Of a stretch of 64,000 nt of DNA, positions 1 through 64,000 are shown one piece after another. This DNA comes from Saccharopolyspora phatthalungensis (lineage in GTDB: Bacteria > Actinomycetota > Actinomycetes > Mycobacteriales > Pseudonocardiaceae). A program made the translations under genes and the position numbers. The stretch is taken from NCBI RefSeq assembly GCF_014203395.1, contig NZ_JACHIW010000003.1, positions 62,001 through 126,000 of the forward strand, read 5' to 3'. Position 1 is the stretch's first letter, and each line of letters starts with the position of its first letter. The notes beneath the pieces are model-generated. The model made no database searches. It saw only the letters and a list, made by a program, of their open reading frames with translations, and was not told the DNA's origin.

Positions 1-877
1 GGACCTCCGGCGTGAGCAGGCCGGTCACATAGCCCTTGTTGGGGGCGCTGCTGGTTTCGTCGGCGACGCAGTAATCGAAGCTGAATCGCGGAATCGCCTC
101 GGCATATGCGCTCAGCTTGTCCAGCTCTACCAGGTCGGTATCGCTGCTGACGCCGTAGATCAGGTGTACCGGATGCGTCACTTCGGCGTCGGTTAGCCGT
201 TCCAACATGGACAGCAGCGGCGCCAACCCGGTGCCACCGGCCAGCATCAGGACCGGGCGGATCAGATCGCGGAGGAAGAAACTCCCCAGCGGGCCGGCGA
301 ATTCGAGCCGGTCGCCGACCTCGGCACGGTCGCCGAGGTAATCCGACATCGCCCCGCCCTCGGTGATGCGGACCAGGAACGACACCGCCTTCTCGGCCGG
401 TCCGGTGCGAAACGAATACGACCTGGTCGCCTCGGTGCCGGGAACGGTCACGTTCACGTACTGGCCGGGCAGGAACGCCAGCTGATCGCGATCGTCGAGT
501 TCCACCGTGAGGGCAGCCGTGCTGGCCGACAGCCGCTGGAGCTCGATGATCGATCCGGCGTGCGTGGCCGCTCCGGTCTTGGCGAACGCCGAGGTGGCCG
601 GGATCTCCAAGACCAGGTCGCTGTGCGGCGTCATCTGGCACGGCAAGGCGAAACCCTCGGCCGCCTCGTCGTCGGTGAGCGCGTCCTCGATGTAGTCGCC
701 GCCGTCGTAAGCGCCGGAGACGCAACGCGACTTGCAGGTGCCGCAGGCACCATCCCGGCAGTCCAGCGGGATGTTGATCCGCGACCGGTAGGATGCCTCG
801 GCGACCGTCTCATGTGGACCGCAGGTGATGAACCTGGTGACCCCGTCCTCGAAGCTCAACGCCACTTGATAGCTCAT
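1..877 (-). CDS. benC: Benzoate 1,2-dioxygenase reductase component (partial, C-terminus off the left edge)
   Basis: Electron-transfer component that passes electrons from NADH through FAD and a plant-type 2Fe-2S cluster to the BenAB oxygenase. The protein starts MSYQVALSFEDG and carries a ferredoxin cluster motif with Cys in CRDGACGTCKSRC, followed by a later Cys in LPCQMTP. A ferredoxin-reductase FAD/NAD domain follows, which is the standard BenC order. The start codon lies 10 bp after the benB stop, so benA-benB-benC are one leftward operon. The frame is open to base 1, so the C-terminus and any benD gene lie outside the window. Identification is firm from motif and operon order. Confidence 0.93.
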   Translation of the reverse strand, partial: MSYQVALSFEDGVTRFITCGPHETVAEASYRSRINIPLDCRDGACGTCKSRCVSGAYDGGDYIEDALTDDEAAEGFALPCQMTPHSDLVLEIPATSAFAKTGAATHAGSIIELQRLSASTAALTVELDDRDQLAFLPGQYVNVTVPGTEATRSYSFRTGPAEKAVSFLVRITEGGAMSDYLGDRAEVGDRLEFAGPLGSFFLRDLIRPVLMLAGGTGLAPLLSMLERLTDAEVTHPVHLIYGVSSDTDLVELDKLSAYAEAIPRFSFDYCVADETSSAPNKGYVTGLLTPEV

Positions 878-887
878 TCCCGTCCCC

Positions 888-1394
888 TCACACGTGGTAG
901 ATGTCCACTACGTGGTGGATGTAGTCGTTCTTCAGCACCACCCGCTTGCCGGTGATCAACGGTCGCTCGCCGCCGAAATCGATGGTGTAGAACGAGGTTC
1001 CGAAGTAGGTGTCGACGTGGTGGTAGCGGTAGTAGAGGGTGAACCAGTTGAACCGCACGTCGACGAGCGAACCGCGTCGCCCGACGATCTCCACGTTGGT
1101 GATGTTGTGGCCGGTGCGCGGTTCCGGGATGCTGGTCGCCGCCGACCGGTCGGTGCGGATCCGGAACACCCGGTCCTCCAGGCCGCCTCGGTTGGCGTAG
1201 TAGATCAGCGAGATCTCGGTCTGTGGATCGGTGGTCAGCTCGTCATCGTCGTCCCACGCGGGCATCCAGAACTCGGCGTCCTCGTGGTAGCACTCCAGCC
1301 ACCGCTCGAACTCGCGGTCGTCGAGGTAGCGCGCCTCCCGGTACAGGAACTCGCGGACGGCTTCGGTGGTCACGGTTTCGATCGCGGTAGTCAT
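888..1394 (-). CDS. benB: Benzoate 1,2-dioxygenase small (beta) subunit
   Basis: Beta subunit of the ring-hydroxylating oxygenase that converts benzoate to the cis-diol carboxylate. At 168 aa it is the usual length. The sequence is a typical SnoaL/NTF2-like beta subunit, with REFLYREARYLDDREFERW near the start and FNWFTLYYRYHHVDTYFG in the second half. The frame stays open upstream to about 1736, but the ATG at 1394 gives the family N-terminus (MTTAIETVTTEAVREFLY) and sits just after benA, so I use it. Beta subunits have a structural role and carry no iron centre. Confidence 0.94.
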   Translation of the reverse strand: MTTAIETVTTEAVREFLYREARYLDDREFERWLECYHEDAEFWMPAWDDDDELTTDPQTEISLIYYANRGGLEDRVFRIRTDRSAATSIPEPRTGHNITNVEIVGRRGSLVDVRFNWFTLYYRYHHVDTYFGTSFYTIDFGGERPLITGKRVVLKNDYIHHVVDIYHV

Positions 1395-1488
1395 CTCAAA
1401 TCCCGTTCCTGGGCTCGCTTTGCTTGGCGGTTCGGGCGGCGGTGCAGGCTGTCTCGGCGAACCAGGCGGCCGCGCTCGTGTCACGGCA

Positions 1489-2850
1489 TCACCGGTTTGC
1501 CTGGGCTGCAACGGAATCGACGGCGGCGCGCATCGTGTCGAGCCAGTAGCCATGCTGGATCGGGTACAGGCCCTCGTCCTCGGTGCGTACCCCGCTGGCG
1601 ATCGGCGCGATGCCGAGGCGTTCGGCGTCCTCGTCGGCACCGGCGATCTGGTGCGCCGCGCCGCGGCTGAGGTCGTTCCACGGGGCGGCGGTGGCCCGGT
1701 AGGTGTGCTGGCAGGCCCGGAACTCCTCCAGGTCATCCGGGGTGGCCATGCCGGTGGCGTTGAAGAAGTCCTCGTATTGGCGGATCCGGTTGGTGCGGGC
1801 CGCGGCGCTCTCGCCCTTGGGCGCGATGCAGTAGATCGTGACCTCGGTCTTGTCCACCGAGATCGGCCGGAAGTGCCGGATCTGCGAGCTGAACTGGTCC
1901 ATCAGGTAGACATTCGGGTACAGGCACAGGTTGCGCGAGTAGCCGATCATCCAGTTCGCCCGGTCCGCGCCGTACCGCGCCACCAACTCGTCGCGCTTCT
2001 CGTTCAGCGATCGATGGCGGGGGTCGGCCCACTCTGTCCACAGCAGCAGGTGCCCGTGCTCGAAGGAGTAGAACCCGCCCTTCTGCCGCGACCAGGTGCC
2101 GGCGTCCATGTTTTTGGTGTTGTTGCTGGATTCCCCCGAGGTGCGGCGGGCGGTGGTCGCGGCGTAGTTCCAGTGCGTGGCCGAGACGTGATAGCCGTCG
2201 GCGCCGTTTTCGGCTTGCAGCTTCCAGTTGCCGTCGAAGACGTAGGTGGAGGCACCGCGCAGCACCTCCAGGCCCTCCGTGGACTGGTCGACCACCATGT
2301 CGATGATCTTGGCCGCCTCGCCGAGGTGTTCGGCCAGCGGCTTGACGTCCGGGTTGAGGCTGCCGAACAGGAAGCCCCGGTAGCTTTCGAACCGGGCCAC
2401 CCTGGTCAGGTCGTGCGATCCGGCGGTGTTGAACTGCTCGGGGTAACCGGCGTCGCGCGGGTCCTTGACCTTCAGCAGCTTGCCGTTGTTGCTGAAGGTC
2501 CAGCCGTGGAACGGGCAGGTGAGCGTGGTGCGGTTGTCCCGCTTGCGGCGACAGAGCATGGCGCCGCGGTGGCTGCAGGCGTTGAGCAGCGCATTGAGCT
2601 GCCCCTGCTTGTCCCGGGTGATCACCACCGGCTGGCGGCCGATGTGGGTGGTGAAGTAATCGCCGATCCCGGGGATCTGGCTCTCGTGCGCCAGGTAGAT
2701 CCAGTTGCCCTCGAAGATGTGCGTCAGCTCCAGCTCGAAGAGTTCCGGGTCGGTGAAGATGCTGCGCTTGGCGCGGTAGATGCCGCGCTCGGGGTCCTCC
2801 ACCAGCGCGTCGGCGAGAGTGGTCCGGATGCGTTCCAGCGCTTCGGACAT
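1489..2850 (-). CDS. benA: Benzoate 1,2-dioxygenase large (alpha) subunit
   Basis: Catalytic subunit of benzoate 1,2-dioxygenase, 453 aa. The Rieske 2Fe-2S motif is present as C92-x-H94 and C112-x2-H115 ([10 protein letters not shown] and TCPFHGW). The mononuclear iron site follows as DGYHVSATH, with H221 and H226. The start at 2850 is supported by the family N-terminus [20 protein letters not shown] and the GGAGGCACC upstream; the open frame to 3000 has no homologous look. First gene of the leftward benABC operon, divergent from a LysR regulator. Close relatives such as toluate dioxygenase cannot be excluded by eye. Confidence 0.95.
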
Positions 2851-3098
2851 GGTGCCTCCTGTTCCGGCGGGCTGTGGTGCCCGCCTGCGGACGTCGGTGT
2901 CCGGGGGTTTGCCGAAGACGCTGGCATGACCGTGGCCTGAATCACGACGGGAAAACACCCAGTCCCGACCTAGGCCCCACTGATATCCGTCGCATACCAA
3001 TCGATCGCGAATGAGTATTTGTTCGAGCTGAATAGCGGACCTACGCTGGGCTGAACGGACGGCGCTGTGGCCGCGGCCACATGGCAGGAGGTGCGGCG
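2851..3098. promoter_or_regulatory. benA / LysR divergent promoter region
   Basis: This 248-bp intergenic region is shared by the leftward ben operon and the rightward regulator. It is more A/T-rich near 2995-3030. There is a short dyad CGAATGAGTATTTGTTCG at 3008-3025 (CGAA/TTCG arms around an A/T core), the kind of T-N11-A layout LysR proteins bind. The ATAC-N7-GTAT spacing known for BenM/CatM is not present as such, so the exact operator is uncertain. Confidence 0.45.
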
Positions 3099-4023
3099 GT
3101 GGAGCTGCGACATCTGCGTTACTTCGTCGCCGTCGCCGAGACCCGCCACTTCGGCCGGGCGGCCACGCGGCTGAACATGGCGCAACCCCCGCTTTCGCAG
3201 GCGATCCGCCAGCTGGAGGCCGAGCTCGGTGCCGAGCTGTTCGCCCGTACCACCCGGCAGGTGCAGCTGACCTCGGCGGGCGCGGCCTTCTACGAGGACG
3301 CGCTGCGCATCCTGAAATCGATCGAGGACGCCGCGCGGCGCGCCAAGCGGCTTGCCGACGGGTGCCACGGCGTGCTCCGGCTCGGGCTGACCGGGTCGGC
3401 GTCCTACCGGCAGCTGCCGCGCCTGGCGCACATCGTCAAGCGCGACCTGCCAGGGGTCGAGCTGGAGATCCACCCGGACATGCTCACCCCGGCGCAGGAG
3501 AAGTCGTTGCTGGGCAACGGCATCGACGTCGGGATGCTGCGCCCGCCGACCCGGGAGGACGGCATCGTGCACCGCACCATCGCCCGGGAGCCGCTGGTGC
3601 TGGTGCTGCCCGCCAACCACCCGCTGGCCGGCGAAACGGAGGTCGGCATGGCGCAGCTGCGGGCGGAGCAATTCATCATGTACTCGGCGTCGCTGCGGTC
3701 GGTGGTCAACGACGCGGTGGTGCGCAGCTGCCTGGCGGCCGGGTTCTACCCGCACTGCGCGCACGAGATCGGGGAGGCATCCATCCAGGTGGCGCTCGTC
3801 GCCGCCGGGCTCGGGGTGGCGCTCGCCCCGGCCTCGGTGCAGGCGATCCCGCTGGAGGGCGTGGTTTTCCTGCCGGTGCCCGACGCCGAATGTGTCGAAT
3901 TGGCGCTGGCCTGGCGCGCCGACGACGAATCCCCGCTGCTGCGCAACCTGCTGACCGCGCTCGCCGCCAACGACGTGTTCATCTGCCGCGACATCGACGC
4001 CATCGACGACACCGAGGAAACCC

Positions 4024-4043
<20 letters not shown>
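3099..4043 (+). CDS. LysR-family regulator of benzoate/catechol genes (BenM/CatM-like)
   Basis: Transcription regulator with an N-terminal winged HTH ([20 protein letters not shown] through [12 protein letters not shown], about residues 1-65) and a C-terminal effector domain expected to bind muconate or benzoate. I prefer the GTG at 3099 over the ATG at 3081, because AGGAGG sits at 3085-3090, about 8 bp upstream of the GTG, and VELRHLRYF is the family N-terminus. That gives 314 aa. It is divergent from benABC and its last 20 bases overlap catB, so it is placed to control both arms. Effector identity is inferred from context. Confidence 0.88.
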
Positions 4044-6026
<1,983 letters not shown>

Positions 6027-6122
6027 TCGATCAAACTAGAGAGTGCGTCCAGTGCGGGCACAGCTGACCAAGTTGGCAACCGGGGCCCCGCTCGCGACGA
6101 ATGAATTTGGGAAGGATGAACC

Positions 6123-6410
6123 GTGCTGTTCGCGGTGCAGATGGACATCGACCTCCCGGTCGAGATGGATCCGGCCGTCAAAGCCGACACCCTCGCGCGG
6201 GAGAAGGCTTACTCGCAGGAGTTGCAGCAGGCTGGGGAGTGGGTGCACATCTGGCGCTGCGTCGGCAGGTACTCGAACCTGAGCATCTTCGACGTGGCCG
6301 ACAACGACCGGCTGCACGAAATCCTCTGGAATCTCCCGCTGTTCCCCTACATGACCATCGAGGTGACCCCGCTGGCGCGGCACCCGTCCGACATCGCTCT
6401 GCTCGACTGA
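6123..6410 (+). CDS. catC: Muconolactone delta-isomerase
   Basis: Small decameric isomerase converting muconolactone to 3-oxoadipate enol-lactone. It is 95 aa, the usual size. The sequence begins MLFAVQMDIDLPVEMDP and contains WRCVGRYSNLSIFDV and LPLFPYMTIEVTPLA, all typical of CatC. The GTG start at 6123 follows GGAAGG. Last gene of the catBAC operon; no enol-lactone hydrolase (catD) follows in the window. Confidence 0.94.
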   Translation: MLFAVQMDIDLPVEMDPAVKADTLAREKAYSQELQQAGEWVHIWRCVGRYSNLSIFDVADNDRLHEILWNLPLFPYMTIEVTPLARHPSDIALLD

Positions 6411-6411
6411 C

Positions 6412-6479
6412 CGGCTGCCATCGCCGGGAGCACACCGGCGGTTCGGCGAGAAACCCTTGCCGGACAAGGATGGCAGCCG
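6412..6479. terminator. Inverted repeat between the cat operon and the DUF2277 gene
   Basis: CGGCTGCCAT at 6412-6421 is matched by its reverse complement ATGGCAGCCG at 6470-6479, right after the catC stop. An inner CGCCG/CGGCG pairing adds to the fold. No clear T-run follows on either strand. It lies between two convergent genes and could act as a bidirectional terminator or an mRNA end stabiliser. Confidence 0.45.
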
Positions 6480-6528
6480 TCAGGCCGAGAGGGCAGCGCG
6501 GATGTCGTCGCCCGGCGCTTCGCCGAGA

Positions 6529-6741
6529 TTACCGAGCGCCGCGCACCTCCAGTGACGCCAGCAATGCCGCCGTGGCCTTCTCGATGTCATCCACCGCCTG
6601 CTCGAAAGCGGCAGCGTTGTGCGCGGCGGGCTTGCGGAATCCGGAGATCTTGCGCACGTACTGCAACGCCGCTGCCCGGATGTCACCGTCGGTGACCTCC
6701 TCGGCGTAGGGTGGGCGGAGAGTCTTGATGCTGCGGCACAT
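6529..6741 (-). CDS. DUF2277 family protein
   Basis: Small 70-aa protein of a conserved family with no assigned function. The N-terminus MCRSIKTLRPP is the hallmark of DUF2277, followed by EEVTDGDIRAAALQYVRKISG and a helical C-terminus. I use the ATG at 6741 because homologues begin MCRSIK; an in-frame ATG two codons upstream is possible. It is convergent with catC. A truncated second copy of its start plus upstream DNA occurs near 26.4-26.6 kb. Confidence 0.82.
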   Translation of the reverse strand: MCRSIKTLRPPYAEEVTDGDIRAAALQYVRKISGFRKPAAHNAAAFEQAVDDIEKATAALLASLEVRGAR

Positions 6742-6880
6742 GAACATTTCCTGGGTAGATTTCCCCAGCGTTCGCCAGGGTCGATGACCTGCGGACCGTG
6801 ACAGCACGGAGCCGTCTCGGTCATGCTAGCGGGCTCATGGCCTCCAGACAGCCGAACGGCATCAGCGTGCGAGGTGGGGC
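6725..6880. repeat. DUF2277 start and upstream region, copy A
   Basis: This stretch is recognisably similar to 26433-26580. Shared blocks are TCTTGATGCTGCGGCACATG, CCCAGCGTT/TCCAGCGTT, GTCGATG and CGGTCATGCTAGCGG, with drift in between. Copy A belongs to the intact gene. Neither copy keeps a common reading frame upstream of the ATG, so the similarity outside the start is probably non-coding. Confidence 0.7.
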
Positions 6881-7325
6881 CGGTGGCTGACGTTCGCCGG
6901 TCGTGCCGCGAGGCAGTGTCCTGACGTATTCGGGCAGGCGTTCGCATAAGGGGCTTGGACACCGACCGGATCGGCGACTACGTTGCCGATCCGGTCGTGC
7001 TCCTTATATTTCAAGTCGCCAGCGCGCATGACTGACACATCGGGCGATCAGCCTTTGCTCTCAAGCGGGTGCTGCGGCGTTCGCGACAGCTCGCTCGGAG
7101 AGCGCCCTCTGGGCGGCATCACCGCTTGCCGTGGTTGCCCCGCCACGTCTCCAGAGTCGGCCCGACCAGAGCCCGTCCGAACGAGTAGGTCAGTTCCCAC
7201 GGAAGCGGATCGAGGTTCTGCCTAACCCCGGGGGCGGGCCGCTGGCTGCTAGTGCCGTCCACGAGGTGCAGCAGTCCAGCCTGGCGGGCACGCGAGGACT
7301 GAGGTACAGTGCCATGTGAGGTCCT
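6742..7325. other. Intergenic region without a convincing gene
   Basis: About 580 bp between the leftward DUF2277 gene and the rightward VOC gene. Short open frames here show no family resemblance. It contains the DUF2277 upstream block, a strong hairpin at 6963-6997, and GC-rich sequence leading to an operator at 7326. Confidence 0.6.
6963..6997. repeat. Perfect 13-bp inverted repeat (hairpin)
   Basis: GACCGGATCGGC at 6964-6975 and GCCGATCCGGTC at 6985-6996 pair perfectly, and one further C-G pair makes 13 bp around a 9-nt loop. A short T-containing stretch (CTCCTTATATTT) follows on the plus strand. It could be a leftover terminator or an IS end; no adjacent gene points at it. Confidence 0.5.
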
Positions 7326-7338
7326 ACGTGTAACACCT
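7326..7338. promoter_or_regulatory. Predicted GntR operator upstream of the VOC/SDR pair
   Basis: ACGTGTAACACCT has the same layout as the AGGTGTGATACCT sites at 13259 and 19238, and is followed by TAC as at 13259. Its core GTGTAACAC is itself a perfect dyad. It lies 48 bp upstream of the VOC start. Confidence 0.6.
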
Positions 7339-7385
7339 TACCTGTCAGATCAAGCGATCTGCGGCCTCGTCGAAGGGAAAAATGC

Positions 7386-7805
7386 ATGGCACGGCCAGGC
7401 TTCCATCTCGCCATACCGGTCGATGACCTGGGAAAGGCGCGCGAGTTCTACGGCGGCGTTCTCGGATTTCCTGAAGGTCGTTCCGGCGAGAAATGGGTGG
7501 ATTGGAACCTCTACGGCCACCAGCTCGTCACGCACGTCGCTAGTGATGGCCGCCAGGTGGTGGCGCGCAACCTAGTTGACGGTCATGCTGTGCCGGTGCC
7601 GCACTTCGGGCTCATTCTGCCTATTCCGGCCTTCCGCGAACTGGCGGAACGACTCGAGGCCGCATGCACCACGTTCGTGATCGAGCCGTATCTGCGGTTT
7701 GAGGGTGAGCCGGGGGAGCAGTGGACGATGTTCTTCCTCGACCCGTCCGGCAACGCATTGGAATTCAAGGCGTTCCGGGATGAATCGCAGGTGTTCGCAG
7801 TATGA
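7386..7805 (+). CDS. VOC (glyoxalase/extradiol dioxygenase-like) family protein
   Basis: A 139-aa metalloprotein of the vicinal-oxygen-chelate fold. The two beta-alpha-beta-beta-beta modules begin at [20 protein letters not shown] and [20 protein letters not shown]. Likely metal ligands are H7, H73 and E126 (GNALEFKAF). The sequence resembles the predicted-dioxygenase subgroup of VOC proteins rather than glyoxalase I proper. The start at 7386 follows GAAGGGAAAA, and the stop overlaps the next gene by ATGA, so the two are co-translated. The substrate is unknown. Confidence 0.8.
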
Positions 7806-8554
7806 GTCGCGGAGTTTTGGTCACGGGTGCGTCCCGAGGGATCGGTCGCGCGATCGCCACGGCGTTCGCGCGGCGGGGCGACCGGGTCGCGGTGCACTAC
7901 TCCAGCCGTCGGGAGGATGCTCAGGTCACCCTCAGCGGGCTGACTGGACAGGGGCATGTGCTTGTTGATGGCGACCTGAGCGATCCGATGTGCGCGGAGG
8001 CTGTGGTGACCGCGTCCATCGAGGCTCTCGGCGGGCTCGACGTTGTGATCAATAATTCCGCGGTGATAATTCCCCACCCGCTTCCCGAGACCTCCTATGC
8101 GGACTGGCAGCAGGCTTGGCGGGACACCTTCGCTGTAAACCTGTTCGCAGCTGCCAACGTCAGCTACTGTGCCGGTCGGCACATGATCGATACCAAGCGG
8201 GCGGGACGTATTGTCAGCGTAGGGTCGCGGGCAGCGTTCTGTGGCGAGCCCGATCGTCCGGCTTATGGCTCCAGCAAGGCAGCGCTGCACGCGCTCACCC
8301 AATCGCTTGCGGTTTCGCTTGCGCCCCACGGCATTGCGGTTGCTGCGGTGGCGCCGGGTTTCGTCGAAACTGAGCGCATCGCCGAGCGGCTTCGTGGCGC
8401 TGAGGGCGCGGCCATCCGAGCCCAAAGCCCGTTCGGTCGGGTTGCGAATCCCGAGGAGGTCGCCTCCGCCGTCGCCTATCTGGCCTCACCCTCTGCTACT
8501 TGGAGCTCGGGCGCGATCCTCGATATCAACGGGGCCTCCTACCTGCGCACCTGA
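7802..8554 (+). CDS. SDR-family oxidoreductase
   Basis: NAD(P)-dependent short-chain dehydrogenase/reductase of 250 aa. It has the Rossmann motif TGASRGIG near the N-terminus, NNSAV for the NNAG position, a catalytic Ser in SVGSRAAF, and YGSSK for the YxxxK active site. The C-terminus ends [11 protein letters not shown] in place of the common GxxxxVDGG. It overlaps the VOC gene by four bases. Under the shared operator it probably acts in the same pathway as the peptide/hydroxyproline genes, but its substrate is not evident. Confidence 0.87.
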
Positions 8555-8671
8555 ATTGCACGAGCCGGGGCCAGTTGGAGATCTACCTGGAGGTGGCGTA
8601 GCCGGTCGCCTAACCGATGGCTGGCGATGATCTCCTGAGCGTCGATGTCGGCAGACGTTAGATTCAAAACC

Positions 8672-8682
8672 AATACCTTACG
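8672..8682. promoter_or_regulatory. Possible half-site of the GntR operator
   Basis: AATACCTTACG matches the right half of the 13259 site (GATACCTTACG) but lacks the left AGGT arm. It is only a few bases upstream of the M14-type gene, so if bound it would overlap the start of transcription or translation. Treated as tentative. Confidence 0.35.
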
Positions 8683-8688
8683 GGAGCT

Positions 8689-10032
8689 ATGATGTCTGTA
8701 TCGGATGGCCGCCCTGTCACGGGCGTCGTGGATCAGCTTCCGACGCTAGACACTCTTCATGCGCGCGCCAGACGGCTCGCCGACGATTCCGGAGGCAGGG
8801 TCGGTTGGAGTTCCATGGGATCGTCGCGACTCGGCGAGGATCTGGGCGTTCTTACCGTTGGTGAGGGAGGACGGCACGCGGTTGTTCTCGCTGGGGTGCA
8901 CCCCAACGAGCCGATCGGCGGTCTCACGGCCCTAGCCCTAGCGGAACAGCTTTCGAACGATCAGGGCCTTGCGCGGGACCTTGGCTATACCTGGCATATT
9001 GCCGTATGTGTGGACCCTGACGCGATGAGGCTGAACGAGGAGTGGCTCGGGCGGCCGCTTTCTCGAACGCGCTACGAGCGTTACTTCTACCGGCCCGCCT
9101 CTGCAGAGCAGGTTGAATGGACCTTCCCGCTTACCACTGACGGATACGTTTTCGACAAGCCGTTGCCCGAGACTATGGCGATGATGAGGTTGATCGACGG
9201 TGTCAAGCCGGATGTCCTGGCATCGTTGCACGACTGTGAAATGGGTGGAGCGTACTTCTACCTGTCTCGCCCTGAGCCATCATTGTACCCGGTTTTGACA
9301 AAAATTTGCGCTGGTGCCGGGGTGCCGATGGACCTGGGTAAGCCGGAGGGTGAAAACGATGAGTCGTTCGCACCAGGCATTTTCAAGTTCGGTCACCCTA
9401 GCGAGGCCGCGGCGCGTGGAATGGACCTAGCGGCTGAATGGGGTACCGGCTCGTCAAGCATCCACTACGCGCAGAAGTACGGCGCCCTGGGGATCATCCC
9501 CGAGGTTCCCATGTGGAGAAACACCGAGTTCGGTGACCGCACCGTCGCGAGTGTCAACTCCCATCAGGCACGACTCGATGCAGGCAACTCGTTGGTTCAG
9601 CGGGGAGAACTGCTCGAGTCGGTAATCGATCAACTTGACGCTTTCGAGCTCCTCGACACACCTGTGTCGCGTGCTGCTCGGAGTCTTGTGCCGACAGTCG
9701 CCACGCATGGACGCGAGCTGCTGGCGGCGCGCGAGAATGCCGACGACGGGCCGATAACCGTGGGCGAGCTTGCGTCATTGCAGGCATTCGTTCTCAAACA
9801 CTCGAAGCGATTCGGCAGCCTTCTCGTCCGAGCCATGGACATCGAGATCCTCGCTGGCCTCGCCCCTCGCGGCGTTCGCGATCTTGCCAACGGCTTGCGA
9901 GTCCAGGTCCAAAGGTGGGGAGACGACGTAGACGAAGGCGCTGCATGGCAGTCGGTTCCGATCGACTCTCTTGTTGAGGTACAAGTTAAAGCTGTAATCG
10001 CAGCTGCTCGTACGGCATCCCACTGCCGGTAG
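8689..10032 (+). CDS. M14-like zinc hydrolase (carboxypeptidase / succinylglutamate desuccinylase-type fold)
   Basis: A 447-aa protein. The zinc motif H71-P-N-E74 (VLAGVHPNEPIGG) and a third ligand H181 in LASLHDCEMGG fit the HxxE...H pattern of family M14 and the AstE/AspA branch. The start at 8689 follows GGGAG. No signal peptide is seen, so it is cytoplasmic. Its neighbours are an M1 and an M24B peptidase and a peptide importer, so a carboxypeptidase or acyl-amino-acid hydrolase role on imported peptides is reasonable. Codon position 3 is less G/C-rich here than in the ben/cat genes. Exact specificity is unknown. Confidence 0.72.
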   Translation: MMSVSDGRPVTGVVDQLPTLDTLHARARRLADDSGGRVGWSSMGSSRLGEDLGVLTVGEGGRHAVVLAGVHPNEPIGGLTALALAEQLSNDQGLARDLGYTWHIAVCVDPDAMRLNEEWLGRPLSRTRYERYFYRPASAEQVEWTFPLTTDGYVFDKPLPETMAMMRLIDGVKPDVLASLHDCEMGGAYFYLSRPEPSLYPVLTKICAGAGVPMDLGKPEGENDESFAPGIFKFGHPSEAAARGMDLAAEWGTGSSSIHYAQKYGALGIIPEVPMWRNTEFGDRTVASVNSHQARLDAGNSLVQRGELLESVIDQLDAFELLDTPVSRAARSLVPTVATHGRELLAARENADDGPITVGELASLQAFVLKHSKRFGSLLVRAMDIEILAGLAPRGVRDLANGLRVQVQRWGDDVDEGAAWQSVPIDSLVEVQVKAVIAAARTASHCR

Positions 10033-10108
10033 GCGACCACCGTAACCCATCTGAACAGTCGACCAACATCTCGATGCTGGCGAATCCTGGAAGGGAAGGT
10101 GCAGATTC

Positions 10109-10261
10109 TTGGCCGAAGAAGGTGACCTATCTCTGCGCCGCACACACCCCCGCGCTACTGCGGCGCTGAACGCGCTCATGGCGGAGGGGTGGGCAGCCTC
10201 TTCGGCGCCGAAGCTGGTGTCGCAGGCTGTTAAGCAGTCGGCTCTCGGCCGCCGTCGATGA
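10109..10261 (+). pseudogene. Truncated N-terminus of an aminopeptidase P (M24B) gene
   Basis: A 50-codon open frame beginning TTG after GGAAGGGAAGG and ending TGA. Its translation (RRTHPRATAALNALMAEGWA) aligns with the start of the intact aminopeptidase P at 13421 (QRAHPRSTPALADFMAQGWA), with the same H-P-R-x-T-x-A-L and G-W-A spacing. The homology stops after about 45 residues, just before the TGA, and no catalytic domain follows. It sits between the M14-like and M1 peptidase genes. Most likely a deletion remnant of a paralogue; a functional micro-protein is less likely. Confidence 0.65.
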
Positions 10262-10329
10262 GCAGCACGCCTGAAGCGCATTGCCGCGGCCCGCCGAATG
10301 GGCGTTGACCAGACGAGGAAAGAAGAACT

Positions 10330-12921
10330 GTGACAACCCCGAATCTGACCCGCGAACAAGCCAACCTGCGCAAGTCTCTAATCCGAGTTCAGTCCTACGA
10401 CGTACATCTCGACTTCACCGACGGTCTCGGGAACCTGTCTACTGACACTTTCAGGTCCGCCACCACCATAGTGTTCGCCGCCGACTCCCCGTCGGCCACT
10501 ACGTGGCTCGACCTCGTCGCTTACGACATAACTACGGCCACTCTCAATGGTGAGGCTCTGGACGTGTCACGGTATCGGCCCGAGACCGGCATCGTGTTGC
10601 CCAAACTACAACGGTCGAACACTGTCACGGTAGAAGCGCGTATTCGATACTCTAACACAGGTGAAGGCATACACCTGTTCGTCGACCCGCTTGACAACGA
10701 GACGTACCTCTACTCGCACTTTCAGGCCACCGATGCGAAGCGGGCTTTCGCTTGCTTCGACCAACCCGACATCAAGGCGCCGTACACGTTTCACATAACG
10801 GCCCCCGAACACTGGGAGGTCGCATCGAACAGTCCCATTTCGCGCATTGAAGCAAGACATACCGGCGGCAAAACTGTCCATTTTGATCCGACGCTACCTA
10901 TCAGCTCCTATCTCACCGCGGTCGTCGCCGGTCCTTATCATGTGTGCCGCACGGTGCACGACGGAATTGACCTGGCGCTGTACTGTCGGCGGACTCTGGC
11001 CAAAGACCTCGATGCTGACCGGATCCTGGACGTGACCAAGAAGGGGCTTGACTGGTACAACAAGGAGTTCGGCCACCGGTACCCATTCGGAAAGTATGAC
11101 CAAATCTTTGCTCCCGAGCTGAATGTCAATGCTATGGAGAACGTCGGCGCGGTGACTTTGAGCGAGGATTTTGTGTTCCACGGTCAGGTTACGGATGCGC
11201 AATACCAGAACCGCGCGAACGTCATCCTGCACGAAATGGCACACATGTGGTTCGGTAACCTCGTTACAATGCGTTGGTGGAGCGACCTGTGGCTCAACGA
11301 GTCGTTCGCCACGTACGCCGCGTCCCTGTGTCAGGCGTCGGCAACTCGCTGGAGCGATGCTTGGGTCACATTCGCGAGCAAGAAGGCAGTCGCTTATGAA
11401 CAAGATCTTCAGCCGACGGCACACCCCGTAGCAACGGATTCGCCCGACGAACAGGCTGCGGCTGTTAACTATGACGGCATCACTTATGCCAAGGGTGCCA
11501 GCGTGCTCAAACAACTCGTCGCCCAGGTGGGTCTCGAAGCGTTCATGACTGGGCTGCGTCATTACTTCGCTACGTTCGCGTATGGCAACACCGATTTGGC
11601 CGCATTGCTTTCGATATTGGAGGAGGCGTCGGGTCGCGACTTGTCCGGGTGGGCGACTGTGTGGCTGGAAACGGCTGGCGTCAACACCATGCGCGTCGAA
11701 TACCAAGTCGACGAGGCTGGCCGCTACACGGCGTTCGAGCTCATCCAAGAAGCGCCGACGGACGTCGTTCGATCAAACACGCTTCGGCCGCACAGGCTGG
11801 AAATAGCTTTGTACAACAGTGACGGCGAGCGTCTGGTTCGTACCGACCGGGTCGACGTAGACGTTACGGGTGCAAGGATCGCGGTACCCAAATTGATCGG
11901 CGCACTGCAGCCGGACGCTCTACTGGTTAACGACGATGACCTGACCTATGGCAAACCCAGGCTCGATCGGCAGACGCTTGCTACGTTGCGAGACGGTGGT
12001 ATCGCTCGTATCGATGACCCGATGGCGCGGGCGCTATTTTGGTCCTCGGCGTGGGAGATGACGCGTGACGGTATTGTTGCTGCGCGTGATTTCGTTACTT
12101 TGGTGCTGGCTGGTGCCAGCGGCGAAAACGACATAGGCGTCCTTCAGTTGCTAATGCATCAAGCCCAGACTGCACTCGACATCTACGCAACCCGAGACTG
12201 GGCGCCTACGGGTTATGGCGCCATGGCACGATATGCATACGCCGCGTTGCGCGGCGCCAAGGCGGGCTCTGACCAGCAGATCGTGTGGGCACGGGTGCTG
12301 ACATCATGCGCCGGCGACGACAGGCACCTGGACTTCATTCAAGGTTTGTGGCGCGGGACTGAGCAGGTCGCCGGGCTCGTGATCGACGACAGTTTGCGTT
12401 GGTCGATCGTCCAGACTCTCGCCGGCCACGGCCTCGTGAATGACGCCGACATTCGCGCCGAGCTCGATCGCGATCCCTCGGCCTCCGCTCATCGAAACGC
12501 CGCCACGGCGTATGCGCTGCTCCCAACGCCACAGGCCAAGGCCGAGGCGTGGTACCGATCAGTCGAAGACGGAGCACTGCAGAAAGCAATGCGCCAGGCA
12601 TTTGCCCGCGGCTTTGCCCACCGCAACCAGGGCGAGATCTTGGCCCCGTACATCGACCGGTATTTCGACGAAGTGCCTGAGCTGTGGCGTCGCAGCGAAG
12701 GAGAAACCGGTCAGAAGCTGGTAAAAGCATTGTTCCCTCGGTGGGCATCGGCCATCGACGCAAATACACTCGCGACTGCGGACCGCCTTCTTGCACGAGA
12801 AGGTCTGCCGACAGCACTGGTCCGGTTGATAGGCGAGGGCCGCGCCGACGTGTCGCGCGCACTGCGAGCTCGGGCCACCGACGCGGGGTGCGGTACGGGT
12901 GCGCAGGAGCAAATGTCCTAA
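10330..12921 (+). CDS. pepN: M1-family aminopeptidase N
   Basis: Zinc aminopeptidase of 863 aa, the normal length for actinobacterial PepN. The substrate-binding exopeptidase motif is N267-A-M-E-N271 (the GAMEN position), and the zinc motif is H301-E-M-A-H305 with E324 (HExxHx18E). A C-terminal ERAP1-like helical domain fills the rest. The GTG at 10330 lies shortly after GAGGAAAGAAG. There is no signal peptide, so it is intracellular. Together with the nearby Xaa-Pro aminopeptidase and peptide ABC system it would strip N-terminal residues from imported peptides. Confidence 0.93.
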   Translation: MTTPNLTREQANLRKSLIRVQSYDVHLDFTDGLGNLSTDTFRSATTIVFAADSPSATTWLDLVAYDITTATLNGEALDVSRYRPETGIVLPKLQRSNTVTVEARIRYSNTGEGIHLFVDPLDNETYLYSHFQATDAKRAFACFDQPDIKAPYTFHITAPEHWEVASNSPISRIEARHTGGKTVHFDPTLPISSYLTAVVAGPYHVCRTVHDGIDLALYCRRTLAKDLDADRILDVTKKGLDWYNKEFGHRYPFGKYDQIFAPELNVNAMENVGAVTLSEDFVFHGQVTDAQYQNRANVILHEMAHMWFGNLVTMRWWSDLWLNESFATYAASLCQASATRWSDAWVTFASKKAVAYEQDLQPTAHPVATDSPDEQAAAVNYDGITYAKGASVLKQLVAQVGLEAFMTGLRHYFATFAYGNTDLAALLSILEEASGRDLSGWATVWLETAGVNTMRVEYQVDEAGRYTAFELIQEAPTDVVRSNTLRPHRLEIALYNSDGERLVRTDRVDVDVTGARIAVPKLIGALQPDALLVNDDDLTYGKPRLDRQTLATLRDGGIARIDDPMARALFWSSAWEMTRDGIVAARDFVTLVLAGASGENDIGVLQLLMHQAQTALDIYATRDWAPTGYGAMARYAYAALRGAKAGSDQQIVWARVLTSCAGDDRHLDFIQGLWRGTEQVAGLVIDDSLRWSIVQTLAGHGLVNDADIRAELDRDPSASAHRNAATAYALLPTPQAKAEAWYRSVEDGALQKAMRQAFARGFAHRNQGEILAPYIDRYFDEVPELWRRSEGETGQKLVKALFPRWASAIDANTLATADRLLAREGLPTALVRLIGEGRADVSRALRARATDAGCGTGAQEQMS

Positions 12922-13420
12922 TGTGCTGGAGTCAGCATCCCGGCCGACTTGTGTCGTTTAGGTCTCGGGGCTTCGCCGAGTTACGCGCTAATAGCTGCTA
13001 GAGATTGCTGATCGTGGCGTGAGGAGGCGGCGGCAGCCGCTGTGGGTCGCGTTCGACAAGTTGTTGAGCATCGGCCCCCTGCTGCCGGTTGTCCCGCACG
13101 GTCCTTCGCACGCTGGCACGACCTGGTCGCTGTCTGAACCCCCGCTGGAAGTCCGAACCACTGGCGCCTTACCCCCGGGAGGGGACGCCAGCGGCTCGGC
13201 TGGCCCATCTCAGATTTAGCCAGATTGACCGGCTCAAGTTTGAGGGAAAGTAAGGTAAAGGTGTGATACCTTACGTGTTTGTTGATGCGCCGCCGAGCGT
13301 CCATGCTCTTCAGGGATGCGGCCGGCCTCAGGGAAGCGTGGCGCGCGACCGCCGTTCGTTAGCGAGCGCTACCAATCTGGCGCGGTATTTGCAGCAGCTT
13401 CGATGAAGAAGGGGACGGTC
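12922..13420. other. Intergenic region with operator, no convincing gene
   Basis: About 500 bp between pepN and the aminopeptidase P gene. No open frame here resembles a protein family. A GntR-type operator lies at 13259-13271, and a TTGACC at 13225 could be part of a promoter. The GTG start of the next gene is preceded by GAAGGGGAC. Confidence 0.55.
13259..13271. promoter_or_regulatory. Predicted GntR operator upstream of aminopeptidase P
   Basis: AGGTGTGATACCT is the exact reverse complement of the site at 19238-19250 (AGGTATCACACCT), upstream of the peptide ABC operon. The AGGT/ACCT arms flank a GTGAT core, and TAC follows as at 7339. An exact 13-bp match between two promoter regions in one window is unlikely by chance. 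Confidence 0.75.
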
Positions 13421-14950
13421 GTGACGGACAACCTCCAGGTCAACCAAGGGAGCGGTGGGTTTCAAGATGTCGCCTCTGCTCAGCGCGCGCACCCGCGTTC
13501 CACCCCCGCCCTCGCAGACTTCATGGCGCAGGGCTGGGCGGATCGCTCTGCCGCGCTTATTGGCGACGGCGCCGCGGCGATCCTCGCCCGAGGACGTCGC
13601 GAACGCCTCGCAGCTGCCTTCCCTGGCGACCGATTGATTGTTCCCGCTGGTTCGCTCAAGGTCCGATCGAATGACGTCACGTACTTGTTCCGCCCCCATT
13701 CGGCGTTCGCGCACCTCACAGGGTTGGGCTGCAAGGCGGACCCGGACTCCGTCCTGATCATCGACGTAGACGAGTTCGGCGTGCACACCGCTGTGGTCTA
13801 CATCCTGCCGTCGACAGGACCGGGCACCGAAGCCTTCTATATGGACGGAGTTCGAGGGGAGTACACGATCGGTCGGCGACCAACACTCGAGGAGCTGGCA
13901 GACTTCCTGGGAGTCGAAGTTCGCCCCTTCGACCAGTACCACGAGCACGTCGCCAAGCCAGTGCAGGGCTGTGTCCGACTCATTCGGGGCGCGTCAGACT
14001 CCGTCGACAAGTTCCTCGACTCCCAAGGTCTACTGGCGACCGACGAAATCCACGTCGAATTCGAGAACGCCACCGACGAGTTGCGGCTCGTCAAGGATCC
14101 TTGGGAGATCGACCAGCTCGGACGCGCAGTCGACATCACCATCACGGGATTCGCGGATGTCGTCGAGGCGCTCCCGTTCGCCGCTCAGAAGCAGCGCGGC
14201 GAACGGGTCATCGAGTCTGTCTTCTTCGGACGAGCTCGCTGCGACGCCAATGACATCGGCTACGGATCGACCGCCGCCGCAGGCAACAACGCCACAAACC
14301 TGCACTGGGATGTTTGCGACGGCCCGGTACGGCCGGGAGATCTCCTCCTCCTCGACGCCGGTGTCGAGTTGGACAGCCTCTACACGGCCGACATCACCCG
14401 CACCATTCCCGTATCCGGCCGCTTCACCGCTGTCCAACGAATGATCTACGACGCGGTACTCGAGGCGGCTGACGCGGCGTTCGCGGCCGCAGAGGTGGGA
14501 CGTCCGTTCCAGGACACCCACGATGCGGCCGTCACTGTCCTCGCTCGGCACCTCCGGGCCTGGGGCCTCCTGCCCGTGAGCGTCGAAGAGTCGCTCTCCG
14601 ACACCGGCCAGCACCATCGGCGATGGATGCCGCACGCCACCAGCCACCACCTCGGCCTGGACGTGCACGACTGCGCCAAGGCGCGTCGGGAATTCTACCG
14701 AGGCGCGGTGATCCGGCCCGGAATGGTCTTCACTATCGAGCCGGGTCTCTATTTCAAGCGGGACGATCTGACTGTCCCGCCGGAATTCCGGGGCATCGGG
14801 GTGCGAATCGAGGACGACATCGTTGCAACCGACGACGGGCCCATAAATCTGAGCTCCGGCCTCCCGCGCACGGCCGACGACATTGAGAGCTGGATGGCAC
14901 CGCTTCTCGAATCGGGTCACCAAGCCCTCGCGCTGCGAGACAAGGCATGA
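13421..14950 (+). CDS. Xaa-Pro aminopeptidase (aminopeptidase P, M24B)
   Basis: Removes N-terminal residues preceding proline. The M24B metal site is complete: Asp in LLLDAGVELDS, Asp in YTADITRTIPVSG, His in TSHHLGLDVHD, Glu in TIEPGLYF and Glu in VRIEDDIV. I choose the GTG at 13421 (509 aa) because GAAGGGGAC lies about 8 bp upstream; an ATG at 13403 and open frame back to 13316 lack a ribosome site. It has the operator at 13259 in its promoter and overlaps the next gene by ATGA. Suited to Pro- or hydroxyproline-rich peptides. Confidence 0.92.
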   Translation: MTDNLQVNQGSGGFQDVASAQRAHPRSTPALADFMAQGWADRSAALIGDGAAAILARGRRERLAAAFPGDRLIVPAGSLKVRSNDVTYLFRPHSAFAHLTGLGCKADPDSVLIIDVDEFGVHTAVVYILPSTGPGTEAFYMDGVRGEYTIGRRPTLEELADFLGVEVRPFDQYHEHVAKPVQGCVRLIRGASDSVDKFLDSQGLLATDEIHVEFENATDELRLVKDPWEIDQLGRAVDITITGFADVVEALPFAAQKQRGERVIESVFFGRARCDANDIGYGSTAAAGNNATNLHWDVCDGPVRPGDLLLLDAGVELDSLYTADITRTIPVSGRFTAVQRMIYDAVLEAADAAFAAAEVGRPFQDTHDAAVTVLARHLRAWGLLPVSVEESLSDTGQHHRRWMPHATSHHLGLDVHDCAKARREFYRGAVIRPGMVFTIEPGLYFKRDDLTVPPEFRGIGVRIEDDIVATDDGPINLSSGLPRTADDIESWMAPLLESGHQALALRDKA

Positions 14951-15918
14951 GCGCCACCTGGTCGCGACGAGGACTTTGGCTTTTGTTGGCGGTTGTCGCG
15001 TGTGCGGCCTTTGCCGGCTCGGGCCCGTTCGCGAAGTCCCTCATGGAGGTGGGGGTAGCCGCAGATCAAGCTGCCTGGCTCCGCCTGACCGGTGCGGCCC
15101 TTGTCCTGGTCCCTACCGCGGTGCTGCTCAGAGGCCGCGGTCTCATTGCGTCCCTCAAAGCATCGTGGCCGTACCTGCTTGGCTACGGACTGGTGGGAAT
15201 GGCGGCGTCTCAGACCCTGTACTTCACTGCGGCGCAGCGGCTTCCGGTCGGGGTTGCGATCCTGCTCCAGTTCTCCGGCCCGCTGCTGATCATTGGCTGG
15301 ATCCGCTTCGTCCGCCGTCGGAAAGTTCCGCGAACGGCAGTCGTCGGGGTGCTCATCTCGCTCGTCGGCTTGGCCATCGTTGTCGAAGTCTGGGCAGGCA
15401 TCGGGTTCGACCTCGTGGGTGTACTGGCCGGCGTTGGATCGGCCGGGTGCCAGGCTGCATACTTCCTCATGATCGAAGGGCTGGCCGGCATGACAGACGT
15501 GCTCGTCATGACGGCTACCGGAACCGCGGTGGCGTCAGTGTCCCTTACCTTCGTCGCGCTCCCTTGGACAATCCCCTGGCACGTAATCGTCTCGGGCCAG
15601 GTCAGGCTCGATGGGGGCAGCGTCCCCGGCTGGTTCCCAACCATCTGGCTTATTCTGATTTCCGCGATTGTCGCCTATCTCGGAGAAGGAGCCGCAGTGC
15701 AGCGGCTCTCGGCCGTTGTCGGCGGCGCAGTTGCGTACGTTGAGGTCGTCTTCACAGCCCTGATCGCGTGGGCACTTTTAGGAGAACATCTCGGCGTCGC
15801 GCAGATCCTCGGCGGCGCGATGGTCCTGACGGGTGCATTCATTGCACAGCGCCCGCCTGATCCCGCAGATCCGTCTTCTGTGGCGCACCCGGAGCTGGAG
15901 GTCCTGCACAAGAAATGA
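14947..15918 (+). CDS. EamA/DMT-family transporter
   Basis: Integral membrane protein of 323 aa with about ten predicted transmembrane helices in two EamA repeats, for example LWLLLAVVACAAFAGSGPFA near the start and the second repeat from about residue 150. DMT proteins of this kind often export amino acids or other metabolites. It overlaps the aminopeptidase P stop by ATGA, so it is co-expressed. It may relieve build-up of an amino acid released by peptide breakdown; this is inference. Confidence 0.85.
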   Translation: MSATWSRRGLWLLLAVVACAAFAGSGPFAKSLMEVGVAADQAAWLRLTGAALVLVPTAVLLRGRGLIASLKASWPYLLGYGLVGMAASQTLYFTAAQRLPVGVAILLQFSGPLLIIGWIRFVRRRKVPRTAVVGVLISLVGLAIVVEVWAGIGFDLVGVLAGVGSAGCQAAYFLMIEGLAGMTDVLVMTATGTAVASVSLTFVALPWTIPWHVIVSGQVRLDGGSVPGWFPTIWLILISAIVAYLGEGAAVQRLSAVVGGAVAYVEVVFTALIAWALLGEHLGVAQILGGAMVLTGAFIAQRPPDPADPSSVAHPELEVLHKK

Positions 15919-16006
15919 CCCCCACCACGCATCCCTGGCGGCGTTCGCCAAAAGCACCGAGGGCGTGTATGTCTCGTGCCAGCGAAGTCGTCCATGACCC
16001 CACCCC

Positions 16007-17053
16007 TCACCGGGAGCGACGAACGCCCAGACGAGACGCGGCAACCTGGCTGTTGTGCGGAGCGGTCGCGAGGATGCCGAACGTGACCAGCCAATGCGTG
16101 GACATGAAATCGCCGCCCGTGAGCAGCGGCAGGACAGCGGCGACCTGACGCTCGGCGCCCGCCCGCAAGCGGGCGCCGGTCAGGCTGTCGGACGGCCAGC
16201 ACGACGCCAGCGACCTGAGCTGCCAGGCCCTCGAGAGGGCCAACCCTGACAGATGTGTGAGCGGGCCGTCACCGCTGTCGTCGACCGGCGGCACGTCAAG
16301 AAGGTGAAGATGACGGTCCTCTCCGAGGCCAGGCAGGAACGCTTCGAGCCAGGTCCGGAAGTCATCGGCAGCCAGAACACGCCGCATCAGCTCGGCTTCA
16401 GCCAGGCTAGGAGAGAAGACGTCCGTCCCTGAGGGCTCGAAACGCGTATCGATGGCCGTGTCGCTCCCGAACCATTCGAGAGCCTTGAATCGGATGTCAT
16501 CCGCCAGATCCGAATAGCCGAGACGGATGAAGGACTCAAGGAATATGGCTAGGGCAAACGCTGAGTTCCCCTGCAGTCCGTGCCTTGCTGGCAGTGCCTG
16601 GCGCCGTAACCAGGCCGAGGTGAGGTCGGCGATTGTCTCCGTCAGGGGCTCGAGGGCACTCGACCACGTCCGTGCTTCTGGTACCGGGCAGTCGCGGGCC
16701 GCGCACATGAGCGCGGTGGCCCATGCCCACCCGTATGGACGTTCGAAGGCGGGTCGTGCGCGGAGATACGCGACTTCGGCCGCGATCGCGTCCGGAGCAA
16801 GCCGCTGGTTCAACAGCGGGACGGCCAAGGGATCGACCGCCTTCGGGTGCAGCGTCAGTAGTCGGATCAGCGACCACTGCATGTGCACGCTGGAATGCCA
16901 GTCGAACGAGCCGTGAAATGCCGGATGGAGAACATCCGGGGTCACTGCGACGTCGGATGCGTCCAAGGATCTGTGGGCGGCCTCGTATGGATACGGCCGC
17001 GTCAGGACCTCGCACGCGATCGCCGACCAAGCTCGGGTGTACTCAGCGATCAT
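16007..17053 (-). CDS. DUF2891 family protein
   Basis: A 348-aa cytoplasmic protein matching the DUF2891 pattern. It has HPAFHGSFDWHSSVHMQWSL near residue 45, FERPYGWAWATALM in the middle, GDFMSTHWLVTFG near the C-terminus and a mostly helical make-up. The function is unknown; some annotations suggest a sugar-active alpha/alpha toroid fold. It is convergent with the EamA gene. Immediately upstream of its start lies a broken transposase, so its native promoter may have been altered. Confidence 0.8.
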   Translation of the reverse strand: MIAEYTRAWSAIACEVLTRPYPYEAAHRSLDASDVAVTPDVLHPAFHGSFDWHSSVHMQWSLIRLLTLHPKAVDPLAVPLLNQRLAPDAIAAEVAYLRARPAFERPYGWAWATALMCAARDCPVPEARTWSSALEPLTETIADLTSAWLRRQALPARHGLQGNSAFALAIFLESFIRLGYSDLADDIRFKALEWFGSDTAIDTRFEPSGTDVFSPSLAEAELMRRVLAADDFRTWLEAFLPGLGEDRHLHLLDVPPVDDSGDGPLTHLSGLALSRAWQLRSLASCWPSDSLTGARLRAGAERQVAAVLPLLTGGDFMSTHWLVTFGILATAPHNSQVAASRLGVRRSR

Positions 17054-17073
17054 GTCGACTCCTCCACTGCTCG

Positions 17074-17319
17074 GGGTGCGCTGACGCGCGGGGGTTCTGC
17101 CAGCACTTCTTCGCCTGGTACAAAACCGGGCACTAACACTCCGGGATCGGCTGATTCCATTCCATCGACGTCCACTATGGACGCTCCCGGGTCGTCCGCA
17201 AAGCCCGAGCCGAAGTGTTCACCGGCGGCTATACCCGTAACCCCGAACGGTTCGTACGCGAACACCCCGAACTAGCGGTCCCGTCAACCACCGCCTGGAT
17301 CAACAAGCCCGACGAACAG
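17074..17319 (+). pseudogene. C-terminal remnant of an IS3-type (rve) transposase
   Basis: One reading frame gives ADARGFCQHFFAWYKTGH, stop, HSGIG, stop, FHSIDVHYG, then RKARAEVFTGGYTRNPERFV and TTAWINKPDEQ. This is the standard C-terminal end of the integrase core of IS3-type transposases (DARxFCxxFFxWYN, HSGIG, VHYG, NPERF, AWINKP), here broken by stops at 17134 and 17152. Only about 80 residues remain. It records an old insertion beside the DUF2891 start. A leftward open frame over the same bases (17050-17265) is its antisense. Confidence 0.8.
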
Positions 17320-17372
17320 GGTCCGCCAGCCGACTCAAAGAAACCTGACCCACCTGCCTCTGCGCCGCAGGG

Positions 17373-17437
17373 GCTTGGCGTGGGGTGCTGCGGGCCGCCC
17401 GGTCACTCCGCAGGCGAACCATTCCTTCACGCCAAGC
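17373..17437. repeat. 10-bp inverted repeat downstream of the IS remnant
   Basis: GCTTGGCGTG at 17373-17382 is matched by CACGCCAAGC at 17428-17437, with 45 bp between. It lies between the transposase remnant and the end of the leftward reductase gene. It could be a terminator for that leftward operon or part of the old element. Confidence 0.4.
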
Positions 17438-17513
17438 GCCGCATGCGGTGACAAACGGCCGGCTGCCGGCGTTCCGGGCTCAGAAGGTTTCCCAACGGAG
17501 TCACGCCAAAGGG

Positions 17514-18482
17514 TCAGGCGCGGGCCTCTGACTGCCGGAAATCCCGCTCGCCGCTCGCTGCGAGTTGCGAAGCGACGGCGTCGCAGATAGCCCAGTCCTG
17601 GATCCCGAGCCCGACGGACTTGAAGACCGTCCGGCCCCTGCGCACCTTCTCGTTAGCGTTGAGGCGCGGGCTGAGTTCGGTGACCGATCCCAGCGACAGG
17701 ACGCCGTCGGCGATCGCGTCCATGAGGTCGCCAGCCTCGCTTCGTGCCGCTTCCAAGTCGTCGACCACCACATCCGCTCCGGCGAAGGCGCCGGAAGGCA
17801 GTTCGCGCATATTCAACGTGTATGCGCCGATCGCATTGATGTGGACGACCTCAGGGAGGTCGGCGGGGTCGAATACCGGCCGGGTGGATGAGGTGGCGCA
17901 GCACACGATGTCCGCGGAACCGAGGTGCGGAGCGGGATCTAGGCCAGTGACGACAGTGAGTTCTGGGAACGCTGAGCGCACCCGATCACCGAGAGCGTCG
18001 GCCGACGTCAGCGACCGGGACACGATGACCACGTGCTCGAGATCCCGTACGGCAGCAACAGCCCTTATCTGGTCGAATGCCAGGGTGCCGGCGCCGATGA
18101 GGACCAGACGGTGTGCGTCCGGACGGGCCAGCATCTCCGTAGCCACCCCGACCACTGCCCCGGTGCGTAGCGTTGTTACGGCGTGGGCGTCAAGGACGAG
18201 TTCGAGATCTTCGGAGATCCAGGTGACTACACCGCGAATGGCTGGGCGCTGCCCCGGCCGCAGGATCACCGATTTAGTGGTCGACGAGCCGGTTGGCGAA
18301 TGGAACACCGGCATAACCAGGGTGCGGCCGCAGTCGAATGATGTGCGCAGCGGCGAGGAGAACTCGCCACGCGCCAACGATATGAATGCGTCGCGCACCG
18401 CGGCAACGGCGACAGGCATTGGCACGATGTTCTCGAGAGCTGCCGGCGGAACGATCTCAAGCGTCGTCAACGTGGGAGTCAC
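17514..18482 (-). CDS. Ornithine cyclodeaminase / mu-crystallin family protein (candidate pyrroline-2-carboxylate reductase)
   Basis: NAD(P)-binding enzyme of 322 aa. The Rossmann part contains LVLIGAGTLAFDQIRAVAAV in the middle, preceded by TTLRTGAVVGVATEMLARPD, the usual OCD/mu-crystallin order. I use the GTG at 18482, which overlaps the end of gntR by about 26 bases; the frame is open to 18515. Family members act as ornithine cyclodeaminase, alanine dehydrogenase or delta-1-pyrroline-2-carboxylate reductase. With both aconitase X subunits in the facing operon, the reductase role (pyrroline-2-carboxylate to proline) is my first choice. Confidence 0.8.
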   Translation of the reverse strand: MTPTLTTLEIVPPAALENIVPMPVAVAAVRDAFISLARGEFSSPLRTSFDCGRTLVMPVFHSPTGSSTTKSVILRPGQRPAIRGVVTWISEDLELVLDAHAVTTLRTGAVVGVATEMLARPDAHRLVLIGAGTLAFDQIRAVAAVRDLEHVVIVSRSLTSADALGDRVRSAFPELTVVTGLDPAPHLGSADIVCCATSSTRPVFDPADLPEVVHINAIGAYTLNMRELPSGAFAGADVVVDDLEAARSEAGDLMDAIADGVLSLGSVTELSPRLNANEKVRRGRTVFKSVGLGIQDWAICDAVASQLAASGERDFRQSEARA

Positions 18483-19158
18483 TTTCGTTGAGGCCAGCCC
18501 AGAGGCCACGCACATGGGTCAGGTGTGTCCGCATGACCGACGCGGCGGCCGCCGCCTCGCCGGCTTCGATCGCATCGAGAAGGGCATCGTGCTCCCTCAG
18601 GGAACGCTGGAACGATTCGGACCCGGCGATGCGGTCCAAGCCCCAGAGCCGGCTCTGATCCCGGAGGTTTCCGACGATCTCGACCAGGCGCGGGTTCTCG
18701 AGGAAGCGGAGGATGCCCAGATGGAACTGCCTGTCGGTCTCGACAAAGTTCTCCCAGTCCTGCGCCCAGGCGTAGGCCCGGTTCCGCTCACAGAGAGTGC
18801 GCAGGTGATCGAAGTCGGTGATCAACGAACGCTCGGTGATCTCCGTTACCGCACCGACTTCGAGCATCGTGCGGATCTGCACGATGTCATCGAGCTCTTC
18901 CTCGTTTGGGCACCGGACCACGAACCCGCGGTTGCGGCGCATTTCTATCAAACCGTCCTTGGCGAGGTCGTGAAGTGCTTCTCGCACTGGGGTGATCGAG
19001 ACATTCAGGCGCTCGGCGATCGCTCCGATGGAGTAAAGGGAGCCGGGCTCGAGCCGACCCGACACGATTTGCGACCGGATGATCTGGCTGGCCTGCGCCC
19101 TGTAGCTCTGCCGGTCGACTGTCCGTTCGTCGTCGTCTGACCATTGCAGCGTCGCCAT
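18457..19158 (-). CDS. GntR-family regulator (FCD subfamily)
   Basis: A 233-aa regulator. The N-terminal winged HTH spans about residues 15-80 (IRSQIVSGRLEPGSLYSIG through ITPVREALHDLAKDGLIE), followed by a helical FCD effector domain with likely metal-binding residues in ETDRQFHLGIL and HLTHVRGLW. It is divergent from the peptide ABC operon and overlaps the reductase gene downstream. A predicted operator lies 12 bp before its start, which suggests autoregulation. The same operator appears before two other operons in the window. The ligand is probably a pathway intermediate. Confidence 0.9.
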   Translation of the reverse strand: MATLQWSDDDERTVDRQSYRAQASQIIRSQIVSGRLEPGSLYSIGAIAERLNVSITPVREALHDLAKDGLIEMRRNRGFVVRCPNEEELDDIVQIRTMLEVGAVTEITERSLITDFDHLRTLCERNRAYAWAQDWENFVETDRQFHLGILRFLENPRLVEIVGNLRDQSRLWGLDRIAGSESFQRSLREHDALLDAIEAGEAAAAASVMRTHLTHVRGLWAGLNESDSHVDDA

Positions 19159-19170
19159 GGATCTCCTTCG

Positions 19171-19183
19171 AGGTATGACACCC
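19171..19183. promoter_or_regulatory. Predicted operator in the gntR promoter
   Basis: AGGTATGACACCC is a near copy of AGGTATCACACCT at 19238, with two differences. It lies 12 bp upstream of the gntR start codon, in a position to block its own transcription. Confidence 0.6.
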
Positions 19184-19237
19184 GAACCTTGTGCTCCGAC
19201 TGTCTGTCTCTTCGAATATTACCCTACCATGGTTGTG

Positions 19238-19250
19238 AGGTATCACACCT
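19238..19250. promoter_or_regulatory. Predicted GntR operator upstream of the peptide ABC operon
   Basis: AGGTATCACACCT is identical in reverse complement to the 13259 site, with a GTG before the AGGT arm matching the CAC on the other strand. It lies 17 bp upstream of the binding-protein start and 55 bp from the gntR-proximal site. Confidence 0.72.
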
Positions 19251-19267
19251 GACGCTAGGCTCCGGGA

Positions 19268-20827
19268 ATGACTTCACATCGGGTTATGGGCCGCTTAGGT
19301 GCGGCGACGGCCGCTGTCATCCTGCTCCTCGGCGGCGCCGCGTGCGGCGCCCCAAGTAACGGCCCGGGCTCAGCCAAGGCCGATCAGACCCTGAAGTGGG
19401 CGCTGCCAGCTCCTCCTAACAGCCTCGACATCACCAAGGCGATCAACGCCACGTCGTACACCGTGCAAAGCGCCGGCCTGGAAACCCTGGTCCACCCGGA
19501 GGCCGGGCAGATCAAGCCCTGGCTCGCCAAGTCGTGGACCTCGCCCGACCCCCTCACCTACGTCTTCGAGCTGCGCGATGACGTGACATTCTGGAACGGC
19601 GCTCCGATGACCGCGGATGATGTGGCATTCTCGATCGAGCGCAATATCAGTCCGAGCTCGCTCATCAGCTACGACTTCACAGCGGTCAGCTCAGCGACGG
19701 CAACCGGCGCCCACGAGGTCACCGTCAAGCTCAAGCACCCGGACCCTCTGTTCCTGCAGGTGGCCATCGGCACGGATGCCCTTGTCGTGCAGAAGTCCTA
19801 CGTGCAAGCAGCCGGAGACCAGATCGGCACGCCCGACAAGCTCAACATGGGCACGGGGCCGCTCGAGTTCAAGAGTTTCTCGAAGACCTCGGGTGTCACG
19901 CTCGATCGATATGACAAGTACTGGGGCGACAAGCCGACGTTTGCCGGCGTCCAGTTCACGACGATCTCCGATCCCGAGACCATGCGCATCGCGCTCACTC
20001 AGGGCCAAGTGGACGGTTCGTTCGACGGAACCGCTGCCCACTCCGACCAGTACAAGAGCAACAAGACGAATGTATCGCTGGCACCGGGCAAGGGATACCT
20101 CTACATGTCGATGGACGTTCGTCAGGCACCGTTCAACGACGTGCATGTCCGCAAGGCCATCGCCCTCGCCCTTGACAAGCAGGCCATCACGAAGGCAACG
20201 GCCGGCAACGCGGCCCAGCCAGCCGATGCGCTGATGACGAGGCCGCAGTTCGAGACCATGTTCGGCCAGGACGGCGTGGACTTCACGTCACAGGTTCCGA
20301 GCACCACGACCAATCTCGATGCAGCGAAGGCCGAGCTGGCCCAGTCGAAGACACCCAAGGGCATCTCGACCTCGGTCCGGTTCAACGCCGACGGCAGGTT
20401 GGCCTTCCAGGTCATCCAGCAGCAGCTGGCGCCGCTTGGCATCGTGCTGAATGGTCAGCAGGTGGACGACAACCAGTTCTACTCCGAGATCGGAAAGATC
20501 AGCGACCCCCAGGGGCTGCGGATCATCCTCTCCGGCGCGGCATCGACCGATCCCTGGGAGTCTCTGCGTTCGCTGCTCGGCGACGCCGACACCGCCGGCT
20601 ACAGCAGCGACGTGACGAAGACCAACCTCGACATCCTTGCCAGCACGGCCGACCCGGCACAGCGGAAATCTGCTGTTGTGGCAATCAGCAAGGACATCGC
20701 AGACCAGGCTCCGTTCATCCCGCTGTACACGACCAAGCAGATGCTGGTTCTGGGCAAGGAATGGGCCTACGACAATTTCACGCCGCGAGGATCTGGCTGG
20801 ATCCTGAAGCTGCACCCGGCGAGCTGA
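19268..20827 (+). CDS. ABC transporter substrate-binding lipoprotein (peptide/nickel type, SBP family 5)
   Basis: Extracellular binding protein of 519 aa. The N-terminal signal has a charged start, a hydrophobic stretch and a lipobox ending L-L-G-G-A-A-C26, so it is predicted to be a lipoprotein. Family 5 features include LKWALPAPPNSLDITKA, YVFELRDDVTFWNGAPMTAD, and a late VRKAIALALDKQAI. It heads an operon with two permeases, a fused double ATPase and aconitase X. Likely ligand: small peptides, perhaps Pro/Hyp-rich. Confidence 0.9.
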   Translation: MTSHRVMGRLGAATAAVILLLGGAACGAPSNGPGSAKADQTLKWALPAPPNSLDITKAINATSYTVQSAGLETLVHPEAGQIKPWLAKSWTSPDPLTYVFELRDDVTFWNGAPMTADDVAFSIERNISPSSLISYDFTAVSSATATGAHEVTVKLKHPDPLFLQVAIGTDALVVQKSYVQAAGDQIGTPDKLNMGTGPLEFKSFSKTSGVTLDRYDKYWGDKPTFAGVQFTTISDPETMRIALTQGQVDGSFDGTAAHSDQYKSNKTNVSLAPGKGYLYMSMDVRQAPFNDVHVRKAIALALDKQAITKATAGNAAQPADALMTRPQFETMFGQDGVDFTSQVPSTTTNLDAAKAELAQSKTPKGISTSVRFNADGRLAFQVIQQQLAPLGIVLNGQQVDDNQFYSEIGKISDPQGLRIILSGAASTDPWESLRSLLGDADTAGYSSDVTKTNLDILASTADPAQRKSAVVAISKDIADQAPFIPLYTTKQMLVLGKEWAYDNFTPRGSGWILKLHPAS

Positions 20828-20857
20828 TGGCTCATGATCCAGAGGAGGAGCAGCCCA

Positions 20858-21805
20858 GTGCTGGCCTACCTAACCCGTAAGCTCTGTGAGGCGGTGCTGC
20901 TGCTGACAGTGGTATCCGTACTCGTCTTTGGGCTGCTCCGCCTCGCGCCGGGGTCGATCGAGAGCACACTTCTCGCAGGTAAGCCCGCAACGCCCGAGAC
21001 TATCGCGGCGATCCACGCCCAGTACCATCTGGATGATCCCATCTGGGCGCAGTACTGGCAGTGGGTGACCCACGCAGTTCGCCTCGACTTCGGCAATTCC
21101 CTGGTGGACGGCACGCCGATCTCGACGATTGTTACGGATCGCATCCCGGTCTCTGCGGGTCTGGCGATCCTTGCCCTTTCGATCACGCTCGTAGTCGGCG
21201 TGCCGCTGGGACTGCTTGCCGGCCGACGCCAGGGCACCGCCGCCGACTCCTCGTTGAGTGCGGGCGCGATAGTCCTGCTCTCGGCCCCCGTGTACGCCCT
21301 GGCGACCCTGCTGCTGTACGTCTTTGGCATCCAGCTCGGATGGTTTCCGGTCTTTGGGGCGGGCGATGGCTTCGTTGACCAGCTATGGCATCTCGTCCTG
21401 CCCGCAATGACCTTGTCGGCGGTGCAGATCGCGGTCGTCTTCCGCCAGGCGCGCGCGGCCGCGATCGATGTCGAACGGGCGGACTATCTGACCTTCGCGC
21501 GTGCCCGCGGCCTCGGCAGGATGCGGATCGAGCTCGGCTACCGGCTTCGCAACGCCTTGCTGCCGGTCATCACCGTCAGTGCGCTCCTGCTCGCCTCCAG
21601 TCTTGCCGGGGTCGTCTTCGTCGAGCAGATCTTCTCCCTGCCCGGCTTGGGTTCCCTTCTTGTGACGTCTATCGAGACGAAGGATCTGACTGTGGTTCAA
21701 GCTCTCGCGCTGTTCAGCGCGTTGCTGGTCTTCGGATTCAACCTGATCGTCGACGTCCTCTACGCGGTCATCGACCCGCGCATCGTTGTGGGGGAGCGGT
21801 CATGA
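20858..21805 (+). CDS. Peptide-type ABC transporter permease (DppB-like)
   Basis: Inner-membrane permease of 315 aa with about six transmembrane helices and the EAA-loop region (YLTFARARGLGRMRIELGYR). The ATG at 20834 is in frame, but the GTG at 20858 has GAGGAGGAG about 9 bp upstream and gives the family start MLAYLTRKLCEAVLLL, so I use it. It overlaps the next permease by ATGA. DppB-type proteins begin with a helix followed by a long periplasmic loop (here LAPGSIESTLLAGKPATPET), as seen. Confidence 0.9.
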   Translation: MLAYLTRKLCEAVLLLTVVSVLVFGLLRLAPGSIESTLLAGKPATPETIAAIHAQYHLDDPIWAQYWQWVTHAVRLDFGNSLVDGTPISTIVTDRIPVSAGLAILALSITLVVGVPLGLLAGRRQGTAADSSLSAGAIVLLSAPVYALATLLLYVFGIQLGWFPVFGAGDGFVDQLWHLVLPAMTLSAVQIAVVFRQARAAAIDVERADYLTFARARGLGRMRIELGYRLRNALLPVITVSALLLASSLAGVVFVEQIFSLPGLGSLLVTSIETKDLTVVQALALFSALLVFGFNLIVDVLYAVIDPRIVVGERS

Positions 21806-22635
21806 GAACCCTGATCATTAGCGCGGTCCGGAGCCCGGTGTTCACCGCCTGCCTCCTCGTCCTTTTCTTCGCGGTGCTGATTACGGCGTTCGGGGCGCTG
21901 CTCGCCCCGCAGGACCCCATGTACCAGGACATCGGACTCGGTGTGTCGGGGCCGTCAGTGGCCCATTGGCTCGGGACCGATGAGCTCGGACGCGATGTCT
22001 TCGCGCGCCTCATCGCCGGAGCCCGCACGGGGATTCTCGGAGCCGTCGTCACCGCCACGGGGGCAACCCTGATCGGCACGACGATCGGACTGGCGAGCGG
22101 CTACACCAACAGGCGGCTCGATACGTTCCTCATGCGCGCAGCGGATATCGTCTGGGCATTCCCGGCGCTCCTGACGATCCTGGTTGTGGTCGGCGTCTTC
22201 GGCGGCGGATACTGGCTCGCAGTCGCCATGCTCATCCTTTTCGCATGGCCTATGGAAGCTAGGCTCGTCCGAGGCGCGACCATGGTGCGGAAAAGCCTGC
22301 CCTACGTAGAAGCCGCGCATACTCTCGACCTGAGTCACAGCAGGATCGTCGTGCGGCACATCCTCCCGAACCTGTGGCCCTTGGTGCTGACCAATTTCCT
22401 TCTGGGCTTCGTTTCGTCGATCGCGGTTCTCTCCGGCCTGTCGTTCCTTGGCCTAGGTGTGGCCCCGGGCACCCCGGACTGGGGCCTCATGATCAACGAG
22501 AACCGCCAGGTTCTGGACTCCAACGTCTGGGGCGTGCTGGCACCTGCTCTCTGCCTGATTGCGGTTTCCCTCGCGGCGACGATCGCCGCAGACCGCCTCT
22601 ACACTACGATCTCGATCAAGTCTGGAGCCCGATGA
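21802..22635 (+). CDS. Peptide-type ABC transporter permease (DppC-like)
   Basis: Second permease of the pair, 277 aa. It has a first helix, then the DppC-type motif HWLGTDELGRDVFARLIAGA and the EAA loop near LPYVEAAHTLDLSHSRIV, ending with LSGLSFLGLGVAPGTPDWG, which is strongly conserved in the family. The start ATG overlaps the preceding stop. A longer open frame upstream (from 21385) is out-of-frame translation of the first permease. Confidence 0.9.
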   Translation: MRTLIISAVRSPVFTACLLVLFFAVLITAFGALLAPQDPMYQDIGLGVSGPSVAHWLGTDELGRDVFARLIAGARTGILGAVVTATGATLIGTTIGLASGYTNRRLDTFLMRAADIVWAFPALLTILVVVGVFGGGYWLAVAMLILFAWPMEARLVRGATMVRKSLPYVEAAHTLDLSHSRIVVRHILPNLWPLVLTNFLLGFVSSIAVLSGLSFLGLGVAPGTPDWGLMINENRQVLDSNVWGVLAPALCLIAVSLAATIAADRLYTTISIKSGAR

Positions 22636-24455
22636 GCGTCCCAGAAACAACTCGCTCCGTCACCGCCCCCGCGGTGCGCCTCACGGGCCTGAGCGTGAGT
22701 GCCCGGCGCGGGAATGACCTCAAACCCCTCACCTTCGACACCAGCTTCGAGGTGGCCCGTGGCGAGACGCTCTGCGTGGTTGGAGAGTCCGGGAGCGGGA
22801 AGTCGATCACGGTTCGCGCCCTTGCGGGGCTGCTCCCTCCCGGCCTCGAAGCCGCTGGTTCCGCTTTGGTCGACGGTCACGAGATGGTCAATGTCCCGGA
22901 GCGCAGCCTCCGGCATTTGCGGGGCACTACGGTCTCTCTACTCATGCAGGACCCATTCACGATCCTGAATCCCCTCCAAACCGTTCGCGCGCACATCCGG
23001 GAGTCCCTGCCCGCGGGCGCCCATGAAGACGAACTTGTCGCCCGGCTGGCCGAGGTGCAGATCAAGAATCCCAAGGTACTTGATCGATACCCGTTCCAGC
23101 TCTCCGGCGGCATGCGTCAAAGGGTCGCTCTGGCGACTGCCCTTGCGAAGGACCCGTTGCTCCTGATCGCCGACGAACCCACCACCGCACTAGACGCCAC
23201 TACGCAGAAGGAGATCCTAGACCTCATCGGCCGTCTCCAGGCCGATCGAGGCATGTCGGTCATTCTCGTGACCCACGACCTTCGGTTGGGCTTCGCCTAC
23301 AGCGACAACGTGGTCGTGATGTATGCCGGGAACATCGTCGAATGCGGATCCGCCAAGGGCATCGACGCCCGGTCTGCCCACCCGTACACGGAAGGACTGC
23401 TCCGTTCCATTCCGCGGGTTGACCTCCGCGCCCAGCTGGTAGGCATCCCTGGGACGATCATCCCAGCTGAAGAGACCATAGGTCGATGCGCCTTCAGCAA
23501 CCGATGCCAGTGGAACAGTCATGTATGCGTCGAGGCTCAGCCGCCGCTGACCCAAGTGGGTCCCGAGCACTACTCGGCATGTGTCCGGATTGGCGAAATC
23601 GACAGCGAGGTGCACGCACGCCAGGTCGCGGTCACTTCTTCGAGCCTGCAGGCTCAGGGCCGACGAGCGGAGGTCCTTCGCGTCACGGACCTGACAAAGG
23701 TCTTCCGCGATCGTCGCACCCACCAGGACCACCACGCGCTTAAGGGCGTCAGCCTCTCAATCCGTAAGGGCCAAAGCTTGGGCGTCATCGGTGAGTCCGG
23801 TTCCGGCAAGACAACACTCGCGCGCTGTGTCCTCGGCCTCGAGAATGCGACCACAGGCTCGATCCACATCAACAACACTGACGCCTCGGCGTACTCGCGA
23901 CTCACGGCGGCGGACCGCCGAGCGGTTCGCCGTTCGGTCCAATGCGTGTTCCAGGATCCCTACACCTCCCTCAACCCGGCTCGGACTGTCGGATCGACGC
24001 TTCAGGAAGCGCTGGACCTGCTGCCTGCTCAGCGCCGTGGCCATTCCCCGGCGGACCTCCTCGAGCTGGTCCGGCTTCCCCGAACGTATGCCGTTCGAAA
24101 GCCTTCCACCCTTTCCGGCGGGGAACGGCAGCGAGCCGCAATCGCCCGCGGACTCGCACTGAACCCCGAACTCCTCATCTGCGACGAGCCCGTTTCGGCC
24201 CTCGACGTCTCGGTTCAGGCGCAGATCCTCGGGGTTCTGAACCGAGCGCACGCCGAGCTGGGCACGGCGATGCTCTTCATCACCCACGACCTCGGCGTTG
24301 TCCGTCAGGCGACCGATGACGTCGTCGTCATGTACCAAGGCGAGATCGTCGAGGAAGGACCCACCGAGGCCGTCCTCGATGACCCGCGGCACGAGTACAC
24401 AAGGCGTCTGCTGCGCGCTCTCGAATTCGAGGCGCGCACACGGGTGGTGAGGTGA
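22632..24455 (+). CDS. Fused double ATP-binding protein of peptide ABC transporter (DppD-DppF-like)
   Basis: A 607-aa protein with two complete ABC ATPase domains. Domain 1 has Walker A GESGSGKS at residues 51-58, signature LSGGMRQRVALATALA and Walker B LLLIADEPTTALD. Domain 2 has Walker A GESGSGKT at about 387-394, signature LSGGERQRAAIARGLA and Walker B LLICDEPVSALDVSVQ. Each is followed by the oligopeptide C-terminal extension; the first contains a cluster of Cys (GRCAFSNRCQW...VC) seen in OppD-type proteins. The start overlaps the permease stop. The fusion replaces the usual separate D and F subunits. Confidence 0.92.
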   Translation: MSVPETTRSVTAPAVRLTGLSVSARRGNDLKPLTFDTSFEVARGETLCVVGESGSGKSITVRALAGLLPPGLEAAGSALVDGHEMVNVPERSLRHLRGTTVSLLMQDPFTILNPLQTVRAHIRESLPAGAHEDELVARLAEVQIKNPKVLDRYPFQLSGGMRQRVALATALAKDPLLLIADEPTTALDATTQKEILDLIGRLQADRGMSVILVTHDLRLGFAYSDNVVVMYAGNIVECGSAKGIDARSAHPYTEGLLRSIPRVDLRAQLVGIPGTIIPAEETIGRCAFSNRCQWNSHVCVEAQPPLTQVGPEHYSACVRIGEIDSEVHARQVAVTSSSLQAQGRRAEVLRVTDLTKVFRDRRTHQDHHALKGVSLSIRKGQSLGVIGESGSGKTTLARCVLGLENATTGSIHINNTDASAYSRLTAADRRAVRRSVQCVFQDPYTSLNPARTVGSTLQEALDLLPAQRRGHSPADLLELVRLPRTYAVRKPSTLSGGERQRAAIARGLALNPELLICDEPVSALDVSVQAQILGVLNRAHAELGTAMLFITHDLGVVRQATDDVVVMYQGEIVEEGPTEAVLDDPRHEYTRRLLRALEFEARTRVVR

Positions 24456-25771
24456 TGCCGCCTTCGATGCCGGCAGACGGGTTCCGAGGGATTGACCTCA
24501 CTCCAGATCAGACAGCGATGCTAGGCGGCCGAGACGGGGATGGGGTCGCCATGGCTATGCGCGTGATCGTGGCCACCGGCCGGTCCCTCGGCGGCAGCCG
24601 CCTTATCTCCATCAACTCATGCCACGTCGACTCATGCCTCTACCACGGGCAGGTGAGTCTCGATTTTGCACGCGGGCTCGAAGCGCGAGGCGCTCGGGTC
24701 CGCGTCCCCACCACCTTGAACGTCGGATCTGTCGACCTCCTGCACCCTGCGATGGTGCTGAGGCGAAACCCGGAAGAAGTCAAAGTCTACGAAGACGGCC
24801 GAGCGTTGATGGCTGCGTACACCGCTCTGGGCTGCACTCCTTCCTGGACCTGTGCGCCGTACCAGCTTCCGGGCCGCCCTTCGTTCGGCGAGCACATCGC
24901 GTGGGCCGAATCCAATGCAGTCGTCTTCGCCAACTCCGTGCTGGGGGCCCGGACAGAGCGATACGGCGATTTCATCGACATCTGCTCAGCGGTCACTGGG
25001 TTCGCGCCCTACGCCGGGCTTCACACCGACGAGGGCCGTCTGGCCACCGTCCTCTTCGACTGCACCGGCCTCACCGGCGCAACCCTCGATCACGAACTCA
25101 CCTACCCCCTGATCGGATACCTCGTCGGGAGCTGGACGGATCAAGGCAACAATCCCGTGATCACGGGCCTTCCTCCTGACACGCCGGAAGACCGCCTCAA
25201 GGCACTGGGAGCAGCCGCCGCCTCAGCCGGCGGCGTGGCTCTCTTCCATGCCGTCGGCGTCACGCCCGAAGCGCCGACACTCGAAGCGGTCCTCCACCCA
25301 TCCGGGCCGATCGCGGTGCACAGGCTTGAGCTCCGCGACCTTGAAGCCGCTCGCGCTGAACTGACCACCCGCTCGACAGGCAAGTTGGACGCGGTGAGCG
25401 TGGGCACACCACACGCGTCGATAGCCGAGATCCGCGCCCTCGCTCAGCTGCTCAAGCCCGCGCCCCGCTTCCATGACGAGGTCGAAGTATTCCTCTCCAC
25501 CGGCCGGAGAACACTGACCGACGCCAAAGCAGAAGGTCTAGTCGAGATCCTCGAACGGTCGGGCGTCCGCATCCTTGTCGACACCTGTACCTACGTCACG
25601 TCAGTCCTTTCGGCCAAAGTCCACACGGTGATGACGAATTCGGCGAAGTGGGCCCACTACGCCCCTGCGAACCTTGGCGTCGACGTAGCCGTCGGAACGC
25701 TCGAGGAGTGCGTCGAGTCGGCTGTCCGGGGTCAGGTGACGCTCCATCCGATGAGTGAGGTGTCGGATTGA
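24452..25771 (+). CDS. Aconitase X catalytic large subunit (candidate cis-3-hydroxy-L-proline dehydratase)
   Basis: A 439-aa protein of the DUF521/AcnX family. It has INSCHVDSCLYHG with candidate cluster Cys, GCTPSWTCAPYQLPGRP, WAESNAVVFANSVLGARTER and a late LVDTCTYVTSV. AcnX proteins of bacteria and archaea have been shown to dehydrate cis-3-hydroxy-L-proline, or to be mevalonate-5-phosphate dehydratase in archaea. The former fits here because an OCD-family reductase and peptide genes share the regulon. The GTG start overlaps the ABC ATPase stop (GTGA), so uptake and catabolism are translationally coupled. Confidence 0.88.
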   Translation: MMPPSMPADGFRGIDLTPDQTAMLGGRDGDGVAMAMRVIVATGRSLGGSRLISINSCHVDSCLYHGQVSLDFARGLEARGARVRVPTTLNVGSVDLLHPAMVLRRNPEEVKVYEDGRALMAAYTALGCTPSWTCAPYQLPGRPSFGEHIAWAESNAVVFANSVLGARTERYGDFIDICSAVTGFAPYAGLHTDEGRLATVLFDCTGLTGATLDHELTYPLIGYLVGSWTDQGNNPVITGLPPDTPEDRLKALGAAAASAGGVALFHAVGVTPEAPTLEAVLHPSGPIAVHRLELRDLEAARAELTTRSTGKLDAVSVGTPHASIAEIRALAQLLKPAPRFHDEVEVFLSTGRRTLTDAKAEGLVEILERSGVRILVDTCTYVTSVLSAKVHTVMTNSAKWAHYAPANLGVDVAVGTLEECVESAVRGQVTLHPMSEVSD

Positions 25772-26190
25772 TCTGGCAGGCAACCGGAGTGCCCCTCAAC
25801 CAGGGCCGCGCATCTGGCACCGCACTTGTATTGTCCGAACCACTGTCATTCTGGGGAGGCGTAAACGACCGAGGCACGATCGTCGATGTCCACCACGCCC
25901 AGCTCGGGGCCAGCGTCACGCGCAGGGTGCTGTTCCTCCCAAGCGGCCGAGGCTCGAGTTCGAGCTCCAGCTGCCTGGCAGAACTCATTCGCACCGGCCA
26001 AGGACCAGCTGGGATTGTGCTGGGACGCCGGGATTCGATTATCGCCCTGGGCGCCATCGTGGCCGCAGAGCTTTACAGCCTCGAAGTGCCCGTGGTCGTC
26101 ATTCCGTGGTCAGCCGTGAACGACTTGGCAGCCGGGAGTGACGTTGAGGTCTGTGCCTCATCCCAGGAAGCCATAATCCGCTCCCGGTGA
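25768..26190 (+). CDS. Aconitase X small (swivel) subunit
   Basis: A 140-aa protein of the DUF126 swivel-domain family, the separate small half of AcnX. It has GRASGTALVLSEPLSFWGGV at the N-terminus and FLPSGRGSSSSS followed by LAELIRTGQGPAGIVL. The Ser-rich GRGS segment corresponds to the conserved active-site loop of the swivel domain. TTG start at 25768 overlapping the large-subunit stop (TTGA). Both subunits are needed for activity in the two-gene type. Confidence 0.87.
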   Translation: MIWQATGVPLNQGRASGTALVLSEPLSFWGGVNDRGTIVDVHHAQLGASVTRRVLFLPSGRGSSSSSSCLAELIRTGQGPAGIVLGRRDSIIALGAIVAAELYSLEVPVVVIPWSAVNDLAAGSDVEVCASSQEAIIRSR

Positions 26191-26416
26191 TAGCGCATCT
26201 GCCGAACGGGTCCGGGACACGGACGGGGTGTCAATGTCGACAAACACGACGTCCACGGCATTTGCGGCCTCATCAGGACGCGCTCCTGGCGCGCAACACG
26301 ACGTGTGGTCCACCACTTCCCGCTCCCACCGTCTCGTGGACGGCCCACGTGCGTTACCTGTGTCGGCGGTCGCTGGGTAGGTGGTCGGTTGCTAATATTG
26401 CTTACTTCAGGGAGAT

Positions 26417-26449
26417 CTAACCAGGTTTGGTCTTGATGCTGCGGCACAT
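26417..26449 (-). pseudogene. Truncated DUF2277 start (10 codons)
   Basis: The leftward frame from the ATG at 26449 reads MCRSIKTKPG then TAG. The first seven residues equal the N-terminus of the intact DUF2277 protein at 6741. Upstream DNA is also similar to that of the intact gene. The remaining 60 codons are absent, so this is a deletion remnant. Confidence 0.75.
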
Positions 26450-26580
26450 GCGTGTTCGCCGGGTGGGTTTCTCCAGCGTTTTGCCGGAGTCGATGCCCTG
26501 CGAACCGAGACGGCACAGGTGCTGTCCCGGTCATGCTAGCGGCCGTGCGCCTTCGGGGCAGCCAAGCGGCATCGGTGGGG
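26433..26580. repeat. DUF2277 start and upstream region, copy B
   Basis: Diverged duplicate of 6725-6880. It shares the coding start, TCCAGCGTT, GTCGATG and CGGTCATGCTAGCGG in the same order and similar spacing. Marks a recombination or deletion scar between the AcnX operon and the kynurenine cassette. Confidence 0.7.
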
Positions 26581-27014
26581 GAGGTTGTCCGAAGCGGACG
26601 GAAGCCGCCCTGCCCGGTCGCCAACCCACCCTCCGTCTACTTGGGACATCACGTCGTCGAGAAGACCGGCTCCCCTATAAGGGCTTTTGACGCTGGGCTT
26701 CGGCCCGACCCGTTTCCAGACCAAGCCGCCGGCCTGCTACCGAGCCTCGGGACAGCTACCCGGACCGGACTTAAACCGGCAAGCGACGCCGAGCTCACGG
26801 CCAAAGGCCCTATACACCAGGCCACCTCCAGTCTGCTAGTCGCGCGAAAACTCTGGGCTAATTCTTGCCCTTCTATGCCCGAACCCTGCCCTTTCGTGCA
26901 CATCGGGTCGGCCCTCGCGATCGCTGCGCATAGCTTGGTAATCGACGTGGTGCTCGGTGCACCGTCCGTAGGCAGGCAACCACAAGTAGGTCGAGAGTTC
27001 TCGAGGGCCCCCGG

Positions 27015-27821
27015 ATGAGCAACAATCCCCTGACGTACCGCGACTATCTCCAATTGCCGGTTGTGCTGAGCTGTCAGCAGCCGCTCGCTGCGCCGCAGGT
27101 CGACGACGAGATGCTGTTCATCATCGTCCACCAGGCCTACGAATTGTGGTTCAAGCAGCTGATCGGTGATCTGGAGCGGATCCGCAACGCCATGCTGACC
27201 GGTCACTTCTGGTTGGCGCATCACCTGTTCGGCCGGGTGTACCGGATACAGGAACTGCTGCTGGGACAGATCGACGTGCTGGAGACCATGCCGCGCCAAC
27301 AGTTCCTGGAGCTTCGTGACACCCTCGGCTCCGCCAGCGGGCGGCAGTCGGTCCAGTACTGGGAACTTGAGTTGCTGTCCACCCACCAGGATGTCCCCGC
27401 CGTCGAGCGGCTGCCTGGCCTCTCGTCCGAGGAGCACGAGCGACTGACCCGGCGGATGCACGAGCCGTCCCTGTGGGACGCTTTCATTGACGTGGTGGAA
27501 CGCATGGGTTTGCGGACACAGCAGTCTTTGCCGGACTCGCTCCGAGAGATATCACAGAGCCCGGACCGCTACCCCGACGTATCGGCGCTCGCTGGTGACT
27601 TGCAGGAGTACGACGAACGGGCGGCCACCTGGCGGTTTCGCCATCTACAGATGACCGAGCGCTTCATCGCGACGCGGTCCGGCACGGGAGGCACGGATGG
27701 CAGCGCGTACCTGAGCCGTTGCGCGGCCAGACGCTACTACCCGCTGCTGTGGGATTCTCCCGAGCGGGCAACGTCATCCACAGTGGACCTTTGCGGTGCG
27801 GGGTCGTCCGGTGAGCGCTGA
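27015..27821 (+). CDS. Tryptophan 2,3-dioxygenase
   Basis: Heme enzyme opening the indole ring of L-tryptophan to N-formylkynurenine, 268 aa. Family signatures are LTYRDYLQLP, FIIVHQAYELWFKQ (with the active-site His), and WRFRHLQMTERFIA with H210 as likely heme ligand, followed by GTGGTDGSAYL. First of five tightly packed genes. The presence of a methyltransferase, aldolase and ABM protein and the absence of kynureninase point to natural-product use rather than plain catabolism, as with TDOs in actinomycin- or sibiromycin-type pathways. Confidence 0.93.
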   Translation: MSNNPLTYRDYLQLPVVLSCQQPLAAPQVDDEMLFIIVHQAYELWFKQLIGDLERIRNAMLTGHFWLAHHLFGRVYRIQELLLGQIDVLETMPRQQFLELRDTLGSASGRQSVQYWELELLSTHQDVPAVERLPGLSSEEHERLTRRMHEPSLWDAFIDVVERMGLRTQQSLPDSLREISQSPDRYPDVSALAGDLQEYDERAATWRFRHLQMTERFIATRSGTGGTDGSAYLSRCAARRYYPLLWDSPERATSSTVDLCGAGSSGER

Positions 27822-29199
27822 CCTGGTGGGCGCGTCGTCGGGCGACCGTGCCCGGGTGGCCGTGGTGGGGGCCGGGATGTCCGGTCCAGTCACGGCGATC
27901 TACCTGGCGCGGCGGTTCGGACGGGTGGACATCGTGGATCAGCGTGCGCATCCGGGACACGCCAGCGGCCAGCAGGACAGGCCACGGTCCCTAACGGTGA
28001 TCTTGTCGGCTCATGGGTGGCGGGTCCTGGATGAGCTGGGTATGGCCGAAGCGGTACGCGACGTCTGTACGCCGCTGAGCGGCAGGCGCGCACACCTGCC
28101 TGATGGAACCGAGGTGTTCACCGCTTACGGGCGCGACGGTCAGCAGATCTGGGCCGTGAAACGTGACGAGCTCCACCGTCTGCTGGTCGATCGCGCGCAG
28201 GCCACCAGCGGGGTTCGGTTGCTGTTCGGTGCGCGTGTCCTTGATGTGGACGTCGACGAGCCCGCCCTGCTTGTCGAGGGAACCGAGGGCGCACTGCGGA
28301 TGCGGTACGAGCACGTGATCGGATGCGACGGTGTCCACTCGCGGGTGCGTGCCGCCCTGACGCGGCGCGGCTTTGACAGCCAGGTGCATCGGCTCCCCTG
28401 GGGCTACATGGACCTGGATCTGCGGCCCCAGCAGGCCGGCGCCCGGTGGGCCACCGACGCCTTTCACTACTGGCCACGCGGCGGAGCACTGTTCGGGGCC
28501 TTTCCCACCCGCGACGGTGGGTTCACCGGGTCGTTGTTCCTTCCGCTGCGCGGTGCCGAATTCTGCTGGGACGCGCCCCGCGACAGGCTGCCGGCGTTGT
28601 TCGCCCGTGCCTTCCCGGACCTGGCGGCCTGCGACGACGGCTTGGCCGCACAATTGCTCACCCGTCCGATCAACCCCGTGCACACCGTGCACAGCGACCG
28701 CTGGACCTGGCAGGGCACTGCGGCCCTGGTCGGCGACGCCTGTCATGCTATGGCCCCGTTCATGGGCCAAGGCATGAACTGTGCGTTCGAGGATGCTCGG
28801 GTACTCGATCAGTGCCTGGGTAGTGGCCTGGAGTGGCCGGACGCCCTGGCCGCCTACGAACGTCGCCGACGCAAGGACGTCGACGCCATCGTCGCCATCT
28901 CCCACGAGCACTACCTCACCCTGACCCGACCGCCGGAGCAGGCAGAACCCGCACCCGCCCAGGCGCTGCGGCAGCGGTTGACCGATCTGTTCCCCGAGCG
29001 GTTCGTCCCGCTCTACGAGCGCTGCGCCTTCACTCACCAGGGCTATGCCGAGGCACAGCGGCACGAGCAGGCCCTGCACGAGCTGACGGCCCGGCTGCTG
29101 ACCGAGCACGGCCCAGCCCTGCCGGGTGCCGACGACGACCGGCTGCGGCGGGTCACGGTGGACTCCCTGGCCGAACGGAACACACCCCCGACTCCATGA
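27811..29199 (+). CDS. FAD-dependent monooxygenase, kynurenine 3-monooxygenase-like
   Basis: A 462-aa class A flavoprotein. It has the FAD-binding GxGxxG at the N-terminus (VAVVGAGMSGPVTAIYLARR), DG near IGCDGVHSRVR, and the second FAD motif GDACHAMAPFMGQGMNCAFE, which closely matches kynurenine 3-monooxygenase (GQGMN, FED). The GTG at 27811 overlaps the TDO gene by 11 bp. Expected reaction: hydroxylation of kynurenine or a related aminoaryl ketone to the 3-hydroxy product. Substrate assignment rests on family and neighbour. Confidence 0.85.
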   Translation: MSADLVGASSGDRARVAVVGAGMSGPVTAIYLARRFGRVDIVDQRAHPGHASGQQDRPRSLTVILSAHGWRVLDELGMAEAVRDVCTPLSGRRAHLPDGTEVFTAYGRDGQQIWAVKRDELHRLLVDRAQATSGVRLLFGARVLDVDVDEPALLVEGTEGALRMRYEHVIGCDGVHSRVRAALTRRGFDSQVHRLPWGYMDLDLRPQQAGARWATDAFHYWPRGGALFGAFPTRDGGFTGSLFLPLRGAEFCWDAPRDRLPALFARAFPDLAACDDGLAAQLLTRPINPVHTVHSDRWTWQGTAALVGDACHAMAPFMGQGMNCAFEDARVLDQCLGSGLEWPDALAAYERRRRKDVDAIVAISHEHYLTLTRPPEQAEPAPAQALRQRLTDLFPERFVPLYERCAFTHQGYAEAQRHEQALHELTARLLTEHGPALPGADDDRLRRVTVDSLAERNTPPTP

Positions 29200-29212
29200 G
29201 AGGTGAACGGCT

Positions 29213-29554
29213 GTGCTGGTCATTCTCTTTCGCTCCCGCCTGACCGACGAGGCCGGGGAGGACTTCTCGCTGCTGGAAGAGCACCTCATGCAGCGCGTCC
29301 AAGCCATGCCCGAATCAGGCTTCGTCAAGCTCAAGAGCTACCAGGCCGACGACGGCGAGCGCCTGGCCGTGGTCTGGTGGCGCGACCGGGAGTCCTTAGA
29401 GCGATGGCGCACCGACCCCGAACACCGCCAAGCCCAGCACTTGGGCCGCACCCGCTGGTTCGCGTCCTACGAACTGGAGATCGCCGAGGTGCTCCGAAGC
29501 AGTTCCGTAACCCACGACAGCACGGGCGAGCTGAGTCCGGAGGAGGAAAAGTGA
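29213..29554 (+). CDS. Antibiotic-biosynthesis-monooxygenase (ABM) domain protein
   Basis: A 113-aa dimeric ferredoxin-like fold protein. It starts MLVILFRSRLTDEAGEDF and has GFVKLKSYQADDGERLAVVWWRD and a helix with EHRQAQHLGRTRWFASYELE, typical of ABM proteins such as heme-degrading or quinone-forming monooxygenases. It overlaps the aldolase start (GTGA). Role in the cassette unknown; a cofactor-free oxidation or a degradation step is possible. Confidence 0.8.
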   Translation: MLVILFRSRLTDEAGEDFSLLEEHLMQRVQAMPESGFVKLKSYQADDGERLAVVWWRDRESLERWRTDPEHRQAQHLGRTRWFASYELEIAEVLRSSSVTHDSTGELSPEEEK

Positions 29555-30432
29555 GCGGCAGCGTCGGCAAACAGATCCGGTTGGGTCGCATTCTGCGCCC
29601 CGACACGGCCCGCACGGTATGCATCGGCTTCGACCTGGCATTGGTCGACGGACCCGCCGGCGGCGGGGTCGATCTACGCTCGGTCATGTCCGAACTCATC
29701 GCAGGCGCCCCTGACGGCATCCTGGTCTCCCCAGGCGCAGCTCGCCTGCTGTCCGACTGCTACATCGGTCGGGACGCTCCCGCGCTGCTGGTCCGGCTGG
29801 ACTGGACCAACGAGTTCCGCGCCGAACTCAACCACGAACAGGCCAGCTCGTGCCTGATCGCCCAGGTCGAAGACGCCGTGGCCCTCGGCGCCGACGCAGT
29901 GGTGACCTTCTTGTTCCTCGGCTACGCCGACTCCGCCGCCGAGGCCGACGACATCGCCAGGAACGCCGCGGTCTCGCGCGCCTGCGAACGGTTGGGAGTA
30001 CCCCACATCGTCCAGGCCATGGCCAAAGGCCGCCGGGCAAAGGACCGCCGACTCGACCCCGCGCTCGTCCAACTCGCCGCCCGGATCGCTGCTGAGATCG
30101 GCGCGGATCTCGTCAAAGCCGACTACACCGGAGCCGACAGCTTCGCCACCGTCGCCGCCGGATGCCCCGTCCCGATCCTGGTTGCAGGCGGCCCGGCCCG
30201 CGACTTCGACGGGACCGTACAGATGGCCGCCGACGCGGTCGCGGCTGGCGCCAGCGGCGTGGTGATTGGCCGCAACGTACTGCGCGCGCCGCAGCCCGCG
30301 CGACTGATCCAGGCCATCCGGTCCGTCGTCCACGACGGACTACCGGCCGACCAGGCCACGCCGTTGACCGCACCGGCACAGCGTTCATTGGCCGACAAGG
30401 GGACACCGTTAACCGCATCGGCAAAGCGCTAA
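29551..30432 (+). CDS. Class I aldolase of the DhnA/DeoC-LacD superfamily
   Basis: A 293-aa TIM-barrel aldolase. The Schiff-base lysine is likely in ADLVKADYTG, and the phosphate/anion-binding loop is near ILVAGGPARDF and GVVIGRNVLRAPQP. In secondary metabolism members such as GriI build aromatic amines by aldol condensation. The GTG start follows GGAGGAGG. The last 30 or so residues (PLTAPAQRSLADKGTPLTAS...) are encoded by a 45-bp tandem repeat and look like an extension, not part of the fold. Confidence 0.8.
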   Translation: MSGSVGKQIRLGRILRPDTARTVCIGFDLALVDGPAGGGVDLRSVMSELIAGAPDGILVSPGAARLLSDCYIGRDAPALLVRLDWTNEFRAELNHEQASSCLIAQVEDAVALGADAVVTFLFLGYADSAAEADDIARNAAVSRACERLGVPHIVQAMAKGRRAKDRRLDPALVQLAARIAAEIGADLVKADYTGADSFATVAAGCPVPILVAGGPARDFDGTVQMAADAVAAGASGVVIGRNVLRAPQPARLIQAIRSVVHDGLPADQATPLTAPAQRSLADKGTPLTASAKR

Positions 30433-30464
30433 TTGGCCGACAAGGAGACACCGTTGACACATTC
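30346..30464 (+). repeat. 45-bp tandem repeat across the aldolase/methyltransferase junction
   Basis: Units begin at 30361, 30406 and 30451 with CCGTTgACCG, CCGTTaACCG and CCGTTgACAC, each preceded by a GGCCGACaAGGgGACA-like block. The period is 45 bp (15 codons), so the frame is kept. The last copy holds the AAGGAG and the TTG used to start the methyltransferase. The earlier copies are translated as the aldolase tail. Confidence 0.8.
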
Positions 30465-31509
30465 CGAGCTTCTCCCAGCAGTCCGCCGCGCAATCGACGA
30501 CCTCGGCGCCGCCTTCCTCGTCCCGCTCGTCGCGCTGGGGCGGCGGCTGGGGCTGTGGCAGGCGATGGACCAGGCGGGCCCCCTCACCGCCGAGCAACTC
30601 GCGGCGCGCACCAACACCAGTCGCCCGTGCGTGCGCGAGTGGCTGGCGGCGCAGGCCGCCGCCGGGTACCTCACCCACGACCCGGCCGACGACACCTTCG
30701 TGCTGCCCGAGGACATCGCCGCCGTCGTCGCCAGGGACGACAGCCCCACCTCTTACGGAGCGGTATATGAACTGTTCGATGCCGTCTACCGTGACCAGGA
30801 CAAGGTCGAAGCCGCCTTCACCGACTCCGGGGGCTTCGCCTGGCAGGACCGCGACGCTGCGTTCTTCCCCGCCGTCGAACGATTCACCCGCACGACCTAC
30901 CGTTCCTTGCTGGTGCAGGAGTGGCTACCGGCTTTCGACAACGTCACCAGCAAGCTGACCCGTGGCGCCCAGGTCGCCGACGTCGCCTGCGGCTACGGCA
31001 CCGCCACCATCCTGCTGGCCCAGCACTACCCAGCCTCCACCGTCACCGGCTTCGACTTCCACCCTGACTCCATCGGCGCCGCCCGCGCCGCCGCGGACAC
31101 CGCCGGTGCGGGCGACAACCTCAGCTTCGTCACCGCGGCCGCCGACGCCTTCCCCGGGCATGACTATGACCTGATCACCGTCCTCAATTCCCTGCACGAC
31201 ATGGGCAACCCCCAGGAAGTGCTCAGCCACATCCGTCGCGCCCTCGCCGAGGACGGCACCGTCATGCTCGTCGAATCCCAGGCCCGCGATCACCCTAGCC
31301 CCGGCCTGGACCCCATCGGGCGGTGGATGTACGCCTTCTCCACCCACTACTGCGTTCCCTGCGCTCTGGCCCAAGACGGCGGCCACGCTCTGGGCAATCA
31401 GGTCACCGATGATCAACTACGCGACCTGGCTGCGGAAGCGGGATTCGTCCACTTCCGCCGCGTCGCCGAATCCACGTTCAGCCGCGTGATCGAACTACGC
31501 GCCCACTGA
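30454..31509 (+). CDS. SAM-dependent O/N/C-methyltransferase (AcmI/dimerisation-HTH type)
   Basis: A 351-aa methyltransferase with an N-terminal winged-helix region (GLWQAMDQAGPLTAEQLAAR, NTSRPCVREWLAAQAAAGYL) and a C-terminal Rossmann SAM domain with motif I VADVACGYGTATILLAQHYP. The TTG at 30454 is preferred because AAGGAG lies 7 bp upstream; a TTG at 30433 is in frame. Relatives methylate small aromatics and similar metabolites, and a C-methylation of hydroxyanthranilate or hydroxykynurenine would fit known TDO-based pathways. Target not provable here. Confidence 0.82.
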   Translation: MTHSELLPAVRRAIDDLGAAFLVPLVALGRRLGLWQAMDQAGPLTAEQLAARTNTSRPCVREWLAAQAAAGYLTHDPADDTFVLPEDIAAVVARDDSPTSYGAVYELFDAVYRDQDKVEAAFTDSGGFAWQDRDAAFFPAVERFTRTTYRSLLVQEWLPAFDNVTSKLTRGAQVADVACGYGTATILLAQHYPASTVTGFDFHPDSIGAARAAADTAGAGDNLSFVTAAADAFPGHDYDLITVLNSLHDMGNPQEVLSHIRRALAEDGTVMLVESQARDHPSPGLDPIGRWMYAFSTHYCVPCALAQDGGHALGNQVTDDQLRDLAAEAGFVHFRRVAESTFSRVIELRAH

Positions 31510-31798
31510 CAGCTCCGACAGCCACCAGACGACCGGATCAGCGGCAGCGGCCCGCGCAGTCGCGGAAGCGGTCAGTGAGATCGTGGCCGGCCGTTTGGTG
31601 ATCGGTGGTCGTAAACGGGTGTTTCGCCGAGTCGCGAGGAGACTGTCGGTTCAGAGCGGAGGAGAAATGCCGTAGGCGAGGAGATCCCTCTCCCTCCACT
31701 TTCAACTTATAACGGACTGGGGGGCTTGCGGCAAGGCCCGGGTCGTGCCGCAGAATTCGTCGGCCAGAGGCCAGGACGTGGGGAAATGGGATTCAGAA
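31510..31798. other. Intergenic region, no gene seen
   Basis: Just under 290 bp between the methyltransferase and the glycosyltransferase fragment. GCGGAGGAGAAATG near 31657 looks like a ribosome site, but the frame after it stops at once. An A/T-rich patch near 31700 could hold a promoter. Confidence 0.45.
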
Positions 31799-32329
31799 GT
31801 GCGTGTGTTGTTGACGACGTGGGGATCGCGCGGGGATGTCGAACCGCTGGCGGGGCTTGCGGTGGCGTTGCGGGAACTCGGTGCGGAGGTGCGGGTCTGC
31901 GCGCCGCCGGATGAGGAGTTCGCGGCGCTGCTGGAGCGTGTCGGTGTGCCGCTGGTGCCGCTGGGCCCGTCGGTGCGCTCGGTGGTGACCGGCGAGCGGC
32001 CGGACGCGTTCCGGCTCGCGGCCGCGCTGGTCGCCGCGCGGTTCGACACGCTGACCGCGGCGGCCGAGGAGTGTGACGCGCTGCTGGCGACCGGCCTGAT
32101 GCCGGCCGGCGCACGGGACGTGGCCGCCCGGGTGGCCGAGCTGGGCATCGGTGCGGCACACGAGGGCTCGACGCCAACCGTCGACTCCCTGTCTGCCGCG
32201 CTCATCACGGCCCTGACCCCCGAGACCCGAGCGCGAGCCAGGGCCGTGGCCGACACGATCCGAGCCGACGGGGCGACGGTGGCCGCGAAACAGCTCCTCG
32301 ACGCAGCCAACCGAAAAAGCCGCCCGTAA
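31799..32329 (+). pseudogene. Internally deleted GT1 (vancomycin GtfB-type) glycosyltransferase
   Basis: The frame starts at GTG 31799 with [20 protein letters not shown], the classical N-terminus of GtfB-like macrolide/glycopeptide glycosyltransferases. It runs normally to about [15 protein letters not shown]. It then jumps straight to the C-terminal end ([20 protein letters not shown] and [20 protein letters not shown]). About 200 central residues, including the acceptor-domain end and the HGGAGTT sugar-nucleotide motif, are missing without a frameshift. The 176-aa product cannot be an active transferase. Confidence 0.82.
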
Positions 32330-32668
32330 CCGTGTGAACCGGAATCGTCCAGCCGCGCCGCGCGCCGCACAAGCTCAAGATCCAACTGGTAGTCCACGAA
32401 TCGGTTGCCGACAGGGGTTCCTAGCCCAGCGGGGTGTCGTCGACGACCAGCAGCCAGGCCACCGAGACGACGAGACCGGCTTCTCCTCGGACTTTGCGTC
32501 CGGGCTGCCGCAGCGGCCCCGCTGGACTCAACCTTCTGCGCAAGATCTACTCCGGCCACGTCGGCGACTACATCGCCGGTCAGCATGTAGTTTTTCAGTT
32601 GCCGCGCATGGCATTGAAGACCGTTGGGGAAGGCGATGGCTGTGGCGTCGAAACTTCAGCTTCGTTGG
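32330..32668. other. Intergenic region, no gene supported
   Basis: A 339-bp stretch between the glycosyltransferase remnant and the end of the leftward DMT gene. One rightward frame reads GLNLLRKIYSGHVGDYIAGQ, which looks protein-like but which I cannot place in a family. Possibly part of another decayed gene. Confidence 0.4.
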
Positions 32669-33538
32669 TCACCGGTGCTGTTGGTGTCCGGGCGCATCCG
32701 GGTCGAGCAGGGGCGATTGAGAGAGCATGATCGTTGCGGCGATGAGGAACGCCGTACCGAGGAGAACGCCGATCAGGAACAGTCCGCCCCGGCCGTATTC
32801 GCCGAACACCGCAAGTCCCCATGCTACTGACACCAGGGGGTTGACCAGAGTGAACCCCGGCTGGGAGGCGAAGAGGTTGCCTGCGTGCAGCGCGTTTTGG
32901 AGAAGGAAGAACGACACAGGACCCAGGACTGCGACGCCGTAGGTCTGCCAGGTCGTGAGCAGGCTGCCGCCGTGGCTCAGTTCCGCGCCGACGCCTGCGA
33001 TCAGGGCGGAGTTCAATCCGAACGCCGCGCCCGTGGCGATGCCGAGCAGTGCGGCCCGGTGTTCACGTCGGCCGCGGTAGCCCAGCACGACCAGTACCGC
33101 GATCGGGGCGATGGTCACTGCGATGCCCAGTGCCCACGCCGTGGTAGATACCCGGGGGTCACCGCCTTCCGGGCTCAGGCAGGCCACGAAGGTGGCGAGG
33201 CCTACCGAGGCCATTGCGATGGCCAGCCAGTCCCGGCTCTGGATTCGCAGCCGGAACACCCAGGATGCCAGCAGGAGCGTGAAGGGAAGCTCGGCGATCA
33301 ACAGTGGTTGTACGAGCGCGATCCGGGATACCGAGATCGACACGCCGTGCAATACGAATCCGGCGGTCATGGTGGCGATGCCCAGTGTCCAGCTGGGATG
33401 ACGTGCCAAGTCGAGGAGCATCGTGGGGGAGAACGCCGACAACTGAGGTAGTTTCTTGGCGGCGTGGCGTTGCAGCACGGATGCCGTTGCGTTCAACAAG
33501 GCCGCAACGAGCATCAACACGACGCCGAGCACAATCAC
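32669..33538 (-). CDS. DMT-superfamily membrane transporter
   Basis: A 289-aa protein with nine or ten predicted helices. It starts MIVLGVVLMLVAALLNATAS, has repeated small-residue helices and ends in VLLGTAFLIAATIMLSQSP. The pattern resembles the NIPA/EamA-like branch of the DMT superfamily found widely in actinomycetes. The substrate is unknown. It is transcribed leftward, in the same direction as the phosphatase gene before it, 121 bp apart. Confidence 0.75.
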   Translation of the reverse strand: MIVLGVVLMLVAALLNATASVLQRHAAKKLPQLSAFSPTMLLDLARHPSWTLGIATMTAGFVLHGVSISVSRIALVQPLLIAELPFTLLLASWVFRLRIQSRDWLAIAMASVGLATFVACLSPEGGDPRVSTTAWALGIAVTIAPIAVLVVLGYRGRREHRAALLGIATGAAFGLNSALIAGVGAELSHGGSLLTTWQTYGVAVLGPVSFFLLQNALHAGNLFASQPGFTLVNPLVSVAWGLAVFGEYGRGGLFLIGVLLGTAFLIAATIMLSQSPLLDPDAPGHQQHR

Positions 33539-33659
33539 GGCTACCCGAACGCCCTCCGCTTCATTGCGGTCGGTTGCTCCGTGGAGAACGCCCCCAAGCC
33601 GAACAGGACGATCATCACGGCCGGGGTGTGCCTACGGGTGGCCGTGATGTCGGGGGTGT

Positions 33660-34892
33660 TCATTCGATGCGGCTGATGGTAAGCAGCGCGACGTCGTCGG
33701 TTGGGGGTTCGGCGCCGACCATTTCGTTCATGACGGTGGTGCATACGGTGGCGGCTGGTGCGGGCGTGATGGCTTTGCAGAGTCGGCGTAGGCCGTCGTC
33801 GATCGAGGTGTTGCGGCGTTCGACGAGGCCGTCGGTGTAGAAGCAGACGACTCCGTCTGTGGGCAGTTCCAGTGTGCTGGTGCGGCGGGTGCGGCGGGTG
33901 ACGCCGAGGCCGATCGGGGGGTCGACTGGTACTGGGGCGAGTCGGCCGTGCTGGGTGGGGCCGGCCAGTGCGGGCGCGAGGTGCCCGGCGAGCGAGACCT
34001 GGAGCTGGCAGGTCGCTGGTTGGTACACCGCGTAGCCGACGGTGGCCATCGCGTTCGGTTCGAAGTGGGTCGCTTTGCGGTCGAGTTTGCGGAGGACTTG
34101 GGCGGGGTTCTCGTTGTCCAGGGCGTAGGCGCGCAGGGCGCTGCGCAGTCGGCCCATGATGACGGCTGCCGGTAGGCCGTTGCCGACCACGTCTCCGATG
34201 ACGATGCCGATGCGGCCGGAGGGGAGTGCGAAGACGTCGTACCAGTCGCCGCCGATGCTCGGGGCGGCGCCTGGGACGTAGCGTGCGTCGAGGGTGAGGC
34301 CCGTTACGGCGGGCAGGCGGGTGGGCATCAGGCTGTGTTGGAGGACCCTGGCGGCGGTGCGTTCGGTGCGGGAGGTGCTGGCTCGGGTGGCCAGTGCGAT
34401 GCGGTCGGCGACGAGTTGAAGCAGGTGGATGTCGGGTTCGCTGAAGCGGCGGTGTTGGTAGGCGCCGATGTAGAGCACGCCGACGGTCTCGCCGCCGGTG
34501 AGCATCGGGGCACCGAGCAGTGAGCGGATGCCGTGTTCGCGGAGCACGGGTCTGATCAGGGTCGGGTCTTGGGCGCTGTCCAGGATCGGCGGGCGGCGCC
34601 GGGCGGCGATCGTGCTGGCGAATGCGCTGTCGACCGGGATGCGAACGCCTTGGAGGACTTCGTCTTCGATGCCTACCGCGGCGGAGGCGATCAGTACCTT
34701 GCTGGTGGGTTCGTAGAGCATCACTGCGGCGGTGTCGACCTCTAGTACGTCCCGGACGCGGTGCAGCAGTTCACGCAGCAGGTCGTCGGGCTCGAGGTGC
34801 GCGAGCGCGCTGTCGGTGACAAGCTCGATGCGTCGTAGCCGCGTCTGTGTGTCGTCGGACGATTTGGCCGAAGCCCGCATGCGCAACAGCAT
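33660..34892 (-). CDS. GAF domain-containing PP2C (SpoIIE-type) phosphatase
   Basis: A 410-aa signalling protein. A GAF sensor domain covers about residues 25-165 (ELLHRVRDVLEVDTAAVMLY through LLQLVADRIALATRAS), followed by a SpoIIE/PP2C domain with GGDWYDVF and GDVVGNGLPAAVIMGRLRSA, where the Asp/Gly metal site lies. It would dephosphorylate the phospho-STAS antagonist and release a sigma factor. It is divergent from the STAS and HATPase genes that complete the switch. Starts at 34892 or 34880 are both possible. Confidence 0.88.
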   Translation of the reverse strand: MLLRMRASAKSSDDTQTRLRRIELVTDSALAHLEPDDLLRELLHRVRDVLEVDTAAVMLYEPTSKVLIASAAVGIEDEVLQGVRIPVDSAFASTIAARRRPPILDSAQDPTLIRPVLREHGIRSLLGAPMLTGGETVGVLYIGAYQHRRFSEPDIHLLQLVADRIALATRASTSRTERTAARVLQHSLMPTRLPAVTGLTLDARYVPGAAPSIGGDWYDVFALPSGRIGIVIGDVVGNGLPAAVIMGRLRSALRAYALDNENPAQVLRKLDRKATHFEPNAMATVGYAVYQPATCQLQVSLAGHLAPALAGPTQHGRLAPVPVDPPIGLGVTRRTRRTSTLELPTDGVVCFYTDGLVERRNTSIDDGLRRLCKAITPAPAATVCTTVMNEMVGAEPPTDDVALLTISRIE

Positions 34893-34950
34893 AGTCCGCT
34901 GGGTGTCGGGCGGCGTTGCTCTTGGTTGCGTGGGAGACCACCATGGGGGC

Positions 34951-35328
34951 ATGCCCACGTTTGCAGATTCCAGCGACCCGGCCGCCCCGTTGAGACTGAA
35001 GACCCGGTGGTTCGACCGGGTGCTGCTGGTCGAGGTCGCGGGGGAGGTCGAGTTGCTCAACGCGCCGCAGGTCGAGTCCGAGCTCATGGCGGCGCTCGAC
35101 GAACGTCCTGCGGTGCTGGTCCTGGACATCAGTGGGGTGACGTTTCTGTCGTCGGCGGGTTTGGCCGTGCTGGTGCGCGGTCGGCACCGTGCTGGGGAGC
35201 GCACCCGGTTTCGTGTGGTCGCCAATGGTGCGGCGACACTGCGGCCCATCCAGTTGACGGGTCTGGACCAGGAGATCGACGTCGTGACCTCCAGGGAGCA
35301 GGCGATGGCTATGGCAGGGGACGCCTGA
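34951..35328 (+). CDS. STAS-domain anti-sigma factor antagonist
   Basis: A 125-aa single-domain protein. The phosphorylation loop is DISGVTFLSSAGLAVLV, with S68 at the position of the phospho-serine in SpoIIAA/RsbV. It binds the HATPase kinase encoded 36 bp downstream when unphosphorylated. Start ATG at 34951; longer open frames upstream run antisense to the phosphatase. Confidence 0.9.
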   Translation: MPTFADSSDPAAPLRLKTRWFDRVLLVEVAGEVELLNAPQVESELMAALDERPAVLVLDISGVTFLSSAGLAVLVRGRHRAGERTRFRVVANGAATLRPIQLTGLDQEIDVVTSREQAMAMAGDA

Positions 35329-35364
35329 GGGTCGCATCGCAACGTCTCAACGGATGGGTCCGAG

Positions 35365-35814
35365 ATGGCCGGCGAGTCGGACGTGACAGGTGCGGGTGGC
35401 AGGAACTTGGATGGAGCCGCCCCTGACCTGCGTTTTCGGCAGGTCCCCGCGTTCCCGCGCGAGTTGCTCGTTGTCCGCGACGAGTTGGCGGGTTGGGGGC
35501 GCAGCGCCGGGCTCGCGCCGGACACCGCCGAAGCGCTTGCACTCGCGTGCTATGAGGCGATGGCCAATGTGGTTGAGCATGCCTATGCGCAATCGGGCGC
35601 GATGGATGTGGAAGCGGTGCATGTCGCGACCGAGGGCCGGGTGCAGGTTACGGTGGTTGATCGTGGAAGCTGGGTGCCGCGGGACGGCGATGCCGACGCA
35701 CGCGGCAGGGGGCTGCCGCTGATCCGCCGTCTGGCCGACGAGGTGGTGGTTCTGCCCGGGGACACCGGGACGGTCGTGCGGATGAGCTGGTCCACCGCCG
35801 ACCATGTTCGCTGA
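35365..35814 (+). CDS. Anti-sigma factor serine kinase (HATPase_c, RsbW-like)
   Basis: A 149-aa GHKL ATPase. It has an N-box (ALALACYEAMANVVEHAY), a G1 region around VTVVDRGSW and a GRGLPLIRRLADEV G2 loop. It should phosphorylate the STAS protein and hold a sigma factor; no sigma factor gene is in the window. Together with the STAS and GAF-PP2C genes it forms a complete partner-switch minus the sigma factor. Confidence 0.9.
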   Translation: MAGESDVTGAGGRNLDGAAPDLRFRQVPAFPRELLVVRDELAGWGRSAGLAPDTAEALALACYEAMANVVEHAYAQSGAMDVEAVHVATEGRVQVTVVDRGSWVPRDGDADARGRGLPLIRRLADEVVVLPGDTGTVVRMSWSTADHVR

Positions 35815-35847
35815 GCCTGTCCAGCGGTCCGGCGCAATCGGAACGGA

Positions 35848-36393
35848 TTGGACGATCATGTACGCCGGTCAGATCCGATCGGCCGGGCCCGTGGCCTGCT
35901 GGCAGACCCCCAGGACGCCGAGCCGCACTTCCGGGCGGCCCTGGCCGACCCAGTGCTGGAACACTGGCCCTTCGAACGGGCCCAGACCCTGCTGGACCTC
36001 GCCGAATGGTTGCGGCGCCGTCGACGCATCGCAGAGGCGCGAGCGCCGCTCACCGAGGCCCTGGAGACCTTCCGGCGCCTGGGCGCCCGCCCATGGATCG
36101 AGCGCGCCCGGGCCGAATCGCGCGCCGCCGGCCTCGACGTCACAGACTCCACCCCCGACGCGCTCGCCGAACTCTCCCCGCAACAGCAGCAGATCATCAG
36201 GCTCGCCGCCCGCGGACTGACCAACCGCGAGATCGGCGAGAAGCTCTTCCTCTCCCCGCGCACCGTCAGCTCGCACCTCTACCGCAGCTTCCCTAAGCTC
36301 GGCATCACCGCCCGCTCCCAGCTGCGCGACCTCATCGAGGACACCCTCGCGATGGCCGGCCACCAGGTTGTTGGTCGTGCTACTGGGAGTTGA
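35848..36393 (+). CDS. LuxR-family HTH protein, probably a truncated LAL regulator
   Basis: A 181-aa frame whose C-terminus is a GerE/LuxR HTH (about 125-172: ELSPQQQQIIRLAARGLTNR and FLSPRTVSSHLYRSFPKLGI). The middle (HWPFERAQTLLDLAEWLRRR, AREPL-type repeats, ETFRRLGARPW) matches the last TPR part of large LuxR ATPase (LAL) regulators of about 900 aa. The first 20 or so residues after the TTG have no such look. No ATPase domain is encoded upstream, so this is likely the surviving 3-prime end of a larger gene. Confidence 0.65.
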   Translation: MDDHVRRSDPIGRARGLLADPQDAEPHFRAALADPVLEHWPFERAQTLLDLAEWLRRRRRIAEARAPLTEALETFRRLGARPWIERARAESRAAGLDVTDSTPDALAELSPQQQQIIRLAARGLTNREIGEKLFLSPRTVSSHLYRSFPKLGITARSQLRDLIEDTLAMAGHQVVGRATGS

Positions 36394-36742
36394 CGAGAAC
36401 ACACCCGGTCCTGGATTGATCCTTTGCGACCCGCTGCCCTGATCCCTGCTGGCGCGGCGTGTCCTCAGCTCTCCTGGCGCGCCAGGAGACGTAGGAGGCC
36501 CGGAACCGGAAGTTCTGCTTACTCTGCCCGAAGGTAGAAATGTAATGACAGCAAGCGAAAGTTGCAGTTAACTTGCCGCGTGGCAATGAAGCAGCACCTG
36601 GTAAACGCGCGTTCCCGGACTAAGTTCTTGGGCACGTGCCGACACACGCTGCGCTACCCGTCCAATCCGTTCACCGAGGGCCTCTCGCAGGGACAGAGAA
36701 CCTCCCGGCAGCGACGATCACGAGAGCTTTGAGGTGATTTTG
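36394..36742. promoter_or_regulatory. Regulatory region upstream of the MHS transporter, with two dyads
   Basis: A 349-bp gap without a gene. It contains a perfect 20-bp palindrome TCTCCTGGCGCGCCAGGAGA at 36470-36489 and a second dyad TTGCCgcgtGGCAA at 36573-36586. The latter, in a more A/T-rich part, could be a LysR or other activator site for the transporter/D-glutamate cyclase pair. Confidence 0.5.
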
Positions 36743-38065
36743 ATGGCTGCATCCTCGCCAACAAACACTCCTTCCGAGGTTACGCCTGTGGATCGAACGC
36801 AACACGCCGACCGGCGTCGCGCGGCAACTAGTTCGTTCATTGGCACGACAATCGAATGGTATGACTACTTCATCTATGGAACAGCGGCGGCGCTGGTATT
36901 CCCGAAGGTCTTTTTCGGTAATCTAAGTGGCTCCGTTGCACTCTTGGTGTCACTCGTCTCCTTCGCGGTAGCCTTCATCCTGCGCCCGGTCGGCGGCGCT
37001 GTCTTCGGACATTTCGGAGACAAGCTGGGGCGCAAGAGGATGCTGCTGATCACGCTGATCGGTATGGGTATCTGCACCGGTTTAATCGGCTTGCTTCCCG
37101 CGCAGCAGACCATCGGCGTGGCCGCGCCGCTCCTTCTGCTCTTCCTCCGGATGGTTCAGGGCTTTATGCTCGGCGGTGAGTGGGGCGGGGCAGCCCTTAT
37201 GACGGTTGAACACGCGCCGACGCACCGTCGGGGTCTTTACGGCAGCACTATGCAGGCTGGCGCCCCGGCAGGTTTACTCTTGTCCGCTGGAGCCTTCGCC
37301 GCCGTCTCTGCACTGCCACGCGAGCAATTTCTTGCCTGGGGTTGGCGAATTCCCTTCCTGGTCAGCTTCGCACTGCTGGGTCTAGGTCTCTACATCCGTC
37401 TCCGCGTCACCGAACCCCCGGTGTTCCGAAAACTGTCGGAGGAGAGCCGGACTGCTACCCTGCCGATTAAGGAGTTGCTGGCCAACGAGAAGCGTAAGAT
37501 CCTGATACTTGCGTTTCTCCAGACCGCCGCCAACGTCGGCTATTTCCTGATCACTGTCTATGCTCTCACTTATGTGACCGAAGAGGTCGGCATGTCGCCC
37601 ACATTGGCCTCCCTGGGACTTGTGGTCGGGGCCGCGGTCGACCTGTGCCTTCAGCCGGTCTTCGGATGGGCCTCTGACAGATTCGGTCGACGCCGAGTGT
37701 ACGCTTTCGGCTGCGCGTTCATCGGGGTCTACGCGTTCCCATTCTTCTTGCTCCTCGATAGCGGCAATGGGGCTCTTGTCATCCTCGCCTTCAGCCTCGG
37801 ACTCGGAATCGGACACGCTGCGACCGGATCGCTGCACGGCACGATCTTCGCCGAGCAGTTCCCAACCCGCTACCGATACACGGGAGCGTCGGTCGCCTAC
37901 CAAATTTCCGGTGTGATCTCGAGCGCTCCCACTCCGGCGTTAGCGGCAGTCCTGGTGGCAACTTTCGGAAGCGCGCAGTTCGTTGCTTGGTACGTCGTTC
38001 TTGCGGCCGTCATTAGCTTGATCTGCACCCTATGTCTCAGGGAAACGTTCCGAGCGAATCTCTGA
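36743..38065 (+). CDS. MFS transporter, metabolite:H+ symporter (MHS) family
   Basis: A 440-aa protein with 12 predicted helices. The MHS signatures are present: SSFIGTTIEWYDYFIYGTAA in helix 1 and FGHFGDKLGRKRMLL in the loop 2-3. Substrates of the family are organic acids and betaines such as shikimate, proline, citrate or ketoglutarate. I use the ATG at 36743, which has GAGGTG 6 bp upstream; a GTG at 36734 is in frame. It lies 66 bp before the D-glutamate-cyclase gene, so it may import that enzyme's substrate. Confidence 0.88.
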   Translation: MAASSPTNTPSEVTPVDRTQHADRRRAATSSFIGTTIEWYDYFIYGTAAALVFPKVFFGNLSGSVALLVSLVSFAVAFILRPVGGAVFGHFGDKLGRKRMLLITLIGMGICTGLIGLLPAQQTIGVAAPLLLLFLRMVQGFMLGGEWGGAALMTVEHAPTHRRGLYGSTMQAGAPAGLLLSAGAFAAVSALPREQFLAWGWRIPFLVSFALLGLGLYIRLRVTEPPVFRKLSEESRTATLPIKELLANEKRKILILAFLQTAANVGYFLITVYALTYVTEEVGMSPTLASLGLVVGAAVDLCLQPVFGWASDRFGRRRVYAFGCAFIGVYAFPFFLLLDSGNGALVILAFSLGLGIGHAATGSLHGTIFAEQFPTRYRYTGASVAYQISGVISSAPTPALAAVLVATFGSAQFVAWYVVLAAVISLICTLCLRETFRANL

Positions 38066-38131
38066 CTCGCGGGCACCTGTCGATGCTAATTGCTTACAGT
38101 CTGGTCCGTTTCGTCGTTTAAAGGAGAAACC

Positions 38132-39145
38132 GTGCCCAAGATCCTCGCCGAGAACATTGACAGGATCATTACAACCGAACTGCGCCCGACGGGAACGTTG
38201 CCCAGGGGAGTGACCGGACGCCTGTACGAGGCCGCTCGGCAGCGCTCGAAGGACCCACTCTGCTACGTGATGGCGGCCGAGCTCAAGGATTGCGTCCGGT
38301 CAGGCGACCGCGTCGTCATCGTGACCGGCGCGGGCGGCCCGCCCTATATGCCCAGTGGCGAGATCGACGGTCTTCTGGGCTCGACCGCCCTCGCGCGAAT
38401 TCTTGCTATCGGGCTCGATGCGGACGTGCACATAGTGGTAGAGGAGCGATTCACGGCGCCCATGACGGCGGTCCTACGCGCCGGCGAGCTTAATGTCCGC
38501 GACGGCTCCCCGTGGCCCGGCTCGGTAGCGCTGCATGTCTCGCCCGAGGGTCTCACGCAATCTGAAGACTTTTCGGGACGGCTCCTCGGAGAGCTAGATC
38601 CGTCGGCCGTTATCGCAATTGAGAAGATCGGAGTAAACAGCAAGGGGGTCATTCACGGCGTCACCGGCCTTCCGTGGACGGACGTCCACTTCAACGCGAA
38701 GCCCCTCTTCGACGGTGCCCGAGCAAGTGGTGCGAGGACCTTTGGAATTGGAGACGGCGGCAACGAAGTCGGCTGGGGTGGAGTAACTGAGGTCGCGGAG
38801 ATTATGCCGCATGGGAGGGTCTGCCAGTGCGGCTGCGGTGGAGGAATTGCCTGCGCGGTCGAGACCGACATCCTCGTTCACGCTGCGATCTCTAACTGGG
38901 GAGGATACGGCGTCGCGGCCATGCTGGGCTACCTGCTACGACGACCCGATCTCGTGCCCGACGCCGACTACGTGGAACGAATTCTGACGACTGCGGCGGC
39001 GTCCGGCGCAGTCTGTGGCTGGTACTCACGGCCGATGCTCTCGGACGACGGTGTTCCGCTCAAAGCCCACCGCGCGATTGCCACAATGCTAAAAACCGCG
39101 GTCGAGCAGGCGCACATCGAGTTCGCCGAATCATCGTCACATTAG
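38132..39145 (+). CDS. DUF4392 / D-glutamate cyclase-like protein
   Basis: A 337-aa protein with the DUF4392 domain, known in vertebrate mitochondria as D-glutamate cyclase (D-glutamate to 5-oxo-D-proline). Landmarks are VVIVTGAGGPPYMPSGEIDG, AVIAIEKIGVNSKGVIHGVT, and the Gly/Cys-rich GIGDGGNEVGWG and CQCGCGGGIACAV. The GTG at 38132 follows AAAGGAGAAA. It shares an operon with an MHS transporter, and a LysR gene follows. Suggests use of a D-amino acid or related acid as nutrient; the bacterial reaction is inferred. Confidence 0.82.
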   Translation: MPKILAENIDRIITTELRPTGTLPRGVTGRLYEAARQRSKDPLCYVMAAELKDCVRSGDRVVIVTGAGGPPYMPSGEIDGLLGSTALARILAIGLDADVHIVVEERFTAPMTAVLRAGELNVRDGSPWPGSVALHVSPEGLTQSEDFSGRLLGELDPSAVIAIEKIGVNSKGVIHGVTGLPWTDVHFNAKPLFDGARASGARTFGIGDGGNEVGWGGVTEVAEIMPHGRVCQCGCGGGIACAVETDILVHAAISNWGGYGVAAMLGYLLRRPDLVPDADYVERILTTAAASGAVCGWYSRPMLSDDGVPLKAHRAIATMLKTAVEQAHIEFAESSSH

Positions 39146-39347
39146 ACTGATACGGCTGCGCGAAGCCACCGTCATGGTAAACTGACAGGCCAATGCGCCA
39201 ACGTTTCTCGCCCGAACAAGTGCGTTGATCATGTGACGCCCGACCTGCCAATTGCGGCTGCCTGGTTTTATCCTTCGCGGCGGACCCGTCTTGTGATGGG
39301 ACGGCTCGTCACGCGGGGCGGGCGAGCGGGGCAGAGGAGGATCCATC

Positions 39348-40247
39348 GTGGTCAGCGTCCAAAGACTGTGGCTGCTACAGCAGCTTTCCTCGCTCGGAAC
39401 GGTGTCCGCGGTGGCCGAAGCGGAGCATATGACCCGACCAGCCGTCTCGCAGCAACTAGCCAAGCTGGAGTCCGAAACCGGTGTGCCATTACTACAGAGG
39501 TCTGGTCGGAATGTCGAACTGACTGGCGCGGGGCGCGCGTTGCTCGAAAAGGCTCAGCGGTTGTTCGAAGAGCTCGAACTTGTCAATATTCACATCGAGG
39601 AGCAGCGAACCGGCGCTGGTGGTGAGGTCCGGATTGGCGGCTTCTCATCGGCTCTCGTGGGCCTAGCGGTGCCTGCCATGGAAGAGATTCAGTACAGTCT
39701 CCCTGGCGTGGCAATTCGGCTCTATGAGATGGAGCCGCGTGAGGCACTGACAGCTCTTATGAACAACCAGATCGACCTGGCCATTGTTCATGATCTGTTC
39801 TTCGACAACACCGACAAGAGGCTTGTCGCTCAACAGCAACTCTACACTGACCGATTCTATGTCATCCTTTCGCGGCAGCACAGGTATGCATCCCAGCGCG
39901 CGCTGGCGCTCTCGGACCTCGCGGACGAACTATGGGCGTTCAACGTAGCGGCCGAAAACTACTTCGACTTCGTGACCCATGCTCTGCGGTCTGCTGGGTT
40001 CGAGCCGACCCTGCTGGGACACTTCCGACAAATGTCCACGGTGCTCCACGTCGTTGCGATGAACCTCGGCGTCACGATCCTTCCCGGCATGTCTTTACAA
40101 AGCCTTCCACATGGCGTGATTGCGGTCCCGGTGTCTGAGCGGCTGGAGCGCCAGGCATTCCTCGCACACAGACGAGGTCGAGGGATCCAGCCCGCCGTTA
40201 GCGCGGTAGCAGACGCCGTGCGCTCAGTGTGCTCTGCAAGACGCTGA
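39348..40247 (+). CDS. LysR-family transcriptional regulator
   Basis: A 299-aa regulator with an N-terminal HTH (VQRLWLLQQLSSLGTVSAVA and RPAVSQQLAKLESETGVPLL) and a type 2 periplasmic-binding effector domain. The GTG at 39348 is supported by AGAGGAGG about 9 bp upstream. Located 202 bp after the D-glutamate-cyclase gene on the same strand, it probably controls the transporter/cyclase pair. The ligand is unknown. Confidence 0.85.
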   Translation: MVSVQRLWLLQQLSSLGTVSAVAEAEHMTRPAVSQQLAKLESETGVPLLQRSGRNVELTGAGRALLEKAQRLFEELELVNIHIEEQRTGAGGEVRIGGFSSALVGLAVPAMEEIQYSLPGVAIRLYEMEPREALTALMNNQIDLAIVHDLFFDNTDKRLVAQQQLYTDRFYVILSRQHRYASQRALALSDLADELWAFNVAAENYFDFVTHALRSAGFEPTLLGHFRQMSTVLHVVAMNLGVTILPGMSLQSLPHGVIAVPVSERLERQAFLAHRRGRGIQPAVSAVADAVRSVCSARR

Positions 40248-40255
40248 AGCGCCGT

Positions 40256-41026
40256 TCAAAAGCCGGTCGTGACCGCATCCACGGGCAGCGTGACGCCGGT
40301 GATGTGCGACGATGCGGCGCTGGCGAGGAAGACGATCGAGCTGTCGAGTTCGGGCTGCTGGTTCATTCGTCCCAGCGGCACGGTGCGGCAAGGAGAGCGC
40401 TTGGGGCTTTCGCCGGGCCTTTCGCCAGAGTGGAGCCCCGGTGCCACAGCGTTGACCCGAATGCCCCGGCGCGCGGTCCACTGCTGGGCGAGGTTGCGCG
40501 TGAGCCCGATCACGCCCGCTTTGCTGGCGGTGTGGTCGGACTGCGGCGCGAAGACCTGCATTAGCCCCAGCACACTGGCGACATTGATGATGCTCGACCC
40601 CGGCCTCATGACCCGGGCGCACTCCTGGGCCATCCAGTAGGCACCCATGAAATCGACATCCACGATTCGGGGGTCGACATCCGCAACCGGCCGGAAGTCG
40701 GCGCTTGCGCACAGCGCGGGGACAGTTCGGCCGACGCCCGAATTGTTGACCAGGACGTCGACCCGACCAAAAGCCTCTGCCGCAGCAGCTGCGAGCGCGG
40801 TGCAGTCCTCCGGCTCGGACACATCCGTCTGCACCGCCAGGGCCCGGCGTCCGGTGGCCAGGACGTCAGCGGCGACATCTGCCAGCTGCGCCTTGTGCCG
40901 AGCCCCGAGAACGACATCGGCTCCCGCATCGGCCAACGCGCGGGCCAAGCCCGCTCCCAGAACCGAACTCGCACCCGTGACGATGGCGACCTTCCCGTCC
41001 AGGCGGTAGGTGTCGACTACGGACAT
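40256..41026 (-). CDS. SDR-family protein with His in place of the catalytic Tyr
   Basis: A 256-aa short-chain dehydrogenase fold. It has VAIVTGASSVLGAGLARALA for cofactor binding, NNSGVG for NNAG, and INVASVLG with the active-site Ser. The usual Y-x-x-x-K reads H-T-A-S-K, encoded CAC, one base from TAC. The rest of the fold is intact and ends ITGVTLPVDAV rather than VDGG. It is divergent from a TetR gene. Either catalysis is altered or it is a non-enzymatic or decaying family member. Confidence 0.82.
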   Translation of the reverse strand: MSVVDTYRLDGKVAIVTGASSVLGAGLARALADAGADVVLGARHKAQLADVAADVLATGRRALAVQTDVSEPEDCTALAAAAAEAFGRVDVLVNNSGVGRTVPALCASADFRPVADVDPRIVDVDFMGAYWMAQECARVMRPGSSIINVASVLGLMQVFAPQSDHTASKAGVIGLTRNLAQQWTARRGIRVNAVAPGLHSGERPGESPKRSPCRTVPLGRMNQQPELDSSIVFLASAASSHITGVTLPVDAVTTGF

Positions 41027-41360
41027 GGAGTTCCTTCTGCATTGGTCGGCATGTTCCCGCAGCTGGTCGTGTGCCTGTGATAACGGCCAGTACGTGCTCG
41101 GCCGCGCGGATGGTCTCCTCGGATCGCCGGAGTCATGACCCGCTGTCATGGCGCCCGCGGTGAGCCTCTGCGCGGTCACGCCGAACTTCAAGTGGGCGAA
41201 CGGGTCAACGACCAGGGGCACGATCCTGCGCGCAGCCTTGCGCGTGGCGGCGCGGACCTCGGGGGCCGGAGCGAGAGTGTGCGACCTCATGCGATCACCT
41301 ACCGGGGTTTACGCTGTATCAAATTTCTGTACACCGTTCCTTGGCGGGTATGCTAACCCC
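41027..41360. promoter_or_regulatory. SDR / TetR divergent promoter region
   Basis: A 334-bp intergenic region. A/T-rich sequence at 41310-41340 (GTATCAAATTTCTGTACACC) lies about 25-50 bp before the TetR start and probably contains its promoter and operator. No gene is seen. Confidence 0.45.
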
Positions 41361-42053
41361 ATGACACGCCCTGCATCCAGCCCCAACAAGCGATCCGCCC
41401 CGCGCGGCTCAGGGCCTGCCGACGTCTCCCACGACGACGTGGTGCGTGTGGCGCTCGAACTCGCCGCGGCCAACGGTCTCGACGCGCTATCGATCAGAGG
41501 GGTCGCCTCCACGCTCGGCATCTCGCCGATGTCGATCTACCGCTTCGTGGCGTCGAAGGACGAACTGCTCGACGCGATGGTCCTGAAGGTGCTCGACCGG
41601 ATGGAGATCCCCTACATCGCGGCCACCGACTGGCGTGAGCGGATCGTAAAGACCATGCTCGCCTGGCGGGACCTCATCGAAGATCAGCCAGGCGTCGTTC
41701 AGATACTCATCAACCGGCGGATGCCGGCCGGATCGCCGGGCCTGGGACGCCTCGCCGAGCAGGTACTCGCGGCACTCGAGCACGGGGGCATCACCGGAAC
41801 GGCCGCGGCACGCGCCTTCTGGCACATCTTCTCGTTCACATTCGGGCACATCATCTTCGAACGAGCCCGATCTCAGATCGACGATCAACACCAAGCCGAC
41901 GCACGCGACGACATGCACCAAACCGCGCGCGACCACGGGTTCGCCCACGTCGCGGAACTCGCCACTCAGCTCACCCAGATCGACGCGCGCGGTCGCCTCG
42001 ACGATGCGCTTCGGGTACTCCTAGTGGGCCTCACACACCCTGCCGAACAGTGA
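41361..42053 (+). CDS. TetR-family transcriptional regulator
   Basis: A 230-aa repressor-type protein. The N-terminal HTH reads DVVRVALELAAANGLDALSI and ISPMSIYRFVASKDELLDAM (about residues 25-70), followed by a helical C-terminal ligand domain of the TetR_C type. Start ATG at 41361; upstream open frame is intergenic. It is divergent from the His-substituted SDR gene, which it probably represses. Confidence 0.88.
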   Translation: MTRPASSPNKRSAPRGSGPADVSHDDVVRVALELAAANGLDALSIRGVASTLGISPMSIYRFVASKDELLDAMVLKVLDRMEIPYIAATDWRERIVKTMLAWRDLIEDQPGVVQILINRRMPAGSPGLGRLAEQVLAALEHGGITGTAAARAFWHIFSFTFGHIIFERARSQIDDQHQADARDDMHQTARDHGFAHVAELATQLTQIDARGRLDDALRVLLVGLTHPAEQ

Positions 42054-42309
42054 CATTGTCACCGGAGCCGCGCTCGGCCGGTGAGACTGGTCAGGTCGCG
42101 TAGTCAACCGTCGCGAGTTCGCCGTGAGAATGGCTGTGAGTGATCACCGGGCTGATGGGTGCTCTGGCTGTCTTGTTTTCTTTGCGGGGCCCGGATTCTG
42201 TGGGCTGCTCACGGTGTGATGGGTGCGGGGGAGACCGCGTGGTGGGCAGTGTTTCGGTTCGCCGATCATGTGGCTGTGGTCGTCGACGTGCGCGGCGGGA
42301 GCAGTGGAT

Positions 42310-43398
42310 TCACGGCAGGGCTGGGCCGAGTAGTGCTTCGTAGGCCTCGGTTCTCAGTGTTTGGCCCTTGATTTGGGCTGTTGTCTCGGCCGTTAGCAGG
42401 CCCGCTTCGGGGGCGTAGGTGGCGCCGTGGGTGGGGCCCAGCGGCAGGGCGATGGAGGGTGCCGCTGGGGTGTAGGCGCTGAGGTTTTGGTCGCCCAGGA
42501 TGAGGGTTCGGATGTTCGCCGCCGCGATCCTGGCGTGTTCTCCGGCGGCCTTGGCCATCTTGGCTTCGGGTATGGCGGTGACGTCGCCGATGGCGAACAC
42601 GGTGGGCGCGTCGGGTAGGTGCAGCTCGGGGGTGACCTCGATGGCGCCGGTCGGCGTGCGGGCCGCCTCCAGGCCGCCGGCAAGGTAGTCGCTGTTCGGG
42701 CGGATTCCGTAGCAGCGGAACCAGATGTCCGCGGCGATTTCGCGGCCTCGAGTCGTGGTCGCGGTGAACCCCTTGACCTCGCCGGGTTCGGAGGGTGGGT
42801 CCTCGTGAAGCGGTGCGCCGAGTACGAGTTCCACGTTCAGCTCCGCTAGTTGGCGGCGCAGTTCGGTCCGGAGCTCCGCTGGGAGGCCGCCGACCAGGAT
42901 GTCGTGGGCCGGATCGACGATCGTCACCGCTTTGTCCGGCCATGCCGCCTTCAGCTCGCCGGCCAGCTCGAGGCCGACTGGGCCGGCGCCGAGCAGCAAG
43001 ACGTGCTCGGCTCGCGTCAACTCGTCGTAGGTGGCGCGGATTCTGGCCTTCGCTGAAGCGCTGTCTGCCACGTCGAATTTCGCCGGGAATGGGTAGGTGG
43101 AACCGGTGGCCAGCACAATGTAGTCGGCGTCGAACCGCCGTCCGGAATCCAACGTCACGCCCGCTGGATCCACTTTCCTGGCACGGTCGCGGACCACCCG
43201 GCCTCGGTTGAGCAGTTCGTCGTAGGGGTAGAACAGTCGGTGCGCCCAGGCGGGATCGACTAGGCCGCGCAGTGCGGCCACGTTGTGGACGAACGCGTCC
43301 CGGGGTTCGACGAGGACGACGTGGGCCACGTCGTCGAGGTCCTTGGCTGCGGCGATCCCGGCGTATCCGCCGCCGATCACGACCACGGTCGGATCCAT
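42310..43398 (-). CDS. FAD-dependent pyridine nucleotide oxidoreductase (NDH-2/AIF-like)
   Basis: A 362-aa flavoprotein with two Rossmann dinucleotide motifs: VVVIGGGYAGIAAAKDL at the N-terminus for FAD and HVLLLGAGPVGLELAGEL for NAD(P). A C-terminal FAD contact reads PTVFAIGDVTAIPE. It is shorter than membrane NDH-2 enzymes and lacks an obvious membrane anchor. The start at 43398 has AGGAGTGG upstream. It faces a MarR gene across an operator, which suggests induction by a redox-active or phenolic compound. Confidence 0.84.
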   Translation of the reverse strand: MDPTVVVIGGGYAGIAAAKDLDDVAHVVLVEPRDAFVHNVAALRGLVDPAWAHRLFYPYDELLNRGRVVRDRARKVDPAGVTLDSGRRFDADYIVLATGSTYPFPAKFDVADSASAKARIRATYDELTRAEHVLLLGAGPVGLELAGELKAAWPDKAVTIVDPAHDILVGGLPAELRTELRRQLAELNVELVLGAPLHEDPPSEPGEVKGFTATTTRGREIAADIWFRCYGIRPNSDYLAGGLEAARTPTGAIEVTPELHLPDAPTVFAIGDVTAIPEAKMAKAAGEHARIAAANIRTLILGDQNLSAYTPAAPSIALPLGPTHGATYAPEAGLLTAETTAQIKGQTLRTEAYEALLGPALP

Positions 43399-43435
43399 GA
43401 CCACTCCTAGTTCGCGATACATACCGTTGGTGTCA

Positions 43436-43452
43436 CGAACTAAACTAGTTCG
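43436..43452. promoter_or_regulatory. MarR-type operator between the NDH-like gene and marR
   Basis: CGAACTAAACTAGTTCG has 6-bp arms CGAACT/AGTTCG around AAACT. A further CTAGTTCGCG half-site lies at about 43407-43416 and a CGAAC at 43459. The site lies in the middle of the divergent intergenic region. Confidence 0.68.
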
Positions 43453-43495
43453 CACCACGAACCGATGTCAACTAGACTGGGCTCGGAGGTGCGGG

Positions 43496-43927
43496 ATGAC
43501 CAGGACGACCGAGTTGGGGTTGGCCGCCGGGCTCGTGCGGTTGGCGAATCTCGTGAACCGCGTCTTCGCCGACGTCGCCCGCGAGCACGGCATTACCCCG
43601 CAGCAGGCGCAGCTGCTGTGCAAGCTCATTCAGGGGCCGGTCGGGATGGCCGAGCTCGGACGCAAGCTGGACTTGGAGAAGTCCAGCCTGACCGGACTGG
43701 TCGACCGCGCTGAGCGCCGCGGCTTGGTGCGGCGCGTGCGAGACCGGCGAGACCGGCGAGCCTGCTTGATCGAGCTGACCGACGACGGGACCCGGATTGC
43801 CTTCGAAACCCACCAGGTCGTGTGCGACGAGTTGGAGAAGGCTGCCGTCGAGGTGCCCGTCGCCGACCAGGAACGCATGACCGACGTCATCGCGCGGATC
43901 GCACCCGATGCCCCGGAGCAGGGGTAG
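43496..43927 (+). CDS. MarR-family transcriptional regulator
   Basis: A 143-aa winged-helix regulator. DNA-binding parts are MAELGRKLDLEKSSLTGLVD and RAERRGLVRRVRDRRDRR (recognition helix and wing). Start ATG at 43496 with GGAGG 7 bp upstream. Divergent from the NDH-like flavoprotein, with the dyad at 43436 between them, so it is probably its repressor and autoregulated. Confidence 0.9.
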   Translation: MTRTTELGLAAGLVRLANLVNRVFADVAREHGITPQQAQLLCKLIQGPVGMAELGRKLDLEKSSLTGLVDRAERRGLVRRVRDRRDRRACLIELTDDGTRIAFETHQVVCDELEKAAVEVPVADQERMTDVIARIAPDAPEQG

Positions 43928-44010
43928 CAAGGCAGCGGGCATCACCCGTCGCCGGTCGATGCCCGTGTGCATGCCGGGACAGTTCGGCCCGTCGAGCGCC
44001 GAATCTGTGG

Positions 44011-44337
44011 TTACCGTCCGATCTGCGCCATCGGTACGGCGGCTTGGCTCGATTCGTTGTGGAAGACGCCGAAGTACGGGTCCCATTCGCTGATCCACAG
44101 GTCGGCGACCTGTCCCTCGATCATGAACGGGTCGGTGTCAATGATCGCCTGGGCCGCGTCGCGATCGGGCGCTTTGACAAGCAGCAGTGCTGAGCGGACG
44201 TCGGTGCCCACGGTCGGCCCGGAGGCGACGAGTGAGCCGTCCTGGAGCCGGTCGAGAAGCCAGTCGAGGTGGGGTTCGAGGTGTTGTGCCCATCCCTGCT
44301 CGTCGGGGTGGCTGTAGTGCACGAGGAAGAAGCTCAC
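44011..44337 (-). CDS. YciI-family protein
   Basis: A 108-aa ferredoxin-like fold protein. It starts MSFFLVHYSHPDEQGW, contains HLDWLLDRLQDGSLVASGPT with the conserved His-Asp pair of the family, and later ADRDAAQAI-like and DPFMIEGQVADLWISEWDPY. Family members act as small hydrolases or dehydrochlorinases on aromatic or lactone substrates. Last gene of the eight-gene leftward operon starting at 51379. Confidence 0.83.
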   Translation of the reverse strand: MSFFLVHYSHPDEQGWAQHLEPHLDWLLDRLQDGSLVASGPTVGTDVRSALLLVKAPDRDAAQAIIDTDPFMIEGQVADLWISEWDPYFGVFHNESSQAAVPMAQIGR

Positions 44338-44367
44338 GAATGGCCTTTCGGTGGAGTTGAGGAGAGT

Positions 44368-45303
44368 TCACCAGGCGAAGGACAGCGGCTGGGTGGACTG
44401 GCCCGCAGCCGGTACCGGATCGGTGTGCCGGACGAATCCTTTGCTGGGTGCGCCGATCTCGTCGGCGAGCCAGTTGGCGGTGTCGATGAGCCGGGGCAGG
44501 TCGATGCCGGTGGGCACGCCGGCCAGTTCGAGCAGTTGCACGGCGTCTTCCGTGCACACGCCGCCGCCCTGGGTTCCTGGCATGGCCGGATGGCCGCCAC
44601 TGCCCGCGAGCGAGGTGTCGATGTTGCGGATGCCGAGTTCGATGAGGGGGAGAAGGGCGGCGAGGCCCATGCCGCGGCCGTCGTGGATCTGCACGGTGAG
44701 GTGGTCCGCGGGGACATGGTTGAGTGCGGCGTTGACGAGTTCGCGGATCTGGGGTGGCGCGGCGTAGCCGGCGGAGTCGGCGAGGATCCAGCGGTCCACG
44801 CCGATGTCCAGCAGTCGACGGGCCAGCGGTTCGAGTTCCTCGCCGCCGCGCGCGGGGCCAGTGGGCCCGCCCCAGGCAAAGATGAGGTAGGTGCCAAGCA
44901 CGATGTCGTGGTCCGCGGCGAACGCCGCCATGCGCTCGAGCGCGGCGAGGGATTCGGCGGTGGACTGGCCGATGTTGGCGCGGGCGAACTCCTCGTCGGC
45001 CGACAGCAGGAAGGACGCCGTGTCGGCACCCGCGTCAACCGCGCGGGCGAGGCCGCGGATGTTTCCGACGCAGCAACCCAGGCTGAGCCCGGGTACTCGT
45101 GGGATCTTCGCGAACACCTTCTCAGCGTCGGCGAGGCCCGGGACCAGGTCGGGCCGGACGAACGAGGACAGCTCGAACGAGCGGATGCCGGCGTCGAGGA
45201 GCCGTCGCACGAGCTCGATCTTCACCTCGGTCGGGACCACGTGATCTTGGAAGGTGAGGCGTGGCGCGATCTCGCGGATGCGCACTCTCTCGGTCTGGGG
45301 CAT
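44368..45303 (-). CDS. Divergent hydroxymethylglutaryl-CoA lyase-like aldolase
   Basis: A 311-aa TIM-barrel protein of the HMG-CoA lyase branch of the DRE-TIM superfamily. The barrel is intact (ELVRRLLDAGIRSFELSSFV, FDxSxAG region as IDTSLAGSGGHP, CTEDAVQLLE). Key positions differ from true HMG-CoA lyase: PRDGLQ is PRLTFQ (Asp ligand to L16), VHFHD is VQIHD, and GNVATED is GGVCTED. At least three metal-site residues are thus changed. It probably cleaves a different hydroxyacyl-CoA or hydroxy acid. Start ATG at 45303. Confidence 0.78.
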   Translation of the reverse strand: MPQTERVRIREIAPRLTFQDHVVPTEVKIELVRRLLDAGIRSFELSSFVRPDLVPGLADAEKVFAKIPRVPGLSLGCCVGNIRGLARAVDAGADTASFLLSADEEFARANIGQSTAESLAALERMAAFAADHDIVLGTYLIFAWGGPTGPARGGEELEPLARRLLDIGVDRWILADSAGYAAPPQIRELVNAALNHVPADHLTVQIHDGRGMGLAALLPLIELGIRNIDTSLAGSGGHPAMPGTQGGGVCTEDAVQLLELAGVPTGIDLPRLIDTANWLADEIGAPSKGFVRHTDPVPAAGQSTQPLSFAW

Positions 45304-45313
45304 GGTTCGTTCC

Positions 45314-46948
45314 TCAGGCGTGTCGGGTCGGCTTGAGCCCGGCGGCGTGGGCGTCCCACGCGTCCGCCGGGCCCTGGCCGCGCAGGTCGTTTTTGCGGAC
45401 CTTGCCGGTCGGGGTGACGGGCAGTTCGTCGACGATCCGGTAGTAGCGGGGGACCATGAAATGCGGCATGGACACGTCGCAGTGCGCGAATAGCTCTGTG
45501 AAGTCCAGGTGCTGGCCGGGTTTGAGCTGCAGCACCGCGAGCACTTCGTCCTCGCCCAGCTCCGACGGCGTGCCGACCGCAGCGGCCGCGACCACGCCTG
45601 GATAGGCGAGCAAGACCGATTCCACCTCGTGCGAGGAGATGTTTTCGCCGCGGCGGCGCAGCGCGTCCTTCTTGCGGTCGATGAAGTAGAAGTAGCCGTC
45701 TTCGTCGGTGTAGCCGAGGTCGCCCGTGTGCCACCACAGGTCCTGCATGGTCGCGAGCGTCGCGGCCGGATCGCGGTGGTAGCCGGAGAACATGATGTGC
45801 GGCAGCCGTGGCCGGTAGACGATCTCCCCGGCCTGGCCGGGGGCGGCGCGGTGGCCGGACTCGTCGTGGATCTCCAGAATGGACGATTCCGTCGGCAGGC
45901 CGATCGAGCCGACCTTGCGGGCATTCAGCGGGTTGTAGAGGACGTTCTTGATTTCGGTGAGCCCGTAGCCCTCGACGATGTGCACGCCGAAGCGCTCCTC
46001 GAAGGGATGCAGCACCTGCGGCGGAGCGGGCGCGGCGAACACCTTCGTGACGTCGTGCTCGCGGTCGCGTTCCGATGCAGGCTGGGCCAGCAACATCGGC
46101 AGGATTGAGCCGAGCGCGTTGAACTGGGTGACCCGGTGCGCCCGGATCTCGTCCCAGAACCTGCTCGCGCTGAACCGGCGGCCGAGCGCCACGGTCGCCC
46201 CGGCGTAGAGACCATGCAGCGAGAGGTTGACCTGCGCGGCCCCGTGGAAGAGCGGCAGGCACGTGTAGAGCCGCTCGTCGGGTGTCGTGCCCATCTGCGC
46301 CGCGCACTCCCGCGCCGCGACCAAGGACATCAGGTGCGGGTACACGACGCCCTTGCTGCGCCCGGTGGTGCCGGAGGTGAGCATGATGGCGACCGGGTCG
46401 TCCGGCGTGACGCGGGGGAGTTCGGTCGCCGGGTCGCCGGCTGCGAGCAGCTCGCTCCAGGTACGCACCTCGACTCCGGCCAGCGTGCGACGGGGTGCGG
46501 AGTCGTCGAGCAGGACCACTGTTTTCAGGGTTTCCGGTGGTTCCGGTAGGTCTGCGACGAGTTCGAACAGGGTCGCTTCGGTGACCAGAATGCGCACGTC
46601 GGTGCTACGCAGCGCGTGGTCGAGGAACGGTCCCTTGTAGGCGGTGTTGATCGGTACCTCGACGAGGCCGGCGCGGGCCGCGCCGAGCCAGCTAAGCACA
46701 TATTCGGGGCGGTTGGGCAGGAAGATCCCGACCGAGCTGCCCGGGGCGCCGCCTACTGCGGCCAGGCCGCGAGCCACGTCGGTCACTGCCGCGTCAACCT
46801 CGCCATAGGACATTTCGGTGTCTTCGAAGACGAGCGCGGCCTTGTCCGGGTGCGCCGCGGCTCGGGCGGCGATGAGTCCGCCGACCGTGCCGTCGGCGAG
46901 GTCGTCGAAGCCCGGGGCGCCGGTGCCCCGCGCAATCGTTCCGGTCAT
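45314..46948 (-). CDS. Acyl-CoA synthetase / AMP-dependent ligase
   Basis: A 544-aa adenylate-forming enzyme. It has P-loop LTSGTTGRSKGVV, GYGLTEIKN for the A5 motif, WWHTGDLGYTDEDGYFYFID and RKKDALRRRGENIS for A7-A8, and the catalytic Lys in TPTGKVRKND. It would activate a carboxylic acid to its CoA thioester for the lyase encoded downstream. The start overlaps the LLM gene stop by four bases. The short fatty-acid/caiC-like subgroup is likely; the substrate is unknown. Confidence 0.9.
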   Translation of the reverse strand: MTGTIARGTGAPGFDDLADGTVGGLIAARAAAHPDKAALVFEDTEMSYGEVDAAVTDVARGLAAVGGAPGSSVGIFLPNRPEYVLSWLGAARAGLVEVPINTAYKGPFLDHALRSTDVRILVTEATLFELVADLPEPPETLKTVVLLDDSAPRRTLAGVEVRTWSELLAAGDPATELPRVTPDDPVAIMLTSGTTGRSKGVVYPHLMSLVAARECAAQMGTTPDERLYTCLPLFHGAAQVNLSLHGLYAGATVALGRRFSASRFWDEIRAHRVTQFNALGSILPMLLAQPASERDREHDVTKVFAAPAPPQVLHPFEERFGVHIVEGYGLTEIKNVLYNPLNARKVGSIGLPTESSILEIHDESGHRAAPGQAGEIVYRPRLPHIMFSGYHRDPAATLATMQDLWWHTGDLGYTDEDGYFYFIDRKKDALRRRGENISSHEVESVLLAYPGVVAAAAVGTPSELGEDEVLAVLQLKPGQHLDFTELFAHCDVSMPHFMVPRYYRIVDELPVTPTGKVRKNDLRGQGPADAWDAHAAGLKPTRHA

Positions 46949-47973
46949 GCCAGCTCCTTCTTCGCTCGGGCGAGGAAGCCTTCCAACGCCGGGTCCCAGC
47001 CCGCTTCGGCACCGGTGGTCACGAGGAACGCGCCGATACCGAGGTCGCGGTAGGTGCCGAGGGTGTTCAGGATGCGCTCTTCGGTGCCGACGAGCGCTTG
47101 GGAGTTGGCGAACCCGCCCAGGAGTTTGGTCAGCCCGGTCCAGAAGCAGTCGTCGTGCAGTTCCTCGGCGGTGAGCGCGAGGGCGCGTTCCCGCCCGATC
47201 GAGGTGTCGGTCGACGACGAGCGCAGGAACTTGTTGGTGCCGGCGGCCTCGGCGATCTGCTGTTCCACGGCGCGCGCTTGGGCCCAGGCGTCGTCGTCGG
47301 TGTCGCCGACGAACAGCCGCAGGCTCAGCGAGAACCGCATGTCACGGCCGTAGCCCTCGGCGGCGGCGGTGACCCGGTCGATGCGTTCCTTCGTCCCGGC
47401 GAACGGTTCGCCCCAGAGCATGTACAGGTCGGCATGCCGGGCCCCGAAGTCCACGGCATCGGCGCTCTCGCCGCCCATGAAGATCGGGACCTGGCCCTGG
47501 ACGGGCTTGGTCTGGATCTTCACTGCCTCGGCCGTGTAGTACTCGCCGTAGTGGTCGAAAGGCGCGGTCTCGGTCCAGGTACGGCGCACGACGTCGAGGT
47601 ACTCGACGGCCCGCCGGTAGCGCTCGCTCTTGGGCAGGTCGTCCGACTCGCGGCGCAGGTCCTTGTCGGACCCGCCGACGACCACGTTGATGGCGAGCCT
47701 GCCGCGCGCGAGCACGTCCAGGGTCGCGAAATAGCGCGCGGCGGCGACCGGCGACATCACCCCGGGCCGATGCGCGAGGATCGGCGAAAACTTCGGCGAT
47801 GCCGCGAGCGCGAACGGCGCGGTCGCGTGGTTGTGCGGCCACGTCGAGGAATATCCGACGAGAACGCGGTCGATCACCTCGGAGCGGTCGAGTTCCTGGA
47901 TCCTGGCGATCATCTGGCCGGGATCAGTCTCGCCGGTCTGGAGGAGCTGCAGCCCCGTAAAGAAGTCGACCAT
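46945..47973 (-). CDS. LLM-class FMNH2-dependent monooxygenase (SsuD-like)
   Basis: A 342-aa luciferase-fold enzyme resembling alkanesulfonate and related monooxygenases. Visible are the barrel strand VGYSSTWPHNHATAPFALAA, RPGVMSPVAAARYFATLDVL, RLAINVVVGGSDKDL with the flavin-phosphate site, and a Y-Y-T-A-E motif in the substrate loop. The frame is open upstream, but ATG 47973 gives the family start. A flavin reductase starts the same operon and ribBA lies beside it, so FMNH2 supply is built in. Target could be a C-S, C-N or ring carbonyl bond. Confidence 0.87.
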   Translation of the reverse strand: MVDFFTGLQLLQTGETDPGQMIARIQELDRSEVIDRVLVGYSSTWPHNHATAPFALAASPKFSPILAHRPGVMSPVAAARYFATLDVLARGRLAINVVVGGSDKDLRRESDDLPKSERYRRAVEYLDVVRRTWTETAPFDHYGEYYTAEAVKIQTKPVQGQVPIFMGGESADAVDFGARHADLYMLWGEPFAGTKERIDRVTAAAEGYGRDMRFSLSLRLFVGDTDDDAWAQARAVEQQIAEAAGTNKFLRSSSTDTSIGRERALALTAEELHDDCFWTGLTKLLGGFANSQALVGTEERILNTLGTYRDLGIGAFLVTTGAEAGWDPALEGFLARAKKELA

Positions 47974-47983
47974 GGCGTGGTCC

Positions 47984-48496
47984 TCAGCTTTCTGTGTGGA
48001 TTCCGTTGCGGGGCAAGGGTTGCCGGGCGAGCCAGTCCGCGTGCTGGGCGTAGTGGTCCGGCCGGCGAGTCCGCAGTTCTGCGCGAGCGGTCGCCAAATC
48101 CGGCCCAGCGGGCGCGAGCGCCATCCGGGCAGACACCTCCCACCGGCTGCCGGAGTGGGTGTCGATCCAGCCCAGGACCGTGAGTGGGCGCTCAACGGGG
48201 ACCGGGCGGAGGTAGGAAACTGCCAGGGACTTCGTGACCAGCCGCGGCTCACTGCGCAGGGCGACCATGTTGAGCACGTCGTCAAACACCGCAGCGATCC
48301 ACCCGCCGTGCGCCACCTCGGGCCCGCCGTGCCAGGATCGGGCGCAGATCACGTCGAACCGCTCGGCGCCGTCCAGCGTGCCGGCAACCTCGACGCCCAG
48401 TCGGCAGGCGTTGTCCGGAGCGCAGCCTCCGCACAGCAGCCGGCCCGTTGCGGACGGCTCGATCACGAAGCCATCGGGATCGAACAGCTCAGCCAT
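47984..48496 (-). CDS. PaaI-type hotdog thioesterase
   Basis: A 170-aa hotdog-fold protein. The central helix and catalytic region read HGGPEVAHGGWIAAVFDDVL, with the characteristic HGG and Asp. The N-terminus has CGGCAPDNACRLG. It would hydrolyse an acyl-CoA to release a stalled intermediate. It overlaps the Ldh2 gene end by eight bases and is followed closely by the LLM gene. Confidence 0.85.
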   Translation of the reverse strand: MAELFDPDGFVIEPSATGRLLCGGCAPDNACRLGVEVAGTLDGAERFDVICARSWHGGPEVAHGGWIAAVFDDVLNMVALRSEPRLVTKSLAVSYLRPVPVERPLTVLGWIDTHSGSRWEVSARMALAPAGPDLATARAELRTRRPDHYAQHADWLARQPLPRNGIHTES

Positions 48497-49529
48497 GTTC
48501 CGTTGCCTCCCCGGCCGCGGGGAGTCCGGCCTCGTGGCGCAGGCCCGCGACCACCGCCTCGGGCACCTCGATTGTGCCGCGACGAAGCATCTCCTCGCGG
48601 CAGGCCACCGAGCGGTCGAAGGGAACGCGGACGGCGCCGCCGTCTTCGACGGGCCTGGTCGCCCGGATCGAGTCGGCGAAGGCGGCAACGCGGCGGCGGT
48701 AGTTCTCCGCGTCGGTCAGCGTGCCCGGATCGACCAGCAAGACGAACAACCCGCAATCCGAAACGCCGGGCGGGTCGGCGGCCGCGCCGGTCATCATGCC
48801 GAGCAACTGCACCACCATGGCCAGCCCGGAACCCTTGTGTCCGCCCCACACGCCGAACGCGCCCTCGAGCGCGGCGGCCGGGTCGAGCGTCGAGGCGCCG
48901 GTGCTGTCGTAGGCCTGGCCAGGTTCCAGGTCCACACCCAGCCGGGCCTTGAGGATCACCTCGCCATACATCACGGCGGCGGTGCCGATGTCCCAGATGA
49001 TCGGCGCGGGGGTGGACGGGAATCCGAACGCGATCGGGTTCGTGCCGAACCTGCCTTCGCTCCCCCCGTGCGGCGCCACCATTGCGGGCCCGCTGCCCGC
49101 AATCATCCCGGCGAACCCGGCTTGCGCCGCCTTCTCCAGGTAGTAGGAGAACATGCCCGTGTACCAGGTGTTTCGGGCACCGACGACGGCGACTCCCTGG
49201 GCACGGGCCTTGTCCATGGCCAGGTCCAGGGCGCGCATGCCAACGAGGTAGCCCACGTGGTCGCCGCCGTCCAGGGTCGCCGACACCGCGGTCTCAGCGA
49301 CGGCCCGGATGGGGCCCGGAGGCGCCGGTGTCGCGCGGATGCGCTCGACCACCGACAGCGCGCGGGCGAGCCCACCGAACGAGAGGCCGCGCAGTTCGCA
49401 GTCGAGCAGGTGGTCGGCGATGATCTCGGCCTCGGCGGGGCTGTGCCGCACCTGGGTCATCGCCGCCGTGATAAGCGCGCGAGCATCGCGCAGGGTCAGG
49501 GTGGTCGTGGCGGCACTCTCCTGAGTCAT
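48489..49529 (-). CDS. Malate/L-lactate dehydrogenase (Ldh2) family oxidoreductase
   Basis: A 346-aa NAD(P)-dependent enzyme of the Ldh2/MDH family. It has the typical N-terminal helices, then SATLDGGDHVGYLVGMRALD, MIAGSGPAMVAPHGGSEGRF with GTNPIAFGFP, and GHKGSGLAMVVQLL. Members oxidise 2-hydroxy acids or reduce cyclic imines such as piperideine-2-carboxylate. In this operon it probably handles a 2-hydroxy acid substrate or intermediate. It overlaps the MHS gene by four bases. Confidence 0.88.
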   Translation of the reverse strand: MTQESAATTTLTLRDARALITAAMTQVRHSPAEAEIIADHLLDCELRGLSFGGLARALSVVERIRATPAPPGPIRAVAETAVSATLDGGDHVGYLVGMRALDLAMDKARAQGVAVVGARNTWYTGMFSYYLEKAAQAGFAGMIAGSGPAMVAPHGGSEGRFGTNPIAFGFPSTPAPIIWDIGTAAVMYGEVILKARLGVDLEPGQAYDSTGASTLDPAAALEGAFGVWGGHKGSGLAMVVQLLGMMTGAAADPPGVSDCGLFVLLVDPGTLTDAENYRRRVAAFADSIRATRPVEDGGAVRVPFDRSVACREEMLRRGTIEVPEAVVAGLRHEAGLPAAGEATEHG

Positions 49530-50839
49530 GAACTGGCCTCCGCGGACAGGGGCTCGGTCGAGGGGGACGAGTCGAGATACGGGGCGGACCGGCGCGCGAG
49601 GGCAAAGGCGGCGATCGCGCTGACGGCGGCCGCGGCTAGCAGCAAGTAGGCGGGCGAGCGGTTGTCGCCGGTGATCTCCACCAGTGCCTGGCATACGAAG
49701 ACCGCCGAGCCGCCCAGCACGGCAACCGCAACGTTGTAGGAAACCGCGACGACGCTGCCCCGCACCCGTACCGGCACGAGCTGGATGTAGGTGATCGGCG
49801 CGACGCCCGAGTAAAACGCCGGGCCCGCCGAGAGCAGCACGGTGCAGCAGACCACCAGCCACAAGGACGATGCGCTCGCCATCACGGCGAACAACGGATA
49901 CGTCAGCACGAGCACGGCGATCGAGGTCGCCAGGAGTACGGGCGCGCGGCCCTTCCGGTCGCAGGCCCGGCCGCCGGCAACCACCAGGAAGAGACCGACC
50001 AGCAGCGCAAAGGCGATCACCGAGGTGGCGGTGACGGGGGAGAGGTGCAACTGGATGAGGTAGTTCTGCACGTAGGTGTAGACCATGTAGAAGCCGACGA
50101 CGTGCAGTACCGACACTCCGACGATCAGGAGCATCCGTGGCCACTGCGCTGAGAGTTTCGTGTCCTCGGACACTCGACTGCGCGTCGCAACGAATTCCGG
50201 GGTCTCACCGAGGCGGCTGCGCAGGTAGAGCCCGATCCCGGCGACGGGCAGCGCCAGCAGGAACGGCACCCGCCAGCCCCATGCCTGCATCTGCTCCGCG
50301 GTGAGCGCCGCGTTGAGGGACAGCACGACCACGGCCCCGAGGAGCAGCCCGGCGAGACTGCCCACCTGGACGTGACTCGACAATTCCCCGCGTCGGCGCG
50401 GCGGGGCGAACTCGGCCACGTAGATCAGGGCAGTCGTGTACTCGCCGCCGGCCGACAGGCCCTGGCCGAATCGCAGGAGCACCAGCAGTATCGGCGCGGC
50501 GATCCCGATGCTCGCCGTCGGCGGCAACAAGCCGATCGCCATGCTGACTCCCGCCATCAGCAGCAGCGACGCCACCAGGGCGGGCCGGCGACCGAGCCGG
50601 TCGGCCAGCGGCCCGAAGACCAGCGCGCCCGCCGGGCGGGCGAGGAATGCTGAGCCGAACACCGCGAACGACGACAGCAGGGCGGCGCCGGGGCTCGAGG
50701 ACGGGAAGAAGACTTTGGCAAGCACGGTGGCGAGGAAGCCGTAGACCGCGTAATCGTAGGTCTCCACCGTGTTGCCGATCGCGGCCGCGAGAGTCGTGCG
50801 TCTCAGCGTCCGGGCCGGGATTTCCGCTGTGGTGCTCAT
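49526..50839 (-). CDS. MFS transporter, metabolite:H+ symporter (MHS) family
   Basis: A 437-aa protein with 12 predicted helices. MHS features are IGNTVETYDYAVYGFLATVL in helix 1 and FGPLADRLGRRPALVASLLL in loop 2-3. It sits between the flavin reductase and Ldh2 genes and probably imports the organic acid degraded by this operon. Start ATG at 50839, 42 bp after the flavin reductase stop. Confidence 0.9.
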   Translation of the reverse strand: MSTTAEIPARTLRRTTLAAAIGNTVETYDYAVYGFLATVLAKVFFPSSSPGAALLSSFAVFGSAFLARPAGALVFGPLADRLGRRPALVASLLLMAGVSMAIGLLPPTASIGIAAPILLVLLRFGQGLSAGGEYTTALIYVAEFAPPRRRGELSSHVQVGSLAGLLLGAVVVLSLNAALTAEQMQAWGWRVPFLLALPVAGIGLYLRSRLGETPEFVATRSRVSEDTKLSAQWPRMLLIVGVSVLHVVGFYMVYTYVQNYLIQLHLSPVTATSVIAFALLVGLFLVVAGGRACDRKGRAPVLLATSIAVLVLTYPLFAVMASASSLWLVVCCTVLLSAGPAFYSGVAPITYIQLVPVRVRGSVVAVSYNVAVAVLGGSAVFVCQALVEITGDNRSPAYLLLAAAAVSAIAAFALARRSAPYLDSSPSTEPLSAEASS

Positions 50840-50881
50840 GGCTGGCCTCTCCTTTGAGGTTGCCGGGATACGTTTCGTCGA

Positions 50882-51379
50882 TCAGGCGGCCGCGACGCGG
50901 CCGTAGTGGCTTCGAAAGAACAGCAGTGGGGACGCCTCGGTGTCAGCTCCCAGGTCGTTGACTCGGCCGACGACGATGTGGTGGTCGCCGGCGTCGTGCA
51001 CGGCATCGATCGTGCAGCCGACCCAGGCCACCACCCCGTCGATGACCGGATCTCCGAGCGGCCCCGGACGCCAGGCCACCTCGGCGAACTTGTCGCCCCC
51101 TGACACCGACAGGGCACGGCAGATCCGCTCCTGGCCAGCGGCGAGGACGTTGACACAGAAGCTGCCGCGCTCGGCGATGACCGGAAACGTCGACGACGTC
51201 TTGCCGGGCAGGAATGCCACGAGCGGCGGGTCAAGCGAGACCGAGGTGAACGACGAGACGGCCATGCCCACCGGCCTGCGCTCCCCGTCGAGCGAGGTGA
51301 TCGCGGTGACGCCGCTCGGAAAGTGCCCGAGGACGGACCGGAATCGTGCGGAGTCGAAACCCTGGCAGATCGTAAGCAT
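50882..51379 (-). CDS. Flavin reductase (HpaC/SsuE-type partner of LLM monooxygenase)
   Basis: A 165-aa flavin reductase domain protein. It has FRSVLGHFPSGVTAITSLDG at the N-terminus, VSSFTSVSLDPPLVAFLPGK, and GSFCVNVLAAGQERICRALS, all family marks. It would reduce FMN with NAD(P)H and hand FMNH2 to the LLM enzyme encoded four genes on. Its ATG lies inside a MarR-type palindrome at 51372-51385, and a -10 box ends 6 bp upstream, so its mRNA is probably leaderless. Confidence 0.9.
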   Translation of the reverse strand: MLTICQGFDSARFRSVLGHFPSGVTAITSLDGERRPVGMAVSSFTSVSLDPPLVAFLPGKTSSTFPVIAERGSFCVNVLAAGQERICRALSVSGGDKFAEVAWRPGPLGDPVIDGVVAWVGCTIDAVHDAGDHHIVVGRVNDLGADTEASPLLFFRSHYGRVAAA

Positions 51380-51385
51380 ACTTAC
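51372..51385. promoter_or_regulatory. MarR operator 1, over the flavin reductase start codon
   Basis: GTAAGCATACTTAC is a near-perfect palindrome (GTAAG/CTTAC arms) containing the start codon of the leftward operon. It is related to AAGCATGCTT at 52001. Confidence 0.65.
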
Positions 51386-51415
51386 ACTGTAAAAGCTACC
51401 GAACGTCTAGGACAA
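51386..51415 (-). promoter_or_regulatory. Promoter of the eight-gene operon
   Basis: On the minus strand TTGTCC (51415-51410) and TACAGT (51391-51386) are separated by 18 bp. Six bases after TACAGT comes the ATG of the flavin reductase, a typical leaderless arrangement. Confidence 0.6.
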
Positions 51416-51425
51416 GCATGCTGAT
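51414..51425. promoter_or_regulatory. MarR operator 2, over the -35 box
   Basis: AAGCATGCTGAT contains AAGCATGCT and overlaps the -35 box of the leftward operon. It is also about 37 bp upstream of the marR start, so it could serve autoregulation. Confidence 0.55.
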
Positions 51426-51461
51426 GAGAAGTCAGGATCCGGTTGGCAATATGCTTCGGGG

Positions 51462-51983
51462 GTGACAGGCCCATTGCCTTACATCGACCCCTTCGACGAC
51501 GGCCGGTCGCCGAGGCGAGCACCAGCGGACATGGACGAGGCGTCCTCGCTGATCGACGCGGTGTTCCGCCTCGAACGCGCGGTCACGAGGATCGGCAACG
51601 CCCGGTTGCGTCCGTGGAACATGACGCTGTCTAGCTATACGGCGCTGCGGATCCTGGCCAACCAGCCGCATCTCACCCTCGCTCAGCTGGCGCGCCGCTG
51701 CTATGTCCGGCCGCAGACCATGACCCGTATCGTCACCCAGCTGGAGAACCGGGGCTTCGTGGTCCGCAGCGCGCACCCGGAGAGCGAGCGGGCATTGTCG
51801 CTCCAGGTCACTGAAGAATGTATGGCCGCACTGGACGAGATGGGCGCGGAGGTACTCAAGATCAGCGACACGCTCAACGCGCTCCTTGGCCGGGACGACA
51901 TCGTGGCCACCGATAGTCAGCTGCGGCAGGCCGCGCTCGTGGTCGAGAGCGAGCTCCGGGAGATGAACCGACCGGAGGAGTAA
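51462..51983 (+). CDS. MarR-family regulator of the flavin-dependent operon
   Basis: A 173-aa winged-helix protein with an N-terminal extension before SLIDAVFRLERAVTRIGNAR. DNA-binding part: LTLAQLARRCYVRPQTMTRI and LENRGFVVRSAHPESERALS. GTG start at 51462 follows a G-rich stretch. It lies between the leftward catabolic operon and ribBA; sites of the type AAGCATGC flank it on both sides, so it probably controls both and itself. Confidence 0.88.
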   Translation: MTGPLPYIDPFDDGRSPRRAPADMDEASSLIDAVFRLERAVTRIGNARLRPWNMTLSSYTALRILANQPHLTLAQLARRCYVRPQTMTRIVTQLENRGFVVRSAHPESERALSLQVTEECMAALDEMGAEVLKISDTLNALLGRDDIVATDSQLRQAALVVESELREMNRPEE

Positions 51984-52010
51984 GCATGCGGATGAACAAC
52001 AAGCATGCTT
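51981..52010. promoter_or_regulatory. MarR operators 3 and 4, upstream of ribBA
   Basis: TAAGCATGCGGAT starts at 51981, overlapping the marR stop, and the perfect palindrome AAGCATGCTT lies at 52001-52010. The two are about 20 bp apart, on one face of the helix, and the second abuts the ribBA -10 box. Confidence 0.65.
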
Positions 52011-52023
52011 ATACTCGGTTCCA
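52010..52023 (+). promoter_or_regulatory. ribBA -10 box and leaderless start
   Basis: TATACT at 52010-52015 is a near-consensus -10 box. The ATG begins at 52023, seven bases later, where transcription would start, and there is no ribosome site. The ribBA mRNA is therefore probably leaderless. Confidence 0.6.
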
Positions 52024-53246
52024 TGGTACGAGACCGATTGAGTGCGGCGCTGGCTGCCCTGCGCGACGGGCGCCCGGCGCTGGTGACCGACGCGCACGAT
52101 CGCGAGGACGAGGGTGACGTGGTGCTCGCCGCGCACGCCGCCACGCCGGACTGGGTGGCGTGGACCGTCCGGCACACCTCAGGCCTGCTGTGCGCGCCGT
52201 TGACGCCGCGCCGCGCCGCCGACCTGCGGCTGCCGGCGATGGTGGACCGAAACGAGGACGCCCGCGGCACCGCCTACACGGTCACGGTGGACGCAAAGAC
52301 GGGCGTGACGACCGGCATCAGCGCCGCCGACCGCGCCCACACGCTGCGGGCACTCGCGGATTCTTCGGCCACCGCCGCGGATTTCGTCCGTCCCGGGCAC
52401 ATCCTGCCGTTACGGGCGCGAGCCGGCGGGGTGCTGGAACGGCCGGGCCACACCGAAGCCGCCGTCGATCTGTGTCGGCTCGCCGGCCTGCCGCCCGTCG
52501 CGGCCATCGCGGAGCTGGTCAACGACGACGGATCGATGCTTCGCGGGCCCGGCGTCAAAGCGCTCGGGCGCCGCTTCGACCTGCCGACCCTGAGCATCGC
52601 GGAGCTGATCTCCTACCGCCAACAGCATCCACTCCCGGCCGCGGAAGAGCCGCGCGTGACGCGGACAGCCGAGACCGAACTCCCTACTAAGCACGGCCGG
52701 TTCCGCGCACTCGGCTATCTCGACCTACGCACCGGCGCCGAACACGTCGCGCTCATCCGCGGCGAGCCGGAGGACCCCGTGCTGACGCGGGTGCACTCCG
52801 AATGCCTCACCGGGGAATCCCTACACTCCCAGCGCTGCGACTGCGGGCCTCAGCTCGACGACGCGCTCCGCGCGATCGGCAAAGAGGGCGGTGTGCTGGT
52901 GTACCTGCGTGGGCACGAGGGCCGGGCGATCGGCTTGCAGAAAAAGCTGGCCGCCTACCAACTGCAGGACACCGGGCTGGACACTGTGGACGCGAACCTC
53001 GAGCTCGGCGAACCAGTCGACGCCCGCGAATACGGTGCCGCCGCAGCGGTGCTGCGCGACCTCGGAGTCACGAATGTCCGGCTCCTGACCAACAATCCGA
53101 CCAAAGTAGCCGCCCTCGATACTGGCGGAATCTCGGTTTTGGAGCGGGTGCCGCTCGCAGTCGGTGCCGCTCCAGCGAACCTTAGCTACCTGGCCACCAA
53201 ACAACACCGAATGGGCCACCTGCTCGACCGGCGCGAGGTTTCCTGA
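52023..53246 (+). CDS. ribBA: Bifunctional DHBP synthase / GTP cyclohydrolase II
   Basis: A 407-aa riboflavin biosynthesis enzyme. The RibB half (about 1-200) has HDREDEGDVVLAAHA, TVTVDAKTGVTTGISAADRA and RPGHTEAAVDLCRLAG. The RibA half (about 210-400) has VHSECLTGESLHSQRCDCGP, whose Cys residues bind zinc, and YLRGHEGRAIGL and LLTNNPTK. It is not in a rib operon here but next to a MarR gene and its sites, apart from ribD/E/H. It looks like a pathway-dedicated copy boosting FMN for the flavin reductase/LLM pair. Confidence 0.92.
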   Translation: MVRDRLSAALAALRDGRPALVTDAHDREDEGDVVLAAHAATPDWVAWTVRHTSGLLCAPLTPRRAADLRLPAMVDRNEDARGTAYTVTVDAKTGVTTGISAADRAHTLRALADSSATAADFVRPGHILPLRARAGGVLERPGHTEAAVDLCRLAGLPPVAAIAELVNDDGSMLRGPGVKALGRRFDLPTLSIAELISYRQQHPLPAAEEPRVTRTAETELPTKHGRFRALGYLDLRTGAEHVALIRGEPEDPVLTRVHSECLTGESLHSQRCDCGPQLDDALRAIGKEGGVLVYLRGHEGRAIGLQKKLAAYQLQDTGLDTVDANLELGEPVDAREYGAAAAVLRDLGVTNVRLLTNNPTKVAALDTGGISVLERVPLAVGAAPANLSYLATKQHRMGHLLDRREVS

Positions 53247-53492
53247 ACACGCGGCTGCTTCGCAAGCTCGGACGCGAGTTCGGACCTCGCCGTGCAAAAC
53301 GGCCTGCTGCAGCTGGTTTTCCTTCCCAGGACGGCGGGTTCGTTGTCGGACGCGCACACGAATTCTCCTGAACTCACCACCGGCGACGACGAAAAGTGTC
53401 TGTGGAAGGTGGAGGCCTGATGTGCCGCACGGCCTGTACGCCGCTCTCCCGGGGCCAGCCGCCACCATCACAGCCGAGAAAACGGAGCGTCC

Positions 53493-54272
53493 ATGCCGAC
53501 ACTCGAGGAAATCCTCACCGACCTACGCATTGAAGGCGATGAGCTGGACCGGATGGTGCGCCATCTCGATCCGGCGGCGTGGGCCACGCTCACGCCCGCC
53601 GAAGGGTGGACGATCGCACACCAGGTCTCGCACCTGGCGAGCACGGATGACTGGGCCATCACCGCTGTTACCGACCCGGCGGAGTTCGGCAGCCGACTCC
53701 AGGCAGCATCAAACGGTCTGGTGGAAGCGGAAGCCGCCGAAGGTGCCCGGGAGCATCCCCACCTGCTTCTCGCCCGCTGGCGCCGCGGACGCCACCGATT
53801 ACTGCACGCCGCGTCCGTCGCCGACCTGGACGCTCGACTCCCGTGGTTCGGCCCTCCGATGAAGCTTGCATCGATGGTCACAGCTCGGATCATGGAGACT
53901 TGGGCGCACGGCCAGGATGTCGCCGACGCGCTCCACGTCGACCGCGAACCCACCGCCCGTCTCCGCCACATCGCTCATCTCGGCATCCGCACCATGGCAT
54001 TCGCCTTTACCATCAACGACCTTCCCGCTCCTGACACACCGGTACGCGTGGAACTCCTCGCTCCGAACGGCGACGAATGGGTCTGGGGACCCGAAGACGC
54101 CTCCAATCGCGTTCGTGCTCCCGCACTCGACTTCTGCCTACTCGTCACCCGGCGCCGACACCCCACCGACGTGGCGATCGCGGCCAGCGGCGAAATAGCG
54201 CAGCAATGGATGACGATCGCTCAAGCGTACGCAGGCCCACCGGGCCCCGGCCGGTCACCGGCAAAAGCATGA
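53493..54272 (+). CDS. TIGR03084 family protein (mycothiol-dependent isomerase / DinB-like fold)
   Basis: A 259-aa actinobacterial protein. The DinB-like metal-binding helices read GWTIAHQVSHLASTDDWAI near residue 32 and METWAHGQDVADAL near 135, with His residues in the expected places. Family members are annotated TIGR03084, related to mycothiol-dependent maleylpyruvate isomerase. ATG at 53493 after GGAGCGTCC. A 246-bp spacer separates it from ribBA, so it may be independent. The substrate is unknown. Confidence 0.83.
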   Translation: MPTLEEILTDLRIEGDELDRMVRHLDPAAWATLTPAEGWTIAHQVSHLASTDDWAITAVTDPAEFGSRLQAASNGLVEAEAAEGAREHPHLLLARWRRGRHRLLHAASVADLDARLPWFGPPMKLASMVTARIMETWAHGQDVADALHVDREPTARLRHIAHLGIRTMAFAFTINDLPAPDTPVRVELLAPNGDEWVWGPEDASNRVRAPALDFCLLVTRRRHPTDVAIAASGEIAQQWMTIAQAYAGPPGPGRSPAKA

Positions 54273-54459
54273 TCCAACCGCACAACTTGATCATCTATCA
54301 CGAAATGTCGTCGCCAGGCGAAAACATCAGCCACCTAGGCATACCTGTAGGGCGGTGTGCTTCCCGCCCGCAGCCTGGTCCACTGAAGGACAGCGTCCTG
54401 GGTTGGCACCACGAAATTTCCTGACCGACGTGTATGGGAGTGGAAGGGGACGACGCATC

Positions 54460-56181
54460 ATGGCGGCCACCACGCGTGTTCAACTGGTGCAGGCAGAGAA
54501 GGAGAAGACTGGGGCCTCGCGGGCTCGTGGCCGGACTCCCTCCGCGCGGTCGGCGGGCGGGAGGGCTGGGGCGAGTGCGGTGGTCCGCGACGTGGCCACG
54601 TTCATACTGGTCGGCCAGCGGCCAGGTGTGCGCAGTGCCCCGGCGACGTCAGGATCGGAGATCGGCGACGTCGTGCCCTCACCTGGTGCGCCCCTGCGTC
54701 AGCCACTACAGGCGGAGAGGAAAGCCCGGTTGGTCGCCGACTGCGGCCACGAGCAGGCTGAACGGGCCGCAGTGCAGCGCTCCTGCGTTCACGACGTTCT
54801 CCGTAGCGCCGGCCGGCCCCTGGACGACTCCACCCGCACCGATATGGAGTCCCGGCTCGGCGCCGACTTCTCGGATGTCCGCATCCACGACGACACCGCC
54901 GCCAGGACCTCCGCCGCAGAGCTCGGCGCCCGCGCTTATACCTCGGGCCACCACGTGGTCATCGGCGATGGCGACAAGCACACCCTCGCGCACGAGCTGA
55001 CCCACGTGATCCAGCAGCGTCAGGGGCCCGTCTCCGGCACCGACAACGGCTCGGGCCTCAGCGTCTCCGACCCGTCCGACCGCTTCGAGCGCGAGGCGGA
55101 GACGAACGCGCGACGCGCGATGAGCGAGCCCCAGCCGCTCCAGCGCAGCGTGGCGCAGGCGGCACACGCCGACCGGTCTGTCACCGAGCTACCGGTGCAA
55201 CGGATGCCCAAGGAGACCAAGGAGACCGGGGAGCCCGAGGAGCCCAAGGCGAAGAGGGCGAAGACCGACAAGGGGAAGGGCGGTGGACAGAGCCAGGTAA
55301 AGGAACTGTTGATCAAGGAACTCACGGGCAGATTGGGGTGGAAGACGCACGGCGGCGGGCAGAGCCTGACCCTCCATCTCACGCGCGCACCGGAGGAGAC
55401 CGAGAAGACCGCCGCCACGAAAGTCGAGCAGATCTACGGGGGCAGTAGCAACATACGGAAGCCGAAGTCCTACAAGAACAACCGGACCATGCAGAGCATG
55501 CGATGGATCTCCACGCTTGCGAAGGACTACCTGGACCGGAAGAATCCCTCCAACAAAGCGGAGGAGGTCCAGGCGACCGTCATCGGCGGCACGATGTACA
55601 TCTCGGCCAACCAGAACAAGCACAACACGCAGCTGGGCGAACTGGCCGAGAAGCACAACACGGGCGAGGAGTTCGCGAAGGCTCTCGTCGCCGACCTCGG
55701 CAAGCAGGAGACAGATGCGACCGACCGCTTCTCCCGGCACGTCGGCAAACTGAGGGAGCGGGTGGCCAACGACGGCACCGGAGACTACGCCGAGATCGCT
55801 TCCAAGAAGGTGGAGGTCCCCGAGGACGTGTCGAAGGCCGACGACGGGTTGCACGCGGAACGTCGGCTGGGCCAACTCTCTGGTTTCGACCCGAAGATGA
55901 CTGTCGGCATCAAACGTCCCTGCGTCGTCTGCTACTCACAGCTTTACGCGGTGGTCGACGCGGAACTGGTCAACGGAGGCAACCTCAAGGTCTACCCGGG
56001 CCCGCTGTGGCCGAGCAAAGCGGCAAACAAGGGGATGGCCAGCTACGAGGACAAGAGCGTCTCGGAGTATGCCGGGTACCTCCATGAAACGGTGCAGAAG
56101 GCCGGCGGCACCTACATCAGCTTCACCCGGGCCGGGAAGTACTCATGGGACCAGAACAGCGACTCTGACTCGGACGCCTGA
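54460..56181 (+). CDS. DUF4157 protein with C-terminal deaminase-like toxin domain
   Basis: A 573-aa modular protein. A low-complexity Arg/Ala-rich N-terminus is followed by a DUF4157 domain (about 110-190) with LGADFSDVRIHDDTAA, GARAYTSGHHVVIG and the zinc-protease-like motif H178-E-L-T-H182. A charged Lys/Glu-rich linker follows (about 245-285). The C-terminal part (about 290-560) has H465-A-E467 and P-C488-V-V-C491, the zinc and proton-shuttle pattern of cytidine-deaminase-like toxins. DUF4157 often marks effectors of extracellular contractile injection systems. No such system and no immunity gene is seen nearby. Start at 54460 follows GGAAGGGG. Confidence 0.72.
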   Translation: MAATTRVQLVQAEKEKTGASRARGRTPSARSAGGRAGASAVVRDVATFILVGQRPGVRSAPATSGSEIGDVVPSPGAPLRQPLQAERKARLVADCGHEQAERAAVQRSCVHDVLRSAGRPLDDSTRTDMESRLGADFSDVRIHDDTAARTSAAELGARAYTSGHHVVIGDGDKHTLAHELTHVIQQRQGPVSGTDNGSGLSVSDPSDRFEREAETNARRAMSEPQPLQRSVAQAAHADRSVTELPVQRMPKETKETGEPEEPKAKRAKTDKGKGGGQSQVKELLIKELTGRLGWKTHGGGQSLTLHLTRAPEETEKTAATKVEQIYGGSSNIRKPKSYKNNRTMQSMRWISTLAKDYLDRKNPSNKAEEVQATVIGGTMYISANQNKHNTQLGELAEKHNTGEEFAKALVADLGKQETDATDRFSRHVGKLRERVANDGTGDYAEIASKKVEVPEDVSKADDGLHAERRLGQLSGFDPKMTVGIKRPCVVCYSQLYAVVDAELVNGGNLKVYPGPLWPSKAANKGMASYEDKSVSEYAGYLHETVQKAGGTYISFTRAGKYSWDQNSDSDSDA

Positions 56182-56230
56182 GTCCTCATCCCTCGCCTAG
56201 CTCTACCGGCCTTCGCGGAATCCCGCCGCC

Positions 56231-56372
56231 CAGGTGCCCGAACCGTTCGCCACCCTCATCCTGCGCTACCGCGAGCTGCGCCCGAACACGCGCACCACAA
56301 CCAACCCGAACTCCCGTGGCTGTTCGTTGGTCATGCGGGTAGAAGAGTCGATCCGCCCGGGCGGATCGACTA
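56231..56372 (+). pseudogene. Frameshifted C-terminal remnant of a phage-type integrase
   Basis: The frame from GTG 56231 reads VPEPFATLILRYRELRPNTR then TTTNPNS. A one-base shift continues as PWLFVGHAGRRVDP. Joined, this matches a region common in actinobacterial site-specific integrases (RPNT-x-T-x-NPxSPWLF-x-G). It is short and broken, and lies just after the DUF4157 gene. Confidence 0.6.
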
Positions 56373-56397
56373 GATAGTTGATTCCGATTGGATGCCA

Positions 56398-56955
56398 TTA
56401 CAGGTCCACGTCGCGGGTCTCGGATTCGGTTTCGGCCGCGTGGGGGCTCCCGCCGGTGAGGACCTGGACGGTGTAGCGGCGCGCCGTAGGTGGCGCCGCG
56501 CCAAAAGTCGGCGACCTGCGCGAACTTGGCATCGAGCGCCGGCAGCGGGTCGGGGAAACCGGCGGGCCGAGCGGGGCCTGGTCGGTCGGGAAGACGGACA
56601 GGACGAGGACCCGCTGGTTCTGGACGTTGACCGAGGGCGTGCCGTTCTGCGGGCCGTGGACGAAGCGCGGCGCGGCGGGGGCGACCCAGCCGTGCTCCTC
56701 GGGATAGGGCAGCAGCTCGAAGGCGGGGCCGTCGGCGCTCTCGGGTCCGACCTCGACGCGGATCTCGCCGGTGCGGGCATCCTCGGCGGCCATCACGAGC
56801 AGCCGCTGGGGCGAGGCGCGGACGACCAGCGCGGGGCGGTTGCCGACGATCACTGTGTTGGAGGCGCGGTGCGGATCGAAGCCTTCGCCCGTGATCTCGA
56901 CCAGCGTGCCGGGCCAGCCTTGCCTGGGCGAAACGTCGTGGATGCGAATGGCCAT
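56398..56955 (-). pseudogene. IPT/TIG-domain protein, frameshifted and truncated
   Basis: The leftward frame begins MAIRIHDVSPRQGWPGTLVE then ITGEGFDP, an IPT/TIG immunoglobulin-like fold, followed by VGPESADGPAFELLPYPEEH and NVQNQRVLVLSVFPTD. After that the natural continuation (AGFPDPLPALDAKFAQVADFW) is in another frame, then returns to the first (ARRYTVQVLTGG). Two nearly compensating indels are needed. It lies downstream of and convergent with the DUF4157 gene. Confidence 0.65.
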
Positions 56956-57410
56956 GTCGCTTCGACCGTGCCCTGCGTGTACAGGTGGTTGATCTTCGCC
57001 CCCAGGTAGGCGCTGAAGGAGGAGAGCCCGCGAATGCAGGAGGTTCCGCCGGCGTCTCGGTAATGCGCTCATCATTGCCCTGATAGCCGGTCTCGGTTGG
57101 TTCGCGCGAGCACTCCAGTTCTTGACCACGAGAGCCAGTTCGTGCTCGGGAGAGCCCGGACCTGCCAGCTCCCAGTCGAGCAGCATCAACCGGCCCGATT
57201 CGTTCTGCAGGACATTGCTCGGCGTGAAATCCAGATGACACATGATCAGGCCCGCTGGATCGGCGGGCTTGACCACGGCCGAAAGGTCCTCGATGGCAGG
57301 CAAGGCAGCTTCCAGTCGACGGGCCCACTGGACTCCGTCGCCGCGCAGCGCATCGAGCAATCCCTGCCATTCCGACGAAGTCGGTACCGTGCCCCACTTC
57401 GACGCCGGTG
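56950..57410 (-). pseudogene. Aminoglycoside-phosphotransferase-like fragment, truncated by an IS remnant
   Basis: The leftward frame reads [20 protein letters not shown], then the kinase catalytic loop [13 protein letters not shown] (HxDxxxxN) and LMLLDWELAGPGS for the Mg-binding Asp. After VVKNW the reading moves to another frame (AGGTSCIRGLSSFSAYLGAK) for the C-terminus. The N-lobe is missing because the sequence switches to an ISAs1-type transposase end at about 57410. Not functional. Confidence 0.68.
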
Positions 57411-57573
57411 ACCACTCCCAAATCCGTACCGGCAACGCACCCAGAGCGATGTCCTCCCTGCGCAATCTGGCAATCAGCGCCCTACGCCTGGCCGGACACA
57501 CCAACATCGCCAAAGCCCTACGCCACACCGCCCGCGACCACACCCGGCCACTGACCCTCTACGGAATCACCCC
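57410..57573 (+). pseudogene. C-terminal remnant of an ISAs1-family transposase
   Basis: The rightward frame reads [20 protein letters not shown] then [20 protein letters not shown]. This is the conserved C-terminal end of ISAs1/H-repeat transposases ([18 protein letters not shown]...RLAGHTNIA). The rest of the element is gone. Its edge coincides with the break in the phosphotransferase fragment. Confidence 0.72.
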
Positions 57574-57634
57574 CGGACAAGCCAGAACGACTTTGCCGGA
57601 GCCCAAAATTCTGGGTCTCACGGGCTTGCGACAA

Positions 57635-58336
57635 TCAATGCTGTACTGCTCTGCGCTCGAGCTCCTGCCCGAGGACATCGGTACCCATGTGAGCGCTTCG
57701 GTATCCGACAAGACTGACGAGCTCAATCACCGACAGGATGTCGCGTGGACTGACGCCGATCCGCAGCGCCTTGCGGATATGGACCCGAGCACCGCTGACG
57801 TTCAGGTGCGTGGTTGCCGCGTCGACCGCGATGATCAGTAGCTCCTGGATCTTGGCGTCGACGCCGAGCGGTACCGACATGAGCTTCTGGTACCGACGGA
57901 CGTAGGCAGGATGCATGGCGACCACCCCGTCCCAGACGGGAGAGTAGAAATCCCTGGTTGCCTGCACCCACGCTCGGAGCTCATCGGCCGCGTCCGGATC
58001 CGAGTCGAGCTCGCCATGATAGCCCTCGGTGGCCATCTCGTCCACGAGCACGGGGACGACCTCGGTCATGCTGTGGCTGCCAATGGCGCCGACGACGAAA
58101 GCGGCGCGGATGGCCGATGGTTCGACACCGAGGTCGAGTGCGCGTGCAACGTGGTGACGGACGCTGTCTCGATCAAAAAGCGTGATGGCGGAATACGTTG
58201 CGATGAGCACGAGCTCGCGGGTCTGCGGAGAAAGTGTGCTGAAATCCTCCACCTCTTGCTCGAGGGCTGCGTGGGCGTCCGTGTAATCGGCACCCATGAG
58301 GTCGAGGTATTTGGTCTCGTGGTCCTGTGAGATCAC
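57635..58336 (-). CDS. Carboxymuconolactone-decarboxylase (AhpD-like) family protein
   Basis: A 233-aa protein with two CMD-type helical repeats. The first is [20 protein letters not shown], then [13 protein letters not shown]; the second is [20 protein letters not shown], then [20 protein letters not shown]. It lacks the C-x-x-C of peroxidase-type AhpD, so it is closer to the decarboxylase/isomerase branch. The GTG at 58336 is preceded by AAGGAG. Divergent from the second peptide ABC operon, whose last gene in the window is another CMD protein. Confidence 0.82.
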
Positions 58337-58629
58337 GCGTCCGGCTCCTTGTACTGAGCTGACGGCGACGTAGCCGCACATCAACTAATGATTTCGAGAG
58401 TGTTACGGATCGGTCTACTGCTTGCGCAGCGCGACACGCGGTGCCAATCTTGCACCCGCAACCATACACGCGTAAGAAACTACACGTCATGCTGGGTAGC
58501 GGCTCGGTCGCTGACGCTTGTGGACGGTCTTCAGTAGTCAAGCCGCGGGTGGGGCTAGGCGGCAGCCGTGGACTGGAAGTGTGTCCGGCTGCACGCGGCG
58601 AGCGGCACCGAGAGATCAGGAGCACGGGT
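58337..58629. promoter_or_regulatory. Divergent promoter region, CMD gene / ABC operon
   Basis: A 293-bp intergenic region between the leftward CMD gene and the rightward permease. An A/T-richer part at 58385-58410 (AACTAATGATTTCGAGAGTG) probably holds promoter elements. No gene or clear dyad was found. The operator seen at 13259/19238 is absent. Confidence 0.45.
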
Positions 58630-59622
58630 ATGCAAGTGGGATACGTCCTCCGTCGCATAGGGCAGGCCCTACTCGTGGTGTGGGCCGTGGTCACGATCGC
58701 TTTCATCGTTCTCTACGCGATGCCGGGCGACCCCGCCGAACTGATGTTGAGCGGCGGAAGTGCGGGCGTGGCGATCAGCCCCGAGGACTTGGCGCGGGTG
58801 CGCGCCGAATATGGCCTCGACCGTCCACTGTGGATGCAATACGTGGGGTTTCTGGGCGGGGTGCTGCACGGCGATCTGGGAACGAGCTTCCTGACACACG
58901 AACGTGTCTCGGAGGTGCTCGTGTCCGCCCTCGGGAGCACCACGCAGGTCGTGCTGCTGGCGGCCGTGCTGTCGGTCGTCATCGGTGTCGCACTCGGGAC
59001 CTCGGCGTGCACGGTGCGCGCCAAGTGGCTGCGGGGCCTGATGACGATGCTGCCTCCGCTGGGCGCCTCGCTCCCCACGTTCTGGGTTGCGTTGCTGCTC
59101 ATGCAGGTGCTCTCGTTCCAGCTGAACTGGCTTCCGGCCGCGGGTAACAGCGGGTTTGCCTCGCTGGTGCTCCCGGCCGTCACGCTGGCGATGCCGGGAA
59201 GTGCTTACGTGGCCCAGGTGTTCGCCGCATCGCTGCGAACAACGCTGCGGGAACCGTTCGTCGAGATCGCCCGCAGTCGCGGCGCCAGCGATCGTCGTGT
59301 GCTAGTGCGGCAGGCGATGGGCAATGCGCTGCTGCCGACCATCACGGTGCTGGGCATCGTCGTGGCCAGTCAGCTCGCGTTCTCCACGATTACAGAAACG
59401 GTGTTCGGCCGCCGCGGTCTGGGCTCGCTGCTGCACACCTCTGTGCTGCAGAAGGACATCCCGGTTGTGCTCGCCCTGATCCTCGTGATCGCGGTTGTCT
59501 ACGCCGGGATCAACCTGGTGGTCGACCTCGCCTACCCCCTGCTGGATCCGCGGGTACGGCTGACCGGCGCGACCGCCCCCAGTCGGCGAAGGACCGCCAC
59601 CGCGGACGGAGCACTGACATGA
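58630..59622 (+). CDS. Peptide-type ABC transporter permease (DppB-like), second system
   Basis: A 330-aa permease starting MQVGYVLRRIGQALLVVWAV, with about six helices and the EAA loop FVEIARSRGASDRRVLVRQA. The start ATG at 58630 matches the family N-terminus; the frame is open upstream in the intergenic region. It overlaps the second permease. Here the operon order is permease-permease-ATPase-binding protein, unlike the first system. Confidence 0.9.
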   Translation: MQVGYVLRRIGQALLVVWAVVTIAFIVLYAMPGDPAELMLSGGSAGVAISPEDLARVRAEYGLDRPLWMQYVGFLGGVLHGDLGTSFLTHERVSEVLVSALGSTTQVVLLAAVLSVVIGVALGTSACTVRAKWLRGLMTMLPPLGASLPTFWVALLLMQVLSFQLNWLPAAGNSGFASLVLPAVTLAMPGSAYVAQVFAASLRTTLREPFVEIARSRGASDRRVLVRQAMGNALLPTITVLGIVVASQLAFSTITETVFGRRGLGSLLHTSVLQKDIPVVLALILVIAVVYAGINLVVDLAYPLLDPRVRLTGATAPSRRRTATADGALT

Positions 59623-60530
59623 CGACAACCGATTCCACCACGCCGACCGAGAACAACCACCCGCCGGCCCCAGGGCAGGTGAGAACGGCGCAACCGGATC
59701 CGCCACGCCCGGCCCGGTGGACAGCGGCGACGGTGCTTTTCCGGCGGCCCGCGGTCGTTCTCGCGGTCGCCGTGATTGCGATCATCGTTCTCTGGGCGTT
59801 TCTGCCGGGCCCGATGAGTCCCTACGATCCGCTGCGGGCCCATCCGGCGAACGCATTGGCCGCGCCGAGTTGGAATCACTGGTTCGGTACCGATCAACTC
59901 GGACGAGATGTCTTCTCGCGGGTAGTCAGCGGAGCCGCACTGACCCTGCAGGCCACGCTGCTCGCGGTCGCCGTCGGACTCGTCGGTGGTCTGTTGATCG
60001 GCCTGGTCAGCGGTTACGCCGGCGGTCGTGTCGACGCCGTTCTCATGCGCGTCGTCGACGTCCTGCAGGCGTTCCCGGTGCTGTTGCTAGCCATGTTGCT
60101 AGTCACGATCACCGGCTTCGGGTCGGTCCAGCTGTCCTTCGCCGTCGGAATTGCGCTCGTCGGTACGGTCGCCCGAGTGGCCCGCTCCGAGGTGGTCACC
60201 TTGCGGGAGACCACCTATGTCGAGGCATCCCGCTCGTTCGGCGCGACCGGCCCGTTCGCTGTCCGCCGCCACGTGCTGTTTCCCACGATGGTGCCCGTCG
60301 CGGCGCTCGCGGTGGTCGAATTCGGGCAAGCCGTCCTTGCCATCGCCGCACTGAGCTTCCTCGGTTTCGGGGCGCCACCACCGACTGCCGAGTGGGGCGC
60401 CATGGTCTCCACCGGGCAGGCCTACCTCAGCCAAGCATGGTGGCTGGCCGCGGCCCCCGGGCTCGTGATCGCAGTGCTCGTCATTTCCGCTAACACTCTG
60501 TCGCACGCATTGCGGAGGCACCGATCATGA
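59619..60530 (+). CDS. Peptide-type ABC transporter permease (DppC-like), second system
   Basis: A 303-aa permease with a Pro-rich cytoplasmic N-terminus of about 35 residues. It has the DppC motif HWFGTDQLGRDVFSRVVSGA, the EAA loop TTYVEASRSFGATGPFAVRR and the family end LAIAALSFLGFGAPPPTAEWG. Start overlaps the preceding stop (ATGA), and its own stop overlaps the ATPase start. Confidence 0.9.
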   Translation: MTTTDSTTPTENNHPPAPGQVRTAQPDPPRPARWTAATVLFRRPAVVLAVAVIAIIVLWAFLPGPMSPYDPLRAHPANALAAPSWNHWFGTDQLGRDVFSRVVSGAALTLQATLLAVAVGLVGGLLIGLVSGYAGGRVDAVLMRVVDVLQAFPVLLLAMLLVTITGFGSVQLSFAVGIALVGTVARVARSEVVTLRETTYVEASRSFGATGPFAVRRHVLFPTMVPVAALAVVEFGQAVLAIAALSFLGFGAPPPTAEWGAMVSTGQAYLSQAWWLAAAPGLVIAVLVISANTLSHALRRHRS

Positions 60531-62158
60531 CAAAGGACTCGACGAACCGGCCCGTCCTCGAGGTGCGCGGTCTAGACGTCGCCTACGAGGTCGCAGGTGC
60601 TACCACCCCTGTCCTGCGCGATGTCGGGATCAGCCTGCATGCGGGCGAACTGCTCGCGGTCGTGGGCGAGTCAGGCTCCGGCAAGAGCACCCTGGCCCAC
60701 GCCGCCATCGGTCTGCTGCCACCGACCGGGAAGATCACGGGTGGCTCGATCCGGCTCGACGGCCAGGAGACGACAACACTGGGAAGAGCATCGAGTCGGC
60801 GGCTGCTCGGCTCGAAGATCGGTCTGGTGCCGCAAGACCCGATGATGGCGCTGAATCCCGTAAAGCGCATTGGCGTCCAGGTCGCCGAGGCCCTGCGCGT
60901 CCATCATCGGACGCCGAAGTCGGAGTGGCTGCCGCGGGTGGTGGCCTTGCTCGGAGCAGTCGGCCTGAACGACGCCGGCCGGGTAGCGATGCAGTATCCG
61001 CACGAGCTGTCAGGTGGGATGCGGCAGCGTGCTCTCATCGCCGCAGCACTGATCTCCGAACCGTCGCTGCTGGTCGCCGACGAACCGACCTCGGCGCTGG
61101 ACGTCACCGTCCAGGCCCGCATTCTCGACCTTATCGGCGAGGCTGTCCGTCAGCGCGACGTAGCGACACTGCTGATCACCCACGACATCGGCGTTGCCCT
61201 CGAACGCGCCGACCGGATCGCCGTGGTCCACCACGGCGAGGTCGTGGCGCTGGGAACACCGGCCGAGATCGCAGCTGCACCGCCGGGCAGTTACACCGCC
61301 CGACTGCTCGGCTCCGCACCGTCGATGACGAGCACCCGGCTCGCGCAACCGACTACCGGCACCGCCGAGGCTCCGCTCGTGCGAGTCGACCGGGTCAGCA
61401 AGACGTTCCGTGGACGCGGTCGACACGGCCCCGTGCACGCCCTCACCGACGCCTCGCTCACGATCGGCCACGCGGAGACCGTCGCCCTGGTCGGCGAATC
61501 GGGATCGGGCAAATCCACCTTGGGCCGCATCGTGCAGGGAATGGAACAACCGACCACCGGATCGGTCGAAGTGGCAGGGATCGAGGCGTCCCGGTTGACC
61601 GGCCGAGCACTACGAGGCTTCCGGCCTCGAGTACAGATGGTGTACCAGAGTCCCTACGCCAGTCTCGATCCCCACCACGACATCGCCGACCTGGTCAAAG
61701 AGCCCCTCGACGTGCAACGCCGTGGCACGCGTTCCGAACGTGCCCGCACGGTCGCGGCGATGATCGATCGGGTCGGGCTGCCGACATCGGTGCTGCGCAA
61801 ACGACCCGCGGAGCTCTCCGGGGGTCAACGTCAGCGGGTGGCGATCGCCCGCGCTCTCGTACTTCAACCCCAGCTGGTGATCTGCGACGAGCCGGTCTCG
61901 GCGCTCGACGCCACCGTGCAGGCACAAATTCTGGAACTGCTCGCCCAGTTGCAGCGGTACCTCGGGGTGTCCTACCTGTTCATCTCGCACGATCTTGCCG
62001 TGGTCCGCCAGATCGCCCACCGCACCTATGTGATGCACGCCGGCTGCATCGTCGACAGCGGCGAGACCACCGCACTAGTCGACCAGCCCGGACACGCCTA
62101 CACCCGGGAGCTGCTCGCCGCTGTTCCCCGATCCGACTCCTTCCTGACCCGCCCGTAG
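60527..62158 (+). CDS. Fused double ATP-binding protein, second peptide ABC system
   Basis: A 543-aa protein with two ABC ATPase domains. Domain 1: GESGSGKSTLAHAAIGLLP, signature LSGGMRQRALIAAALI, Walker B LLVADEPTSALDVTVQ. Domain 2: GESGSGKSTLGRIVQGME, signature LSGGQRQRVAIARALV, Walker B LVICDEPVSALDATVQ. Like the first system, both subunits are fused in one chain. Start overlaps the permease stop. Confidence 0.92.
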   Translation: MTKDSTNRPVLEVRGLDVAYEVAGATTPVLRDVGISLHAGELLAVVGESGSGKSTLAHAAIGLLPPTGKITGGSIRLDGQETTTLGRASSRRLLGSKIGLVPQDPMMALNPVKRIGVQVAEALRVHHRTPKSEWLPRVVALLGAVGLNDAGRVAMQYPHELSGGMRQRALIAAALISEPSLLVADEPTSALDVTVQARILDLIGEAVRQRDVATLLITHDIGVALERADRIAVVHHGEVVALGTPAEIAAAPPGSYTARLLGSAPSMTSTRLAQPTTGTAEAPLVRVDRVSKTFRGRGRHGPVHALTDASLTIGHAETVALVGESGSGKSTLGRIVQGMEQPTTGSVEVAGIEASRLTGRALRGFRPRVQMVYQSPYASLDPHHDIADLVKEPLDVQRRGTRSERARTVAAMIDRVGLPTSVLRKRPAELSGGQRQRVAIARALVLQPQLVICDEPVSALDATVQAQILELLAQLQRYLGVSYLFISHDLAVVRQIAHRTYVMHAGCIVDSGETTALVDQPGHAYTRELLAAVPRSDSFLTRP

Positions 62159-62175
62159 CCGAGGGAGACAACGAC

Positions 62176-63801
62176 GTGACGACTCGACGCCCCCACTGGC
62201 TGCTCGCCGTGATCAGCGCATGCATCGCCGTTCTCACCGTCGCCGGCTGCACGGCCGGCGACGGCTCGCAGGACGCAGCCGCCGCGACGACACCCCGTCC
62301 CGGCGGGACCCTTACCGTCGCCATCCGGACCGCCACCTGCATGGATCCACAACAGCAGTCCGGATCGGTCAACGAAGACGGATTCACCCGCGCCATCGCA
62401 GACTCACTCACCAACCAGAACGCCACGACCAAGCAGATCGAACCCTGGCTGGCGAGCTCGTGGTCGGTGAACGCCGACGCGACGATCTACACTTTCCACC
62501 TCCGCAGAGGAGTCACCTATAGCGACGGGTCCCCGTTCGACGCCACAGTGGTCAAGGCCAACTTCGACTACATCAAGAACACCCTCGCCGCACGCGCCTA
62601 CCGCGGCTCCACATTCCTGGCGGCCTACAAGGGAACCGACGTCGTCGATGACTACACCGCCGTCGTGCGCTTTTCGAAGCCATCCGCTCAGTTCCTCAAC
62701 GGCACCTACACCCCGGCCCTGAGCATGCTCAGCGCGGGTACCACGAAGAAAGCGCCGGGCGCGCGCTGCCTGGGTGAGGTGATCGGCAGCGGGCCGTTCA
62801 CCCTCGAATCCTTTGATCCGAGTACCGGCGCGGTCCTGAAGAAACGCCCGGGCTACGACTGGGCGCCGGAGAGCGCATCCCACCGTGGGGAGGCATATCT
62901 CGACGCGATCGAAGCCAAGGTCATTCCCGACAGCAACGTCCGCGCGGGCGCTCTTCGCTCCGGCCAGGTAGACGCGAGTATCGATCTGGCCGCACAGGAC
63001 GCGCCCAACCTCACCCGCGGGAACACCGCGGTCGGGCACGCATCAGCCCCCGGGATGTCGGGAAGTGTTCTGTTCAATACGAAACTCGCCGGGCTCGGCG
63101 AACAGCCGGTGCGTCAGGCGATCCTGCACGCAGTCGACATCGACACGAACGTGACGACCGTCCTGGGCGGCCTCTATCAGCCCGCCACCAGCCCGATCAC
63201 CAGCGCTCTGGCAGCCCACTCCGACGAGTCCGCACTCATGGCCCACGATCCCGCTCGATCTCGTCGGCTCCTTGACGCCGCCGGATGGACCCCGGGGCCC
63301 GACGGCATCCGCCAGAGGAACGGGCAGCGACTGGCCTACACCCTGGTGCTGTCCTCGGAGTGGAACGGCTCGTTCCAGGCCGACCTGGCCCAGCTCTACC
63401 AGCAGGACCTGAAAGACGTAGGTATCGAGGTGACCATCAACGATGTCGCCCGAAGCCAGTTCCTCGATGCGGCCAGGTCCGAGGGCACCGGCATGTTCGT
63501 CCTGTCGTCGACCGCCTCGGACCCTGACCAGCTGTGGCTGGTCCTGTCGTCGTACTACCCGGACCAGGCCACACTGACATCAGCAGGGATCCCGGCCTTG
63601 ATCGACGAGGAACGCGCCCAACCCGACGTCGCTCAGCGAAACGCCACGTACCAGAAGATTCAACAAAAGATCCTCGCCGACGCTCTCATGCTGCCTGTGT
63701 ACGAGAACGCACAGATCATGGGCTGGCAACGCTCCGTCGGCGGATTGTCGCTCAGCCCGTCCATGCTCCCCCAGTTCTACGACGCCTACAAGCAGCAATG
63801 A
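62176..63801 (+). CDS. ABC transporter substrate-binding lipoprotein (family 5), second system
   Basis: A 541-aa extracellular binding protein. GTG start at 62176 with GAGGGAG 8 bp upstream. The signal peptide ends in a lipobox L-T-V-A-G-C25. Family 5 marks: GGTLTVAIRTATCMDPQQQ, YTFHLRRGVTYSDGSPFDAT, and VRQAILHAVDIDTNV. The frame stays open upstream through the ATPase gene for several hundred codons, but that is out-of-frame translation. Ligand unknown; the flanking CMD genes hint at an aromatic or lactone-linked substrate. Confidence 0.9.
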   Translation: MTTRRPHWLLAVISACIAVLTVAGCTAGDGSQDAAAATTPRPGGTLTVAIRTATCMDPQQQSGSVNEDGFTRAIADSLTNQNATTKQIEPWLASSWSVNADATIYTFHLRRGVTYSDGSPFDATVVKANFDYIKNTLAARAYRGSTFLAAYKGTDVVDDYTAVVRFSKPSAQFLNGTYTPALSMLSAGTTKKAPGARCLGEVIGSGPFTLESFDPSTGAVLKKRPGYDWAPESASHRGEAYLDAIEAKVIPDSNVRAGALRSGQVDASIDLAAQDAPNLTRGNTAVGHASAPGMSGSVLFNTKLAGLGEQPVRQAILHAVDIDTNVTTVLGGLYQPATSPITSALAAHSDESALMAHDPARSRRLLDAAGWTPGPDGIRQRNGQRLAYTLVLSSEWNGSFQADLAQLYQQDLKDVGIEVTINDVARSQFLDAARSEGTGMFVLSSTASDPDQLWLVLSSYYPDQATLTSAGIPALIDEERAQPDVAQRNATYQKIQQKILADALMLPVYENAQIMGWQRSVGGLSLSPSMLPQFYDAYKQQ

Positions 63802-64000
63802 ATGCAATCAGGGAAAGGCCGGAAGTGAATTCAATCGAGTCGCCCATCGTCCCGCTGCAGGAGAACCACGAGGAGGTCATCGAAGCGCTACCCGGCGAAG
63901 TGGCCGCCGCCTTCGAAAAGATGTGCCGAACCGGTCTCCGCAACAAAAGACTCAGCGACGTAGAACGAGAACTGGTCCTTCTCGGAATCGCTGTGTCCAT
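63798..64000 (+). CDS. Carboxymuconolactone-decarboxylase family protein (partial, runs off the right edge)
   Basis: Open frame to the window end. The ATG at 63798 overlaps the binding-protein stop (ATGA); the GTG at 63825 with GGGAAAGG upstream is an alternative start. The visible 67 residues contain EVIEALPGEVAAAFEKMC and LSDVERELVLLGIAVS, the usual CMD entry helix seen also in the protein at 57635-58336 ([15 protein letters not shown]). Probably co-transcribed with the ABC genes. Confidence 0.75.
   Translation, partial: MNAIRERPEVNSIESPIVPLQENHEEVIEALPGEVAAAFEKMCRTGLRNKRLSDVERELVLLGIAVS

Follow-up and report, generated by a model that had tools for sequence, protein, structure and literature searches.

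Among the closest described systems to the locus studied here is the Type IIa AcnX of brasilense, I. calvum and M. viridifaciens (PMC8184944), which sits with a hydroxyproline epimerase and an oxidase. Telomycin is the only source of cis-3-hydroxyproline named in the introduction of that paper. Regulons that combine hydroxyproline use with peptidases and peptide permeases have already been predicted in Proteobacteria; the predicted gammaproteobacterial HypR regulons include both proline peptidases and a permease for di/tripeptides, and serve 4-hydroxyproline through other enzymes (PMC5343134). In Streptomyces coelicolor, the GntR/FCD regulator HypR links protein breakdown by an M9 collagenase to hydroxyproline use (PMC6608401). 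In Bacilli, trans-3-hydroxyproline genes have among their neighbours an OCD-superfamily pyrroline-2-carboxylate reductase as well as transporter and peptidase families (PMC4113996). A Colwellia cluster for collagen use brings together uptake, peptidases and hydroxyproline/proline catabolism (PMC7883544).

We analysed a 64,000-nucleotide stretch of Saccharopolyspora phatthalungensis DNA, referred to as the window. The AcnX of the window resembles known Type IIa in its two subunits, catalytic serine, Asp203 and two cluster cysteines. However, it lies in the operon of an Opp importer, within a predicted regulon with peptidases, and is not accompanied by an epimerase and oxidase. The window shares a GntR regulator, proline peptidases, predicted peptide uptake and an OCD-family gene (present there in some species) with the gammaproteobacterial HypR regulons, but differs in its AcnX-OCD route, ABC importer, M14 enzyme and actinobacterial host. 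It shares a GntR/FCD regulator with S. coelicolor, where HypR recognises a different operator, CTNTGC(A/C)ATGTCAC, and controls 4-hydroxyproline enzymes; AcnX is not mentioned in the part of PMC6608401 that we drew on. The Bacilli dehydratase differs from the window AcnX in that it belongs to the proline-racemase superfamily and acts on the trans isomer, and the Colwellia cluster differs in its secreted M9 collagenase and 4-hydroxyproline route.

Since the proteobacterial regulons had already been predicted, the window regulon is a variant of a known theme. The original prediction had called the arrangement new, which was too strong given the HypR regulons of PMC5343134 and the Bacilli neighbourhoods of PMC4113996. 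In the open-licence literature, we found no paper on AcnX with a peptide transporter in actinobacteria. What is new here is an operator-like site that occurs twice, with further copies at pepP and the M14 operon, an overlap of M14 and OCD genes in Microbacterium, and a version of the cluster in a small-genome actinobacterium. We propose that the window encodes a GntR/FCD-controlled regulon for using cis-3-hydroxyproline-containing peptides, a reading of the sequence to which we give somewhat better than an even chance.

Organization of the locus

Between positions 17514 and 26190, genes encoding an OCD/mu-crystallin-family protein (17514-18515; PF02423, 6.4e-31) and a GntR/FCD protein (18457-19158), the predicted regulator of the regulon, are located on the minus strand. 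They are divergent from a plus-strand operon encoding, in order, an SBP_bac_5 solute-binding protein (19268-20827; 3.1e-66; lipobox seen by eye), Opp/Dpp-type permeases B (20834-21805) and C (21802-22635), a fused double ATPase with two ABC_tran domains and oligo_HPY (22632-24455), and the large (24452-25771; PF04412, 1.2e-126) and small, or swivel (25768-26190; PF01989, 2.7e-21), subunits of AcnX. All parts of an Opp/Dpp-type importer are present. Overlaps of 4 bp were observed at the permease/permease, permease/ATPase, ATPase/AcnX large and AcnX large/AcnX small junctions, confirming the proposed translational coupling of AcnX to a peptide ABC transporter, and the PF02423 match bears out the claim that the divergent operon encodes an OCD-family protein.

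The remaining genes of the putative regulon are located on the plus strand at lower coordinates. A VOC/glyoxalase-family gene (7386-7805; 139 aa; PF00903, 1.7e-8) overlaps by 4 bp the start of a short-chain dehydrogenase/reductase (SDR) gene (7802-8554; 250 aa). These two have no role in the proposed scheme. They are followed by genes for an M14 carboxypeptidase-like protein (8689-10032; PF00246, 1.1e-5), 7.5 kb from the OCD gene, aminopeptidase N (PepN; 10330-12921) and an Xaa-Pro aminopeptidase (pepP; 13316-14950; AMP_N and M24), the last overlapping by 4 bp an EamA-family transporter gene (14947-15918). The distance of M14 from OCD and the lack of a role for VOC and SDR weigh against the scheme. 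All genes named in the original prediction are present. The peptidases said to accompany AcnX and the OCD protein lie outside 17514-26190. The reported genes do exist, and the earlier reading of them, taken as a prediction, is largely right and is supported in part.

The M14-like protein has the HxxE...H zinc site, catalytic glutamate and carboxypeptidase fold of the family; His71, Glu74, His181 and Glu272 are kept in all 30 aligned rows, and no signal peptide was seen by eye. The M24 metal ligands of PepP are likewise kept, as read by eye in an alignment to 5wze.

AcnX and OCD-family proteins

The genome (8.54 Mb) contains one AcnX match, encoded as separate large and small subunits, as Type IIa requires. 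In AtAcnX numbering, Trp35, Ser70, Asp203, Asn233, Cys273, Glu292, Ser293, Asn294, Cys508, Lys530 and Tyr534 are all kept. These include both Ser70, the Type IIa catalytic residue, and Asp203, the residue in contact with the substrate nitrogen (PMC8184944). The cluster cysteines are 273 and 508 only, position 510 being Tyr. The signature of Type IIb (mevalonate 5-phosphate dehydratase) is absent from the window AcnX: it has Thr instead of the third cluster cysteine (TkAcnX Cys283), and Asp rather than Ala at position 203. The exact 16-position residue pattern is common to 74 of 129 alignment rows, the window included, and in the AcnX tree the window falls inside a clade (SH-aLRT 99) of 95 rows, made up of all 93 rows that we had labelled IIa and two others. 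Actinomycetota, Chloroflexota and Pseudomonadota all contribute rows of this type. The residue pattern and the clade support a predicted heterodimeric Type IIa cis-3-hydroxyproline dehydratase.

The best-scoring models for the OCD-family protein were PRK08618 (titled "ornithine cyclodeaminase family protein"), PRK06141 (Pyr2C/Pip2C reductase) and PRK07340 (Pyr2C reductase family). The protein is above none of the curated equivalog cut-offs of PRK06141 (151 bits against 322), PRK07340 (137 against 266) and the LhpI model (98 against 400). The best PDB match by sequence is 6t3e, a pyrroline-2-carboxylate reductase. The protein carries the conserved Arg and Lys residues of the superfamily (Arg57, Lys81 and Arg117), and its residues 230-235 are Gly-Ala-Tyr-Thr-Leu-Asn; we take these positions to be in register with P. 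putida OCD. At the column of Tyr232, none of the 21 aligned rows, which do not include the P. putida sequence, has Asp, and two rows have Asp at 235. In ornithine cyclodeaminase, Asp228 is catalytic and the carboxylate roles fall to Lys69 and Arg112 (PMC3497308). Being nearest to reductase families, the protein is predicted to be a pyrroline-2-carboxylate reductase. The chemistry originally proposed for AcnX and the OCD protein is thus supported, at the level of prediction, by the Type IIa pattern, the clade and the likeness to reductases. As to the accompanying label "OCD-family LhpI", NCBIfam applies LhpI to an OCD-type reductase and to the dehydratase alike, and LhpI as used in PMC5144071 is AcnX itself.

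A different substrate is a distinctly improbable alternative. AcnX and the OCD protein would then act on some other imino or amino acid, such as a dihydroxyproline or 3-hydroxypipecolate, set free from a peptide natural product, with further processing by the VOC and SDR enzymes, whose genes precede M14 in one operon. Thr72 and Ile206 of AtAcnX are replaced by Ser and Leu in the window and likewise in the 74 pattern rows; the comparison is with AtAcnX rather than with characterised Type IIa sequences, whose substrate contacts are called completely conserved (PMC8184944). These two replacements also count against the favoured reading. PaLhpI is slowly active on 2,3-cis-3,4-cis-dihydroxyproline (PMC5144071), and one close NCBIfam relative of the OCD protein reduces piperideine-2-carboxylate as well. 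Against this, the same AcnX pattern occurs in five proline-racemase loci (L040, L055, L057, L062 and L074), which argues for plain 3-hydroxyproline as the substrate. The first of these, from Micromonospora musae, carries an OCD gene as well as the proline racemase. An FMO match in L062 was set aside, as it covers 52 residues only.

Operator-like sites

A palindromic operator-like site is present in two copies between the gntR and importer genes, at 19168-19185 (plus strand; 2/18 mismatches) and 19235-19252 (plus strand; a seed of the pattern). The site in this divergent promoter region is conserved in the Microbacterium having the same cluster, where the second copy is matched at position 4667 of L032. 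A further site (13257-13274, minus strand; 2/18 mismatches) is located 42-59 bp upstream of pepP. A weaker one (7324-7341, minus strand; 3/18 mismatches) lies 45-62 bp upstream of the VOC start, that is, 45 bp ahead of the VOC-SDR-M14 operon, in which M14 is last. The predicted operators support a shared regulon, as originally proposed, comprising importer/AcnX, gntR-OCD, pepP-EamA and, weakly, VOC-SDR-M14. No operator-like site of its own was found for PepN. A second PepN copy, 50% identical, is encoded elsewhere in the genome, and by this paralogue argument PepN is perhaps a putative member.

It is very improbable that the importer, housekeeping peptidases and AcnX/OCD pair are merely adjacent and the sites there by luck, although some controls fit such a reading. 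Operator-like counts across the genome were 16 for the pattern and 16 for its backward version. At loose thresholds, window counts fell within those of shuffles: GAGGTATNACACC with two mismatches gave 4 window matches against 2.5 in shuffles (26 of 100 shuffles reached 4), and GGTRTNAYACC with one mismatch, its consensus R picked after the pepP site was known, gave 5 against 3.3 (27 of 100). IS3-like fragments also indicate rearrangement. At the stricter threshold, by contrast, one 20 kb stretch (7001-27000) holds four sites with at most 3/18 mismatches, where 12 shuffles averaged 0.08. Of the 16 genome-wide sites with at most two mismatches, 4 are in the window against 0.12 expected, two of these four being the seeds that define the pattern. 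The importer-AcnX operon has four overlaps of 4 bp, the gene order is the same in Microbacterium, and PepN has a second genomic copy; all three also speak against mere adjacency.

Seven other sites of GGTRTNAYACC are present in the genome. We took as chance the four within genes and two of the three intergenic ones (C2:54476, near a CHAT/TPR gene, and C2:460688, near a gene without a Pfam match). The third, at C2:1908984, about 90 bp before an SDR gene, was also taken as chance, yet may be real. One exact operator match elsewhere adjoins a CHAT gene and a transposase-like gene. The exact operator core was not found in the proline-racemase loci.

Related loci in other lineages

The original prediction suggested looking for the same gene set in other actinomycetes. 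Microbacterium EST19A (L032) has the same eight genes in the same order, together with an M14 gene that overlaps the OCD gene. Another version was found in a small-genome actinobacterium (L207), where SBP5-S9-permB-permC-ATPase-PepP faces the AcnX large and small subunits. At L071, Opp genes, AcnX and OCD share the locus with an amidohydrolase that closely resembles structures of arginine carboxypeptidase and Xaa-Pro dipeptidase. L201 is an ambiguous case, with Opp genes about 6-10 kb from AcnX. An SBP5 match in L051 is doubtful, as it overlaps the AcnX frame on the opposite strand. Three Kribbella loci (L035, L041 and L043), whose AcnX sits near that of the window in the tree, have no OCD, importer or peptidase model match within 10 kb of AcnX, which is evidence against a tight link. 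The analysis also yielded relatives P0005-P0011, which are 73-78% identical.

Alternatively, the enzymes may act on cis-3-hydroxyproline while the importer carries the imino acid in free form or as a small derivative (for example N-acyl or betaine); the peptidases would then serve peptide nutrition separately, though under the same regulator. We regard this as unlikely. In canonical loci with this AcnX pattern, the importer is of the branched-chain-amino-acid type (permease in 15 and proline racemase in 9 of the 80 named loci), and the PDB relatives of SBP_bac_5 include agrocinopine and nickel binders as well as peptide binders. Two points count against the favoured scheme itself: SBP_bac_5 importers also carry agrocinopines, nickel complexes and other solutes, and no proline racemase or oxidase was recognised in the window cluster, unlike in canonical hydroxyproline loci. 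Against free import, AcnX in L032, L071 and L207 is accompanied by an Opp importer together with peptidases or an amidohydrolase. In addition, of 20 fetched loci with M14 relatives, 11 have an Opp-type permease within 4 kb (none was found nearby in the other nine), and M14 relatives stand beside Opp permeases in stretches without AcnX too. As a prediction, the original proposal of peptide import draws support from these other lineages.

Proposed route from peptide to proline

In the favoured scheme of peptide use, the GntR/FCD regulator would probably be bound to its operators and repressing in the absence of inducer, as HypR is in S. coelicolor (PMC6608401) and S. meliloti (PMC5343134). The Opp-type importer, judging from its family, would take up short peptides, which the cytoplasmic M14 carboxypeptidase-like enzyme, the Xaa-Pro aminopeptidase and perhaps PepN would trim. 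AcnX, with the catalytic serine in its small subunit and the Fe-S cluster held by the large one, may then dehydrate free cis-3-hydroxy-L-proline to pyrroline-2-carboxylate, as its residues suggest, and the OCD-family enzyme would reduce this to L-proline.

The apparent joint control of importer, peptidases, AcnX and OCD suggests that cis-3-hydroxyproline arrives inside peptides. More speculatively, and on balance doubtfully, the regulon may be dedicated to scavenging peptides that carry cis-3-hydroxyproline or a closely related residue, with a peptide natural product as a plausible target; the ecological source would then be peptides and not the imino acid in free form, and the system would have arisen more than once in Actinomycetota with different peptidase sets. 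This AcnX type occurs in three phyla, yet telomycin is the one source of cis-3-hydroxyproline that the introduction of PMC8184944 names. A regulon tying AcnX to a peptide importer and peptidases points to where the substrate may be sought, and its binding protein, regulator and candidate operators offer handles for finding it.

Genes flanking the cluster

The downstream genes (26452-31509), which encode tryptophan dioxygenase-like, VioC-like monooxygenase, DhnA-type aldolase and methyltransferase proteins, were left out of the regulon, as they have no operator-like site and begin after a gap of some 260 bp. A scan of 25900-26700 found neither a promoter-like nor a terminator-like site. For the DhnA-type aldolase, the genomes of L032, L062 and L071 gave nothing at 0.001; that of L040 has a match of 32%. 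A DUF2891 gene (16007-17053) was also left out, having no operator-like site and being separated from the OCD gene by the IS3-like fragments. These fragments show that rearrangement has occurred at the locus.

Gene content and operon structure

All members of the gene set in the original prediction, which had proposed import of hydroxyproline- and proline-rich peptides and conversion of cis-3-hydroxyproline to proline, were found within the window. The genes for an M14 carboxypeptidase-like protein (8689-10032), PepN (10330-12921) and the Xaa-Pro aminopeptidase PepP (13316-14950) are accompanied by a minus-strand pair (17514-19158) encoding a GntR/FCD regulator and an OCD protein, a predicted pyrroline-2-carboxylate (Pyr2C) reductase. 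Divergent from this pair are genes for the solute-binding protein SBP_bac_5, two permeases, a fused double ATPase and the large and small AcnX subunits, ending at 26190. With the starts of permease C and the ATPase set at ATG codons, 4-bp overlaps occur at four junctions (permease/permease, permease/ATPase, ATPase/AcnX-L and AcnX-L/AcnX-S), the last two of which bear out the claimed coupling of both AcnX subunits to the ABC transporter. AcnX has a single match in its own genome (8.54 Mb). Fragments resembling DNA annotated as IS3-family transposase lie at 17054-17513, between the OCD gene and DUF2891.

AcnX type and distribution

We compared the window AcnX with AtAcnX at the substrate and cluster residues given in PMC8184944. 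Trp35, Ser70, Asp203, Asn233, Cys273, Glu292, Ser293, Asn294, Cys508, Lys530 and Tyr534 are retained, and Cys71, Thr72, Ile206, Ser449 and Cys510 are replaced by Ser, Ser, Leu, Thr and Tyr, respectively. According to the same source, Type IIa is a heterodimeric cis-3-hydroxyproline dehydratase with Asp203 and just two cluster cysteines, the archaeal mevalonate-phosphate enzyme has Ala at position 203, and Types IIc-IIf lack the landmark residues of either enzyme. With Asp203 and two cluster cysteines, the window AcnX fits the Type IIa description at the sequence level.

The exact 16-position residue pattern was common to 74 of 129 AcnX rows, including the window; position 203 was Asp in 94 rows, another residue in 34 (Ala in 25 of these) and a gap in one. 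When all 129 rows were put in a quick tree, the window fell inside a 95-row clade (SH-aLRT 99) holding all 93 rows labelled IIa (the window, 80 named loci and 12 without names) plus L120, a truncated row of the IIa kind, and L002, though the tree is not independent of these labels because they come from the same searches. Nearest to the window AcnX were Microbacterium locus L032 and three Kribbella (support 98).

AcnX scored above the Pfam cut-off in 26 of 200 genomes of the window's family (own genome counted), and no match was found in any of the ten same-genus genomes listed. The protein was matched at 0.001 in 18 of 394 genomes at class level, own counted, and in 9 of 349 genomes of the family of G534. 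In 22 of the 200 family genomes (L005-L026), AcnX carries a residue other than Asp at position 203; these proteins belong to other kinds, which appear uncharacterised.

OCD protein

The OCD protein did not reach the cut-off of any listed NCBIfam model. The best score was to PRK08618, 'ornithine cyclodeaminase family protein' (169 bits), followed by PRK06141, a bifunctional pyrroline/piperideine-2-carboxylate reductase (151 bits), the Pyr2C reductase family PRK07340 (137 bits), archaeal alanine dehydrogenase (105 bits), the cyclodeaminase PRK08291 (104 bits), the LhpI reductase model (98 bits), and PRK06407, PRK06823 and PRK07589, named for ornithine cyclodeaminase or its family (56-87 bits). 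Its top solved relative by sequence was the Pyr2C reductase 6t3e. What we take to be the register of ornithine cyclodeaminase Asp228 is occupied by Tyr232, within Gly-Ala-Tyr-Thr-Leu-Asn. This column holds Asp in none of 21 aligned rows, and two rows have Asp three columns further on. The role of Asp228 is given in PMC3497308.

AcnX neighbourhoods in other loci

HMM scans were run over 80 named and 10 fetched, unnamed AcnX loci. OCD was present in 14 of the named loci and proline racemase in 9, and 15 had a permease of the branched-chain type. SBP_bac_5 was seen in 3, one of them doubtful, Opp permease B was seen in 2, and M14 and PepP in 1 each, PepP lying about 10 kb off. Absences here are weak because many of these loci sit on short contigs. 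Proline racemase occurred in 6 of the unnamed loci and SBP_bac_5 in 2. These counts indicate that hydroxyproline loci of actinobacteria commonly carry an importer of the amino-acid type, often with a racemase, and that the Opp-importer version is rare.

The Opp version was recovered in L032, L071 and L207. Actinoallomurus L071 encodes an amidohydrolase; among its near relatives of solved structure are an arginine carboxypeptidase and a Xaa-Pro dipeptidase. In L207:783-11792, a stretch of 46% GC from a small actinobacterial genome (1.5 Mb), SBP5, S9 peptidase, permB, permC, ATPase, PepP (M24) and GH95 (GH95 in L240) face AcnX L/S. The window and L032 share one branch of the tree, and the AcnX of L071 and that of L207 (row L119) branch elsewhere within the same set of 35 rows. 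None of the Opp-version neighbours was seen by HMM scan in Kribbella, on the window's own AcnX branch.

The M14 family also adjoins Opp-type permeases in AcnX-free stretches (L169-L174, L176, L178, L180-L182); in L170 and L178 a MarR-like regulator is present as well. M14 and Opp permeases form a recurrent module there, with import and hydrolysis as candidate function.

Operator-like sites

The top stretch shared by the gntR-SBP intergenic regions of the window and L032 was GTGAGGTATCACACC / GTGAGGTATTACACC. The window contains two exact copies of its core, GAGGTATNACACC, both in this region, and a one-mismatch copy at 13260 that lies upstream of pepP. A fourth site, found with GTRAGGTATNACACC at up to two mismatches, lies at 7327, upstream of the VOC-SDR-M14 operon (first codon 7386).

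At loose thresholds, counts are not above chance: the core with two mismatches gave 4 window matches versus 2.5 in shuffles (26 of 100 reaching 4), GGTRTNAYACC with one mismatch gave 5 versus 3.3 (27/100), and the operator pattern in L032 gave 1 versus 0.7 (45/100). Strictness and location speak for the putative sites. Genome-wide, AGGTRTNAYACC has five distinct sites, three in the window (backward control, one per strand), and GGTRTNAYACC has ten, three in the window (backward control, seven). At up to two mismatches GTRAGGTATNACACC has 16 sites, likewise 16 in the backward control, of which four fall within the 64 kb window versus 0.12 expected, two of the four being the seeds. The R entered the pattern once the pepP site had been seen. 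An 18-letter consensus, built after the sites were seen, gave 4 sites at up to three mismatches in 7001-27000 versus an average of 0.08 over 12 dinucleotide shuffles. The pattern by itself proves nothing, because an exact 15-mer match at C2:54476, elsewhere in the genome, lies next to two genes, one CHAT/TPR and one transposase-like.

Proposed pathway and relation to known systems

Apart from the gene map, the residue pattern, the clade and the operator-like sites, the mechanism is our inference. Most likely, the appearance of 3-Hyp or a product would release the regulator from its operators, the importer would take up peptides, and M14, PepP and perhaps PepN would free the imino acid; AcnX would then dehydrate cis-3-hydroxyproline and the OCD enzyme would yield proline.

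The arrangement had been proposed as new. We found no report of AcnX together with a peptide importer in the open-licence literature, but a gammaproteobacterial hydroxyproline regulon including peptidases and a peptide permease has already been predicted (PMC5343134). HypR of S. coelicolor governs collagenase plus Hyp enzymes (PMC6608401), and in Bacilli peptidase families lie close to trans-3-Hyp dehydratase and OCD reductases (PMC4113996).

Neighbouring genes

No operator-like site was present in 26452-31509, a compact set encoding a tryptophan 2,3-dioxygenase-like protein, a VioC-like FAD monooxygenase, a DhnA-type aldolase bearing a long N-terminal extension and an HTH-fused methyltransferase, which looks like a small natural-product cluster. 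A D-glutamate cyclase-like protein (38090-39145) adjoins an MFS transporter and a LysR regulator.
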